Shown here: positions 1-64,000 of the stretch, in pieces
Numbering within the stretch: the stretch's first letter is position 1
Layout: the number at the start of each line of letters is the position of its first letter
Source: Sorghum bicolor
Lineage: Eukaryota; Streptophyta; Magnoliopsida; Poales; Poaceae
Assembly (NCBI RefSeq): GCF_000003195.3
Contig: NC_012874.2
Coordinates: 62,563,768-62,627,767 of the forward strand
Direction of reading: 5' to 3'
DNA length: 64,000 nucleotides
Notes under the pieces: generated by a model
Seen by the model: only the letters and a program-made list of their open reading frames with translations
Told to the model about the DNA's origin: nothing
Databases searched by the model: none
Program-made: the position numbers and the translations under genes

Positions 1-2429
1 AACCGAATATGACCAAGTCCAGAAGAGGTGGTATGTTTGTGCCGATGACTACTTTTGCACCAACACCCTCGCACCACCAAGCCGTCGCCCATGAGACTGC
101 AGCCAGGAGCGACGCACCCCCAACTCATGCAGCCCGACGCGCCCCAACTGCCAAGGTCAGGACGCCGAGCCGAGAAGCCCGCAAGCCGTCATCTTCCTCT
201 TCGAGCGGTGCTGCACCCATACTCAACACCAGCAAGGTCGAACCTTTTGAATCCCTATTGATGTCATCGTGGCATCAACGGAAACCTTTACCATGCTATC
301 ATCTATCACTGCACATACTTGTTTACATGATCTCTCTACATGACCATCTATTTATTTATCATCGTTTACAATTGTCAATATATGATCTATTGATGTCCAT
401 CATTGCCTGTGTCGTGCCTTCGCATCGCTCTACCTATTTACTTCCTTGTGCTATGGATATGTGCTACCTCACCGGGCGTGTTGGAGTTGTGGTTGTCGTG
501 TCGGTTTAACCCTTTAGCTCTTGTGTGTTGTTCGTTGTTGTTGTCTGTGGACTGTGCCTTCGAGCCGGTCGAGGGATCATAGCTTGTTCGACCATTTCGA
601 TCATGGGTTTATCCCGCCATGACCGTAGTGTCGAGTGTAGCTCGTCCCTTTGCGTTTAGTTGACTCTAGCGTACTACGATCATTAGCTCCTACCCTTGTC
701 CCTAGGGTTTAGTCATTGCGGACTCAATATTCATAACGACGTGGTTCTTCCCTGCACCTTTTGAGTCCTCTGTGATCTAGCCTAGTGGGATGCAAATTAG
801 GGGACAACCTTCATGGAATAGTCAGAAGCCAACTTGCTAGGGTGAAGCTTGTGGCCGTGAGTCAACTTGCCATGACCATCAGGCTTAACCCCTTTTTCTC
901 ACATGTTCGTCCAATCCATCTCGTATGATTATGCCACCAAGACCCGGGCATTTTCCTTAGTTCCCATGGTGACAACTGTATCGCGTGGAACCATATGAAT
1001 GACCTTGTGTCGATTCAGAGGCACCTAGTCATGAAGCATTACGAGTGGTTCGGATCATGGGATCGTGCCCTTCTCCAACCTTCGTGCATTCCATGATGAG
1101 TCAGTCGGAAGAGTGCAGATTCCATTCTTCTTCTCTCTCATTCTCAATCCTCATCGATCTAGTAAGACGTTGGCCGATCTTCTTGTTCCCATTTTTTTTG
1201 TTCATGTCCATTGCCATGGCATGCGAATCGAAGTGCTGTGGGGCCAAAAATCCTAATTGTTGTTTGCATTCCTGTTTGTGTTGCTTGTTGTTCTCTTGAA
1301 TCCTTCCTCATGATTCTTGTCGGCTACTGTGATGAATGGATCAAAGGGATGTGAATCACATGTCTTTTCCTGTCTTTTTGAGTTCTTCATGCTTAAGCCC
1401 TTGTATGCTTGTACCTATTTTGACCGTAGCATTTCTTTGGTTCTCATGGTGACAGATGCACCACTGAGAACCCTAGCGATGTCTTAGTGCATCTAGTGCA
1501 CCTAGGTAGTGGTACCCTACAAGTGATTTAGGCACTCGTGTTGTGTGTCACTCCCTCTAATCCGTCTCTCACCATGGTGTGTGGATTGAAAAGAGTGGTC
1601 CAGTCCCCGTCTCTTTTCTCCCATTCCACCCCCTCTTAACTCTCGTCGATTATAATGGCGTATGGGTTGAGAGTGAGACCGGAACTTCTCGTGCTCGTCA
1701 TCTTTTTTATTCCCGTTGATCTCCATCATGCTCGGATCGAAAGGTCTGGTGTTTGCTTAAGACGAGTTAGGGTCTATGCCATTTTTGTTAAAGCCATACA
1801 GGTCGACACGATGGCCCAAGAAGTACCGGCTAGGCTAAGTCTCCAGCTTGAACTTAGTAATTAACCACTCTTGTTTCTTTTAGCCCAAGGGTCGGACATC
1901 CACCGAGAGGGTTAAGTCGTTTTCCTTTCAGTCTTCTTTTAGTGTAGTTGTTCCTTAGTGTTTTGTCGCCTCTTTCTACAGTCTTTCTAGATCTAGTGGT
2001 TTGATTGTTTTCGCCTTGTTTGTTACTTATGAGGTAGTTGCTTCGGGGTTAGCATTGATCGGATCAGGACTCATTCAAGGAAGGACATGTGGATGAGAGG
2101 AGAACCTCAGTTAAGAATGACTACAAGTCCATTGAGGATCTCGGAAATGACATTCAATAGGTGCCACGTCCCACCCAACCTCATAGAATCCTATTAGACA
2201 TGCTATAATGTAGATGCTAGTGCTTTACTTTTATGCAAATGAACTATGATAGGTTGCATGGTACATTTGTTTGTGAGCCATTACCTTGTTGCAACCTATA
2301 TCCTTGCACACTCGCTGTTAGGTTAGATGCTTGCATACTACTTGCTACTGCTTCTACTACGCATTATATATGTGATGTGATGCATGGTGCAAGATTGGTT
2401 GTGAGTGGATATATCTTCCGCCCTCTCTC
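1..2429. other. Repeat-like DNA without a recognisable gene
   Basis: No reading frame here has a recognisable domain; the longest (about 166 codons near the left edge) has unbiased, low-complexity composition. The text reads like the non-coding part of a large grass LTR retrotransposon, but no terminal repeat, primer-binding site or target duplication is visible within the window, so I do not assign a family. Confidence 0.4.
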
Positions 2430-3197
2430 ATGAACTAAAAAAATATAATTTAAAAAACAAAAAAGAAAAATTATCTTTCTCTCTCTTCCCAAGCATGGAA
2501 ACACCATTCATGGAAACCACTACATATATATTTCTTGGATTCACTAGTTAGAGAAGAAAACATAGAAAAGGAGAGAGGAGAGACATCATCTAACCATCTT
2601 AAACAACCTCATTTGAGCAAATATAGTCCATACCTAGCTATTCTACTCTCTCTCTCTCATGGTGAAACCCTAGATCCAAAAAGTAGCTCAAATTGAGCAA
2701 GAGGCCACAAAAAGAGGCATTAGAGGCATCAACTAACCTTTCTTAGCCACCTCCTTCTAAAAAATGAAGATCAAAATCTCTTCCCTTTATTTTGGAAAAA
2801 CTGGACCTCCAAGATGGGCTCCAATGGAAGGTGGCTGCGAGCTACAGTTCTATCCGAGGAGGAAGAAGGGGGTTGCGGGGGTATTTATAGAAAGAATAAC
2901 ATAGGCGGTTTGGTTAAGAAACCGCCTGTGTAAATCAATTAACACAGACAGTTCACATAACAAAACTACCTGTGTTAATGCTCCATTTACAGCCTGTGTA
3001 AATCACTTAACACAGGCGGTTCACATAACTGAACCGTCTGTGTAAATGGAGCATTAACACAGGCGGTTTTCTTACAACAACGACCGCATGTACAGATTAA
3101 TTCTTGCCGTATAAATTTACAACATAGGCGCATTATAACTAAAACCGTCTGTACAAAGTTTTTACCTCCGCCGGCTTAGAGCATCTGTGTACTAGTG
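2430..3197. mobile_element. CACTA (En/Spm-like) transposon, right terminal part
   Basis: The stretch from about 2,890 to 3,180 is packed with copies, in both orientations, of a subterminal motif close to ACACAGGCGGTT, which is the hallmark of CACTA ends. It finishes with TGTGTACTAGTG at 3,186-3,197, i.e. an inverted CACTA terminus, and the next three bases (GTA) would be the 3-bp target duplication. The matching left end is not in the window or is lost, so the left limit given is approximate. No transposase is visible in this part. It lies about 750 bp upstream of the NLR start codon. Confidence 0.7.
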
Positions 3198-3942
3198 GTA
3201 TACACATATACTCACAGGCCATGAGGCCGCAGCATATCCGATTGCGGAAACCTGCATATATATTATTGATCCTTCCTTGCATGTGATGGATGAATTATTG
3301 AGCCCATCAGTGGAGTGAGTAAGTCTTGACCAAAGAAGACTCGGCCAGGCCTTGCCTCACCTACCGTATGCCCTTATCTCCTTGCTTCCGTGGTTTCCCC
3401 TTTTCGGAGATCTCAGATCTGGGCTTGGCTGTCAATCGCTCGACGACCTCTGCTAAATGAGGTTTCGTGCTTGAATCTTGTATTGTTCTTGTGTATTTTG
3501 CCCAACAAATCCCCCCTACTGCTGTTTGATGGTGGTGCCTCAATTCTATTTCTATATGCAGGTCTCGCCGGCCGGCCGTATGAGGCAATCATGGAGGTAG
3601 TCACGGTGCCATGAGCCCATGATCACCATCCTCGCCATGGCCAAGCTGGGGAGTTTTAACCTGCCCAAGAGTGTGAGGGTTCAGTCGTCTTTCCTCACTC
3701 TCAATCCGTAGGTCTATGTCTATCCTCGCCGTCTCGTCATTACGACCCCTTTCGCTTTGCTGGACGAGTCCCGTGCGCGTGCAGGTAAAGGTTCTATCCT
3801 TCGATTTTCCAGGTCTTTTCGCAAATCTCACATTCTCACCGAGAGTGTGGCGGCTGCTGCCTCTCCGCCTGTAGCTTGCAACTTATTAGCAGGTGTTGCA
3901 ACAGGAAGGTTCAATTTGAAACAACCGAGCTGGCGAGCGAGC
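3198..3942 (+). promoter_or_regulatory. 5' flank of the NLR gene
   Basis: Presumed promoter and 5' UTR, placed only by position between the CACTA end and the NLR ATG. There is no convincing TATA box at a fixed distance. The NLR frame stays open upstream to an ATG at 3,757, but the extra 62 residues do not resemble an NLR N-terminus, so they are taken as untranslated. Confidence 0.3.
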
Positions 3943-4769
3943 ATGGAAATCGCGACGGGAGCCATAAGCACACTCCTGCCCAAGCTGGGCGACCTCCTCA
4001 AAGAGGAGTACAAGCTCCAGAAGAGCGTCAGGGGTGAGATCATGTTTCTCGAAGCCGAGCTAGAGGCCATGCAGACTGTTCTTCTTAAGATCTCGTCGGC
4101 GCCCATGGACGAGCAGCCTGACGCGCAAGTCAACCTTTGGGTGAGGGAGGTCCGGGAGCTTTCCTACGACCTCGAAGACAACATCGACAGATTCCTTGTG
4201 CGCATCGACCATGCGCCAGAGCAGCTCCATGGCCTCAGGGGCTTCATCGACAGAAGCCTTAAGCTTCTGACCAAGGTCAATCTCCGCCGACAGATCGGAA
4301 CCGATATCAGAGACATTAAAACGCGCATCAGGGAGGTGAGTGAGCGTCATGACAGATACAAGATTGATATCGTCACCGCAAAGGCTACTCGCCCAAGTGT
4401 TGACAGCCTTCGCCTATCAGCGCTGCACAAAAGGGCCTCAGAGCTCATTGGCACCGAAGAGAAGGTTATGGACGTAGTAAAAATGCTAAGGGAAGAAGAT
4501 GACCTCTCAAATCAGCAACTGAAAATAGTTTCCATTGTTGGTTTGGGTGGATTAGGCAAAACAACTCTTGCGAACGAGGTGTATAAGAAGCTGAAAGCTC
4601 AGTTCGAGTGTGAAGCATTTGTTTCTGTATCTCTTGACCCGAGAATGGATCAGGTTTTCAAGAGCATGCTCCGTCAACTTGATAAGGACAAGTACAACAA
4701 CATCAAGGGAGAAATGTGGGATGAAACTCAACTAATCAACGAGTTGAGATACCTCCTTAAAAATAAAAG
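3943..4769 (+). CDS. NLR exon 1: coiled coil and P-loop half of NB-ARC
   Basis: Start chosen at ATG 3,943 because the protein then begins [15 protein letters not shown], the usual start of grass Rx-type coiled coils; the upstream in-frame ATG adds an unrelated 62-residue leader. The exon ends AAAAG at 4,769 before GTATGA, leaving two bases that join exon 2 to give Arg276. Just inside the intron a stretch of about 20 bases (TACTACACCTTTAGCTTT) is repeated 31 bp apart. No stop or frameshift interrupts the exon. Confidence 0.9.
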
Positions 4770-7700
4770 GTATGATTGCTACTACACCTTTAGCTTTTTT
4801 TTTGAATGAGTACTACACCTTTAGCTTTGCTATTATTCTTTTATTGATTCCAGTTTGGTAGAAAGCCTACATGGTGTTTTTATTATCAGAAGAAAACATA
4901 TAGTCCTAATTAGTCTCCAAGTATAGCTAAGGCCCCAGTAACTCACTGGACAAACTTTTGGTTCAATCACTCTGGACTACATTATTTATACCTCTTAAGA
5001 AGTTTTTACCTTTTATTTTGGGTTTATCTAGATAAACTGTTGACAGATTTATCCAGTCAAAATCTGTCAGATTTGGGCCAATCAAGACATGACAGCTCAC
5101 CAAACAAAAACTGACAGACACTAAACAAAAAAAATCTGTCAAATCCAATATAACCAAAACAACAACCCATAACGGGTTTCCCAAACCCAAGATCCACTAA
5201 CAGAATTAAGCAACCAAAACAGTGTTGCTTCACGACTCTGAACTCATAATACTGTTGCTTTCTGTCAGAAAACACATGTTTTACCCACCCCACAAAACAT
5301 GACATAATTACAGATAAGTAGCTGACAAAATTCAGCATTACAGAACTCATATAGCTCATATAGCCCAAATCCAGCTAGCGACACCAGAGTTTACAACACG
5401 CAAATCAAACAAAGATCCAAAACCGGGTAATTTTCCTAAGGCCTTGAACCTGTAACATTTGCTGAGAATTAACAAACCAAGGCACGAGAATGATCACATA
5501 AAAACAACTGTACGACTTGTCATACGAAATGGACAGATCTACATGTGTATATGTGGGCAAGCCTTTGTCATACTGAGCATAATGGTTTCTTCCAAGTAGG
5601 AAGAACTACTACTAAACATATCGGTCCATACACACTTGAGAAACAACTACAGAACTACATGTGACAAGTTTAGAGGTGACTAAATAAAAGGGTTGCAGTC
5701 TGAAATTAAATGAGGGGAGTAAAGCTTGATCAAATAAAAATCTCTAGTAGCAAACAAGCTACTGAGAACTACTCTCTCCGTCTCTTTTTAATTGTCGTCG
5801 TTGATGTGCGTGCCAAAAGTTTGACTCGATTTATAAAAAATACGTGCAACATTTGTATCTCTAAATAATTTTGTTAAAAAACTAGATTCAAAGATCTTTC
5901 TAATGATACTAATTATGTATTATAAATATTAATATTTTTTAATATATAATTGTCGGCAGTTGTTTTTGGGAAGCGCAAGCGATAATTAAAAAGGGACGGA
6001 GGGAGTACAAATATAGCTCAAGCAACTAGTAGGATGGCAAAATATTAAACAAAGCCACTTAGTGTAGCATGAAAGATTGAAAGGGGCCACTAAACAAAAT
6101 GAGATATCAGCGCAAATCACTGTTATTGCTGCTCACCCAACAAACTGAAACCGACTTGATCAGTACATGACGTTGAACAAGCAGAATAGGAGCAGCAGAA
6201 ACACATCATGTGATTCTTGATATATACTCTAGAGAACACAAGGAAAAATTAAAACTTGAGTCCATTTCTATGGTACACTCTTTATTTAGTAGGAGGTAAT
6301 ATCTCAAATAAATCTAAGCCATAACATTTTTTAGATCTTTAATTAGTTAGTTGATTAATTAATCTAGAAATAGAAAGGAAAATATGTCAAATCCCCTCAC
6401 GGGGACAGAAAAGCAAGCGGGCCACCCTTCCTTTCCTATAGGCACGCATCCTCCCTTTCCTAATTTTTCATGTCGTTAAAATTTTAATTGTAAAAACCTT
6501 TTTAAATAGTTTAACTATTGTTTTTTTAAAACATATCATATGCAACCCTGCTTCGTGTGCAACCTATGCAACCACCAATTAAGGCCACAGGATCTAGATA
6601 ACGTCTGAGGTTTTGTTCACTTAAGGCCCTGTTTAGATTTGAAATTTTTTGACCAAAGTGCTAAAAATTTTTGTGGTCAGAATACGCGAAAAATTTTAGG
6701 TGTTTAGTTTGGCAAAAAAATTTCTAACACAATTTGGGTTGCATGCATTTGCAGTTGTCATTGGTGGGCTTCCATAGGAGTGCGTGCACAGTTGCAGCCT
6801 AAAATTTTTGCCCTAAAATTTTTTGGACCCGTTTAGTTCCCGGGCCCCAATTCTACAAATTTTTTTCTCTTTGAGCCAAAAAATTTCAAATCTAAACAGG
6901 CCCTAAACCCTCCTATTTGGATACACACGAGTTAGATTTAAACCCACAGGTGGAGGGGTTTAAGTGAAAAAAAACCTCAGATGTTGGATCTAGATCATGT
7001 GGCCTTAATTGGTGGTTGCATAAGTTGCACACGAAGCTGGGTTAGAGCATCTCTAACAACTTGGTATTTCAACATGCTATCCTACCAAATTTGCTAAAAG
7101 CATAAAAATCCTCCTCCAACAACTCCTTATCTCAACTTGCTAAATTTCCCAAGTTGCTATCCAGAGGTTTCTACTGCTGAGATTTGTCAAGTTGCTATCC
7201 CAAGTTGCTATCCCGAGCGCAACTTGTTGGAGACACATATTCTTTTACCAAGTGAGCGGGTCCCATCTGTCATCCTCTATTTTTACCAAGTGAGAATAGC
7301 AACTTATTGGAGACACATCCTTTTTTTCTTTTGCTAAACAAATTAGCAACTTGCTATAACTCAAGATTTGACAAATGAATTTTACCAAGTTGTTGGAGAT
7401 GCTGTTACATATGATACGTTGCCTTGTTTTTTTTGCTTGCATCTAAATTTTTTTTCCCAAGTTTGGTTCTTTGAACATTTTCGAGCAACCAATGATTGCT
7501 TGGATTATATGTTAAATCATATATCCGAATGCAAATTTGATGTATTCATTTCTAACTAACGTACAATAACATCAACATCTATATTTACATTCAAATTGAA
7601 ACTAAAATATGATATATCTACACGGGTTACTTATATAAAAGTAGTTTATACCAATTGGACACATTGGTAATTTATGTCAGATCTAAAGTTGCAAAGATTA

Positions 7701-10700
7701 AAAAGATGTATCATGTCCAATAGATCATGTATGCATTAATTAGATCAGGAAAGAATCTTTATTATATCTAAAAATTTTCTAATTTATCCTATTGTATAAA
7801 GAAAAATTATATAAGTATATATTCTAACATATTACCTCCTAGCCATTCGATTTAACTAAATGAATGGCTCACTATCATTTGGGTGTACCACAGCAAAACC
7901 CCTTTATTAATCTACAGAACTAATATAAGTTACGGTTCTACTTAGAAATATATATATTGTTCGACTGTGACTTGACAGGACTGAAGCAATTCTTTAATAC
8001 TCCATTATGTATCCTCTAAGATAATAGTGCTGCCATCAGAGTAACTTATCTAGCTAACTAAATAAAATCTACTACAACTTTGTGAAAGTGATACTCTAAC
8101 CGATTACTACAGCAGTGAAGTAATGTCAAAGGCAAGACGAACCAAATAACATTAACCAATGTCAATACTCATAAATATTAACTAGATCTGAAATTTTCCT
8201 TTCTGCTCAAGTCCCAAATCCCAGGTGGGTGACTTCATCTGGAGCAAGCAGCACTATGCACGAATGAGCACAGGTGAAAGGTCAAAAACAGAAACCAAAG
8301 CCGTGGATGGCCCGATAACACAGTTGGATCAAAAAAAAAATGTAACAGGGCCACTAGATCACCACAGGGCCACTGTTTGCGACCTTGGCCACGGCCTTGT
8401 GCTCCCTGCATCGTCAGTGCTCCTAGACAGCGACAACAACAACCGAACAAGATCTACAAAACGACAACTAATGCCTATCAAAACTCAACATAGAAAAATT
8501 AACATCAGGTGTGAAAAAATAAACTCAAATCAGCATAAACCGCTAACAAATTTGACAGCACAGCAGCCGCAGCTGCAGCCACAACAAATGCAACCGATCG
8601 ATGCAGCAGCACACAACATAGAAACAGCCGATGCAACACCAGCAACCACAAATCGCAGCGCACCAGCAGCCACAGCCACAATCGAAGCAGCACAGCAGCT
8701 CCAAAAAGCAGGAAAAAAAAGGCAAGAGCAGCTCAAACAACAGAAATGCATATCTACTAAAACCAAAAAAAAAGGATAACATCAGCAAAAAGCCCACAAA
8801 AACAGATCACAGCCAGAAAATAGAATACCAAAAAAAAACCGACAAAAACACGCAGAAAGAGAGACACACACAAAGACACACCACTAGCGCTGCATTTGCT
8901 GCTACTGCTGATCAATCAACAGCAGCAACTAAAATACAACCCACCGAAAAAAAATAGCTTTGGGGCCCTCAAAAGAAAAGAAAAGTACCATACACACCAG
9001 TAACTGTCGACACTGCACCCACACCCACACACACACACACACACACAGAAAAACAAATACACACGCACACAGACCCAAAACACACACACACAATAAAAAA
9101 AACACGCAAACAGAGACACACTCAAACTCACCCAGAATGGCCTGCCACATTCAAAAAAAAAGAGAAACCTAAAGAAAGGCCCACAAATAGCCCAAAATAA
9201 ATCCCAGAAAATAAAAACAATCACACCAAAGAAACAAACGCACGCCCACACACACACACACGAGAGAGAGAGAGAGAGAAATGTACATAAATGAGCGAAC
9301 TGCTAAACTGAGAACTTGCTTACCGTACCAGGAAAGCCACAGCAATTTGCATTCCAGGGACAAACTCACACAGAGTGTCAAACAGTGTTCACGATTCATT
9401 GCCTGGGATGTGCATGCAACCATAGACTGAGTCAGATCCATGTGAAGACAGTGGAAAATAGTCACAATAAAAAATGCAAAAAGCTCCAGAATGTGGCTCA
9501 TCTTGTCAGCTAGCCAACCCAGCCTTCTCAAAAAACAGCAACAGAATCACCACTGCCGAAGATGGTGCTGACACCCTTTGTGGTTGTAAGCTCAGCCAGC
9601 TTCATAGCGATCGCCTGAAGAAAACACCATTGTCTTGAAACAAATTACAGATAAAACATAAAGCAGGGATGACATTTAATTACCTTCTGCACGAGGAAGC
9701 CAGCAACAGCAGGCTTTAAATAATTGGTAACTCCTTCGGTTGAAGCATGAGCTCTGTGTGCCGTGCCGAAAGCATCATTGACGTAAAAGGTCAGCAACAA
9801 ATACTAGCTTCTTAGCGAACTCCGGGTCGTTCTTCTCTTCCTCCTTGTATGATCTACATTCTTTAGGAGCATAACCCCGCTTCTGGCAAAGCAGTACACA
9901 AGCTATTTATACACATATTCTAGCCCTTAGAATAATTAAAAGAAAGCAGATACCAAAATAAGTTGATGTCAAATCTTAGCATACTTCAACTCCAAGGAGC
10001 TCAGACAAGCGTGGAACAAAAGAGGCTTCAAACTGTACTTTGGGATGACACCTTTTTGACAACCCCAGAAATGGCATCAAGAAATTACTACAGGTGATAG
10101 ATCCAAACAGTATTATATTATCAAAATGCAGAACTTGCAAAAGCATAGAATAACTGCAAGAGACTAAGAGCAATAAATTAAAGATGGAATCAGGTGCCAA
10201 ATCAAGAGGATCAGTCAATGTAGGGGAAGTTGTGTGTGCCAGAAAACAGGGAAAACAACCAATTCTATGTAAAGTCACACACTATTAATTAACATCATGC
10301 ACCTTTCAGGCAAATGAGCCACACTCAAAAAAAATTGCACAGATCTTAACTAAATGCACATTCAGGCACTTAACATGCCTACTGAAAATGCATATATACA
10401 AAAACATTTGCAAGCCCATGCTGTAATGCTCTATAATTGTCACCCATAGATGGCTAAAAAAATTTGGATTACCTCTTAAACTACTACACTTGATAGCATA
10501 ACTATGTGCAGAGTTGGTAACTGAATCAACCGAAATTGTCTTTTCTGCCAATTGAATCAGCTACATGGCATATATTGTTTGTTTGGTTATTTTCTCTAAT
10601 ACCTCCTAGTCCTTTTCTTTAAACTATATACTTGGCAACAAAATACACTTACAAAATCAGTATAATACCCAATTTTAAGGACAAAACCAGATATGCACCA

Positions 10701-13700
10701 TATGTGAGTTTTAGAGATCAAATCTCACATATAGCTACAAATAAAGGGTATTATCAAAAGACAATGCATATATATATAACGTACTTAGCATAAAACAGAT
10801 AACCTTTGATAGCAAACAGCGGATAGACAACTCCAAACTTAGGGTATTAACTTCACTCTACAGGATCCAACTGACTGGTTGATCACAAGCCTAAAACATC
10901 TCCTGAAGTGTGGGAAATAGAAAGAGTGAGCAAATATCGTACTCAACAAGTATAACCAGGGGTTCATGAGGCTCATTAGTTGACACTGGTTTGACTGCAA
11001 TTAGCTTTTATATGTAGATAGCATATTTAATCATTGGATAGCAAATATCAAGGTAGCATAATTAATCCCATAGCCACATGATCAGTGTATACAAGAATTT
11101 AAGAATAACACATATAAACAACATAATAAACCATCATTTATCATCATTAATCATGTTCATCAGTGTCCATCTATTCTGTCAGTTTTCCGGGCTGCTCGTA
11201 TCCGTGGGCACGGCTAGTATACCAGTTTTAAACACTCTGCAGAGGTTGTACATCTTTATCCATGAGTCATGATTTACCCTTTCGCCCGAGGCCCGTCGAC
11301 CTCTTAACCCACTACCAAGGAAGGTCGGCAGGGATCACTATGAAGTCTTTCAAAGGTTCGTCTAACAAGTTAGGGCTGCTTGGTTTCATTAGTCAGTCCA
11401 TGTGATTCACCCGCAGGAATCCACGGTCTGCTAACCGCTAACGAGCTAGAAAAATTACTCATACTTGACTAAAGCCAGAGCCATATAGCCCTCATGGTTG
11501 TAGAATTGTCCCAGCTTTTGCCAAGGGATAAGTCCTTATGGAGGGTCAAGATCAATCTAGCAAAAGCCAGAGTTCTTTCCACTCTTTATGTTCAAATTGC
11601 TAGAAAGCTTATTTTATTGTTTATTGTATATCCAAATATTCATGTTACAAGATCATGGATTAATAATCAAGCACTAGCAAAAACTACCCAAATGCATATC
11701 CCAATAGGTATCAAGGAATTCAGGATAACAATCATCTATGATTTTACTAAGGTCATCAAGGTGGACATATGCATATAATATATTGTATTAATTGTGTATA
11801 GGTAACAAGGATAGTCCCAAGTTATACTTGCCTTGATCCAATTGCTCTTGCTGATCTTGCTAACTCTGCTGGTCCTACTTGTTGCCAAAGCTCTGACCTT
11901 GATCACCAAAAAATGCTCTCCGTCTAAACTAGATCATCGAGCATCAATCATACAAATAATCGAAGACAACATACACCAAGCAAACAAGGCTACAATTAGA
12001 ATAGTACACCAAACATATAAAAACAGCATCAAAAGTTTATAAAACAATTCGACGCGTCGCTACAATTTCACAGACGTAAAGATCATGAAAATCGGAGCTA
12101 AAACGGAGAAGATATGAATTTTCTAAGATTTTATATAGAAAAGTAATTAATTAATTAAGGTCACGAAACTAAAAAGTTTCAAATTGGTGAATTAAGTTTA
12201 CTAGCATGTAGAACTCATTAATACGAATCCAATGCAATTTGAACGGGTCAAATCGGAGTTCAAAAGAATATTTTATGGCCTAAAGAAACTCAGTGGCAAT
12301 TTAGTAAATACCAGAAAGCGTATTTTGAAGTAACCCGAGATAGATTACGTTTTCAAAACGACAAAATGTATTTCCTAACTACGTGAAGGACTACGGGTTT
12401 GATATATAAAAACGTCAGGGTCTCTTTAGCAAAATTCCAGGCCGAAAGGGTATCGGCCTCTATGGGCCATCAAATCTCGAATGGATGGTCAGGATTAAAC
12501 AGAGGGGGCGAGAAGGGGACTGCCGGCGACGCACAGTAACACGGCGCGGCGGCGCCATTGACAGGAGCTCAGCTCCTCGCCGGCGTTCGGCGAGCAGGCG
12601 GTTTAGGGCATGATTTGAGGAACCAAAAGAGCTGGGAGCAAGAGGAGAGCACGGCGGACATAACCAAGGCATAAGCGGGATCGGGGAAGGCACAACGACG
12701 GCGGACAACCCGGAACGGCGGACGGAAGCACCCTTGCATGGTTCGGCGATTAGTAGGGCGACAAAGATGGGAAATAACCGAGGTTTGGAAGTGCAGGGAG
12801 GTTCACAACCTCCAACCGAAACGCGGCACACGATTTTCGGTGCCCGGGACGCAGCAGGGGGCAGAGGCCACAGCAGGGGCTCCTTTTTCTCCGACGAGAT
12901 CCGAAACGAAGCAAGAACACGAACTTAGGGCTTCGCAAACATTGCGGATGGAAAAGGGAGTGCGCGGGGAGACCACAAAGCTTTATAGAGGCTTGATTTA
13001 GGAATCCCTGCACCAAATCCCGGAAGAATCGGACTCAAGCTCCGCTCGGTGATGGAGTCTGGGGCGAACACGCTGGAGAAGAAAGGAAAGGAGGGAGATA
13101 ACACTGACGTGTGGGGCCAACCTGTCGGTGACTGGTGTCATGGGCCCGCTCGTCAGCCAGGGGAGAGAGGAACGTGCGCTGGGTCGAATGACCAAACCGG
13201 ACCGAGCTGCTACTGGGCCGCGCGGGTGAGGGAGAAAAACCAGGGGCTGACTGGGCCGAGGCGAGGGGGGAGAGGGGGAGCCGGTTGGGCCACTGGGAAA
13301 GAAGAAAGGGGAAGGGTTTAGCTGGGCCTCACGGGCCTAAAGCAGAGGTGGGGAAAGTTTCTGTTTTCTTTCATTTTTCTTTTATTCCAAAAGCCATTTG
13401 AACTCATTTCAAAAATCCTTTTAAATTATTTTAAATTTTGAGTTCAAATACACTTAGCACAATAAATAAAATACAGGAGTATGAGTGCACAAAAATGTTG
13501 CTACACCCTATGATAAATTTTATTTTGATGAAGAATATTATTTTCTATGTTTCATGAGCACCAATGTTTTAAATAGCGGGCTATAGAAAATAGCATCTTC
13601 CTATCCTAGACGCTATTTGCGCTATAGCGAACGCTATAGCGGCGCTATAGCCCCGCTATAGCGGCTGCTGTACACAGCAGCGTGCTGTAGCTATCCACGC

Positions 13701-16700
13701 TGCGCGCTATTTATTTGGAAACAGGCAAATTATATAATAGACAACAACAAGTTCAAGCAACCATCATATTTCACAATCACAAATCACAAATCACTGGTGT
13801 TTCACAGTTTAAATGTTTAATACATAACTAACTCATAATCATAATGCATGACTGTATAGTGCATAACCACAAGTGCATAAGCACAGTACAACAAATAAGT
13901 GCATGACAACATGATCATAGATAAACAGCAATAGCGAGCAAATAGCGGTACTATGGCGCTATTTCAGTTTAGCGGCGCTATAGCGCGCTATAGCGCTGAT
14001 AGCGTAAAAATGAGGTATAGCTTCGCGTCGACTTATTCTGGCCGCTATAGCGACACTATAGCGCAAAAATAGCGCGCTATTTAAAACATTGATGAGCACA
14101 AAAATTCATAATTAAATTATTTTAGCTCTATTTTCCAGAAAACAATTTTTAGAGTGTTACAATCAGCTAGATGCCAATTGAATCAGCTAGAACAAAATAC
14201 ACTTACAAAAACAACTATAGCAACGAACAAAAAAACAAATAAGCAACAAGGCACTTACAAATTGAATTGCTCCAGTCAGCGAAACAGCGCGTATGAGAAG
14301 GACGGGGTGCCTAATGACCTAAGTATAAGGGGGCCAGCGCATGAAAGCTCGCATGACCCGCAGCGCAGATGGTCCTTTGGCCGTCGCCACATGTGAAGTG
14401 GCGCCCATCGCCCGCGCGGCTGCCGCGGAGGAGATAAGGGGCGCCCACCGCCCACACGACCGCAGCAGATGAGGTTGGCGATGGCGGTAACAATGGCCTG
14501 TGAAAAGTCATGGCTGAAAGTATTGTTCACTAATTTCTTATGAGTACTGCTAAATGGCTGGTAGATTCGGCAGATAAGCTTAAGCGAATATGACCGTGCT
14601 CCACCCTCCACTGCCCCTTGTGAGCTGCGGTAGAGAAGATCCTCGGCGGCCCACCACCCGCACAACCACGGCGGAGGATGCCGTCTGCGGCCAGCAGTCC
14701 ACCCCACCACCCCGCGGAGCCACGTCAGAGAGGGAGAGGCAATTTGGCAAAATGAAAGGAGGCGGCAAACGATAAGAAACAAATCGGTGAGCGCATTATC
14801 GGGTTTTGCTGCCAGTTTTAGAATCCGTTAGGGGAGTCTGCACCCAAAAACACCATAGCAATCCTGAAGCACATCTAACGGCCCATAATTTGACAGATTA
14901 AAAGACAAAAAAAACTGGTGACAGATAAATAGCAAAACTCTTTTTTTTTAGGTGCACGTCGAATTTTACATTAAATTCTGTTCCGTGAGAGCAATTTGAC
15001 AATTTATGTTAGGAGATAACATTATGGTTTTTTATCTTAAGTTTGGTCGTATCTTCTGTCTCCAGGTTTCATTGAGTCATTAGATGTCTTGATCTCAATA
15101 AAAGTTATGGTGGAAAAAGTTATAAAGTTTAAGGCCAGTTTCATGACATAGTTATCAAGACTGTCATGTCAGTTTTTTGTTGCTCAATGCAACGAGTTTC
15201 ATCTAGATGAAACTCAATAAAAATCTCTCTCCATAATTAACATGTCAAGTCATCAAATCTACTACATTGACTAGTTCATCATCAAACCTAACAAGTCATC
15301 AAATCAGCAACGAGTTTTTTATATTACTGATGTAAATAAAACACAATGAAACTCCCACTGAGATTAGTCTAAGGCTTCCTTTTAGTTGTACTATTTGCAA
15401 CTATAGCGTGGAGCTATTTTGGCTCCTGAGGTGCCAAATGAACTACAAAAGGGTGAAGTAGGTGAAGCTACAATTTTTAGCTCCACTAGCTCCGGCTCTG
15501 CTGTGCTACAGTGATGCTACAGTTCAGCAGCGTGTGCCCTAAGTTCAGCTAGAGTTGGGAGCATCTGTACCAAAGGTGCCCTAAGTCAACTGAATGTTTC
15601 AAATCTCCTCTTAGATAATCATTAGTGTGTGCCCACGCTTCCAATAGATACCATTGTGCTCTTCTAGTCTATCCACCTTGTATCTCACTGTCTCTCAACC
15701 CACTGAGCTATCACTTATCGACTCATGCATCCACTTCTCTAATTCATTCTTTGCTTTTTGTAATCTCTTCTCCAAGTCACCCAACATGTTGGTGCTTGAA
15801 TCCTTAAGACTTGCTTCCACCTCCTTCAGACCCTCTATGATTGGAGTGTTACAGGTACCCATTCTTCATATGTACCAAGGAAAACTGCATCCTCCACTCT
15901 AGGTTTGCCACCTCCCTATCCAATGCACCTTAGAGCTGATCCATGCATGTTCGAAGGCATGGCTTGCCTCCCTCCTTTTCATGATGGAATAGAATCTCGT
16001 TCAAGTGCCCTGCACATAGCCATGGCATGGGTTATGTGCTCTGGGAGTGGAGCATCTCCAACAGCTCCCAGGTCAAATATTTCATCTCTGATTGTGGCTC
16101 CCTATACACACCCATAAACCTCCATTTGCCTCTACCAGTCTCCAAGACCTCCATGTCAATAAGGTACTCTGATCTACTATGCAAAATCAAATTGACACCC
16201 CTTTGCCATAACACAGCATTTCCCCAGCCCCCTTCCTTCATTGTCCACCACACCTGCATTTGCCAAACCCATCTTCTTCTTCAGCACATCCAATCTTTTC
16301 TCATCAATTCTTGTTTCTGACATGAAAATAACATCCGTGACTTGGGACTATCACGACATTTCCCACCCACTAAAAGTTCAAAGTCAAGATCATCATTGAT
16401 TCCTGCAGGACCAATCTATCGGCCCCACTAACTTGGTGATTTATTATATGCTCCCTCCTCTCTCCTTCCAACCTTCACCAACCTTTGGTCATCCACTACC
16501 ATTCCCTCCATCTTTTCTTCTATCCTTTTCATCTTCCTAGGGAAATGGTACCCTCCTCCTTGCACATTCCCATCCTGTCACAATGTACCTACCTGAATGT
16601 AGACACTTGTCACTCTAAGAAAGATCCGCCACCAAGCCTATAATGAGAATGTGCTCATCATGTTCCACATGCATGACACTGTTCATGTGTAAGCTTGCCT

Positions 16701-19700
16701 CCTGTTGCAATGGCAAAGCCTTCACCATATCATTTGTAGCCTTTGCTACCTCCTGTTTGGAACCCAAGCCATCACCAGTGAATTCCCTGACATCTCTAGG
16801 CTTAGTGGGATACGAATAAAGCTTTCTTTCTAATCCCTGAGGTAGAGACAGATTTCACTATCTTCAGAGGCCTTGTGACCTCCTCATCTTAGCCATTATT
16901 CACTACCTTCTACCCCCATCTCATTCAACCTTCTACCAGCTATGACCATCACTACCTTTCCTCCTACCACTTCCCCAACTCCAAAGCTACTGCTACCCAT
17001 CCCACTCGATTTATTCCTCCATGGAAGTTGCTACCTCTACCCCATTTGTCAGACTCTAAACTCCTCCCCAAACTTATTCTTCTCTGGTATGTACCATAAA
17101 GCTTTTGATAGAGTTAAGCTAGCACATGTATCTTACTTTTCTGCATTTATACTTTCTGCAGTAGGGGTTCCTTGGCCTTCAAGTTGATCATGAGAAGCCT
17201 TGGCAACCAAGTAGCCTAGAGCATCTTGCTTTATGCAAGAATAAAATAAGTAGTTGGTACAGGCCCTGGTCTATATAAGCAGCAACCACCCTATTGTAAT
17301 GCTATGCTTTCCAACTTTTTGATTCAATCCAAGCGAACCATTGGTCAAGCTGACCTCTGGGATTTCTCTACCCTTTTTGCTTGTGATGTTTGGGCAACAA
17401 TTGGTATCTAGAGCCTAGGGTTAGAAAAGCCCCTACCTATCCACTGCGTTCTCCATGGCTTCCAACTGTACTGAGAGAGTGTGTCTGGCTGCCGCAACCA
17501 CTGAGAGCAAGAGCAACGGTTCACCGACAAGGTCGTCAATCTTGATAGCACTGAGGCTTGTCTCGCCTGTGCTGCTACAGCGGCAGCCGTGGCTCAGGCT
17601 ACGATGGCTATGGTCGCCGCTCTATGTGCGGAGCTAAAGAAGGAGGCAGGATTGGCTGGACATTCACTCAGCCTAAAACACCACCATCACATGTCGCCAT
17701 CCCTAGAGTGCTGTCATGAACGCCGCGGACACTCCCTGGTGGTGTAGGTCTACACGACAATAGCGACGCATGCCCATAGCTCACCCACTCCAACTACCAC
17801 GAGTGGAGCCTGCTGATGAAGGTCAAGCTCTAGCACAAGGACTCTAGGAGGTGGTCCGCTACGGTGACATGCAGTATGAGGATGATTGGTGTACCTTGAA
17901 GGCTCTCTGTGCTGCCATCCCACCAGAGTTGGGCACTACCATTGCCAACAAGGCGACCTCCAAGCTGACCTAAGAGGCGATCACGACCAGGCACGTCAGC
18001 GGTGAGCGCGTTCAGCGTGCCACCCTGCAGTAGTTCCGAGGTGAGTGGGAAGCTCTTGCCTTTCACCCAGGGGAGCATGTGGAGGACTTTGCGCTATGCC
18101 TCACCAACCTTTTGGAGCAGATGGCATGCAACGATGACATTGATCTCGATGAGGAGTGCACCATGGAGAAGTTCCTCTAGTGCATGCCAAAGAAGTATGA
18201 GCAGATGGTGCTCTCCATTGAGACTTAGTTCTATTTCAGGCAGCTCTCGATCGAGGACATCACTGGGCATCTCTTGGCGGTCCAGGATAGCGAGCACGCA
18301 TCAGAAGCAGAGTCGACTACTGGGAAGCTCCTCTACACCACCGAGCAATGGTGGGCCTTCAACAAGTAGAAGGAGGAGGAGGTGTCCAGGACGTCCAAGG
18401 AACAAGGTGATCAACGTCGATGTCCGCATGGCATCAATAAGAGCAAGGCCAAGGGCGACGATCATGGTTGTGTAGAAGATCATAGCGGTGGAGACAAGCC
18501 AAGGGCCACCGACGGCGATAGTTGGGCCAACTGCGATGACTACTGCCTCAATTGCAATCGCACTGGCCACTAGGCACATGATTGCCCCTATCCTCATCAT
18601 GACCGGGAGCATGGTGGCACTGCGCACGTGGCAGAAGTAGAGGAGGACCATGCCTTGTTCCTCGTGCATGGGTTCTTGGACCTAGATCTAGAGGAGAGCC
18701 GTGGCAAGGTTCAAGCTTCCTCCTTTCATGCCAAGAACACCGAGTTCAATGTTGAGGAGCCACAGGCGCATGCCTTCCTCGACACTAACTCTGACGGCTG
18801 AAACAAGCTCGATGGTTGGTACCTAGACAGTGGCACCACCCATCACATGACTAGACATCGAAAGCTCTTCACCGACCTAGACACGACGGCTAGAGGCATG
18901 GTGAAGTTCGGTGATGAGTCAAAGGTGGAGATCTCAGGCATTGGCTCCATCATCTTTGAGGCAAAGAACAGCGAGCACCAGGTACTCCATGGTGTGTACT
19001 ACAGCTTGGTGCTTCAAAACTTGATCATGAGTCTTGGACAACTCAACAAAGGAGGGTCTAAGGTGGAGATTGAAGATGATGTTCTTAGGATTTGGGACCA
19101 ATGCAAGCGGCTTCTCATCAAGGTTCGTCATGGTGCCAATCACCTCTACACGTCCTCCACATCAACATGGCCAAGCTGCTCTGCCTCGCCGCTCGCAAAG
19201 AAGATGAAGCCTGGAGGTGGCACGAGTGGTACGACCACCTCCACTTTGATGATCTTCACCAACTATCCAAGGGTGGCATGGCACGCGGGCTGCCAGTGAT
19301 CAACCATGTCAGCCAATTCTATGACACATGTGTCATCACCAAGCACCGCCGCACGCTGTTCCTGTCTGAGGCCAAGTATCATGCACAAGATCCACTGGAG
19401 CTCATCCATGGAGACCTATGTGGCCCCATCACATCAGCAACTCCCGGTGGCAGGTGCTACTTCCTACTGATGGTCGATGATGCCACATGGTACATGTGGG
19501 TGGTGTTGCTGACGACCAATGATGCCACTGCAGATGCCATCAAGCATCTCTAAGCTATGGTAGAGAAGAAGAGTGGGAAGAAGCTACAGACGTTGTGCAC
19601 AAACAATGGGCTTGAGTTCACTGTCGCCAAGTTCACATCGAACAGCGTCGAGGAGGGCATCCAACACCATTAGAGCACTCCCTACTCGCCGCAACAAAAT

Positions 19701-22700
19701 GGCATGTTGGAATGGAGAAACTAGATAGTCGTTGCCATGGAACAAGTGCTGCTGAAGCAAAGAAGACTCTTGGAACACTTCTGGGTGAAGGCTGTGGTGA
19801 CTGCCATTCATCTCTTAAATAGGGCATCGACCAAGGCACTGTAGGGCATAACGCCATATGAATCTTGGCATGGCAAGACGCCGGAGGTAGGGCTCTTACA
19901 CACATTCAGTTGTGTGGCCTTCACCAAGGATCTATCCTAGCTCAAGAAGCTCGACAACCATAGCTATCTCGATGTCTTCATCTGCTATGCTGACGATGCC
20001 AAGGCACACCGAGTCCTTGACCCGGTGACTCAGCGCATGTGCATTTTGTGTGATGTCATCTTTGAGGAGATCGTGGGTGGGATGGGGTCAAAGAAGGAGG
20101 GAGTTAATCTCTAGTGGATAAGGAGTTCATCGTCGAGCACTTCTAGGAAGATGGAGCAGAGGGGACATGCACTGCGATGTCCTCATCCTCTACGCCAAGC
20201 TCTCCTCCGACCATGCCACACTCGCTGACTCTAGCTCCAAGGGAGTAGCAGAGCACCAAGACAGAAGACAGTGTGGCTCTCGTGTCTCAGGTGACACCAA
20301 TCCCAAGCACCGATGAGTCCACACCAGCAACTTTATCCTCCTCACCATCAGTCGAACATGCCACACCACTGGAGGGATGAGGATTGGCTTGACATGTTCT
20401 ATGATGACGAGCCCCTCCACTACCGCATGGTGACGAGCATCATCGGTGACCAATCCCCTCTAGGCCTACCTCCACAACTCTACAACTAGCTCCACCTCAT
20501 GCACACAGGCGAGCCAACCAGCTATGTGGAAGCCAATGGTGATCCAGCATGGGAGGCGGCCATAGATCAGGAGCTCCAGGAGGTGGAGAAGAATAGGACC
20601 TAGGAGCTTGTGCACCTACCCACTAGACACTGACCAATCTCGTTCAAATGGGTGTTCAAGCTCAAGAAGGACGAGAAGGGGTGGTAGACAAGCACAAGAC
20701 AAGACTGGTGGCGAGAGGGTTCATCCAGCAAGAATGCATCAACTTCGAAGATGTCTTCGCACTAGTGGCAAGGATGGAATCCGTGCGTGTTCTCCTTGCA
20801 CTAGCGGCGCAAGAAGGCTGGAAGGTGCACCACATAGACGTGAAGTCTACCTTCCTTAGTAGTGACCTCAAGGAGGAGGTTTACGTGTGCTAGCCACCAG
20901 GCTTTGCCATCGCTAGAGAAGAAAGGAAGGTGTACTGTTTGCACAAGGCCCTCTATGGGCTGAGACAAGCACCACATGCCTGGAAAGAAAAGCTGGACAC
21001 CACGCTAAAGAAGATGGGCTTCTAGGAGGGTGTGCATGAGGCGGTGGTGTATCGACATGGCAATGGATGTTGTCTTGTTGCTCGGCGTCTACGTCGATGA
21101 CCTTATCATCACCAGTGCAAAGTGGAAGGAGGTGGAAAGCTTCAAGGCCACCATGAAGGATCAGTTCGAGATGAGAGACCTTGGCCTTCTCTCCTTCTAC
21201 CTTGGTGTCAAGGTGCATCAGGATGCCAAGGGCATCACCCTCCGGTAAGCTCACTATGCATAGCGCATCCTCAAGCTAGGGAAGATGGAGGACTGCAACC
21301 CAGTCGCCACACCCATTGAAGAGAAGCTGAAGCTCAGTCATGAGAGCATGGTAGAGGAGGTGGATCCTACACACTACTGGCAGCTCATTGGCAGCCTCTG
21401 GTACCTGGTGCACACTCGGCTGGACCTAGCATTCGTGGTCAGGTACTTGAGTTGATTTATGGAATGGCCCACTGAGGAGCATTAGCAAACCATCAAGCAC
21501 AAGCTTCGCTATGTGGCCAGGACCCTAAACTACGGGCTCCACTGCAAAAAGGCTCCCGACATTGCATGCTTCATCGGCTACTGTGACAGCGACCTCACTG
21601 ATGATGTCAACACAAGCAATAACATCGGTGGGAAAATGTTCTTCCTGCACAATTGCTTGGTTAGCTAGCAATCAATCAAGTAGAAGTGGTGGCCTTGTCA
21701 AGTTGTGAGGCAAAGTACATAGCCACCACAACTACTGCAGCCCAAGCTCTCTGGCTATCCAGGTTCCTCGAGGAGCTCCTAGGTAGGAAGGTGGAAGTGG
21801 TGGAACTAAGGGTGGATAACAAGTCTTCCCTCGCGCTGGCCAAGAACCCTGTCTTCCATGACAGAAGCAAGCACATCAGGACTAAGTTCCATTTCATTAG
21901 GGACTGTTTGGAAGAAGGGGGCATCTAGGCCAACTACATTCCCACCACAGATCATCTAGCCGACATCCTCACCAAGTCCCTAGGAAAGACCAAGTTCCAA
22001 GAGATGAGGGAGAGGATTGGCTTGAAGAAGGTCACCAAGTGCTAGGCTTAAGGGGGAGATTGATAGAGTTAAGCTAGCACATGTATCTTACTTTTATGCA
22101 TTTCTACTTTCTGCATTAGGGGTTCCTTGGCCCTCAAGTTGATTATGTCCTTGGCAACTAAGTAGCCTAGAGCATCGTGCTTTATGCAAGAATATGCTAA
22201 GTAGTTGGTAGAGGCCCTACTCTATATAAGCAGCAGCCACCCTATTGTAATGCTATGCTTTGCAACTTTTTGATTCAATCCAAGCAACGCATTGGTCAAG
22301 CTGACCTCTGGGATTTCTCTACCCTTTTTTCTTGTGATGTTTGGGCAATAGCTTTACTAAATAGTATTGCACCCTTCTCTAGGATCACTTCACACATGTA
22401 GTATGTGTGGCCTATGAGACCATAGGTATAGCAAAAATTTGGGAGGTGCTCATATTATAAAGGGCACCACATCATATTCTCCCACTACTCATCACCATGG
22501 TCGATTGTAACCCCCTCATCAATGGCTTACGAATATCCAACTTTCACCTTAATTCACATGTACTAACCAATGGCCATATCATCAACATCTGCGTCCACCT
22601 CTAATAAATCCCATGTCATCTCCCTAATCACCACAAGCTGCTTTATTCATCAGCACTAGAGGCATCCTAGTGATCATTACCCATATCATCAATAGTTTTG

Positions 22701-25700
22701 GCACCATCAAACTCCACCATTATCACCAAAGGTGAATGTGAATTGATTCTCCATGGTCTGTCAAGAGCCCTTCTCTTCCCTAGACCCTATAGAAAGGTGA
22801 ATGGGAATTGATTCTCTCCTAGATCTTTGTGCTCTACTCCCATAAGACACTAGATTTGCCAGAGCAAGAGTTCAAGAGCATGTGTCTAGACTATTTTTTT
22901 GCCAACACCTTCCCCACCACATATGGATCCCCCCATTTCCTAATCTCTTTTGCACTATTGATCGTAATACTCTTCTCCATCTCTAACTGGCTCATCTCCT
23001 ACAATAGACCAATCACATTGTCTCCTATTGGATTGATGGCGCCTAGAGATGCAGCCGCCTCATCCTAGAACCCTAGTTTTTGTGGCGATGGACTACTAGC
23101 AGGCTAGAAAATCTTGGCTAGGCTCTTGATGGAGAAAACAATGTGGACACAAATGTGGGATGGGAACGGGAATCGAGATCAGACTCCAACAAAAAATCTT
23201 ACTAGAAACAAGGTGGATGGAGAAAACCTAGTTCTCCCAAGAAACCCTTCTCAAGTCACGTTGTAGGCGCCAAGACTGCGTGGGTTTTGTAAGTTGTAAC
23301 AAGTCTTTTTCTGCCATGTTGCTTTTGGATCTGAGTGAGAGAAGAGAAAGAAGACACAATCGGTCTGGGCAAGAAGTGGAGTAAAGAAAGGTAGAGGGGC
23401 CCATGTGCAGCGGCGGATCCAAAGGGGGACTAATAAGTAATTTAGCAGCATGTTAATTTGTTCCAGTGGGACCATTATTGTTGAGTAGCAGGAACACGAC
23501 ACAAAAATGATCTTTCATAGTCTAAACTCATTAAAAGCATTCCATTCATCACATGTTAGGCACGGTAACACATTACATTTTGTGATGCTATTTTCTGTCA
23601 CTGGACTAGATATATATAGTGAATATTGACTATTGACCTAATACAATATGAATTAACAAAAATTATTTGTAGATATACATGCCTTATTTGATTCATCTTG
23701 AATAATGTTGTTGAAGAATAATCATATATAACTGGGCAGACTTTTTCTGTACTAAACTACTAATACATTGTTTTTTCTACGAAAGTACTGATACATTGTT
23801 GTCCCATGCTATTCTTGATAGGTACTTTATTGTTGTTGATGACATATGGAACAAATCTGTGTGGGCTAATATTTTGCGTGCTTTGAACAAATGTGGACGT
23901 GGGAGCAGAATAATCATAACCACTCGCATTCTTGATGTCGCCCAACAAGCAGACAGTGTTTATAAACTACAGGCTCTCTCAGCTGGTGACTCAAGAAAGT
24001 TATTCTTCCTCAGAATATTTGGTAATGAAAACAGATGTCTTCCAAAGGAATTGGATAAAGAATCTAAGAACATTTTAAGGAAATGTGGAGGTGTTCCTTT
24101 AGCTATAATCACGATCAGTAGTATGTTGGCCAGTAAGCAGGAAACAGAGAATACAAGTGAATATTGGGCCAAGGTGTGCGAATCTATGGGTTCTGGACTA
24201 GAAAATACAAGCTCAGATGTAATTGACATGAGAAGAATACTTTCGGTTAGTTATCATGACCTACCGCTACACCTTAGGACATGCTTGCTGTATCTAAGTT
24301 TGTATCCAGAGGATTATAAGATCATGACACATGATTTGGTATGGAAATGGATAGGTAAAGGTTTTGTTGTAATAAAACAAGGGATGAACATGTTTGAAGC
24401 AGGTGAGGATTATGTACATGAGTTAATTAACAGAAGTTTGATTCTGCCAACATTTGACAATAAAAGTAAGAAGGCAAGTAGTTTTCAAATACATGATATG
24501 GTACTTGATCTCATAACATTTTTGTCAAATGAGCAGCATTTCCTAACAAAATTAGGAGCTCAGGAGCCTGAGCATCTACCAAATAAGATCCGCCGACTAT
24601 CTCTCCACACCAGCAGCCAAGATGATGGCAAAAGGTTGCGAAATAAGAACTGTTCTCATGTTAGGTCACTTAGTGTGTTTCGTGGAGCTTTCAATATACT
24701 TCAAGAGATTTCAAGATTTCCAGTCTTGCGTGAGTTGGACTTAATTGAGGCACAAGTGAGTAATCATCACTTTAAGGATATTTGCAACCTATTTCACCTT
24801 AGGTATTTGAGGCTACCATGTGAAGGTATTAATGAGATCCCAAAAGAGATCGGGAATCTAAAGTTCTTGCAGGTGCTAGACATTCATAAGACTAATATAA
24901 TGGAGTTGCCGTCAACCTTTGCTCAGTTGCGGCAACTTGTCTACCTACGGTTTGGTGTGGTGATACCTGAAACAGATACGTTTGGATATATCAGTTTGAA
25001 GTCACCAATCATGCTGGATATACTGAGTGGACTGACTGAGTTGAGGCGTGTAAGTTTGGCTTTTACCCAGTGGGATGAAAGGTATGAGAAGCCCCTCCTT
25101 ACTTGGTTGTCCAACATGGTTTCTCTAAAGTACCTACATATTGATGGAACAGTCAGTAGTATTGACATAGGTTCCCGATATGACGAGCTATCACCACCAG
25201 GGCCTCAACAGCTTCAGACAATAGACATACCTTGTGCCATATGCTCCATTCCAAGATGGATGTCCTCACTTTGTTCCCTCTCCGTCATGCGTATCTCCCT
25301 GCTAACACAGAGATTGGAGGACCTTCAGATCCTTGGGAACATACCACGACTTTCTCATCTTTCGATAACAGTGAAGGAAACTACAGAAAGCAGACAAAAA
25401 GCGTTATTAGTCATCAGCAATGTTTATCCATTCTTGTGCCTAACCAAGTTTGAAATCTACAATAACTACATGGTTGTGATGTTTGCGGAAGGAGCCATGC
25501 AACAGCTTCAAACCCTCAAGTTTTCTGTGCGGGAATCAATGGATCAGTTTGGCAACTCCGGCTTTGGCCTAGAGAATCTCTCTTCACTTGAGAATGTCGT
25601 TGTAGACATGGTTTTGTCACGTGCAAAGCCTGAGGAGGTGGAGGCTGCAAAGGCTGCAATTCAGAATGCAGTCGACAGAAATCCGAACAAGCCCGAACTG

Positions 25701-28700
25701 AAGTTCGAAAAGGTACTGTACAAACTTGGTCTAAAAGCTGTTGCCCAAATATGTTAATTACTTTTATTGTTTAATATCTTCCTAACCTAATGCCTCTATA
25801 TAAATACTTCCTGTTCTTTATGTGGTTCTATCAGTTAATTGTCAATTATTCTATGTCCGTGTGTTTACCCCATTTCTAGTCATGATCCATTTCATCCAAC
25901 ATATTTACTTGGTTTCTGTGAGCTCGCGTTCCAGCCAACATTAGATGTTAAGTGTTTTAACTTTTGATGTTAATTTTACCAAAGTTGCTTTATACATTGC
26001 TTATTTAGATTCTCTCTTTTGATTTTATTAAGAATATGTAGTCTAGATCATATATAGCACTCTTAGTTGCTACAAAGGCATTAACATACATTCAGCTTGC
26101 ACTACAGCACCTAACGTGTCAAATTTCCCTATAACATGTGTAGTTGAAAGGATCTGCTCTAGGGGGTGAATACCCTATACAAATTTCTCCTATAAACTAC
26201 AACTCTTAGGTAAAGTGATTAGAATAAAAGAGACCCTGATAGCAACTAATTTGTCTAGCCTAATTCACCCCAATGCAAGTCTTACAAACAATTCTAGTAA
26301 CAAGGTCACACCCCTACTAGAGCAATCGAACAATCAAGAAGCTAGCAACTAAATAAGTTGAGCTTAGCAAGAAAAAACAACTAATCTAGCTACACTACTC
26401 AACTAGAGAGCTACCACTACAACTAGAGCTACACAAGCAACAACTATACTAGCTTAAGTACAAGAATTTAAGGCACAAGTGTAGATGAGCAAACCAATAG
26501 GACAAGTGAGAAAAAGATTTATCCCCGAGGTTGATTGCTTGCCAGTAACCTACATCCTCATTGAGGCGAGTCTCTTTATGATTTCTTCACGTGATAAGCA
26601 AACTACTCTAGCTTGACCCTGAATGTGGGTGCCGTAAAAAGCTAGTCAACCAACACTCCATCTAGCCTTGAACATTAATTCCACTAAAGTTGCCCTTTGC
26701 GATCTCCCAAGGAGTGGGCACAAAACTCCTCACAATCAACTCCACTCGAGCCCCCGCACAATCCTCACATAGTGCTCAATGTCACCTCGCTGCTCCAAGC
26801 TGTCTAGGTGCAGCAATCATCAAGAATGACAAGAAATATGTAGCTCCAATGATGAACTAGTGCTATTAGATGCAAACTCTCTAAGAAATGCACTATATCT
26901 CTCCCAATCTCACTCTAAATTAAACTCTATGCAAAGAAGTGAGAGGGAAATGTTCTTGAACTCCTCTAGGGTATATGTGTATTTGTAAGAATGTTGAAGA
27001 GATGCCCAAAGGATGAGTGCACCCCATTTACAGGCCTCCAAAGAAAACTAGCCATTGGGGAGCTGCTGGTGCATGTTTTCAAGGTCATCGGAAACTCCGG
27101 TGACCACCAGAAATGCCACCACCAGTGACTTTTTGTGAAGATTAACGGTCCTCATTTGGTACATTTTGTGAAGATTAACGGTCCTCATTTGGTGGAGTAA
27201 CTTGTAGAGATTTCTAGTGGCCTCCCTAAGGTAGGTTCCTCGACCCTTGGAATTTTCATCAGTCAATGTCATTTCTCTAGTGACTCTTCGGTAGTAAACA
27301 CCATACTATTCTTGTGAGGTAAAAACCTCTCAGTTTTGACACCCGAGAGCACAGAGGCATCATAGAAAATACCGATGACCCCCTCCCCCCCCCCACCCCC
27401 CACACGCCCACACGTTCACCAACACCACTGGCGAAAATGCTCATATGTTTAAAACTCCCACACATAGGTCCTCAACCGCCTTTTATCTGGCACTGGCGTC
27501 AGCCTAGGTGGTGCAAATCCAAAGGAAGCCAACCAACAAACAATTTGTAACACTCAAGAAGAAAACCAGATAAACAACATTCTGGAGTATTGTGAGACTA
27601 CACTCTAACAAGAATACATCAACAAAGAATACGGGAGCAACAAACTTCATCTAAGTTGAACAATTAAGTCTCCTACGATGACATAAGCAAGGCATCTTCA
27701 AACAAACCTTAGATGGTTATTACAACATACAAAATGACTCTACAACCAACTTGGATTACAACCATAAAAAGTTTATACCAAGATGAAAGTGTAAGAGAGG
27801 TGCTACGTGTATGCACGCCCATTCCATATGTGGAGCTAGGCCATATAAGCAGATTTTGGATGTGTGGTTTTACACAGTTAGCATTTGGCACCTTTTCTCT
27901 GGTGCTTCCCTAACAGAGGAACCAGATATTTCCCATGGGTGTAGAAAACATGCACCAATTCCTTCTCTAAAATGCTTTTCAAATAAACTAAATCTAAAAA
28001 TGTGTTCTAACTTGAACATAACACCTTACAGAGTTAGGTTTTTAAAAATATTTTGAAAAGCATTTTCACTTGCTTCCTCACATTACTAGGTCCAATGCAT
28101 ATGCAAAGTTAGTTTAAACCTAATGGGACTATAGATAACCGTAGTCGCTTTAGAATTTCGCTCTTAATAGTATGGCTATCTATCATAAATCTAACCATGC
28201 GCTATTACATGCATCTTGGTCAGCGAAATAAAACCCTAAGCATATACCTTTATCTTCAGGCTTGATTTCATTTGCTCTTCTGTGTCGCTTCTCTTCATGT
28301 GTGAGCACTTGGTTTATGTATAGCGTATGCCTTTATGTGGTGAAACTCCATTTGTCATCAGGACCTGTTTCGTGTCTAATGAGTGATAATGATGTTGTGT
28401 CCACTGATTGCCTTGTTTATCTGTTTCTACAATATTCTCAGCGGGTTATAATGAGGATCAAGAGTGAACAAAAGACTAAAGCCTTTGGGGCCGTCGCGGG
28501 TATTTGTGGTAAGAAACACATCCTTTTTACGCGCGTTGCATTACAAAAATTTGCTAGTTTATTGCTTTTTTTTTACCCAATTTTGCCCTTCCATCCCTGT
28601 CTATGGCAAATATATACGCCAAAGAAAATTGAGATGTTATGTGTGCCACATTGATATATCCAGGTATTGATTCAATAAGCTTTGAGAGTCACCTGGGGAT

Positions 28701-28980
28701 GCTCACGGTCGCCGGCATGGTGGAACCCACCACCATAATTAAGAAGCTGAAAAAATCTTCCATACAGGCGCAACCATGGGAAGTAAGGGCAGCGGCACCG
28801 ATGGTCTCCATGGTTCATAGTAGTGTGGAGGAGGCGGCGGCGCCTAGCCAAAATAGCGCCTGGGGTCGAATCTGTTGCCTGCCTGCAGCTGCGTGTGCAA
28901 GATTTTCATCCAAACATGACCTGACTAATACGTCCAGGATAACAGAGACAGTGACAACCTCAGAGCCAGCGTCACAGTAA
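3943..28980 (+). CDS. NLR immune receptor, CC-NB-ARC-LRR with C-terminal HMA domain (RGA5-like layout)
   Basis: Proposed join: 3943-4769, 23822-25712, 28442-28508, 28664-28980; 3,102 nt, 1,033 residues. All three introns are GT-AG and all phases fit (2, 0, 1). Rx-type coiled coil at residues 1-130 with EDNID at 78-82 (family form EDVID); P-loop GLGGLGKTT at 200-208; kinase-2 FIVVDDIW at 278-285; RNBS-B around 303-311; GLPL-type GGVPLAI near 365; RNBS-D near 430; IHD instead of MHD at 499-501; LRRs about 540-890; HMA fold about 907-960; polar tail to 1,033. NLRs of this class sense pathogen effectors in the cytosol, and C-terminal HMA domains in the RGA5 group bind effectors directly (family knowledge). 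If the phase-0 donor at 25,713 is not used, translation stops at 25,757, giving 920 residues without HMA. The NLR itself is certain; joining the HMA exons is inference from splice phase and family architecture. Confidence 0.7.
5772..6005. mobile_element. Stowaway-type MITE
   Basis: A 234-bp element with terminal inverted repeats CTCTCTCCGTCTCTTTTTAA and its complement ending GGGACGGAGGGAG, flanked by the dinucleotide TA at 5,770-5,771 and 6,006-6,007. Ends and TA duplication are the Stowaway (Tc1/mariner) signature. No coding capacity. Confidence 0.9.
6625..6903. mobile_element. Tourist-like MITE
   Basis: A 279-bp element with ends GGCCCTGTTTAGATTTG and the near-complement CAAATCTAAACAGGCCC; TAA occurs on both sides (6,622-6,624 and 6,904-6,906), as expected for PIF/Harbinger-type insertion. 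The interior is AT-rich and non-coding. Confidence 0.85.
7045..7404. mobile_element. MITE with GAGCATCTC termini
   Basis: Inverted termini GAGCATCTCTAACAACTTGG and CCAAGTTGTTGGAGATGCTG flanked by TTA on each side (7,042-7,044; 7,405-7,407). Related ends (GAGCAWCTCCAACAG) recur at 29,847-30,202, about 31,048-31,809 and 54,443-54,990, so this is one dispersed family. Short direct repeats of CAAGTTGCTATCC fill its interior. Confidence 0.75.
8560..9285. repeat. Low-complexity tract with CA and GA microsatellites
   Basis: A CAGCAR-rich stretch (8,560-8,760) is followed by A/C-rich DNA with a CA run at 9,017-9,047, shorter CA runs to 9,090, another at about 9,247-9,260 and a GA run at 9,262-9,280. 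Open frames on both strands here are by-products of the composition; none has a domain. Confidence 0.85.
9541..10066 (-). pseudogene. Phosphoglycerate kinase (PGK) gene fragment
   Basis: Three blocks in order on the minus strand match plant PGK: about 10,066-9,975 ([12 protein letters not shown]), about 9,880-9,684 ([15 protein letters not shown], then [19 protein letters not shown] and AGFLVQK), and 9,616-9,541 ([15 protein letters not shown], then GSGDSVA). The second block ends at a proper donor (AAG/GTAATT) and the third begins after a proper acceptor (TTCAG/GCG), so an intron survives, but the roughly 150-200 residues that normally separate these blocks are missing. An extra T after VADL shifts the frame. 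It is a dead fragment inside the NLR intron, in antisense to it. Either a transposon carried it in or it is a degraded local copy; no carrier ends were found. Confidence 0.8.
10661..14161. mobile_element. Solo LTR of a large LTR retrotransposon
   Basis: Starts TATAATACCC (degraded TGTAATACCC) and ends AGAGTGTTACA, the inverted TG...CA ends of many grass gypsy LTRs, and is flanked by the 5-bp direct repeat ATCAG at 10,656-10,660 and 14,162-14,166. It is 3,501 bp, or about 2.96 kb without the nested hAT element. No internal domain, primer-binding site or second LTR is present, so it is the product of LTR-LTR recombination. Open frames near 12,460-13,320 are chance frames in GC-rich LTR sequence. 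Confidence 0.8.
13562..14091. mobile_element. Non-autonomous hAT element nested in the solo LTR
   Basis: A 530-bp element with ends CAATGTTTTAAATAGCG and the complement CGCTATTTAAAACATTG, flanked by the 8-bp duplication ATGAGCAC (13,554-13,561 and 14,092-14,099), which is diagnostic for hAT. The subterminal regions are full of the palindromic motif GCGCTATAGCG in both orientations, probably transposase-binding repeats. No coding sequence. Confidence 0.92.
14167..15132. other. Intron DNA with a GC-rich block, no recognised gene
   Basis: A GC-rich segment (about 14,280-14,770) interrupts AT-rich DNA. Its minus strand is open for 168 codons but the product (repeated Trp, Gly, Pro, Arg) matches no family I know and splice logic is absent. 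It could be a captured gene fragment like the PGK piece; this is unproven. Confidence 0.3.
15133..15369. mobile_element. Tourist-like MITE (mPing-type ends), first of an abutting pair
   Basis: Begins GGCCAGTTTCATGACA and ends TGAAACTCCCACTGAGATTAGTC, with TAA on each side (15,130-15,132; 15,370-15,372). The ends, rich in GAGTTTCAT, are those of the mPing-like group and resemble the element at 31,997-32,182. Confidence 0.7.
15373..15581. mobile_element. Tourist-like MITE, second of an abutting pair
   Basis: Ends GGCTTCCTTTTAG and the imperfect complement ACCAAAGGTGCCC; flanked by TAA at 15,370-15,372 and 15,582-15,584. It shares the left TAA with the preceding MITE, so one of the two inserted exactly at the other's edge. 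Confidence 0.6.
15600..17100 (-). pseudogene. LINE ORF2 relic, endonuclease part (3' portion of a split LINE)
   Basis: On the minus strand this reads as the endonuclease of a plant L1-type LINE: a [15 protein letters not shown] segment near 16,300, then [16 protein letters not shown] and [11 protein letters not shown] at 16,259-16,080, followed by the charged linker that normally precedes reverse transcriptase. Frames are broken by stops and shifts. The reverse transcriptase and 3' tail that should follow at lower coordinates are missing and the sequence stops beside two MITEs, unusual because LINEs normally lose their 5' ends. Copia inserted at its right edge; the 5' half continues at 22,356. 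Confidence 0.7.
17106..17399 (+). repeat. Copia 5' LTR
   Basis: 294 bp, TGATAGAGTTAAGC to GGGCAACA. A TATA box lies in CTATATAAGCAG near 17,271, which would drive the element's transcript. It has four bases (GAGA region near 17,190) that the 3' LTR lacks. Confidence 0.95.
17402..17415 (+). other. Primer-binding site
   Basis: TGGTATCTAGAGCC follows the 5' LTR by two bases. It matches the complement of the 3' end of initiator tRNA-Met (TGGTATCAGAGC) except for one inserted T. The same variant occurs in the small LTR element at 59.7 kb. Confidence 0.8.
17455..22044 (+). pseudogene. Copia gag-pol, multiply interrupted
   Basis: Recognisable pieces in order: zinc knuckle CLNCNRTGH followed by a stop (near 18,545); protease [12 protein letters not shown] (18,820-18,855); pre-integrase HEWYDHLHF (near 19,220); integrase HGDLCGPI and [11 protein letters not shown] (19,410-19,500); reverse transcriptase [37 protein letters not shown] and the active-site YVDDLI (20,700-21,110); RNase [23 protein letters not shown] and [11 protein letters not shown] (21,690-21,990). 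Most interruptions are TAG codons where the family has Gln or Trp, plus a few frameshifts. Not able to encode a working polyprotein. Confidence 0.92.
22050..22059 (+). other. Polypurine tract
   Basis: AAGGGGGAGA directly before the 3' LTR; the expected start site for plus-strand DNA synthesis of the copia element. Confidence 0.85.
22061..22350 (+). repeat. Copia 3' LTR
   Basis: 290 bp, starting TGATAGAGTTAAGC and ending GGGCAATA, so its terminal CA has mutated to TA. It carries the same TATA motif as the 5' LTR near 22,222 and could in principle start transcripts inside the NLR intron in the sense direction. Confidence 0.93.
22356..23420 (-). pseudogene. LINE ORF1 relic (5' portion of the split LINE)
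   Basis: Minus-strand continuation of the LINE interrupted by copia. A start-like [14 protein letters not shown] lies at about 23,375-23,334, as in plant LINE ORF1 proteins, followed by degraded ORF1 sequence with many stops to the copia junction at 22,356. The upstream boundary near 23,420 is a guess from loss of LINE-like sequence; no target duplication was identified. Confidence 0.5.
23421..23821 (+). other. End of NLR intron 1, no separate feature
   Basis: AT-rich intron DNA leading to the acceptor. TACTAATACATTG at 23,758-23,770 is a plausible branch-point region, and a similar ACTGATACATTG follows about 30 bp later. Confidence 0.5.
23822..25757 (+). CDS. NLR exon 2: kinase-2 to end of LRR (with the readthrough stop)
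   Basis: Opens with the base that completes Arg276 and then YFIVVDDIW. It carries the rest of NB-ARC, the winged helix (IHD variant of MHD) and the LRR, without a stop. In the HMA model the coding part ends at 25,712 (..PELKFEK) at AAAAG/GTACTG, exactly between codons. If unspliced, 14 more residues ([14 protein letters not shown]) lead to TAA at 25,755-25,757. Both ends are plausible, so transcripts are needed to say which dominates. Confidence 0.9.
25713..28441 (+). other. Proposed NLR intron 2, with dispersed repeat DNA
   Basis: Donor GTACTG; acceptor TTTCTACAATATTCTCAG with a good pyrimidine stretch; phase 0, 2,729 bp. From about 26,140 to 28,260 it is filled by a degraded repeat whose parts recur at about 32,660-33,540 (for example ACTACTCAACTAGAG and TATGGNTATCTATC). 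A C-rich run sits at 27,380-27,410. No gene was recognised. Confidence 0.55.
28442..28980 (+). CDS. HMA-domain exons (28442-28508 and 28664-28980)
   Basis: The first exon gives [20 protein letters not shown] and ends ICG; after a 155-bp GT-AG intron (phase 1) the second gives [19 protein letters not shown] and TTIIKKLKK, then an alanine/serine-rich tail. The order beta-alpha-beta-beta-alpha-beta and the GIDSI and TVAG..EP motifs are those of HMA domains. The metal-binding MxCxxC is absent (MRIKSEQ in its place), as in HMA domains integrated into grass NLRs. No good independent start codon with an N-terminal HMA strand is seen upstream, which favours the reading as the last exons of the NLR. 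The alternative is a separate truncated HMA gene. Confidence 0.7.
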
Positions 28981-29106
28981 GGGCCCGTTCGGTTAAGCTG
29001 AAATCTGGCCAGGAATAATTCCAGTTGACAAAACCTATTCAAATTAGAATAAGAATTCCGCCTGAAATATTTTCAGGAAACCAATCCCCTTCAAACGAAC
29101 GGGCCC
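28981..29106. mobile_element. Small Tourist-like MITE directly after the HMA stop codon
   Basis: 126 bp, ends GGGCCCGTTCGG and CGAACGGGCCC, target duplication TAA at 28,978-28,980 and 29,107-29,109. The left TAA is also the stop codon of the HMA reading frame, so the element is the first thing in the 3' UTR. Confidence 0.85.
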
Positions 29107-29846
29107 TAAGTGCGCCCAAGTGGGTTGTTAAATTGGAGGCTGGGCCCAGTCCCAAATACGTGGGGGTCATTTCAAATCATATACCTCAGACCATATTGAA
29201 CAACTTCATTATGTTGAGAAAATTTACAAATGGCACTATATTCATGTATTTTTTTTTCAAAGAAAGGACAGGGGACGACGAGCGCCGCCTATGGTTATCC
29301 CTGCGGCTGCCACTGCTAGCACAAGGCAGGTGTTGCCATGCATGCATGGCTGTCTCCTCTCGGCTCTCGCAGTTTGATGTTCTTAAATTGAACTACTGTA
29401 TAAATTACTATGTGTGCGTGGTTATTTTGCTCTACTTAGCTTGTAATTTTGTTTGTGCTACACCAAAATTCTAGTTCCTTAATTTGTTGCCATTTCATGT
29501 AGAATTATGCGTTGCTTTGCTCGGTTCGCTATGACTAAGCGCTGTCCCTCTCATGCATGAGGCCGGCCCTACAGTGCTCGCGTAAGCATAATTAATTTCA
29601 GGGATCCTATGGATCACAGGATTTTTAAGGAATTTTGGAGGAATATTGTTGGTGATGGAAAGTTTCCTATCCTATGGTTTGGCTGGCATAAAGCACTACT
29701 ACAATTTAATAGGATTTTCATAGAATTTCCTATCCTATGTGTTGATTTCCATAGGATTTGTAACATACACTCATGCCTCTCGGAGAAAATCCTATTCACA
29801 AAGTACGAGGAGTTGAATGCTGATGATAGTAACGAACTGTTCGTTA
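29107..29846. other. 3' flank of the NLR-HMA gene
   Basis: Contains no recognised gene. A stretch from about 29,605 to 29,790 has repeated CCTATCCTATG and TAGGATTT motifs in both orientations and may be a decayed inverted-repeat element. Confidence 0.35.
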
Positions 29847-30202
29847 GAGCAATTCCAACAGTTTTGTAAATTTTATTTGGCAAATATTGTTATTTGCCAA
29901 CTCCCAAAATGATATAGGGAGAGAACAAAAATGACATCTCCAAGTGTTTGACAATTTTGACTTGGCAAAAACAAAATTCTACTAGTTCTGAAGATCAACG
30001 AAGAAGCATCAGGTTGTCGGCTTGCTATAAAAGCACGCGCATGCAAAATACCAAGCCTATTCTAAATGCCAAGAAAGCAGGAGAATTTGCTAACTTGCTA
30101 TAAATGTCAAACCCAATTGCTAAACTGTTGGATAGGAGATTTGGAGAGTTTTGGCAAAAAACAAGAATGTCAAACCTATTTGCAAAACTGTTGGAGTTGC
30201 TC
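29847..30202. mobile_element. MITE with GAGCAATTCC termini
   Basis: Inverted ends GAGCAATTCCAACAGTTTTG and CAAAACTGTTGGAGTTGCTC; 356 bp, AT-rich, several internal TTGCCAA-type repeats. Flanking trinucleotides are TTA and TGA, so the duplication is imperfect. Same family as the MITE at 7,045. Confidence 0.75.
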
Positions 30203-30204
30203 TG

Positions 30205-30409
30205 AGCACTCACAATGCAAGACTCTATCACAGAGTCCAAGACAATTATTTACATATTATTTATGATATTTTGCTGATGTGGCAGCATATTTATTGAAAA
30301 AAAGAGGTAAAAAAAATAAGACTCCAAGTCTTATTTAGACTCTAAATCCACATTGTTCGAGGTAATAAATAACTTTAGACTCTATGATAGAGTCTGCATT
30401 GTGAATGCC
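30205..30409. mobile_element. MITE with CACTCACAATGC termini
   Basis: Ends AGCACTCACAATGCAAGACT and the near-complement GAGTCTGCATTGTGAATGCC, each followed internally by the palindrome GACTCTATSATAGAGTC. It lies two bases from the preceding MITE. Non-coding. Confidence 0.7.
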
Positions 30410-31047
30410 TTATAGATCGTTCTACCCAACCTTAGAGAGAGAAAACACATGCAAAGCATGCATTAGGTGTATATATGTCCAACAGGCCGTGCCTGCCGCA
30501 GGTCGTCGCCGCTATGGGCCGTCGTGCCTAGCAGGCCGTGTCTATACGGGCTTTGTGCCTAGCCTTTAGCTCAAGGTACAGCCCGTGTGCCGGTTTTCGT
30601 GCCGTACCAGGCCGTCAAGCACGGCATTTTTCCCGTGTCATGCCGGCTCACGGCCCGTCAAACCGAAAACAGCTTATTTTTATCAACATTTTCACCAAAT
30701 GCTAAAATATTTCATCATTTTCGCTAATTGCTCAACATTTTCACCGGTATAACAATTGACAATACATATATACTAGTCAGAACTACACAATAGGTCAGTT
30801 TCATTGGGCCGATACTGGGCCGACTGTTGGAATGGGCCATGCCCGAGCCACGTCGCGTGCCTGGGTGGCGGCCTAGGCACACCTTGGTCTGTCGGGCTGG
30901 TCCGAGTCATGCTCGGGCGGGGCCATGGGCTGTATGGCCATATATATTAGGTGTTATTTTTATTCAATCTTATATTCCTACAGAATGGATCTTTCATTTT
31001 CATGTGCTCCAACAAACAACCTTTCACTCAATATTTCAACGTTTTAC
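30410..31047. other. GC-rich repeat with GGGCCGT motifs
   Basis: About 30,485-30,940 is rich in GGCCGTGCC/GGCCATG motifs in both orientations, like the ends of hAT-type elements with GGGCC-rich subterminal repeats. I could not fix its ends or a target duplication. Confidence 0.35.
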
Positions 31048-31809
31048 AAGCATCTCCAACAGTTAGGCGTTTGTGTTTGGTATTCTTGTTTTTTGTCAAA
31101 AATCTTGAAAACACGTATCTAGTGCATCTTGGATTGGCATTTTGGGCAAATTACCATTTACCTAGTCAAGCCACGCATCTATGCGAGCTGGCGGAGCACT
31201 TGGCAAACGCGATCGCCGTGAATCCCGCGCTACTCCCTCGCTACTCCCGTGGCACCGTGACTCTTCGTGGCATAATGTTCCGCGAAATGGACTCTTCCAG
31301 CGCCATCTTTTATTTGTCCCGATCTGGAGTTCCCATGCCGCCGTTCTGTGTCTTGAGGACAAAAGTAGCTAAGGGGATCACCAAGGAGTCGAGGGGATCG
31401 CCAAAGATCGAGTCGGGGGGATTGCCGGTTTGTTCCATCTTCATCAAGGCAGCAGGTAGGGTTCAAGTACTTCATATGATCCACTCTGTTTTATAGGTTT
31501 CGATTGTGGCTGGCTAGGGTTCTATGGGTAGGGGATGTGTCCGTGCCTTTGTCATATATTTGATTAGTACTACGTATGTGTTCCTCCGCGCGCGAAGAAG
31601 AGGCGTGAAAGGAAGTTGCGACCGGACGGAGAAGCACGCGCTGAAAAAATTTCGCGACAAGTCAAGTTGGGTCCATAATTTGGTAAATACCAAGTCAATT
31701 TTGCAAAATTCTTGAAGCTGGCTTATTTTTCTCCTCCCCATTTCATTTTGGAAGTTGGCAAACTACAATAAATGGCAAAGAAAAAATGTCAAACTGTTGG
31801 AGATGCTCA
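31048..31809. mobile_element. Larger MITE-family element with CATCTCCAACAG termini
   Basis: CAAGCATCTCCAACAGTTAG on the left and CAAACTGTTGGAGATGCTC on the right delimit about 760 bp. The ends match the family at 7,045. The centre (31,160-31,640) is GC-rich and unlike the other copies; its open frames give no recognisable protein, so it may be captured host sequence. Confidence 0.55.
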
Positions 31810-31996
31810 TATGCATCCCTATACTTTTCCTATGTTTTTTCTATTCCTATGCTTCTTAATTCCTGCATTCCAAAGGGCCCTCGCTCATTTTGCACTATTA
31901 CGTTATATAAAATAAACAAAATGGAAACTGAGTGCAAAGGTTAATATTTTTTTTATACTAGGCCCACGTCTTATCTTATCTTATCTTATACTCTTA

Positions 31997-32182
31997 GGCC
32001 AGTCTTAATGGGGTTTCATTAGAGTTTCATGCACATACTGATGTGGCGCTATATTAATGAAGAGAGATGATAAGAGTTTCATGGGAGTAGAGAGAGTTTC
32101 ATCCCCATGAAACTCCTATGCACTGTTTCCAAAATATTAATGTGTTGAAAACTGTGTCATGAAACTCTCATTGAGGATGGCC
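31997..32182. mobile_element. mPing-like Tourist MITE
   Basis: 186 bp with ends GGCCAGTCTTAATGGGGTTT and CTCATTGAGGATGGCC, flanked by TTA on both sides (31,994-31,996; 32,183-32,185). Termini GGCCAGTC and TTA duplication are those of the mPing/Ping group of PIF/Harbinger. It has no transposase. Confidence 0.88.
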
Positions 32183-32185
32183 TTA

Positions 32186-33549
32186 TAAAGCTAAACCCCA
32201 CTAGAGAATTCTCTAACATGCAAGCTATCCACATCAACAATCCACTAGAACTTGCAATTATAGCCAACTAGCACACATAATTATGATAGTTATCTCTTCA
32301 TCCACTAACATGCATTTAGTTGGCCAGCCAAACCATTCATCAAAATTAATTTAAGATAGTTTAATCTATTTAACTATAAGTATAAATAGTCTAATTTTTT
32401 TTAAATTATCTAGGATCCCCGCAGCAACGCGTGGGGTATTCTTTACTACTAAACATGAACTTTTAATACGTAAATCTTTTAAGATTTACCACGTGCAGGA
32501 GCACAATGCCACCAATTGATCCGTCAAATGTGACCCAGTTATCTGGTGCTGCATGTTTGGGCTCATTTAAGTTTAATCTCTTGCCCAACTAAACTTATTT
32601 GAGATTTGAGATCTACGATTAGTCGACTAAAACATACCCAAAGGGGCTACTTTGGCTAGCTTGAACTTGGTGAGACTATTGTTAAGGAGCTGACTAGAGG
32701 ATATGAATAGTCATTTCTAAAACTTATAATCGCTATATCTAATAGAAACAAATGTGGAAATATTAAATTATTCGGTCTAACCTCCACTACACCCTTCTAT
32801 GCTCACAAGCACCTTACAAAATGATCCTAATATATGTTTTACCTAAGGTGTAGAGCTAGTATGAGCATACCTAATAATTCTAGCTAGCGAGGTTACAAAA
32901 ACCTATTCAACTAGACTACTAGGCACACTGAGAGCTCCTACACATACTAGTGATCACAAGCAAAAAGCAAGCTACACTAGTACTACAATAGCACTACTCA
33001 ACTAGAGGGCTACACAAGCACAACTAGAGAGTTACAACAAAACTATGATACTGCCCCTTGGGCAAACAGTGCAAGCTATTGCTCCATTTCCTATCAAAGG
33101 GTAACCACCGGACTAATCCGGTGGCTAGTCCTAGCCTCTACTGAGTGATCTTGTGCACCTCTCAATGTACCGCATGGTCTGGTGCCCTCTGTAGGGTACC
33201 ACTAGACTAATTTGGTGCCTATAGAGGCACCCCATTTAGCTTCATACTTTTTCAAATGCACTAAATCCCAAATGTTGTCCAACATTACAACAACTCATTT
33301 GGCCCTAAGTTAGCATTTTCAAATATGCTTTGGAGGATTTGCACTTGCATCTCATCATGTCACTAGGTCTAATGCATATATGCAAAGTCATTTCACAACT
33401 AGGGGCACTTAGACAATTGTTATGCACTAAAGATTCCCTATTTATTAGTATGGTTATCTATCCTAAACCTAACCACATACTCAATCGCATCTCAGTCAGA
33501 GAAAACAAAATCTAGCATATACATTTGCCTTTGGGTTTGTTCCCACCTC
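32186..33549. repeat. Degraded dispersed repeat, related to 26.1-28.3 kb
   Basis: From about 32,660 this shares many short blocks with 26,140-28,260 in the proposed NLR intron 2, including the stretches around CTCAACTAGAG and the segment around 33,360-33,530. No terminal structure or coding domain was identified. Confidence 0.45.
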
Positions 33550-34258
33550 ATCCCCATCTCCAAGTGTATGAGTATGCATCATTTTGAATGATCACCCTTC
33601 ATAAATTGTTATGCATTAAATTTTCAAATAAAGACACAGTTTTGCATGACAAGATGAACTCAAATGAAAAAGTTGTCAACTACAAAGTTTCATAACTTTT
33701 CGATATCTACAAAGTTTATTTAGGGAGGTTTTTCCATCCGAGGTTGTTTAAAAAATCAAATTTTCAAATTTTCAAATAAATATGTAATTTTGCATTAGAA
33801 GATGAACTCAAATGAAAATATTGCCAACTACAAAATTTTATCACTTCTCAAGATCTACAAAGTTTATTTTGGTTATTTGGTCATTGTTTTATTCAACATG
33901 GTGATTCTAACATTTTTCACAAAACTTATATATCTCTCTTCTAGTTTCATAAACTATAAAAGAGAGATGTAAAATTTGTGAATAGATTTATTTTCACTTT
34001 GTCAAATGAAGAAATGAGAAAAAATAAAGGTTGTAGATCTTTAGAAGTTATACAACTTTGTAGTTGAAAACTTTTTAATTTGAATTCGTTTAGGGCTTCA
34101 AAATTCGATTTAAAATTTTCTTTGTCGAGTGTTTTTTTTTACACTCGGCAAAGAAGGTCTTTACTAAGTATAAAAAAACACTTGGCAAAGAGGCTTCTTT
34201 GTCGAGAGTTTTTTTTTTGTCGAGTGTTTTTTGGGCAAAGAGCCGAATTCTGGTAGTG
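33550..34258. mobile_element. CACTA transposon, right terminal part
   Basis: Ends AAGAGCCGAATTCTGGTAGTG at 34,238-34,258, whose complement starts CACTACCAGAATTCGG, a typical CACTA terminus. Before it are repeated CACTCGGCAAAGA / TTTGTCGAGTGT subterminal motifs (34,120-34,230). The left terminus is not visible, so the start given is approximate. Confidence 0.65.
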
Positions 34259-34742
34259 ATAGAAATGAAAATTACTACTATACAAAAATGATAGACCTTT
34301 GCCATGACACTGACGAGACGGCAGACCACTTGATATGACTTAGTGTCTCTATGCTAAACGAGTTCTAGAAAATATTATTACTCTTTGGGCCGCCTATCCA
34401 CACCTTTTACCTCATCTTTGGACTAACAATAATGAGACATTTCACGAGCGGTGGACGACCCTCGGCTTGAATATTGGAGAGTGTAAAGGTGTGTTTGGTT
34501 CTAAAATGGTCTGATGGGCTTTCTAGCATTTGATGTAGGAGTACTTACTAAGGCGGCCTATCATAGCCTCTTTGGGCCCAGGAAGCAGCATCCCCTCCTC
34601 TACAGTCCTGACAAGTGCATTGGGCCAGCTGACCTCACGTACCTCCCTGCCTAGTTGTGGACTACAGCCTGGCAGGCTGGCACTGGCTTTGGCTGCTCCA
34701 TATCGTGACAAGATGGTCAAAGAATATTCATGTAAATGATAG
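34259..34742. repeat. Segmental duplication unit 1, left block
   Basis: Nearly collinear with 38,742-38,798 plus 40,495-41,290: ATGAAAATTACTACTATA, the block around ACCACTTGATATGACT, and a block around 34,540-34,735. In both copies the minus strand of the last block encodes a conserved peptide ending LLPGPKEAMIG.LSK, hinting at an old exon of a gene I cannot name. Confidence 0.7.
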
Positions 34743-34785
34743 AGAAAACCGAACCGACTGCTCTTAATTCACAATTTCACACTTA

Positions 34786-35030
34786 GGAGTCTTGTTTAGT
34801 TCACCCCAAAAGTCAAAAAAAATTCAAGATTCTCCATCACATCGAAACTTGCAGCACATGCATGAAGCACTAAATATAAACAAAAATAAAAACTAATTGT
34901 ACAGTTTACCTGTAAATCGTAAGATGAATCTTTTGAGTCTAGTTAATCTATGATTGAACAATAATTATCAAATAAAAATAAAAGTACTACAATACAAAAA
35001 ACCAAAAAAAATTCAGAACTAAACAAGACC
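34786..35030. mobile_element. Tourist-like MITE, GGCCTTGTTTAG family, inverted copy
   Basis: Begins TCTTGTTTAGTTCACC and ends GAACTAAACAAGACC; internally it is the reverse complement of the copies at 49.2 and 53.6 kb (for example AACTAATTGTACAG, TCTTTTGAGTCTAGTTA). Target trinucleotides are TTA on the left and TCA on the right, so ends have drifted. Confidence 0.8.
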
Positions 35031-35824
35031 TCATCGAGAATCCCCAATTTCATGCTGCACGCACACAGATTTGATTTTAGCATTAGTGTATTGCAGGTAG
35101 CATAGCTTAGCTTGTTGAAAAGATTTGAATAATACTAGGCTAATGGAGACACCTCCAAGCTGAACATTTGTCATGAAAGGGACAGGAAGGGTGGCGGCGT
35201 TGACCCAGTCCACAGCACGCCTCCGTTGTGTGCTCTACCCAAATTGCGTACTATGTGCCACTCTACTCAAGAAAACAAAGTATAAATACTTTAAGGATTA
35301 AACCAGACATTTTTTCCCGAACCAAATTAAATCAAACTAGTTATACATTAGGAGCTAATTATTATTATTACACTCTAGACATTATGCTTTTTGACTCACA
35401 CTTGTTATATATCTTAGACGCTAATTATAATATTACCCTATGTGTTTCACCCATATTTTTTGACCTACCTCACATGATGTGGTGTATAAAACATTATTCG
35501 TTCCAACAACAACAGTGCTAATGCTCGGATACACCCGCATCCGAGCACCCACGCTTGAACCCCTTTTCTGCACATGCACTCCACATACCACCCAACCCCA
35601 CGTGGCGGCGTGCCACATCCGCGTCCGGACGCCCGCGCTTGTACCTCTTTCCTGCGCCTGTACTCCATGTACCGCCCAACCCTACGTGGTGCCTACCCCC
35701 CACCTGACCCCACGCGACATCTGCAGTAGTTTTTTAGGGAAGTTGTGGAAGAAAACACCATGGATGATGGACGGACGGCGACTGTCAACGGCGGAGCACA
35801 ACAGAGTAGGGGAGGTTTCTCATC
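35031..35824. other. Unassigned DNA with a degenerate tandem repeat
   Basis: No gene recognised. At about 35,535-35,697 a unit of roughly 80 bp is present twice (each runs CATCCG..., CGCTTG..., CCGCCCAACCC/CCACCCAACCC, ACGTGG). The motif CGCGTCCGGACGCCCG resembles ends of Mutator-like elements such as that at 57.1 kb. Confidence 0.4.
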
Positions 35825-37720
35825 TCATTTCCTTATCCGGCCGTCGGCGCAGCGGAAGCGAGGGACGTGGGCACCATAATAAAAACCAGGACATGCTATT
35901 GGGCTGGTCAAGAGGCCCAGGAAGAGGCATTTAGACGAACATACGCTCTACACACGTCATTATCGTCATGACAAATAAACACATGAACATGTAAGGGGCT
36001 ATTGTGATCTTACCCTTGTTTTGAAGTCCAATTATAATTTTACTCTCGTTTTTATCACCGTTGCGATTTTACCCTTACTTTGTAAAAACAAAGCTTTAGT
36101 TTACCCCTACTCTGTGAACAACGGGTAATGGTGTTAAATGGGTTTGGTAAGGACAAGTTTGCCCTTGCGAAAATGCTCCTACTTTTCTGAGTACATTGTG
36201 ATTTTACCCCTACTTTTAACTCTATTAGTTTTTTGTGCAATAAAATAAATAAAAAACAAAAAATCTTCACAGGAAGACCAAAAGATAATAATAACCCTTC
36301 CCTATTCTCTCCTCTATTGATTCCTTTCTCCTGTTCTACGACCGAAACCCTTCATCCCTCGCGTACTCTTGTACTCCTATTCTACGACCAAAACCCTAGC
36401 ATGTTGAGCCTAGTAGGCAACAAGAGCGGCTGGGCAGCTCCTAGCGCCGTGCGGCTAGGCCCCTCAAGAGGCCACCCCCTCAGTCCCTTGTGGTTAGGGA
36501 CATGAGCGTCACGACGCCCCGTGCGGTGCGAGCGGCTATCGAAGGTTGTCGTCGTGGGTCCAGCGTGTGGCTCGCCTGATGGTGCGGCTGAGGGTGCGCG
36601 GGACGAATGCGTGGGACGACTAGCTGCGTGGGTAGGTAGGCGGGCGACCATGGAGTCAGAGGGTGGCAGGTCTAGAGCCAAGGAGTTGGTGTCCATGTAC
36701 ATTTTTTCAAGTTCCGAGTGTGTATTGGTCAATTGTGGAACAAATTAACCTTGGGATTTTAGGCAATTACGCTAATTTGGTTTCATTTGCTCTAATTTGT
36801 AGGCAAAATCATATGAATTGGAAACATGAAGAATCTGGTTGTTAGGGTTCTGTCATTTTTTTAGTTTACGTGATGGGGGACCAAAATCCTAGCAACAGGG
36901 TAGAACCTTGCCTACTCAAGTTGTTGACATGCATAGCTTCAACCTGCTACACTTTCTTTTGATGTGATATTATCTATCTATATTTGCATGCTGCGTGAAA
37001 TAATATGTAACAAGTTGTCCAGTGTTGCTGCTGATTTTTTTCAAAAAAAACAGGGGTAAAATCACAATGTACTCAAAAAAGTAGGGGCATTTTCACAAGG
37101 ACAAAGTTGTCCTTACTAAGCCCATTTAACATCGTTACTCGTTGTTTACGGAATAAGGGTAAACTGGAGCTTTGTTTTCATAAAGCAAGGGTAAAATCGC
37201 AACAGTGACAAAAACGAGAGTAAAATCACAATTAGATTTCAAAATGAGGATAAGAACGCAATAGCCCCAACATGTAAATATAACCATAGGTACATCTACA
37301 AGTGTGGTATATACATATGGAGCTATGCACTATAGTAGTAGTATAACAAGACACCTCAGTATGTGTATCACGCACGTTGCCAGTTTTTCCACTTTTGTAC
37401 ACATACACGGCCACAAAGACACCACTTTCTACGTGTAGCAGGCACAAATACATACTCATGTTGTGGTGTGCCTGTGCCCAAGAAAGAGGCTCCTCCCTTT
37501 TCCCTCTCCACCTCGCCATGCTCCTCGCCTCCTCTGCAGCTCTACAAATTCGGCGTCGCTACTCGCTTCTTCCCTCCCCTCCCCACCTCAAACATCCCGA
37601 GCCATGGCGCAGACACGCGTGCCAACGTCTATCCTCCTAGCGGCACTCTCCATGCCTGCATCCTCCACCTACCGCCGAGTCCCCTACGCCTCCCCACCTC
37701 AATGGTGATGGCCCAGAAGT
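35825..37720 (+). pseudogene. Truncated duplicate of the ALP1-like gene's 5' region
   Basis: Blocks 35,836-35,994 and 37,269-37,710 align in order with 49,628-49,780 and 50,140-50,650, upstream of and into the 5' UTR of the intact gene: the CACACCTCAGTATG block, TTTCTACGTGTAGCAG, CAAGAAAGAGGC, CTACTCGCTTCTTCCCTCCC and CCTCAAACATCCCGAGCC. Identity fades before the position of the intact gene's start codon, and no exon 1 or exon 2 follows. A Mutator-like element (35,995-37,268) separates the two halves. Not expected to encode protein. Confidence 0.75.
35995..37268. mobile_element. Mutator-like element (MULE), possible Pack-MULE
   Basis: 1,274 bp with terminal inverted repeats of about 220 bp (GGGGCTATTGTGATCTTACC on the left, its diverged complement on the right) and a perfect 9-bp target duplication AACATGTAA (35,986-35,994; 37,269-37,277), diagnostic for Mutator. 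The roughly 830-bp centre has no transposase; it contains GC-rich, gene-like sequence (36,400-36,700) with frames of up to 116 codons on either strand that I cannot name, so gene capture is possible but unproven. Confidence 0.9.
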
Positions 37721-38741
37721 CATCAAGTCCACCCACCCCAACACACAAAGCGGTCATCCCCAACATTCCCACAAGTGGAAACCAACATGCAGCAAGCGAT
37801 GTTGATGATGATATAGAAAAGCGCTGCATTTGTGCATCACGTGAGCTAGGAAAGGGACGCACACTCCCATTGATAGCTTAGTCCTCCGACTGCCCTAGCT
37901 TCCCGTGCTCCGTGACATCCTGAACAAAAAGCAACAGCAAGGACTGCATTGGGATGGTGGTGGGAGGAGTTGGTCTTTGTGCTGTCAAGAGAGCGGCGAC
38001 ACGGGCCTACCTCGGCACCATTGGAGTGAAACGGGGAGTCGACGACGGTGTGTTGTTCCTTGCGTGCGCCAGCAGGCTCCATCTATGGCGGGCAGCCCTC
38101 CCTCTCTGTTGATTCCCTACAAAATTGGGATCTAGAGGCGGTGGTGGGGTTTTGGCTCGCAGTGCCACAGGCCACGTGTGAGGGCAGCGTGGGCACGACA
38201 GCGCACGGTGGTTAGGGTTTACGGGCATGTGATTGGTGGATGATCGGTGATTGGGGAAATGGGAATTCGGGTGGGGATTTCTGTGGGATTGGCATGTGGT
38301 TAGTGGAAGGAGGAGGAGGACGATGTTTTGAGCTTTTGTTTTCTTAGAAAAAAATGAAAAAAAAACAATGCGGGAGATGGAAATCAAACCGGGTAGAGGG
38401 TTCGAACTGTAGGGCGCGGGCGTGGGGGCTGGGTGCACACTTAGAGTTGGGAGGGATGGGAAGTACCATATACACAATCCTGTGTGTCAGATCTAAGTGA
38501 GTAAGGAGAGAGGACTCAAAATCAATCTGGATGGTTCATTTATATAGCGTTGTTTTTATGGGGTGAGTGGAGGGGATCATCTCAATGAGGGAGGTTTTTG
38601 TGTAGACTTAGCACATAAAAAATGGTGATTTTAGTAGGGTATATGAGTGGGTGATACAATAATCATGCACTAAGAGGGCAAGTTATTCCTTCTATTCACA
38701 TCCTATTTTTGAAAAAACACCTTTTTCATACGAACTTAGAT
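37721..38741. other. Spacer between duplication units
   Basis: No gene recognised. GC-rich to about 38,260, then AT-rich. Open frames on both strands are short and without motifs. Confidence 0.4.
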
Positions 38742-38798
38742 GGAAATGAAAATTACTACTATAGAAAATGGTAGACCTTTGCCAATTGCCATGACACT

Positions 38799-40494
38799 CA
38801 CTACTACAGGATTTATTTTGGGCGACGTTTTCCTTTTCAGAATGGAGGCGGGCGCACTTTGTGCCTACCTCCATTGTTCCTGCCATGACCAGGCCACCTG
38901 TAGGCCTGCGTCGGTTAATTATTAATGGAGGCGGTCACCTTAACAGGACTGCCACTGTTAATGCATATTAATAGCTCTTATGTTGTCCACCTCGATTGAA
39001 ACATTAATGGAGGCAGTCGCATTATAGTAAATACCTCCATTAATATGTGATTAGCAGAGGCGGTCAAGTTTGCATTGCTCGCCTCCATTGTTCCTGTGGC
39101 TATAAACGTACAGCCAGCGACCCTTTCTTTCTCTTGGCGACACATCTTCCAAATTTTGGGTTTTGAAATCCAATCCAAAACCCTAAAATTTGAGCAAAAA
39201 CTAGGGGAGAAGTTTTGCTTTTGATTTGTTCAAGAAGGACACCACAAAAGGTTGACACACATTCTCCAAACTGTATTCCTCTATCTTCTTCATCATTTAG
39301 GCTCTCTAGATATAGATAGATCCATGGAGAGAGAAAATAGTGGTTTTTTATCTCTAGATCTATTATCTTGTTTGTAATACTTCTTTTTTGTTGGGCAATA
39401 AGGTTTGCAGGTATAGATAGGTCTGAATGGATGTACCAGATGAAGCGAATGAAATCACAGTACATGATTCATGTGAGGAAGTTTATTGCAACCACAAAAG
39501 CTCATTGTTAGAGTCTAGATCGGATGACAACCATATGTCCATGTTCTTGTTGTAAGAACATGAAGCCCACGCAGACAGTGAGGTGCAATTTTGCTTGATT
39601 AGGTATGGTTTTCTTAAGGATTACATGGTTTGGACTTATCATGGAGAAAAAGAAAAGGATGTGACTTTGGGTGATGCATCCGGAGGCAACTTGACAACAT
39701 CAACCGCAGAGCATGTAAGATGACAACCTGCCTCCTCATCGACTACACCAGCAGCCAACGATGACAATGTTCGTGATTATATCACGATAGAAGACTTACT
39801 CCAAGATATGCCTGCTAACGATGATGGTGGTGGGGATGGTGATGAGGATGCTGCTATGAAGGACCCTGAGGGTGTAGAGCTTATGGCAGAAATAGCTAAC
39901 TGCCTTAATGAAGATGACATTCTGTTTGGTAACTCGAGGTGGCTGGAGAATTTCAGAGAGATAAAGCAGGTTGCAATTGACCCTCTCTATAAGGGTTGTG
40001 CAAAGCATTGGACGGTGCTACGTTTTGACCTATAGATGCTGATATTGAAGGCTCGGCATGACTGGTCTGACACTAGCTTCAATGACCTCATGAGTGTCCT
40101 TGCTGACACATACCTAGATGAAAACAAGGTTCCTGCCAATACCTATCAGGTGAAGAAGCTAATCCAACCAGTGGAGATGAAAGTTAGGAAGTTTGACGTC
40201 TGCCCTAACCACTATATCTTTTAAAACATTAGTGGAGGTGGGTAGTTATAAAGGCCTGCATCTATTAATCATATTAATGGAGACGGTCACTATATAGTGC
40301 CTGCCTCTATTAACCATATTAATGGAGGCGGTCGCTATATAGTGCCCACCTCCATTAATACGATTAATAGAGGCGGGTAGAGTAACCGCCTCGGTTATCC
40401 ATCAATTAACTAAGGCCTTTCATTGGAGTTGGTTGGTTGTGCACGTCTCCATTAACCAAATACAACCGCCTCCATTAAAGTTCCTGTACTAGTG
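38799..40494 (+). mobile_element. Defective CACTA (En/Spm-like) transposon
   Basis: 1,696 bp; begins CACTACTACAGGA and ends TTCCTGTACTAGTG, with 3-bp duplication ACT (38,796-38,798; 40,495-40,497). Subterminal regions hold many copies of AATGGAGGCGGTC in both orientations. It carries only a fragment of transposase, so it depends on a helper. Confidence 0.95.
39808..40224 (+). pseudogene. TNP2-type CACTA transposase fragment
   Basis: Reads as part of the TNP2 (Transposase_21) family: DDILFGNSRWLENF, then DPLYKGCAKHWTVLRF, then, after an in-frame TAG at 40,033-40,035 where the family has Gln, MLILKARHDWSDTSFNDL and NKVPANTYQVKKLI, ending near KFDVCPNHYIF. The catalytic region that should follow is absent; the element's 3' subterminal repeats begin directly after. 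Upstream frames (39,430-39,800) are degraded. Confidence 0.85.
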
Positions 40495-41300
40495 ACTGAC
40501 GAGACCGCACACCACTTGATATGACTGAGTGTCCCTAAGCTAAACGAGTTTTAGAAAATATTACTGTTTGGGTCGCCTATTCCACAACTTATACCACATG
40601 AGTGGTGGACAACACTATGGTTAACTATGGGAGACTGTAACAAAAGCCCATGATCCTCATTCTACTATATGGCATCCTAACACAAGGTAACATCGGTGAT
40701 GTCAATTAGCGTGGAGATAGAAGTGGGTGCAAAAATATGGGGCCTAGCCGGATGGAAACACATAGTGTCCTTATACAATAGAGAGTAGCGTTGTATTTAC
40801 TTTTGAATTCTTTCTTTTTCTTAGCCCTTTTTAGGGTGCAGTTTTTGCTCTATTCACTATAAAGAGAAATTGGCACAACTAGTGTTGGTTTGTTTAAAAA
40901 AGATAGAGCTAGTAAGCCAGATGAGACATATAATGTTGTATAGCTCATCACTTTTCATTTGAAGTTATCTGAAGCCCAGATGAGACATAATGTACCCATG
41001 TTGTAATCATATATTATTTAGGCACAAAAATAACTAAAAAAGGTTGAACTATAAAATTACTTCATTATTCTAAACTCGTCGATGGGCTTTCGAGAACATG
41101 ATGATGTGCTTGCTAAGGTAGCCTATCATAGCCTCTTTAGGCCCAGGAAGCAGCATTGCCTCCTGTACAATCTTGACAAATGCATTAAATCGGCCCAGCC
41201 GACCTGACATACCTCTCTGCCTAGTGGCAATGTGACAGTGGCTTTTGTTGCTCCATCTCATTACAAGATGGACAAAAGAATATTCATGCACATAAATGGA

Positions 41301-42011
41301 TACCAAAACTATTTGGCAATGACTTTGTTACCAACGACCGAGTTATAACCCACCTCTCTCTCTCTCTCTCTCTCTGGCGATCGGCGGCCTCCTCCTCAGC
41401 ACCCGGTGGGAACCTCCTCCCCGCCTCCAACCCACCTCCTCCCCATGCCTGCCTAGATCAGACGGTAATGCTAGTGAGGTAGGCCTCTTTCTCCTCCTCC
41501 TCCTAGATCTATAGATCTACTGCTTAGGGTTCCCCAACTCTGGTGGCTTACAAGCAAAGGTTTTGGGAGGTAGGTCGACCAAGCGGTGGGGATGTCATCG
41601 GTGGGCGGTTTAGGGGCCCTGGCGGCGGTAGAGGCGACCAGGCTAGGTTAGGGTGGGGACGGCACCATGGCCAAAGGTGGTGGTGGCGGCGGCCATGGCG
41701 GTGGTTGCGGAGAAGGGTGAGGGGAAGAAGGTGGTGTCGTAGGTGAGCTAGGGCTTCACAGAGGTCCATGGCCATGGCGATGGCTGCGGGGACAGGGGGG
41801 CGAAGATGGCGCCGTGAGCAACCTAGGCATTCGCTAGAGCTCTACGGCCATGGCAGTGGCAGCAGCCACAAAGCTCCACTGAAACCCTAGCTCGCCGCGG
41901 CGCGGCGATGGACAGGAGGGAGGGGGTCCATGAGGAAGAAGATGTTGTGATATTTTTTTGACTAAGAAGTTGTTGTGCTGTGCTGTGCATGCGTTTAAGA
42001 AGCTGTTGTGA
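41301..42011. other. GC-rich region with a CT microsatellite, no recognised gene
   Basis: A CT run lies at about 41,355-41,378, followed by CCTCCTC- and GGCGGTGG-rich DNA to 41,930. It resembles a 5' UTR of some gene but no exon or domain follows. Confidence 0.35.
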
Positions 42012-42232
42012 TGTGTTGTCCATGGACACTGTAGCACTTTCGTTTGTATTTGATAAATATTGTCCAATCATAGACTAACTAGGCTCAAAAGATTCGTCTC
42101 GCAAATTATAGGTAAATTGTGCAATTAGTTATTTATTTTATCTATATTTAATACTCTATGCATGTGCCGTAAGATTTGATGTGACGGGGAATATGAAAAA
42201 TTTTACAAAATATTTTGGGAACTAAACAAGGC
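42012..42232. mobile_element. Tourist-like MITE, GGCCTTGTTTAG family, 5'-truncated copy
   Basis: Starts within the family at CACTGTAGCACTTTCG and runs to the right end GAACTAAACAAGGC. The usual left terminus is replaced by unrelated sequence. Confidence 0.75.
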
Positions 42233-42271
42233 ATCGATGTGACACCCAAAAACTTCTCACCCACAATCAAT

Positions 42272-42561
42272 GCCTTGTTTAGATGCAAAATATTTTTAGA
42301 TTTTGACAATGTAACACTTTCATTTGTATTTTACAAATATTGTTCAATCATGGACTAACTAAGCTTAAAAGATTCGTGTCATGATTTACAGATAAATTGT
42401 GTAATTGGTTATTTTTTAATCTATATTTAATGCTCTATATATATGCCACAAGATTGAGCATTAAATATAGATTAAAAAATAACCAATTTTTTAATATATG
42501 TTTAATGTCAATCTTGTGGCATATATATAGAGCATTAATATGCCACAAGATTTGATGTGAC
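42272..42561. mobile_element. Tourist-like MITE, GGCCTTGTTTAG family, left part, split by the LINE
   Basis: Left end GCCTTGTTTAGATGC at 42,272; the right end lies beyond the LINE at 49,574-49,619 (GATGTGACGAAAATCTTG to AAACAAGCC). The interior has been rearranged into two perfect 31-bp inverted repeats: 42,405-42,435 with 42,456-42,486, and 42,427-42,457 with 42,508-42,538. Confidence 0.8.
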
Positions 42562-42646
42562 AGTCAGTTTTCTATGTGTCCGACTCGTTTAGTTGTGCAT
42601 TAGGACTTTGTGTCTTGAACTTTCCTTGAACAAGCTGAAGACGGCC

Positions 42647-45224
42647 ATGGCTGGACTCTCAAACATCTCCTTCGACCCCGGGCTCAAGTTTGGCAACCAG
42701 ATCTTTCAGCGCTTTGGCTGCTCGGTGAGTCCAACCCCCTCCCAGTTGTCGTCTTCATTCAAGCTGGTTGCAAGTTTCGGCCGTTCTGCCATTCGCCTCA
42801 ATGAAGATTTAGTTGGTCTCTTACTGCAATCCTGCCTAGGTGGACACAGTAATGATTTTCATGTCAAACATTTATCGGGTTGGATGTTTAGCTTTCAAGT
42901 TTCCTACAAAATTTGGTTTCTTGATCAAAAGCCTAGGTTCTTTTTCTTGCCAATTGTTTGCTATCCTCTTCTTCCTCTAGGGGAACGGTGGTCCAAATTG
43001 GCTTAGAGAATTTCACCTTTGGATTGATGAACAAAATGCCGAATGGACCACCGTCTCCCGCAAATCGAGCAATTCTCATATTGCTCCCAAAGGCCGGAAA
43101 AGCTATGCTGACAATGTCAAATCAACCCCGCCATCTAGAAGATCAGTATTCAAACGTCTTCAATACCCGGACAATTACGCTGACGCGTTCTTGGATAAGA
43201 ATCATAGCAATCCTTTCTCTAATTCTAAAACGGTTCATTTTCGCCAGAGTTCAAATTCAAATCCAATCTCATCGGCTCAACCCCGCCATTCTCGCCCCCC
43301 TTCAGTTTGGAGGCCCAAATCTCACGCTGATTCTAAGGCGCCTCAAGCGCCTCTAGAAAAACAGACCCCGGCTCTTTCGGATCCCAACAAAATAGTCTAT
43401 GGATCGCTGAACCGCTGCCCACGCTGCCTGGGCCTAGGCCATGACCGGTTTTTGTGCAAAGGAGATCTCCGTTGCGAGGTTTGCTTCGAGTATGGACACT
43501 CGCGTATATCTTGTTTCTCCAAATCCAAATCCCAAAAGTTTCGGCCTGTTACTGTTAAGGAAGTTGAAGGGGCGCGAGTAAAGGCTATATATATGCCCTC
43601 CTCGAGTCTCACGGGTGCCTCTACCCAGATCTTCGCCTCAACACCCCCCCTAACAACACAAGCTACTGTTCCCGAACTCACCTCGAGCTCTCCGATGGCG
43701 AACTTTGCCGCAGATCCCAGGCCCTTCATCCCTAAGGGCTTTGTGCTGGATGAGGTCCAGGCGTCCCCGCTCCTGCGCCATGAAGTCTACATCACTGGGT
43801 GCTACAACAAGTCTAACGAGGACCTGGCGATCGCGAAGCTCACCCCCCCCCCCCCCCGCCCCCCGTGCACAAGGCTGATTTTCGTCTGCTTGCCAGAGAG
43901 CTGAAGACCTTCTTCCACGACGTCCATCAGGTCTTCGGTACAAATATCTCTCCCTGCCCTATCGGTGACGCTTTTATCAAGTTCAGCAATCCTTTTGAGC
44001 GTGATAGGTTTCTGGGTCCAAACTTTGTGTTTGGTAACTACATTCTGCACTTCATCCGGCATGACGAGGCAGAGAACGCCAGGGCCTTTGCCATTGATCG
44101 TGAAGCCATGATCCTATTCCTGGCCTACCCAGAGGACCTGAGGCACACTCAGCATGTTGCAAAAGCAGTTTCGCAGTTTGACATCCTGATTGGTTGGGAC
44201 GACACCCAGCCAGGATGTGTCACAGCCAAAGTCTATCTCAACGATGACGCCAAGATCCCTTCTTCCATCAAGTTGATCACTGGCCTCCACCCCAATGGGA
44301 AATCTTGGACTTCACCTTGCTATATCTTAAAGAGAAGCAATGTCACCCTACTGCCAGATGAGGAAGGTTTTGTGATGATTGGTCCTCTTCACCCCTTCCC
44401 TACCCCGGCTCCTCGCTAGGAAGGACCGGTCCCGCCTGCCTACCCAAGCGCCAGTCCTGTTCAGTCTGCGGCTGGCGGCTCAAACTCGCCCAATAACAAA
44501 GAAGCTACTAGACCGGGAATGATGCAGGGTCTTGAAGCCAAGGATGGAGATGCTAAAAACACTTCAAGTGCTTTTGTTTTTTAGGACAGGTACCAACCAA
44601 TCCCTCCAGGGTTCACCAGAGACAGCCCTAAGGTTAAATCCATTGTGGTGGCAGCAAACAGAGATAACTCCCCTCGTGGTCCTACGGTAAAGCTGAATAT
44701 GAATTTTGACATCAATAAGGTACTTGGCTTCATCTCCAAATCCCCTGCTCCTAGTGCTTTTATCTTCCTGAATCATTTGGATATTAACCCTGATCTTCCC
44801 ATCCCGCCTTATTTTTGCGACTTCCTAACTCTGGCCTGGTTGGCCTTCCTCATCCCTGATCAGGACATGGACAAGGCCCCCTCTAGAGCTGAGCTAAAGG
44901 AGATCACTGAGGAGGAGGTGATGGAAATCTTTGGAAATCAGTTCGTCTAGAAAAAGAGAAAGCTCTCCAAGACCAAGCAGCAAGTACATGATCGCCACCT
45001 CAGCCGCAGCAGGCGGAGCGCCATCAAGCAAGACGGATTCAAGAAAGACGTGCTCCACCCACTGCCCCTGGCTATGATCCCGGCTTCGCCGAAAGCGCCA
45101 ACTCCCGAACCTGCACCCTACCTGCCAATGGAAGTAGCACATGGGATTGCCACTGGCTTCCTTCAGATCCATCCTAGCGATGCGTCTGCGGCCATCCTTA
45201 AGAAGGACGTCGATGGAATTTGAA
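42647..45224 (+). pseudogene. LINE ORF1 (Gag-like RNA-binding protein), frameshifted
   Basis: Starts MAGLSNISFDPGLKFG; an early part contains LNEDLVGLLLQSCLGG and LSGWMFSF, then the frame shifts near 42,990. Next come a CCHC-type pair (CPRCLGLGHDRFLC and CEVCFEYGHSRISC, 43,420-43,520) and a proline-rich stretch. A run of 15 C at 43,843-43,857 breaks the frame again; the DUF4283-like part FRLLARELKTFFHDVHQVFG continues in another frame to a TAG at 44,417. Further segments run on to about 45,224 between stops at 44,582 and 44,948. Confidence 0.85.
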
Positions 45225-45611
45225 GACCCTGGTCCATGGTTGTTGCACTCTAGGCAAAGAGTGCTTATTTTGCTTAAGTTTAGTAGCTTGCTCTCTAGCA
45301 TCAAACTCTTGTGTTTCTCCCAGCTTGCACGCTGGCTATCTCTAGTCGTTCACTTTGTTACTTGTTTGTCTCTGGGACACAGACTCTTTGTGTTGGTTGT
45401 CAACGTTTATGAGAAGTTTGGTTTGTGGTACCCCGTCAGAATTCTTAATCACTTCAAGCTATTTGAAAGGTTTTCAGAGACCATTACCCCCAATCCTTTT
45501 ACTGTCTACATAATGGCTCTGTACGAGAATCTCTTTGGCTGCAAGCCCTCAGAGGTTTCCCTGACTCCCTTGGGGGGTCAGGCTGCTTCTTTATTTTTTC
45601 CACGGTCATCG

Positions 45612-48600
45612 ATGAATAATTCTAGACAGTTTAACGTCCTGGTGTGGAACATAAGAGGACTAAACTCCCAGGCCAAATGGGATGCAATCAGAACCAAGAT
45701 AGATGAAAGCTCCTGCCAAATCCTCTGCCTGCAAGAAACCAAAAGAGAATCCTTCAATAATCTCTATCTTAAGAAATTCTGTCCAAAACACTTGAACTGT
45801 TTTGCCTTCTCACCTTCAATTGGTGCACCAGGAGGAATCATCACCATCTGGAATGGTAAATTTTTTGATGGATCAGTAGTGCACTCGAATGGTTACTGTG
45901 TCACAATCAAATTCTTAAACAAAATGGACAACTCAGTCTTCCACCTCACAAATGTTTATGGACCCTCTCAGTCAGATGCAAAGATGGCCTTCATAACATG
46001 GCTACTAAATGTAGACACAGATCAGCTAGACGACTGGATCCTTGCAGGGGACTTCAACCTATACAGGTCAACAGATAACAGAAAGAAACCAGGTGGAGAT
46101 ACCAATGAAATGCAACTTTTTAATGACCTCATATCTGCTCTGGACCTGGTTGAACTTCCTTTCAATGGCAGAACTTTCACCTGGAGCAACATGCAGGCTG
46201 ACCCTCTACTTATCAAACTAGATTGGGTCTTCTGCTCCCCCAGCTGGAGCTGGGCTCACCCCTCAACTAAGATACAGCCCCTGGATAGGCCCATCTCAGA
46301 TCATATCCCCTTTGTCATCACCTTTGGCAGCACCATTCCCAAATCCAACATCTTCAGATTTGAAATTACTGGACTGAACATCCAGACTTTCTGAGATTAG
46401 TAGAGCTTCACTGGAATACAACCCCCTACTTTGCAAATGCTGCCAAAACCCTCAATGCTAAATTCAAACAAGTCAGGATTGGACTTAAGAAATGGAGGAA
46501 AAACATGCAAAATTTCAACAGATTATTGCACAACAGTGAATGGGTCTTACTATTACTCGATGGCCTTGAGGAGCAAAGACCTCTCTGTGATGTGGAAAAT
46601 TCCCTGAGAAACCTCGTTAAAAGACACATTGCCAAGCTGCTAGAAACCAAAAGGACATACTGGAAACAAAGAAACAATATCAGATAGGTTAAGCTAGGAG
46701 ATGAGAACAGCAAAGTCTTTCAAGCTATGGCCTCTATCTCCCACAGGAAGAACAGCATTGCTAGCCTGACAATTCCAAGGGGGACATCCAAGTGACCAAT
46801 CATGAGCAAAAGGCAGGATTAATCTGGAATAACTTCAAGAACAGAATGGGTGTCTCTGAATTCTCCAACCTCACCTATGATTTAAACAACCTTTTGGACA
46901 GACATGATCTCAGCCAAATTGAAGGGAACTTTGAAGACTCTGAATTTGAGGCTGTCATCAAAAGCATCCTAGCTGATCATGCCCCAGGTCCTGATGGCTT
47001 CAATGGCAAATTCATAAGACACTGTTGGCCTATTATCAAAATGACTTTATGAATTTATTTAGGGACTTCCTCAACAACAACATTGATCTCACCAGTATCA
47101 ATAGCTCTTACATTGCTCTTATTCCCAAGAAAGACCACCCAGAGTCAATGGATGATTATAGGCCTATCTCACTACTCAATTGCTCAGTGAAATGCATCAC
47201 AAAGCTCCTATCCATCAGGTTGCAATCAGTAATCACAAAATTAATCCACCCCAACCAATATGGCTTCATCAAAGGTAGAAGCATTCAAGACTGCTTAGCC
47301 TGGGCCTTTCAATTCCTTCACCTTTGTCATCACTCTAAGAAAGAAGTGGTAATACTAAAGCTGGATTTTGAGAAAGCTTTTGACAAAATTGAACATCAGA
47401 CTATCCTAGAAGTGATGAAACACAAAGGTTTCAATATCCCTTGGATGAACTGGATCAAGTCAATCCTAAACTCTGACAACTCATCAGTACTCTTGAATGG
47501 GATTCCTGGGAAACCTTTCCACTGCAAGAGAGGTGTAAGACAAGGAGACCCCCTCTCCCCTCTCCTCTTTGTGCTTGCAGCTGATCTGCTCCAGAGTATT
47601 ATCAACAAAGCATGGCATGATGGCATTTTGAACCACCCTCTCTCAAATGAATTTGAAGAATTTGTTCCTATTGTGCAATATGCAGATGACACTCTTCTCA
47701 TTCTACCAGCTGATGCCAAACAGCTTTTCATTCTAAAGGGACTGCTTAGAAGCTTCTCTGACTCAACAGGACTCAATGTGCATTTTAATAAAAGCTGCCT
47801 CCTACCCATTAACGTCTCGGAAGCCAAGTTGTCCCACTTAGCAGCTACCTTTGGTTGTAAGACTGAAAGCATGCCTTTTACTTATCTCGGACTACCTCTT
47901 GGAACCACAAGACCCACAATACAAGACTTCACACCACTTCTTTCTAGAATGGAAAGAAGACTCTCGGGCTTCAGCAGTTTCCTCTCATACCATGGGAAAG
48001 TACTCCTGGTCAACTCAGTCTTATCTGCCCTCCCCACCTATTTCATGTGCATCCTTTCCATTCCACTTCAAGTACTTGAACAGATTGATAGATTCAGAAA
48101 ACACTACATCTGGAGCAAAGGAGATATCAATAGAAAGGGCACTTGCCTGGTGGCCTAGAAAGAGATGTGCAGAACCAAAGAGGAAGGTGGGCTAAACATC
48201 ATCAACCTGGAAAATCAAAACAACGCCCTCCTCGTGAAATTTTTGGACAAATTTTACAACCATGCCTCAATCCCTTGGGTTCATCTGACCTGGTCAAAGC
48301 TTTATCACAATGAAAACATTCCACCACATTCAAAAAAACCCTGCGACTCCTTCTGGTGGAAAGATGTCCTTAAGCTCTTTCCAAAGTTCAGAGACTTTGC
48401 CAGATGTAATCCTGGTAAAGGAAACACCACAACTCTTTGGTCTGATAACTGGTCAGGGCAGCTGCTAGAAGAGGTGTTTCCACAATTACACTCCTTTTGC
48501 AGAAAGAAACATTGGTCACTCAAGCATTTTGTAGAAAAGGACCCAGAAGTCACTCTCTTTCTACCTCTTTCGGAGCAAGCTGTCGAACAGCTGTATGAAC

Positions 48601-49208
48601 TAGATGTACTCCTAACATCGAGTTTGGAGAGCCAGGAAACTCCTGATTCCTGGGAATACACTTGGGGAAACATTTTCCTTCCAAAAAAGGCCTATAACCA
48701 CCTCCAAGGACAGGTCAATGCCCCACCGATCTTCAAATGGATTTGGAAAGGAGGAAAGCTTGGAAAACACAAATTCTTTACTTGGTTGCTGGTTAGAGAC
48801 CGCCTGTGCACCAGAAACCTCCTTAAAAGGAAAAGGATGCACCTGGACAGCTATGCTTGTGCTCTCTGCACTCACTCCCCAGAAGAGACATGCTTACATC
48901 TGTTCTTTACTTGTACCTTTAGCCAAACCTGCTGGAACCTCTTGCAAATAGACTGGGACCTTGATCTCCCTCCTCAAGAAATGCTGATAAAAGCCAGAGT
49001 GAATTTTGGAAGCCACATCTTTAGAGAAATTTTCATCACAACATCCTGGACGATTTGGAAAGTCAGAAATGGTGTCATTTTTGACAATAAAGCAGCCTCC
49101 CTTACTGAATGGAAAATCTTATTGAAGGAAGAACTAGGTTTGGTTTGTTTAAAAGCCAAACGGAGGACTGCTGACCCCCTAAAACTTTGGTGCGAGAATA
49201 GGCTTTAA
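45612..49208 (+). pseudogene. LINE ORF2 (endonuclease and reverse transcriptase), frameshifted
   Basis: Begins MNNSRQFNVLVWNIRGLN. Endonuclease marks: LQETKRE, GGIITIWNG, LAGDFNLYRS and PISDHIPF (to about 46,310). After breaks at about 46,392, 46,685 and 47,045 the reverse transcriptase has [55 protein letters not shown] and the catalytic YADDTLLI (near 47,680). A TAG at 48,156-48,158 replaces Trp, then the zf-RVT domain follows, with IFKWIWKGG and the C..C..H..C pattern CALCTHSPEETCLHLFFTC (48,730-48,920). Stop TAA at 49,206-49,208. Confidence 0.92.
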
Positions 49209-49450
49209 GCCTTGTTTAGTTCCGAAAAGTGAAAAGATTTCGGTACTGTAGCACTTTCGTTTGTTTGTGACAAATATTATCCAATCATGGACTAACTAGG
49301 ATCAAAAGATTTGTCTCGTGATTTACAACTAAATTGTGTAATTAGTTTTTGTTTTCGTCTATATTTAATGTTTTATGCATATACCACAAGATTCGATGTG
49401 ACGAGAAATCTTGAAAATTTTTTGGTTTTCATGGTGAACTAAACGAGGCC
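49208..49450. mobile_element. Tourist-like MITE, GGCCTTGTTTAG family, in the LINE 3' UTR
   Basis: AGCCTTGTTTAGTTCCG to GAACTAAACGAGGCC, flanked by TTA (49,205-49,207; 49,451-49,453). Removing it restores the LINE's terminal codon as TAG instead of TAA, so the insertion hit the stop codon without destroying it. Confidence 0.85.
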
Positions 49451-49619
49451 TTAGCTTCTCTTGTTCCGTGATTTTTTGCTTTTGGCCTTGATGGCTTGTG
49501 TATTCTTATTCTTTGTCCATATATCAATAAAAGAAAAAAATAGGTAGGAGACTTCTCTGCCGATTGCGTCAAAAAGATTTGATGTGACGAAAATCTTGTA
49601 AACTTTTGCAAAACAAGCC

Positions 49620-50762
49620 GATATTTCGTTATCCGGCCGAAGCAACGGAAGGGACGGACGCGGGCACTGTAATAAAGAACGGGACACGCTACTGGGCTGG
49701 ACGGCAGGCCGAGGAAGGTCCCGACACCCTGCACATGGCATTACTGTTCCGACAACAAATAAACACATGAAAATGTACAGTACATTTAACCATACGTACA
49801 TCTTCATGTGTATATTTCCTAAAAAAAAAATCTACATGTGTTTATATACATACATATAAATACGGAGCTAGTTCTACTCAGTAGCACTATAGTATAATAC
49901 TCCCTTCATCCCAAATTGTAAATCGTTTGACTTTTTTTACCCTAAGTTTGACCACTCGTCTTATTCAAAAAATTTATGCAAATATAGTCAAATTTAAGTC
50001 ATTCTTGAAAAACTTTTATTAATAAACCAATACACAACAAAAAAAAGTGATATTTTGAATAAAACTTTGAATAAGATAAGTGGTCAAATTTGATATTAAA
50101 AAAGTCAAACGACTTACAATTTGGAATAGATTGAATAGTATACAAAGACACCTCAGTATGCATCACGCACGTTATTTTTTCCACTCTTGTACAAATGCAC
50201 CACTTTCTACGTGTAGCAGCCTAGCGTAAATATGTTTTATAAATTTTAAGACAATTTAAAGAAAACACTAAAATAACACATATACTTGTAAATTATTTCA
50301 ATTATAAAGTTTCTTCTTAAATTATAATTTTTTTAAAAAATCTTGCCAAATTAAAATGTACTTATTATATAAAATATATTATTCTTTAATATAAATTTTA
50401 CAAGTCAGGATACTCGTGCTGAGGTGTGCGTGGGCCCAAGAAAGAGGCCCTTCTCCCTCTCCACCTCGCCGTGCTCCTCCTCCGCGGCTCCGCCCCTTCG
50501 TTCGCCGTCGCTACTCGCTTCTTCCCTCCCCTTCCCCACCTCAAACATCCCGAGCCGCGGCGCAGACACCCGCGCCGACGTCTATCCTCCCAGCAGCGGC
50601 ACTCCCCATGCCCTGTATCCTCCTCCGCCTGCCGCCGAGTCCCCCACCCCCACGCCACCGCGGCCGCGCCGAGCCGTCCATGCCCGCCCGGGCTTCTTCT
50701 TGATTTTCGTCCCGTGCACGCGCGCGCGCGCGCCTCCGGCTCGCTCCTCCCGATTCCTTGCC
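49620..50762 (+). promoter_or_regulatory. 5' flank and 5' UTR of the ALP1-like gene
   Basis: Holds a Stowaway MITE (49,900-50,138) and AT-rich DNA to about 50,400, then a GC-rich, CT-rich leader (CTTCTCCCTCTCCACCTC, CTACTCGCTTCTTCCCTCCCC) typical of a grass 5' UTR. An older, partly deleted copy lies at 35.8-37.7 kb. No clear TATA box at a fixed distance; the ATATAAAATATATTATTC area near 50,366 is AT-rich but unproven. Confidence 0.5.
49900..50138. mobile_element. Stowaway-type MITE in the ALP1-like promoter
   Basis: 239 bp from CTCCCTTCATCCCAAATTG to CAATTTGGAATAGATTGAATAG, with TA on both sides (49,898-49,899; 50,139-50,140). It is absent from the duplicate promoter at 37.3 kb, so it arrived after the duplication. 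Confidence 0.88.
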
Positions 50763-53205
50763 ATGCCGCCGATGCGCGGGCGCGGGGCCAAGCGGCGCCG
50801 GATGGCGGCGGCGGAGAAGAAGGCGGCCGCGGCCGCAATGGCAGCCGCCGCCGTGGGTGCCCCGCTCGGAGACTGGTGGGACGCCTTCTGCAGGCGGATG
50901 TCAGGTGCGTCTCTCCCTTCCCCGTCCGCCTCGGCTCTGGCTGTCTGCCGTTGGCGCTGGCCGGTGGCCGTGCGTCTGTCTCCCTTAGGATTTGTTGCGG
51001 ATTGCGCGATTGGTAGACTGTGTCGCGTCAGGGAGGAATTACGCCGGTAATCGTGCGGGTTTGTCCATCGTGGTTGGGAGGAGTAGGCGTGATTAGTGTG
51101 GTGGTAATGCTGGAGTTGGAGCAATGCCACTGGCCGGATTGAGAAGTGAGACTGTCTGTCGTCGTGTTCGGTTTTAGGTGTGAACAGTGAACATTCCTGT
51201 TTTAGGTGTGATTCCATTCTCGAATTGAGGTTTGAAAGAACTGAGCACTGAGAATTCTTTGTCTCTGCTCTGATTATTCAGCTGGCAGGACCGAAAAAGT
51301 TCAGTTTTGATTTTGATGGTCTGAATTGCCAAGTGCAGCTGAATGTGGTCTTCGGTCCGGTTTGACTATGACATTGGTCTTCATTAGTCCATAGGACTGA
51401 TAGCTATGGCCTACAGATTTGATAGCTATTTTATTGCTTTATAAGCACTACTGCCTTTTTGATTGAGTTTGCCATGTGATTCGTTAGTCCATAGGACTGA
51501 TACCAACCATTCTATTTTTGCACATGCACGGTACATTGGACTTCATTTATTTCTGTTTCAATTAATTTCTCAGAAGTTGAAGTACTTCTCAAATCCTAAT
51601 TTGCTGAAGCAGAAACATAGCATGATGGAAGTTGTACTTAAAGGGTACAGATGCTCTTTCTGAGAATCTTTGAGGAAGGGAGATGACCCCCCTAATTAAG
51701 CACGATCAACCCCAAACTTATTCTGAACTATTATTCATAAGCTAACCTTGTTTGTCCCGATTTCACCGAGCATAACTTCAAACAAGTACTTAAAAGAAAC
51801 ATCTTTTTGTTTTAATTTATAGATGTCACATATTACTGTTTCCTTTTGGTGCTTGACTACTCCACATCAAACTTACTTAGCAGTTACGACTTGTAGGGTT
51901 GGTTATGCCTAATTTGTTGATTATTATGACTTTCTTAATTGGTGCACTGTGGCATGTTCATAAAAGATCATAGGTTACCATACCATTCATGGAAATTATG
52001 TAGATTGAGTTTGATCTGTACCAGCCAAATACTTTGCTGTCAAGTTTTTTGTCTGTGATTACTGTGGTCTCTGTTTAACTCATTGCATGAAAGCTCTGGA
52101 TTACCACTAACCAGTTATCAAAGTTATAAATTTATAACTAGTATTATGTTTCCTTCTTATAGGAACCTTATCTTGTATCGAGGATGCACAGAGATTTGAG
52201 TCTGTATTCAAAATGCCAAGAAGAGCCTTTGACTATGTCTGCAACCTGGTGAAAGATGAAATGATGGTGAGGTCCAGCAGCTATACCTTTCTTGATGGCA
52301 CAATGCTGTGTTTAGAAGATCGAGTGGCCATTGCTCTGCGGAGGCTGAACTCTGGTGGGTCACTGGCGACTGTAGGATCCTCAGTTGGAGTGAACCACTC
52401 AACCGTGTCACTGATTACTTGGCGATTCATTGAGGCTATGGAGGAGCGAGCGAGCCACCACTTGCGCTGGCCAGACTCCGGTGAAATGGAGAAGATCAAG
52501 TCCAAGTTTGAGAAGATCCATGGTCTGACAAACTGCTGTGGTGTTGTGGATACAACACACATCACAATGTGTCTTTCATCAGCTGAACCGAACTGCAAGG
52601 TCTGGCTTGATCAGGAGAAGAATTACAGCATGGTACTGCAAGCTGTTGTTGATCTGGATACGAGGTTCACAGACATAGTGACTGGGTGGCCTGGTAGCAT
52701 GAAAGAGTCGAGCATTCTGCACAGCTCTGGCCTTTTCAAGCTCTGCGGGGAAGGTGAGCGGCTGAATGGCAGCAAGGTGAAGGTATCAGATGGATCAGAG
52801 ATTGGGGAATACTTGATCGGTGACTCAGGCTACCCCCTTCTTCCCTGGCTGCTCACACCATACCAAGAGAAGGACCTCACAGAGTCCAGTGCTGAGTTCA
52901 ACAGTAGGCACTCAGCGGCGAGAGCAGTCGCTCCAAGGACACTGGCCAAGTTCAAGGACACATGGAAGTTCCTGCAGGGGGAGATGTGGCGTCCGGACAA
53001 GCACAAGCTGCCCCGGATAATCCATGTCTGCTGCTTGCTGCACAACATAATCATAGACCTTCAGGAAACAACCATGGATGAGGCACGGGCATGGCCGAAG
53101 TCGAACGACCATGACGCTAATTATAGGCAGCAGGTGTGCCAGTTAGCCGATGAGAATGGAATCAAGGTGAGGGACAAACTGTCCGAACACCTGATCAGCA
53201 GGTGA
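50763..53205 (+). CDS. ALP1/HARBI1-like protein (domesticated PIF/Harbinger transposase)
   Basis: Join 50763-50904 and 52163-53205; 394 residues. Intron 50,905-52,162, GT-AG, phase 1, splitting Gly48. Exon 1 encodes a basic, alanine-rich N-terminus (MPPMRGRGAKRRR, a possible nuclear signal). Exon 2 carries a helix-turn-helix-like part (about 112-135, SLATVGSSVGVNHSTVSL) and a DDE_Tnp_4 nuclease fold: first Asp at 177 (GVVDTTH), then VVDLDTRFTDIVTGWPGS, second Asp at 268 (GDSGYPLLPWLL). The third acidic residue, expected in a [V/I]ER.FG..K motif, is Pro305 (VAPRTLAKFK). The C-terminal LLHNIIID motif is kept. ALP1 of Arabidopsis is a catalytically dead relative that joins Polycomb PRC2 (established knowledge); a similar chromatin role is inference. 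No terminal inverted repeats or partner Myb gene flank it, which argues against a live transposon. Confidence 0.9.
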
Positions 53206-53312
53206 CCAAGAGGTGGAAAGCTTAGGAATGATCGAGAAGAGTGCTATTTTCAGATCAGCAGGTGACCAAGAGGTGGAAAGCTTAGGAATGATCGAGAAGA
53301 GTGCTATTTTCA
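53193..53312 (+). repeat. 60-bp perfect tandem duplication over the ALP1-like stop codon
   Basis: The 60 bp starting GATCAGCAGGTGACCAAG occur twice with no difference (53,193-53,252 and 53,253-53,312). The first copy holds the last codons and the TGA stop; the second is 3' UTR. The duplication therefore leaves the protein unchanged. Confidence 0.95.
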
Positions 53313-53599
53313 TCTGTTTCAGGCAGCTCTAAATCCTTTTTATGTTCAGTTTTGTAGAGCGGTAAATGAGGCAGGCAAGGGCATCGGATCATACTACTCT
53401 AACTCTCTTAAAAGCTGTTGCAAACTTGTCAAATCAATCTGGCTCCTTTGGTTTATCATGTTTTTGCCTCGGTGGTCCTGAAAACTCCATTTGGGGCCAT
53501 TTGGATACTTTCATTTTGAAGAAATTAGAATCTACTTAATAGATTAGGCTATTTGGCCTGGAATTTGGCGTTCCACAACTTTCTAAAGTTTACGTATAA

Positions 53600-53834
53600 G
53601 GCCTTGTTTAGTTCCGAAAAAATTTCGGATTTCGCTACTGTAGCACTTTCGTTTTTATTTGACAAATATTGTCCAATCATGAACTAACTAGGATCAAAAG
53701 ATTCGTCTCGTGATTTACAGACAAACTGTGTAATTAGTTTTTGTTTTCGTCTATATTTAATGCTTCATGCATGTGCCGCAAAATTCGATGTGACGGGGAA
53801 TCTTGAAAACTTTTTGGATTTACTAAACAAGGCC
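53600..53834. mobile_element. Tourist-like MITE, GGCCTTGTTTAG family, intact copy
   Basis: 235 bp, GGCCTTGTTTAGTTCCG to ACTAAACAAGGCC, with TAA duplication (53,597-53,599; 53,835-53,837). The best preserved member of the family in the window and a suitable reference for the others. Confidence 0.92.
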
Positions 53835-54055
53835 TAAGTCTATCTCAAATTTATTGGGTAAGAGATGAAAGTTGATTCTATAAATCACCATATTATGTTT
53901 CTAACTTTGCAAATTATAACATGCTCGAAATACAACACATAAGTATCCCTCTTGTATGAACATAATAATATACAACCATTTAGCTTAAATAACACATGTA
54001 TAAATTATGATCATTAAAATTCCAAGGATCCAAACAGGTCTATTGTTTTTTATAA

Positions 54056-55112
54056 GGGAGAACTAGGTGTATAGCCCTAGAAAAAAACTTGTCTTAGGTA
54101 CGTGGCCTTCTTCTTTTCTTTAAATTTGTCTCTATGACCACAAATAAAAATTTATTTAGTTCTATGACCTTCCGTCAGTTTTGGACAGCTAATGGTGTTA
54201 AGTCAGGGGTACAAAGACCGTTTTACCCCTATTGAAAAAAATAAAAAAACCAGAGCTTTATTTGTTTATTGTATATTTTGAGTATATATACATAATCATA
54301 TATATATTTCTGGTACATAAGCACACATATATATTCTCATATAACCACATGTATATTTCCAGTACATAACCATATATATTCACATAAAAAATAGAGTTTT
54401 TTTGCAAGGGGTAAAATGATCTTTTTACCCCTTACCTAACACGAGCAACTCCAGCAGTAGCTCCCAAAACAGGGTCTCTACTTTTCATTTTGGTGCTCTC
54501 CCTACTTTTGGGTGCCCAAAATTTTTACTTCCACTCCAACAGTACCACCTAAATGAAGGCCTCCAAATCCAAATTGGTAGAAAATGATATGTGAGACCCA
54601 CTCATCATTGGGTCAAACATTTCGCTACCGCGTGGCCGCAGGAAGAGGAGGCTCGACGCTCGCGGCGACCATGGCTGGGGCTGCTCCCGCTCATTGAGGG
54701 GCCACTCTCACCGAAAGGGATGGCGGCGAGGCCCAACGGTGGAGGTCAGAGGTGGAGGGAGGGAGCGCAGTAGTGGAGATCAGCGCTGGAGGGAGGTAGG
54801 CGAAGGTGTGAGGAGGTAATGGTCACACCACACAGGATGGGGGTTGGGCTGTTGGGCCAACAGGAATGCGGTTTATAGAAAAGATTTGGGTGCCCACCCC
54901 AAATTGGGGGCTCTGCTGGAGTGATGTTTTTAGTTTAGGCATCCATATTTAGTTATGGGGGCTCAAGTAGGGACCTTGTTGGAGTTGCTCTTAGCCGCTC
55001 AAAACTGACAAAAAGCCATAGAGATAAATAAATTTTGTTTTGAGGCTAAAGAGCTAATTCGAAAAAAGGCCATATATCTAAAAAAGTCCAGGGCTATACA
55101 CCTAATTCTCCC
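54056..55112. mobile_element. Mutator-type inverted-repeat element with a MITE in its right arm
   Basis: Termini GGGAGAACTAGGTGTATAGC and GCTATACACCTAATTCTCCC, arms near 190 bp, and a 9-bp duplication TTTTTATAA (54,047-54,055; 55,113-55,121). The right arm is broken by a GAGCAACTCC-type MITE at 54,443-54,990. The original element was therefore only about 510 bp. No transposase. Confidence 0.87.
54443..54990. mobile_element. MITE-family element with GAGCAACTCC termini, nested
   Basis: GAGCAACTCCAGCAGTAGC and the right end CTTGTTGGAGTTGCTC, inside the right arm of the Mutator-type element. Its GC-rich centre (54,620-54,840) differs from the short copies of the family and carries no recognisable protein. 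Confidence 0.7.
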
Positions 55113-56317
55113 TTTTTATAATTCCCTGATGAGTGTATATAAGGTACAGGCGATTCACATTTGCCGCACTTAAGAAAACCCAATGAAGTAGGATTAATTT
55201 GTATTTCTGCTAATAATGACTCAATGGAGATTTGTAGCCCATAAATCACCAGAAATTCCTCTCGAGTCTCGACGTACTCCTACATAATAAAAAGGCAAAG
55301 GGGCCGAGGGCACAAGTTGTTTTCTACTACCTGATTCACTTCACGTGGGCAGTAGCCCGCTTCGTTTGTGGGGGCCTCGGCCCTCGTGGGGATGCATCGC
55401 CAGGCTAGCCCAGCCCAGCCCAGCCGAGACCAGGCCTGCTTGGCCCAAAGCCCAGTATATATATAGGCCTTGTTTACTTGCAAAAAAAATTACAAAATGT
55501 AAATAGTAACACTTTCGTGTATATTTAACAAATATTATCCAATAGACTAACTAGACTCAAAAGATTTATCTCTCAGTCTGGAGTGTCTGACTCAAGAAAA
55601 TAAGTGCAGCGCATGTTCTCGCGAAAAAATATCTGCTATTTAATTGTTAGTACTAGTCAGGAAAGAATTCTTTCGATCTCATTAATTTGTTTATAGAGGC
55701 TGCTACTCCCCTTCTCCCTCCTCCTCGCAGACGGCCGCACTCTGCTCTCCCGCCTCACCGTGACGTGCTACGACTTGGCCGAAGCTCAGCGTGCCCGCAG
55801 TGACCTCCTGTAGCTGCCATGTCCTCCTTCTCCCCTAGCTCCGCCAGCGTGACGCCCCCGCCTTGACTTGGTCCGATTGCCTCAACTGCCCTCTAGCTAT
55901 CCTCACTGCTTGGCCGATCTTCCTCCCTCTAAACCTTCTGTTCTAAAAGCTCATCGGAGTTGAGAAGATGAGAGGGAGAAAAATAAGAGAAGCTTATCCG
56001 AACCCTAACTCGTACACAACGACGAAGCCAGCAGTGGGGCTAGGGGGGCTCCAGCCCCCCTACCGCTGCTGGCCCAATGGAATCTCTAGTGTCTTTCTTC
56101 TAATTTTAGACACAAATTCATAAGATAGGGTGGGCTGAAAACTTTATTTTTTAATATATTTTGTGAATTTCATTATTAATGTATATTTACGAGGGGTAAT
56201 AGTAGAGCTAAGTCGATATAGAACTTTTGCTCAGCCCCCCTAAAATTTTTTTCTAGCTTTGTCCCTACTCGTACATCGAGAAGGAGGAGCACCAGCACTA
56301 GTACACATATATATATC
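55113..56317. other. Intergenic DNA with a truncated MITE
   Basis: A 3'-truncated copy of the GGCCTTGTTTAG family lies at about 55,466-55,575 (GGCCTTGTTTACTTGC to AAAAGATTTATCTCTC). The rest, including a C-rich stretch at 55,700-55,960 and the sequence around 56,040-56,270, shows no gene I can support. Confidence 0.5.
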
Positions 56318-57150
56318 GGAAATACTATAGACCGGGTGAGATCTTGCCGTGTTGCAATTGTTTTTTTATGTTGCAATTGTTCTTTGTGGATGTTGCAACA
56401 GATAATTTCAAAAATGTTGCAATAGGATTTTTTTTGAGTTGTTGTAACAAATATTTTTGCGATTTGCAGTGCCACTACTTGAGATGTTGCAGTGCATTTT
56501 TTCGAAGGTTGCAACATAATTTTTGGTGTTGCATTACACATTTTTTGATGTTATCGTATATGTTTTTTATGTTGCAGTGCATGTTTTCAATGTTGCTTTA
56601 CACATTTTTTGTTTTTTACAGTAAATATTTTGCGTTGTTGCAACAATTTCTTTTTATTATTGCAGTGCATATTTTTTAGTGTTACACTACATATTTTTTG
56701 ATGTTGCAGTACATTTTTTTTGTTTTGTTGCAGTAGATTGCAGTAAAAATTTTTCTATGTTGCAAAGCATGTTTATCAGTGTTGTAGTCGGGGAAGGGGG
56801 TGCGTTTAAGGAAGGGGGGTAGAAGCATGCTGGGGAGTAGAGCTGTCGTCAGGGACACGTCGGTGTGGGGATGCTCCTACGGGAGGTGCGAGAGGCGAAC
56901 AGATGGGGATGAAGATGTAGATGGAGAGTGGGATGAGGTGCGGGGGTGCAAGCATGTGCGGGGAAGGCGTCGATGGAAGCAAACAGGGACAGGAGTGTGT
57001 TGGGAAGTGGAAAAGAGTGGTTCCAATCTCTATTTTTGTTCTGTACAGACCGGTGGACGCGGTTCCGTGGAGAGGAGACAAAGCGCGGTACTAAAGTCCG
57101 GCGTCTGGACGCTAGCGCCCCGGATCGGACGTCCGGGCGCTAGCAGTTCC
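56318..57150. mobile_element. Probable Mutator-like element with TGTTGCA-rich repeats
   Basis: Imperfect inverted ends (GGAAATACTATAGACCGGG on the left, complement of the right end GGAACTGCTAGCGCCCGG) inside AT-dinucleotide flanks. The left half (56,345-56,790) is a degenerate array of ATGTTGCA(A/G)T motifs every 20-40 bp with T runs between them; the right half is GC-rich. No transposase. The TATATATAT flanks on both sides could be a 9-bp duplication but low complexity makes this uncertain. Confidence 0.55.
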
Positions 57151-59727
57151 GTATATATATACCTCGTCTTCGTCCGTTGCCTGTACGTATTCGTATCGTA
57201 TATACATGCTGCTGGCCTGCTTCTCCAGACGTACTTTATAATCTGTATGTATTCGTCAGCTATGAATTAATTACAGAAACACATAAATCTAAAGCTACAA
57301 CAAAATTTTATACTAAAACATATCATATCATAGATCTACTTGCATGGAGTAAAAATTTTTTTATAACTTCTGTGATTTATTTTTTTCAAAATTCTGTCAA
57401 ATTAAATAAAAAGAAAAAGACAAAACCGCATTTAAAAACCACCTATAACTAGGCCAGAGAGATAAAATGAATGGTTTTAAAAGTTTAGGGAGGTGGTTTA
57501 TCCGGTTTTTAAGGAGAAAAACTAAATTTTGAAGATAGTTTTGGGAGATAAAATGGACTTTTTTCAAAATAAAAAAAAGGAAAAAGTCACAACACTAGCT
57601 AGTACCTGCCATCCTCCTCTCTCAAAAAAAAACTGCCTGTCATCCGTTATTTTCATCATAATATATCAATCTACTTGCTATCTCCAACAGTCCAGTACTC
57701 CAGTAGGGTAGGCGTTTTTCGGCTGTGCTTAGCTATTTATCAATCAAACGAGTTACATGTATAATATCTCACTATCATTATTTAGGCCACTATCATTATT
57801 TAGGCCCCATTTGGCACGGCTCCACTTCACCAGTGAAGTTGTTTTTTGAAGCTTTAGCTCCACAGTGTTCAAAAATGTAATTTTCTTCATGTCAATGGAG
57901 AGGCAAACCTGTTCACCATGGATGGTTCAAAATATATAATTTTGTCTTAGTTAGCACACATACGATTATTGCTAGGTCTTCTTTTGCATACGTCCAATTA
58001 GTGTTTGGTCTTTTTGGAACCTGGTGCCACAGAAGTGCTGATATTTTTACCTTAGTCTTGTCCTTATTTGCTGGCGAGTTCAGTTCTAGCCCCAATGTCT
58101 GCACAATTTGTGCCAAGGTGTTGGTTTAAACATGCTGATTTTTTTTCCAAAATGGTACAATTCCTCTGGAAATTGTGAATAGTTACAGATGAGACTAGCC
58201 CAGAAACGTTGATGAAACAGACAACTATGTCAAGACCATCCAGATAACTAGAATTGACAGAACAAAAACATTCATAGACAAAATGGTACAATGTCACTGC
58301 TTAAGCCTTATATTTCCGGATAGCCAAGAGATGGTAGATCTGTCAACCTCCCAATTTTTCTCGTCCTTACTTGAAAAGGAAATCTGTACAGGAATAGCAC
58401 AATAAGTTTTGCAGGAAGGAAAAAAAACACTCCATTACTTGAGAATGAAACTTAAAATGCCAAAGATAATTCAGCAAATAGGAAATGCAGCTTGCAGTTC
58501 AATCTGATTGTCCTAACTCCCAAGTTATGATATGCTATACTGATAAGAAGCTGAGCAAAAATGCTCAAGTCAAATAGTTTTCCAAATTATGATCTCAACT
58601 TTTCTACACACGCATAAGCCATGACAAGAATGCACCTGACTCACAAGAACCCCTACATTAACATCACATCAGAGTTTGATGTTTACAAACCATCAGTTAC
58701 AGGTTTTCACTGGCTAGCCAACAAGTGAGGAAAAGGCAGACAAGTAAACTGAACAATGAGATGGCAATATTAGTGAACTTAGGTGCAAATCAGAGTAGTT
58801 ACCATGACGATAATATGGCAATATGCTATCCAGCACTTATGGGCATCAGCCCTGTGAGCATACATGTGGCAAGATGGCAGAAGCAGCGAAGCTGGAGCCT
58901 AATGTCAGCGAAGTGGGAGCCTAATGTAACTACTAATTTAACTATTAGGGGAAGAAAGTCATAAGGAGATGAGATCTCTTTGTTAAGAAAGATGCTATTA
59001 GCTGCTAAGATTCTCTTTGATATGAAAGAAAATTTGTTATTTTACTGGCCAAGTGCCCAAGTGACAACTTCGAAAGAAGAAATAAGCAATAGTTTCTCTC
59101 TCCTCCCCTGCTCTTGTGGGGCACTCGAAGGTCAATGGCGCCTCTGTGTTACATGGGTCCAGGGACACCTCGAGGTGGCCTAAGAGTCTTTAACCCAAGC
59201 CTGAACCAACCTCAGCATTTGGTTACATTTGGTATCATGGCCTTGTGCCACAATTCAGCATGGATTTGTTGCCCACCTCACTAGCTATCTGAATGATCAA
59301 TCCCCAATTCTGAGATCAACAGTGTAACCTGCAGCTGAATATTTACCATGAGACAGACGTCATAAGGCCACCTCTATGTATCTGTCCACCCATCATTACC
59401 TATCCTATCTCCTCTCCGACAGACGACAGATCTCCTCCATTTAGATCACTACCATTTACCACCCCTCATCTCTGTCTTTATGTCCAGGACTCAGCTCCTC
59501 GTTCTTCCCAATCATCCTTAGCTCCACTGAAGAATGCACAGCGAGGAATGAGGCAACTGCAGTAGTGTAGACGAGTTCAGGGCTCCATTCTCTGTCCAAC
59601 ACCAGAGATCTGCGCAGGTGTCGACAGAGGATACCTCCATCCACGCTGCTGCCTGCAGGTGGCGGTTGGGATCACAGAAGAATGGAAAGCGCAAAGGATC
59701 AGCTTGGGGCGCAACAGGGAGGGAGGT
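57151..59727. other. Intergenic DNA, no recognised gene
   Basis: Mostly AT-rich. The start of a MITE-like sequence (GGCCCCATTTGGCACGGC) is seen at about 57,804. A block at 59,187-59,250 (CTTTAACCCAAGCC to CCTTGTGCCACAA) is echoed at 61,828-61,880. Short frames give no domains. Confidence 0.45.
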
Positions 59728-60050
59728 TGTCATGGGCATAAAGAGGGGCGCCGTAGGGCGCAAGTGTCCTAGTTGGGCCTTAAGCCCATTAGTGTTAATT
59801 AGTGTCTCTCTTAGTTATTTGTCTATAGGAATAGTACCATATTGTCTAGGCACAAGAGGTGTTAGTCCTATGTACCTTTTATATTCAGCCCATGGGGCAC
59901 AATGGAAAGCAAGCAATGAATTATGAAGAAACAATTCTAGTCTCCCTCAATCTCTCAAGCTCTTGGCAAAGCATAAGGCCTAGTTATCCTAAAGCTCTTG
60001 GCAAAGCATAAGGCCTAGTTATCTATCCTAAAATACCCTCGTTCATAACA
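59728..60050 (+). repeat. 5' LTR of the small retrotransposon
   Basis: TGTCATGGGC to GTTCATAACA. Each LTR contains its own 35-bp tandem duplication (units starting AGCTCTTGGCAAAGC at 59,958 and 59,993). Confidence 0.95.
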
Positions 60051-60247
60051 TCTGGTATCTAGAGTCCAGCGATCCTCTTCATCCAAAAAAAAAACATCGA
60101 TTCAGATCCCGATCCCCACCACCATCCGCCGCCGCCGCCGCCGCCACAACTCCAACACCGGCAGCCGCCACCACAACCACCAGGCCGCCGTCCGCCTCCC
60201 CCTGCACCAACGACCTCGAAGCTTCCCTGGCGATCATCACAGCCGCC

Positions 60248-61264
60248 ATGAGGGCCAACGCCGCCGCCATCAAGGCCCTGTCCGCTGAGTGCTCGGCGTC
60301 CAGCAACAGCTCGGCTGCTGGGAAACACCACAACAATCGTCCGCCGCGGTTCCAGAAGCTGGGTTTTCCGCGTTACGACGGTAATTCCGACCCCCTCATC
60401 TTCATCAACAGTTGCGACACATACTTTCGTCGAGAGCGCATCATGGTGGAAGAAAAGGTATGGATGGCTTCCCGTCATCTGGACGATGGCGCTCGTACGT
60501 GGTTCCTCCAAGTCCAGGAGGAGGGCACCCCGACATGGCGTCGCTTCACCGAGCTCCTGCAGCGGCGCTTCAAACCAACTCCGCGCCCCAATCCGCTCCA
60601 CCGGTTGTCCCTTGGTGTCGACAACTGCCTACGCAGCCTTGCAGAGATGACCGCACAGCTGGATCGCCTCCGGGTGCGTCTCGAGAAGGAGGACCGTGAA
60701 CGCCGGGCAGCTGTACGCCTCCAGGCAGCAGCACGGGGACTCCTGGCACGTCGCCGAGCGCAGGCTCTTCGTGCCACAAAAGCAACGAAGGAGGAAGCAA
60801 CGGTGCGCCTCCAGGCAGCAGTGCGAGGAATGCTTGTCCGTCGTATGGTGCGGCAGATACGCATGCTCCTCAGCTCGACGTTGTCGTACGTGTTCATCCA
60901 CTCGGACTCGCCGATACGGCCTGCGGCTCCAATTGCAGTGGGTGTCCAAGTATGGGCATTTCCAGTGCAGCGACCTCGCATCAACATCCAGCATCAGGCA
61001 TCAAAGGCTATCTCATTCATCCTTGTGCCTGCCGTGGTGCTAGACACTTTCAGCATAAGATCCAGCTGCTTCACACTCCACCCTTCAGCCTACATGAAGC
61101 CAGCAGAGGCGCTCTTTCCATGGGATCCAGGTGGATATCCTTATATTTTAGTCTTCAATAAAAGGGGAAGCCAAGATGTAAAAGGCTTAACCCTATTTCG
61201 CTTCAGCTCTCCAGCTCGAGGACGAGCTGGGTCTCCAAGGGTGGGGGAGATGTCATGGGCATAA
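60248..61264 (+). CDS. Ty3/gypsy-type Gag fused to two IQ motifs
   Basis: 338 codons from ATG 60,248; the frame is also open upstream through a proline-rich, CCG-repeat leader toward 60,110, so the true start may be earlier. Residues about 30-115 are a retrotransposon Gag domain (FPRYDGNSDPLIFINSCDTYF, then HLDDGARTWFLQV and TWRRFTELLQRRFKP). A helix with QLDRLRVRLEKEDRERR follows, then two IQ motifs: VRLQAAARGLLARRR and VRLQAAVRGMLVRRM, about 30 residues apart, both fitting IQxxxRGxxxR with Leu for Ile. IQ motifs usually bind calmodulin or myosin light chains (family knowledge); binding here is inference. The last 110 residues match nothing and the reading may be out of frame with the original Pol end; the stop lies 14 bases inside the 3' LTR. 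Confidence 0.75.
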   Translation: MRANAAAIKALSAECSASSNSSAAGKHHNNRPPRFQKLGFPRYDGNSDPLIFINSCDTYFRRERIMVEEKVWMASRHLDDGARTWFLQVQEEGTPTWRRFTELLQRRFKPTPRPNPLHRLSLGVDNCLRSLAEMTAQLDRLRVRLEKEDRERRAAVRLQAAARGLLARRRAQALRATKATKEEATVRLQAAVRGMLVRRMVRQIRMLLSSTLSYVFIHSDSPIRPAAPIAVGVQVWAFPVQRPRINIQHQASKAISFILVPAVVLDTFSIRSSCFTLHPSAYMKPAEALFPWDPGGYPYILVFNKRGSQDVKGLTLFRFSSPARGRAGSPRVGEMSWA

Positions 61265-61573
61265 AGAGGGGCGCCGTAGGGCGCAAGTGTCCTAGTTGGG
61301 CCTTAAGCCCATTAGTGTTAATTAGTGTCTCTCTTAGTTATTTGTCTATAGGAATAGTACCATATTGTCTAGGCACAAGAGGTGTTAGTCCTATGTACCT
61401 TTTATATTCAGCCCATGGGGCACAATGGAAAGCAAGCAATGAATTATGAAGAAACAATTCTAGTCTCCCTCAATCTCTCAAGCTCTTGGCAAAGCATAAG
61501 GCCTAGTTATCCTAAAGCTCTTGGCAAAGCATAAGGCCTAGTTATCTATCCTAAAATACCCTCGTTCATAACA
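61251..61573 (+). repeat. 3' LTR of the small retrotransposon
   Basis: 323 bp; I see no difference from the 5' LTR, including the internal 35-bp duplication. Confidence 0.95.
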
Positions 61574-61578
61574 GAGGT

Positions 61579-63362
61579 GCTGCTGTTGTGGTGCAGTTGA
61601 GTTCAGGGAGGGGGGGACATCATCAAGAAGACGGTTTGATCACCATGTGGTAATTGTTTCTGCTATAGTAGAAACACCTGAAGCAAAGTGCAAGTAACAG
61701 AGCCCTACAGACTAAGAATCACAGTCTCTTCAACAGACAAGATGGTAGGGTGCGAGGCCACAAGCCGAGGTGAGCACCATACACACACTAGTTGGGAAAA
61801 AGGATGCCTCAAGCAGCCGTAAGTTCTTTAACCCAACCACACCCATTACTTTCGGTACCTTGGCCTTGTGCCATAAATGTTACCATGGAAACAAAAAAGA
61901 GGCTCTAGAAACCTAAATAACATATAGAGGATTTTGTTAGGACTATTTGCATAAACACAGCACAGATACTTTAGTGCCGCATGCTTGTGCCACAAAAATA
62001 ATATTGCAGCATATCAAACAACACATAAATGACTTTTGCAAAAAGTATAGTGTGCAACGGCAGAAGGAAGGGAAATCAAACAAAACAAATCATATGATAA
62101 ACCTAAGCAATTTCCTGAATAAGGAAAACTAATAAAAGTCATGGCAAAAACTAGTACATAAGTTATGCAGGATCCTCAAGAACAAAGAGAATATTCAGAA
62201 ACTAAGCTTATAGTGTAAGGATACCATACTACTAGCTACGCAACTACAAATATTTGAGAAGGTGACGAATGAATGCATAATCCACAAATAATGTATGCTG
62301 AATGGCATTGCTTTTTTTTCCTAATCAAATGCATGATGTTAGTTTCAACAAACAAGAACCAAACTGGTGTATTGTTAACAAGGGAATGAATGCTTGTTTT
62401 GTTGTGCAGATATGCAGGAAATTTACAAAAATCACACAGAGCATCAAGAATGTCACCAATTAGAGAACGCTCATCTACCACTTCGCATTTGGACATACAA
62501 CAGAAGCATACATAGATTATTTAGTGTGGCATTCATAGTGCTATAAGAATGGAAGTGCTAGATACCACATCATCACATAAACAATGGCTACTTAGCAAAA
62601 TAGGCAATGGTAGAAAGAAGGAAAATCAAATAAAATGATTAAAAACATTAGTACAGCTTTCGAACCCTGTAAAAATAAAGGCAAGCACAAAATGCAACAA
62701 ATCATAAGCAATTTCCTACAGTAAGAAAATTAAAAGGAAATTGTGGAAGACAATGGGACATAAGTATATGTAAACTCCTCAAGTACAAAGAGAGCATTCA
62801 GAAACTAAGATTTGGTGTAAGTATACCAAACTACTATTTATGCAGCTACAAGTATTTGAGAAACCACAAACACTACCATTATACTATTTCCAAAGGAATG
62901 GATTTGATGCCTAACCAAGTACATGCACTTGGTTTCTACAGACAAAAATAAGATTGATATTTTAACAAGGGAATGTAACATCTCACAGATCTAGTGTGAG
63001 ACACTCATATATGAAGGTAGCACTCAAAGCATTGGAAGCTTAGAATAATGTAAAAATCACATGGAATAATACAGTTATGAACTTATAATATTTGTGTTTA
63101 TGTTGACAATTAATTAAAATATTAAGAGCTACCAGAAGATAATGTGATACTGTTTAGGCAGAGCAATTTAATTTCAGCCCCTCTCTGTATATCTCTTAGC
63201 TCTCTGCACAATGATAGCCAAAATAAAGGATTCAAATACGCCACCCTCACTGTTAAGTTAATTGAATGCTTGCCAAGAAAGTAAGGAGCTGTGCTTATTT
63301 TTATTTGCACACATGAAGAAAAATTTAAATAAATTATAGAGAGCACCATGTATTTTGCTAGT
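61579..63362 (-). other. 3' flank of the F-box/FBD gene with a diverged 600-bp duplication
   Basis: Segments around 62,040-62,420 and 62,600-62,990 are collinear copies about 606 bp apart: for example CCTCAAGAACAAAGAGAATATT at 62,171 and CCTCAAGTACAAAGAGAGCATT at 62,777, AAGCAATTTCCT and AACAAGGGAATG in each. No exon is recognised. A possible alternative last exon of the F-box gene could lie at about 63,200. Confidence 0.5.
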
Positions 63363-64000
63363 TCACTTACGTATGCCAAATGTACCCAGAAACTTCAAAA
63401 CCTTGTAAACTTTATTGTTAACTACTTCACATTGGACTCGGATTTCCTTCAGGTGTTTTGATATAGTAGCTGATCTCTCCATTTGATTGTATCTTCCTAT
63501 CATTTCCAGTTTATGTTGAGGTGCCTGAGATAAACCACAATATTCTATCAGTATCAACCAATAACGTACAACTAGTTAAACAAAGCAGTAGTTAATTATT
63601 CAGAATATATACCTTAGTAAAAAGATGAAGGGTGAGCTTCTCCAAAACCGGTGAATGTTTGAGAATGCAATTTAACACATAAAAGTCAGGATCCACACAC
63701 CATTCATTTAGCAGTAGTGTCCTCAAGTTGTTAAAAGTTGGGCACCATTCCAAATCCCTGAAAAAATGAGCCTGGACAAAATGCAGACAGGAAAAAAAAT
63801 CGACTATTATTCAGTGTGAAAACAGACCCAGCTTCAGTTTTTAAGAATATATGGAACTTGATATAGATACTGCAACAGAAATAAAAACAATCAGGTTAAT
63901 CAGACAGCATAACATTGAAAAAAAAATCGGACAGCATAAGCAGACAAAATAGCAATGGAAAAAATAATAATCAAAGAGCGCAACAATGGAAATAGTAATA
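63363..64000 (-). CDS. F-box/FBD/LRR protein, 3' exons (partial, runs off the right edge)
   Basis: Two exons on the minus strand. 63,757-63,613 (acceptor TTTTTTCAG, donor GTATAT) encodes a leucine-rich segment with WCPTFNNLRTLLLNEW and SPVLEKLTLHLFTK. 63,524-63,363 (acceptor TTTATCTCAG) continues in frame with APQHKLEMIGRYN, ISKHLKEIRVQCEVV and VYKVLKFLGTFG, then TGA. The pattern LRTLLL..W, HSPVLEKLTL, HLKEIRV.C and V.K.LKFL is the FBD domain at the end of grass F-box/LRR proteins, which act as substrate receptors of SCF ubiquitin ligases (family knowledge). The F-box and most LRRs lie beyond 64,000. GTAAGT overlaps the last codons, so a further small exon is possible. Beyond 63,757 only intron-like DNA is seen. 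Confidence 0.8.

What the first reader, a model, noticed from the sequence alone, without database searches (positions are those of the whole stretch)
25700..28980. NLR with a probable C-terminal integrated HMA domain
Seen: after the LRR of an intact NLR a GT donor lies exactly between codons at 25,713, and 2.7 kb downstream a good acceptor at 28,441 opens, also at phase 0, onto an HMA domain made of two exons. The joined frame is open to a stop at 28,978-28,980. Known: in the grass RGA5 group of sensor NLRs an HMA domain after the LRR acts as effector-binding bait. Inference: this is an NLR-HMA fusion with a degenerate metal site (no MxCxxC).
Basis: partly seen in the sequence, partly recalled or inferred. 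Interest (0 to 1): 0.87.

Follow-up and report, generated by a model that had tools for sequence, protein, structure and literature searches.

The report
Plant immune receptor with HMA bait

Summary
Exons 3943-4769, 23822-25712, 28442-28508 and 28664-28980 join into an open frame of 1033 aa: CC, NB-ARC, LRR, then an HMA domain. Two database relatives, P0002 and P0004, read the same NLR-HMA joint as continuous protein, so they are probably transcripts of such fusions. An HMA profile without sequences of the window's own lineage has one strong match in the window, at the predicted place; an AlphaFold model of P0002 gives the HMA fold. MxCxxC is absent, as stated. The RGA5 assignment fails: NB-ARC is 61% identical to Yr10, 46-48% to MLA13/Sr35, 35% to rice RGA5, and grouping RGA5 with it is rejected (AU p=1.5e-5). 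Relatives in Aristida, Urochloa, Lolium and Avena carry C-terminal HMAs in the same splice slot; Pfam reports the HMA in one of these ten proteins. P0002 and P0004 are 97-98% identical in CC and NB-ARC but 39% in the HMA. Unlike RGA5, the receptor has an MLA/Sr35-like first helix and canonical nucleotide-site motifs, so it may sense and execute alone. That step, and effector binding, are inferred.

The parts
3943..4769 (+). coding exon 1: CC (Rx_N) and first part of NB-ARC, MLA/Sr35-like first helix MEIATGAISTLLPKLGDLL
   Evidence: P0002 residues 1-273 align at 3943-4773 with 79% identity
4770..23821 (+). intron 1, 19 kb, inside NB-ARC (..KNKR|YFIVVDDIW..), with a copia-like element
17105..22348 (+). 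degenerate Ty1/copia-like LTR element inside intron 1; LTRs 17105-17397 and 22060-22348, 93-94% identical in the two matched blocks
   Evidence: copia-like frames with stops read by eye, no family search run on them
23822..25712 (+). coding exon 2: rest of NB-ARC, winged helix, LRR and LRR cap ending NPNKPELKFEK
   Evidence: P0002 aligns at 87% from 23820 to 25712
25713..28441 (+). intron 2 (phase 0) between LRR cap and HMA; if retained, 14 residues (VLYKLGLKAVAQIC) and a stop at 25755-25757
   Evidence: relative P0003 reads through the same donor
28442..28508 (+). coding exon 3: HMA beta-1 and alpha-1
28509..28663 (+). intron 3 (phase 1) inside the HMA; donor reads G|GTAAGAAA
   Evidence: protein models P0077, P0107 and RGA5 P0137 run on as GKK/GKS at the same place (by eye)
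28664..28980 (+). coding exon 4: rest of HMA, then a C-terminal tail whose last part is in another frame than in P0002; stop 28978-28980

Best explanation
This is one four-exon grass CNL gene whose product carries a C-terminal, metal-site-less HMA domain. Shown: the open gene model, the HMA identity, the same joint as continuous protein in relatives, and the Yr10-type placement outside the RGA5 lineage. Inferred: the HMA is added through a fixed splice slot after the LRR cap, works as an effector-binding bait, and its engagement lets an intact MLA/Sr35-like chassis assemble into a resistosome; retention of intron 2 would give an HMA-less form, as in RGA5-B.
For: Open 1033-aa model; Rx_N, NB-ARC, WH_DRP, LRR_14; HMA tail matches the Rmo2 HMA at E 2.5e-5, and a profile of ten tails matches 28 PDB chains at E<=0.1, by their names HMA, HMA-bearing or metal-chaperone proteins; six-frame control; P0002 and P0004 read the joint as continuous protein; AlphaFold model of P0002, β-α-β-β-α-β at 897-964, block pLDDT 75-89 apart from the last block at 65; NB-ARC identities and trees; HMA 39% identical between P0002 and P0004 while CC and NB-ARC are 97-98%; P-loop, Walker B, RNBS-B and IHD motifs and an MLA/Sr35-like first helix, against GPAGIGKT and no match to my Walker B or RNBS-B patterns in RGA5.
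Against: No transcript of this locus was seen. Pfam has no HMA hit in the tail at E<=10. The C-terminal tail is in a different frame from P0002. The 19-kb, TE-bearing intron 1 could reduce expression. The frame of exon 3 is open for 71 codons upstream, with Met codons, so a separate start is not excluded by sequence. No effector, partner or phenotype is known. P0002 and P0004 come from an unnamed source, and that they are transcripts is inferred.
Confidence: 0.83

Rival explanations
1. RGA5-clade (MIC1) sensor NLR that works only with a head-to-head helper.
For: Same order CC-NB-LRR-HMA, C-terminal HMA with an intron at the same HMA position as in RGA5; NCBI calls several relatives 'RGA5-like'.
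Against: NB-ARC 35% to RGA5; AU test p=1.45e-5 and 0.0012; canonical nucleotide-site motifs and MLA/Sr35-like first helix, unlike RGA5; no second NLR found in the window by tblastn, though only 3.9 kb upstream of the ATG is in view.
Confidence: 0.06
2. The HMA exons belong to a separate neighbouring gene or a remnant, and the NLR ends at 25757 by reading into intron 2.
For: P0003 reads through the donor; 2.7 kb separate the exons; the exon 3 frame is open upstream to 28229 with Met codons, and exon 3 itself has an ATG at 28451; no transcript of this locus.
Against: P0002 and P0004 are continuous through this joint; splice sites and phases fit exactly; a start at 28451 would cut beta-1.
Confidence: 0.08
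3. A decaying gene: the fusion is real by descent, but this copy is a pseudogene. (This overlaps with the best explanation, which does not claim that the copy works.)
For: Tail out of frame relative to P0002; copia-like insertion in intron 1; GKGF where P0002 has GEGF in the WHD.
Against: 1033 codons without a stop at about 17% amino-acid divergence from P0002 (836 of 1004 aligned residues identical); the NB-ARC motifs looked for are present; the frame change lies beyond the HMA.
Confidence: 0.15

Closest known systems
Rice RGA5 (NLR-HMA, MIC1 clade; partner RGA4)
   Same: HMA after the LRR, intron inside the HMA at the same place, no MxCxxC, an HMA-less isoform possible here and reported there
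   Different: NB-ARC only 35% identical and outside the clade; 6-residue linker instead of 72; canonical nucleotide-site motifs and MLA/Sr35-like N-terminus; HMA nearer to Rmo2 and Os03g0111400 than to RGA5 by single-sequence search
Yr10-type CNLs, and more distantly Sr35 and MLA
   Same: NB-ARC and CC family, first helix, overall fold (Foldseek best hits Sr35 and MLA13 for P0002)
   Different: The Yr10, Sr35 and MLA13 sequences met here end without an HMA (Yr10: profile, no hit; Sr35, MLA13: from knowledge); the window gene carries one
Rice Pik-1 (HMA between CC and NB-ARC)
   Same: integrated HMA used as effector bait (literature)
   Different: HMA position differs; no protein of the 137 examined gave an HMA hit between CC and NB-ARC; Pik-1 NB-ARC itself was not available for the tree
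Integrated HMA of barley Rmo2 and Rpg1-type kinases
   Same: closest solved HMA (9tfo, E 2.5e-5; profile 9.3e-12)
   Different: carried by kinase proteins according to PDB molecule names and a review's RPG1 entry, not by an NLR; that Rmo2 is such a kinase is my inference

Membership tests
NLR with integrated HMA | CC, NB-ARC and LRR in one reading frame with the extra domain | tested here: met
   continuous in P0002/P0004; transcript of this locus not seen
NLR with integrated HMA | extra domain is an HMA by sequence | tested here: met
   Pfam PF00403 itself not matched
NLR with integrated HMA | β-α-β-β-α-β fold | tested here: met
   model of relative P0002, not of the window protein
NLR with integrated HMA | effector binding by the HMA | not testable with these tools
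   needs protein work
RGA5 / MIC1 clade | NB-ARC groups with RGA5 | tested here: not met
   one RGA5 allele as sole MIC1 member
RGA5 / MIC1 clade | CID motif before the integrated domain (PMC5819176) | tested here: inconclusive
   a cap ending NPNKP lies there, but the published CID model was not available
RGA5 / MIC1 clade | head-to-head helper NLR within 15 kb | tested here: inconclusive
   none found in the window, but only 3.9 kb upstream is in view; own-genome search unanswered
Yr10-type CNL | NB-ARC groups with Yr10 | tested here: met
   window nested in the clade that holds Yr10 in both trees, but that clade's own support is low (0.473 in FastTree; 33 in IQ-TREE); identity 61%
MLA/Sr35 clade | NB-ARC groups with MLA and Sr35 | tested here: inconclusive
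   FastTree joins MLA/Sr35 to the Yr10-type NLRs before the jacalin NLRs (1.0); IQ-TREE joins the jacalin NLRs first (100) and MLA/Sr35 later (57)
MLA/Sr35 clade | MLA-like first helix and canonical NB-ARC motifs | tested here: met
HMA metal chaperone | MxCxxC metal motif | tested here: not met
   RVIMRIKSEQKTKA has no Cys in the loop and is shorter there than RGA5 in the alignment

The most novel reading that the evidence does not exclude
A lineage of Yr10-type CNLs, present in BOP and PACMAD grasses, carries poorly detectable HMA baits in an exchangeable splice slot and works as singletons: the same molecule senses through the HMA and forms the resistosome, without an RGA4-like helper, and paralogues renew specificity by replacing or rapidly diverging only the HMA exons.
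Probability: 0.35. Interest if true: 0.78.

Novelty: new variant of a known kind. Interest (0 to 1): 0.6.

Why it matters
The HMA-bearing NLRs with known effectors in the review table I saw, RGA5 and Pik-1, work with a helper NLR. An HMA on an apparently complete MLA/Sr35-like chassis would test whether an integrated bait can act in a single, self-sufficient receptor, which matters for receptor engineering. Pfam misses the domain in nine of the ten proteins compared here, so surveys that rely on Pfam would undercount such baits.

Tried and rejected
RGA5 membership was tested and rejected. Pfam: no HMA match in the window tail or in P0002, P0065, P0073, P0099, P0109; precomputed Pfam lists lack it for P0004, P0006 and P0010 and give PF00403 for P0057. 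Against 'undetected': UniRef already names P0010 and P0057 'HMA domain-containing protein'. A single old HMA integration shared by all these NLRs was considered and left open: the 6-residue linker is constant, but Aux/IAA and Nudix relatives use the same slot, HMA-bearing members do not form one clade, and the Lolium HMA is nearer to RGA5 than to Rmo2. Gene models that stop early may hide further HMAs, so absence in relatives is not shown.

HMA by a small profile (RGA5, Rmo2, Os03g0111400; C-terminal pieces of 137 proteins): 10 of 137 above the inclusion line (window, P0057, P0073, P0109, P0002, P0099, P0065, P0004, RGA5 P0137, P0006); P0010 fell just below it (9.0 bits), with P0078, P0100 and P0077. 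Rmo2 and Os03g0111400 were chosen because they matched the window, and RGA5 is itself a seed. The larger profile had nine of its ten full-length hits among its own seeds, so it is not independent; best shuffled score there 7.6 bits, P0077 8.8. P0107 was judged by eye only. Trees: 115 of 137 proteins had a long enough NB-ARC (22 dropped, P0003 and P0065 among them), plus 4 PDB chains; 26 taxa chosen by me went into the AU test. Paper searches gave no report of this lineage in their listings; listings show at most 20 papers each and the library lacks most subscription journals.

Full report
THE GENE. The window is grass DNA: where the listed relatives are named, they are grasses; the species is unknown. 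A script joined exons 3943-4769 (827 nt), 23822-25712 (1891 nt), 28442-28508 (67 nt) and 28664-28980 into 1033 codons with no internal stop. Pfam finds Rx_N 7-92, NB-ARC 174-421, WH_DRP 436-507 and LRR_14 555-902. Intron 1 is 19 kb and holds a degenerate copia-like element with LTRs at 17105-17397 and 22060-22348. tblastn of twelve relatives finds no other NLR in the window.

THE FUSION IS REAL BY DESCENT. P0002 (1018 aa) and P0004 (981 aa), from contigs of at most 3498 and 3684 bases in a source marked lgn, are reading frames without a break where the window has its three introns. I take them for transcripts, because genomic copies would carry introns; the source gives no label. P0002 matches the window at 3943-4773, 23820-25712, 28427-28534 and 28654-28881; the pieces end at, or within 26 bases of, the predicted splice sites. 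Identity over the aligned protein is 836 of 1004. P0003 (707 aa, 93% identical in the searched part) begins in sequence like the end of intron 1 and reads through the donor, so it looks genomic or unspliced.

THE TAIL IS AN HMA. phmmer against PDB gives five hits at E<=10: the Rmo2 HMA (2.5e-5), rice Os03g0111400 (0.0025), an engineered Rmo2 HMA and two chains named as kinase proteins. A profile of ten tails from this family gives 28 chains at E<=0.1, by name HMA, HMA-bearing or metal-chaperone proteins, RGA5 and Pik-1 among them. A profile without window, P0002 or P0004 finds one strong place among 2030 ORFs of the window; two of its nine seeds came. AlphaFold on P0002 with 30 sequences (pTM 0.64, mean pLDDT 70) puts E897-908, H913-921, E926-932, E937-942, H948-957 and E962-964, the HMA order. 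[quoted passage not shown]

NOT RGA5. A database search with the RGA5 HMA found one protein, P0137 from rice, with the RGA5 HMA start and read-through at the HMA intron. Window NB-ARC identities: P0002 86%, Yr10 61%, Sr35 48%, MLA13 46%, two jacalin NLRs 47-48%, ZAR1-like 36%, RGA5 35%, NRC3 31%. FastTree on 119 NB-ARCs and IQ-TREE on 26 both nest the window with P0002, P0004, a Paspalum and an Aristida protein in the clade that holds Yr10, with RGA5 outside. Forcing RGA5 beside the window lineage costs 61.6 log units (AU p=1.45e-5), forcing it into the wider clade 25.9 (p=0.0012). Deep nodes are unsettled: FastTree joins MLA/Sr35 to the Yr10-type NLRs first (1.0), IQ-TREE joins the jacalin NLRs first (100), and the Yr10-type clade itself has low support (0.473 and 33).

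A SLOT WITH CHANGING CONTENT. After the cap ending NPNKP (or NPSRP, NPKRP), six residues lead into beta-1 in the window, P0002, P0004, Aristida P0006 and P0065, Urochloa P0010 and P0057, Lolium P0073, P0099 and Avena P0109 (beta-1 start set by eye). In RGA5 P0137 the stretch is 72 residues. The same slot leads into an Aux/IAA-type domain in barley P0088 and a Nudix domain in Triticum urartu P0037. P0002 and P0004 are 98% identical in the CC, 97% in NB-ARC and winged helix, 87% in the LRR, 89% in the cap and 39% (25 of 64) in the HMA. Exchange or fast divergence of the HMA alone both fit; I cannot separate them without DNA. Bailey et al. (PMC5819176, passages) described a common breakpoint after the LRR in MIC1; this looks like the same habit in another clade.

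HOW IT PROBABLY WORKS. The N-terminus MEIATGAISTLLPKLGDLLKEE resembles Sr35 (MEIAMGAIGSLLPKLGELL) and MLA13, and my patterns for P-loop, Walker B, RNBS-B, GLPL, RNBS-D and MHD-like motifs match the window, whereas RGA5 P0137 lacks matches to the Walker B and RNBS-B patterns. Foldseek's best matches of the P0002 model are Sr35 and MLA13. I therefore infer a receptor that could execute by itself, with the HMA as sensor. RGA5 makes an HMA-less isoform, RGA5-B (PMC9528084, passages); retention of intron 2 here would add 14 residues and stop. Effector, helper and expression are unknown.

NOVELTY. HMA integration in grass NLRs is known for RGA5 and Pik-1, and in the table row that I saw of a Pfam survey the one grass with an HMA-NLR is T. 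urartu (PMC4759884, passages). UniRef already labels the two Urochloa proteins as HMA-containing. I found no report of this Yr10-type lineage in the listings of the searches named in Tried and rejected. I file it as a new variant of a known kind.

Noticed in passing
window 60032-61261: One open frame joins a retrotransposon gag domain (PF03732, residues 145-228) with an IQ calmodulin-binding match (PF00612, best stretch 255-271).
   Followed up: partly
window 42981-49208: Non-LTR (LINE-like) retrotransposon pieces: endonuclease (PF03372), reverse transcriptase (PF00078) and zf-RVT (PF13966) in successive frames; the first frame, 42981-43901, has no Pfam match.
   Followed up: partly
window 52138-53202: Harbinger-like (name recalled) transposase ORF of 355 aa with DDE_Tnp_4 (PF13359).
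   Followed up: partly
window 17105-22348: Copia-like element in intron 1; 'AGCTTT' stands near both outer ends of the LTR pair, a possible target-site duplication.
   Followed up: partly
window 28868-28980: The C-terminal tail continues in a different frame from P0002, whose ending DRICSLQLRVQDCFHPSM is matched in the neighbouring frame at 28868-28918.
   Followed up: partly
P0010 and P0057 C-termini: The Urochloa NLR-HMAs end in CSIM and CSVM, like RGA5's CSTM, a possible CaaX-type tail (motif meaning recalled); the window protein ends otherwise.
   Followed up: no
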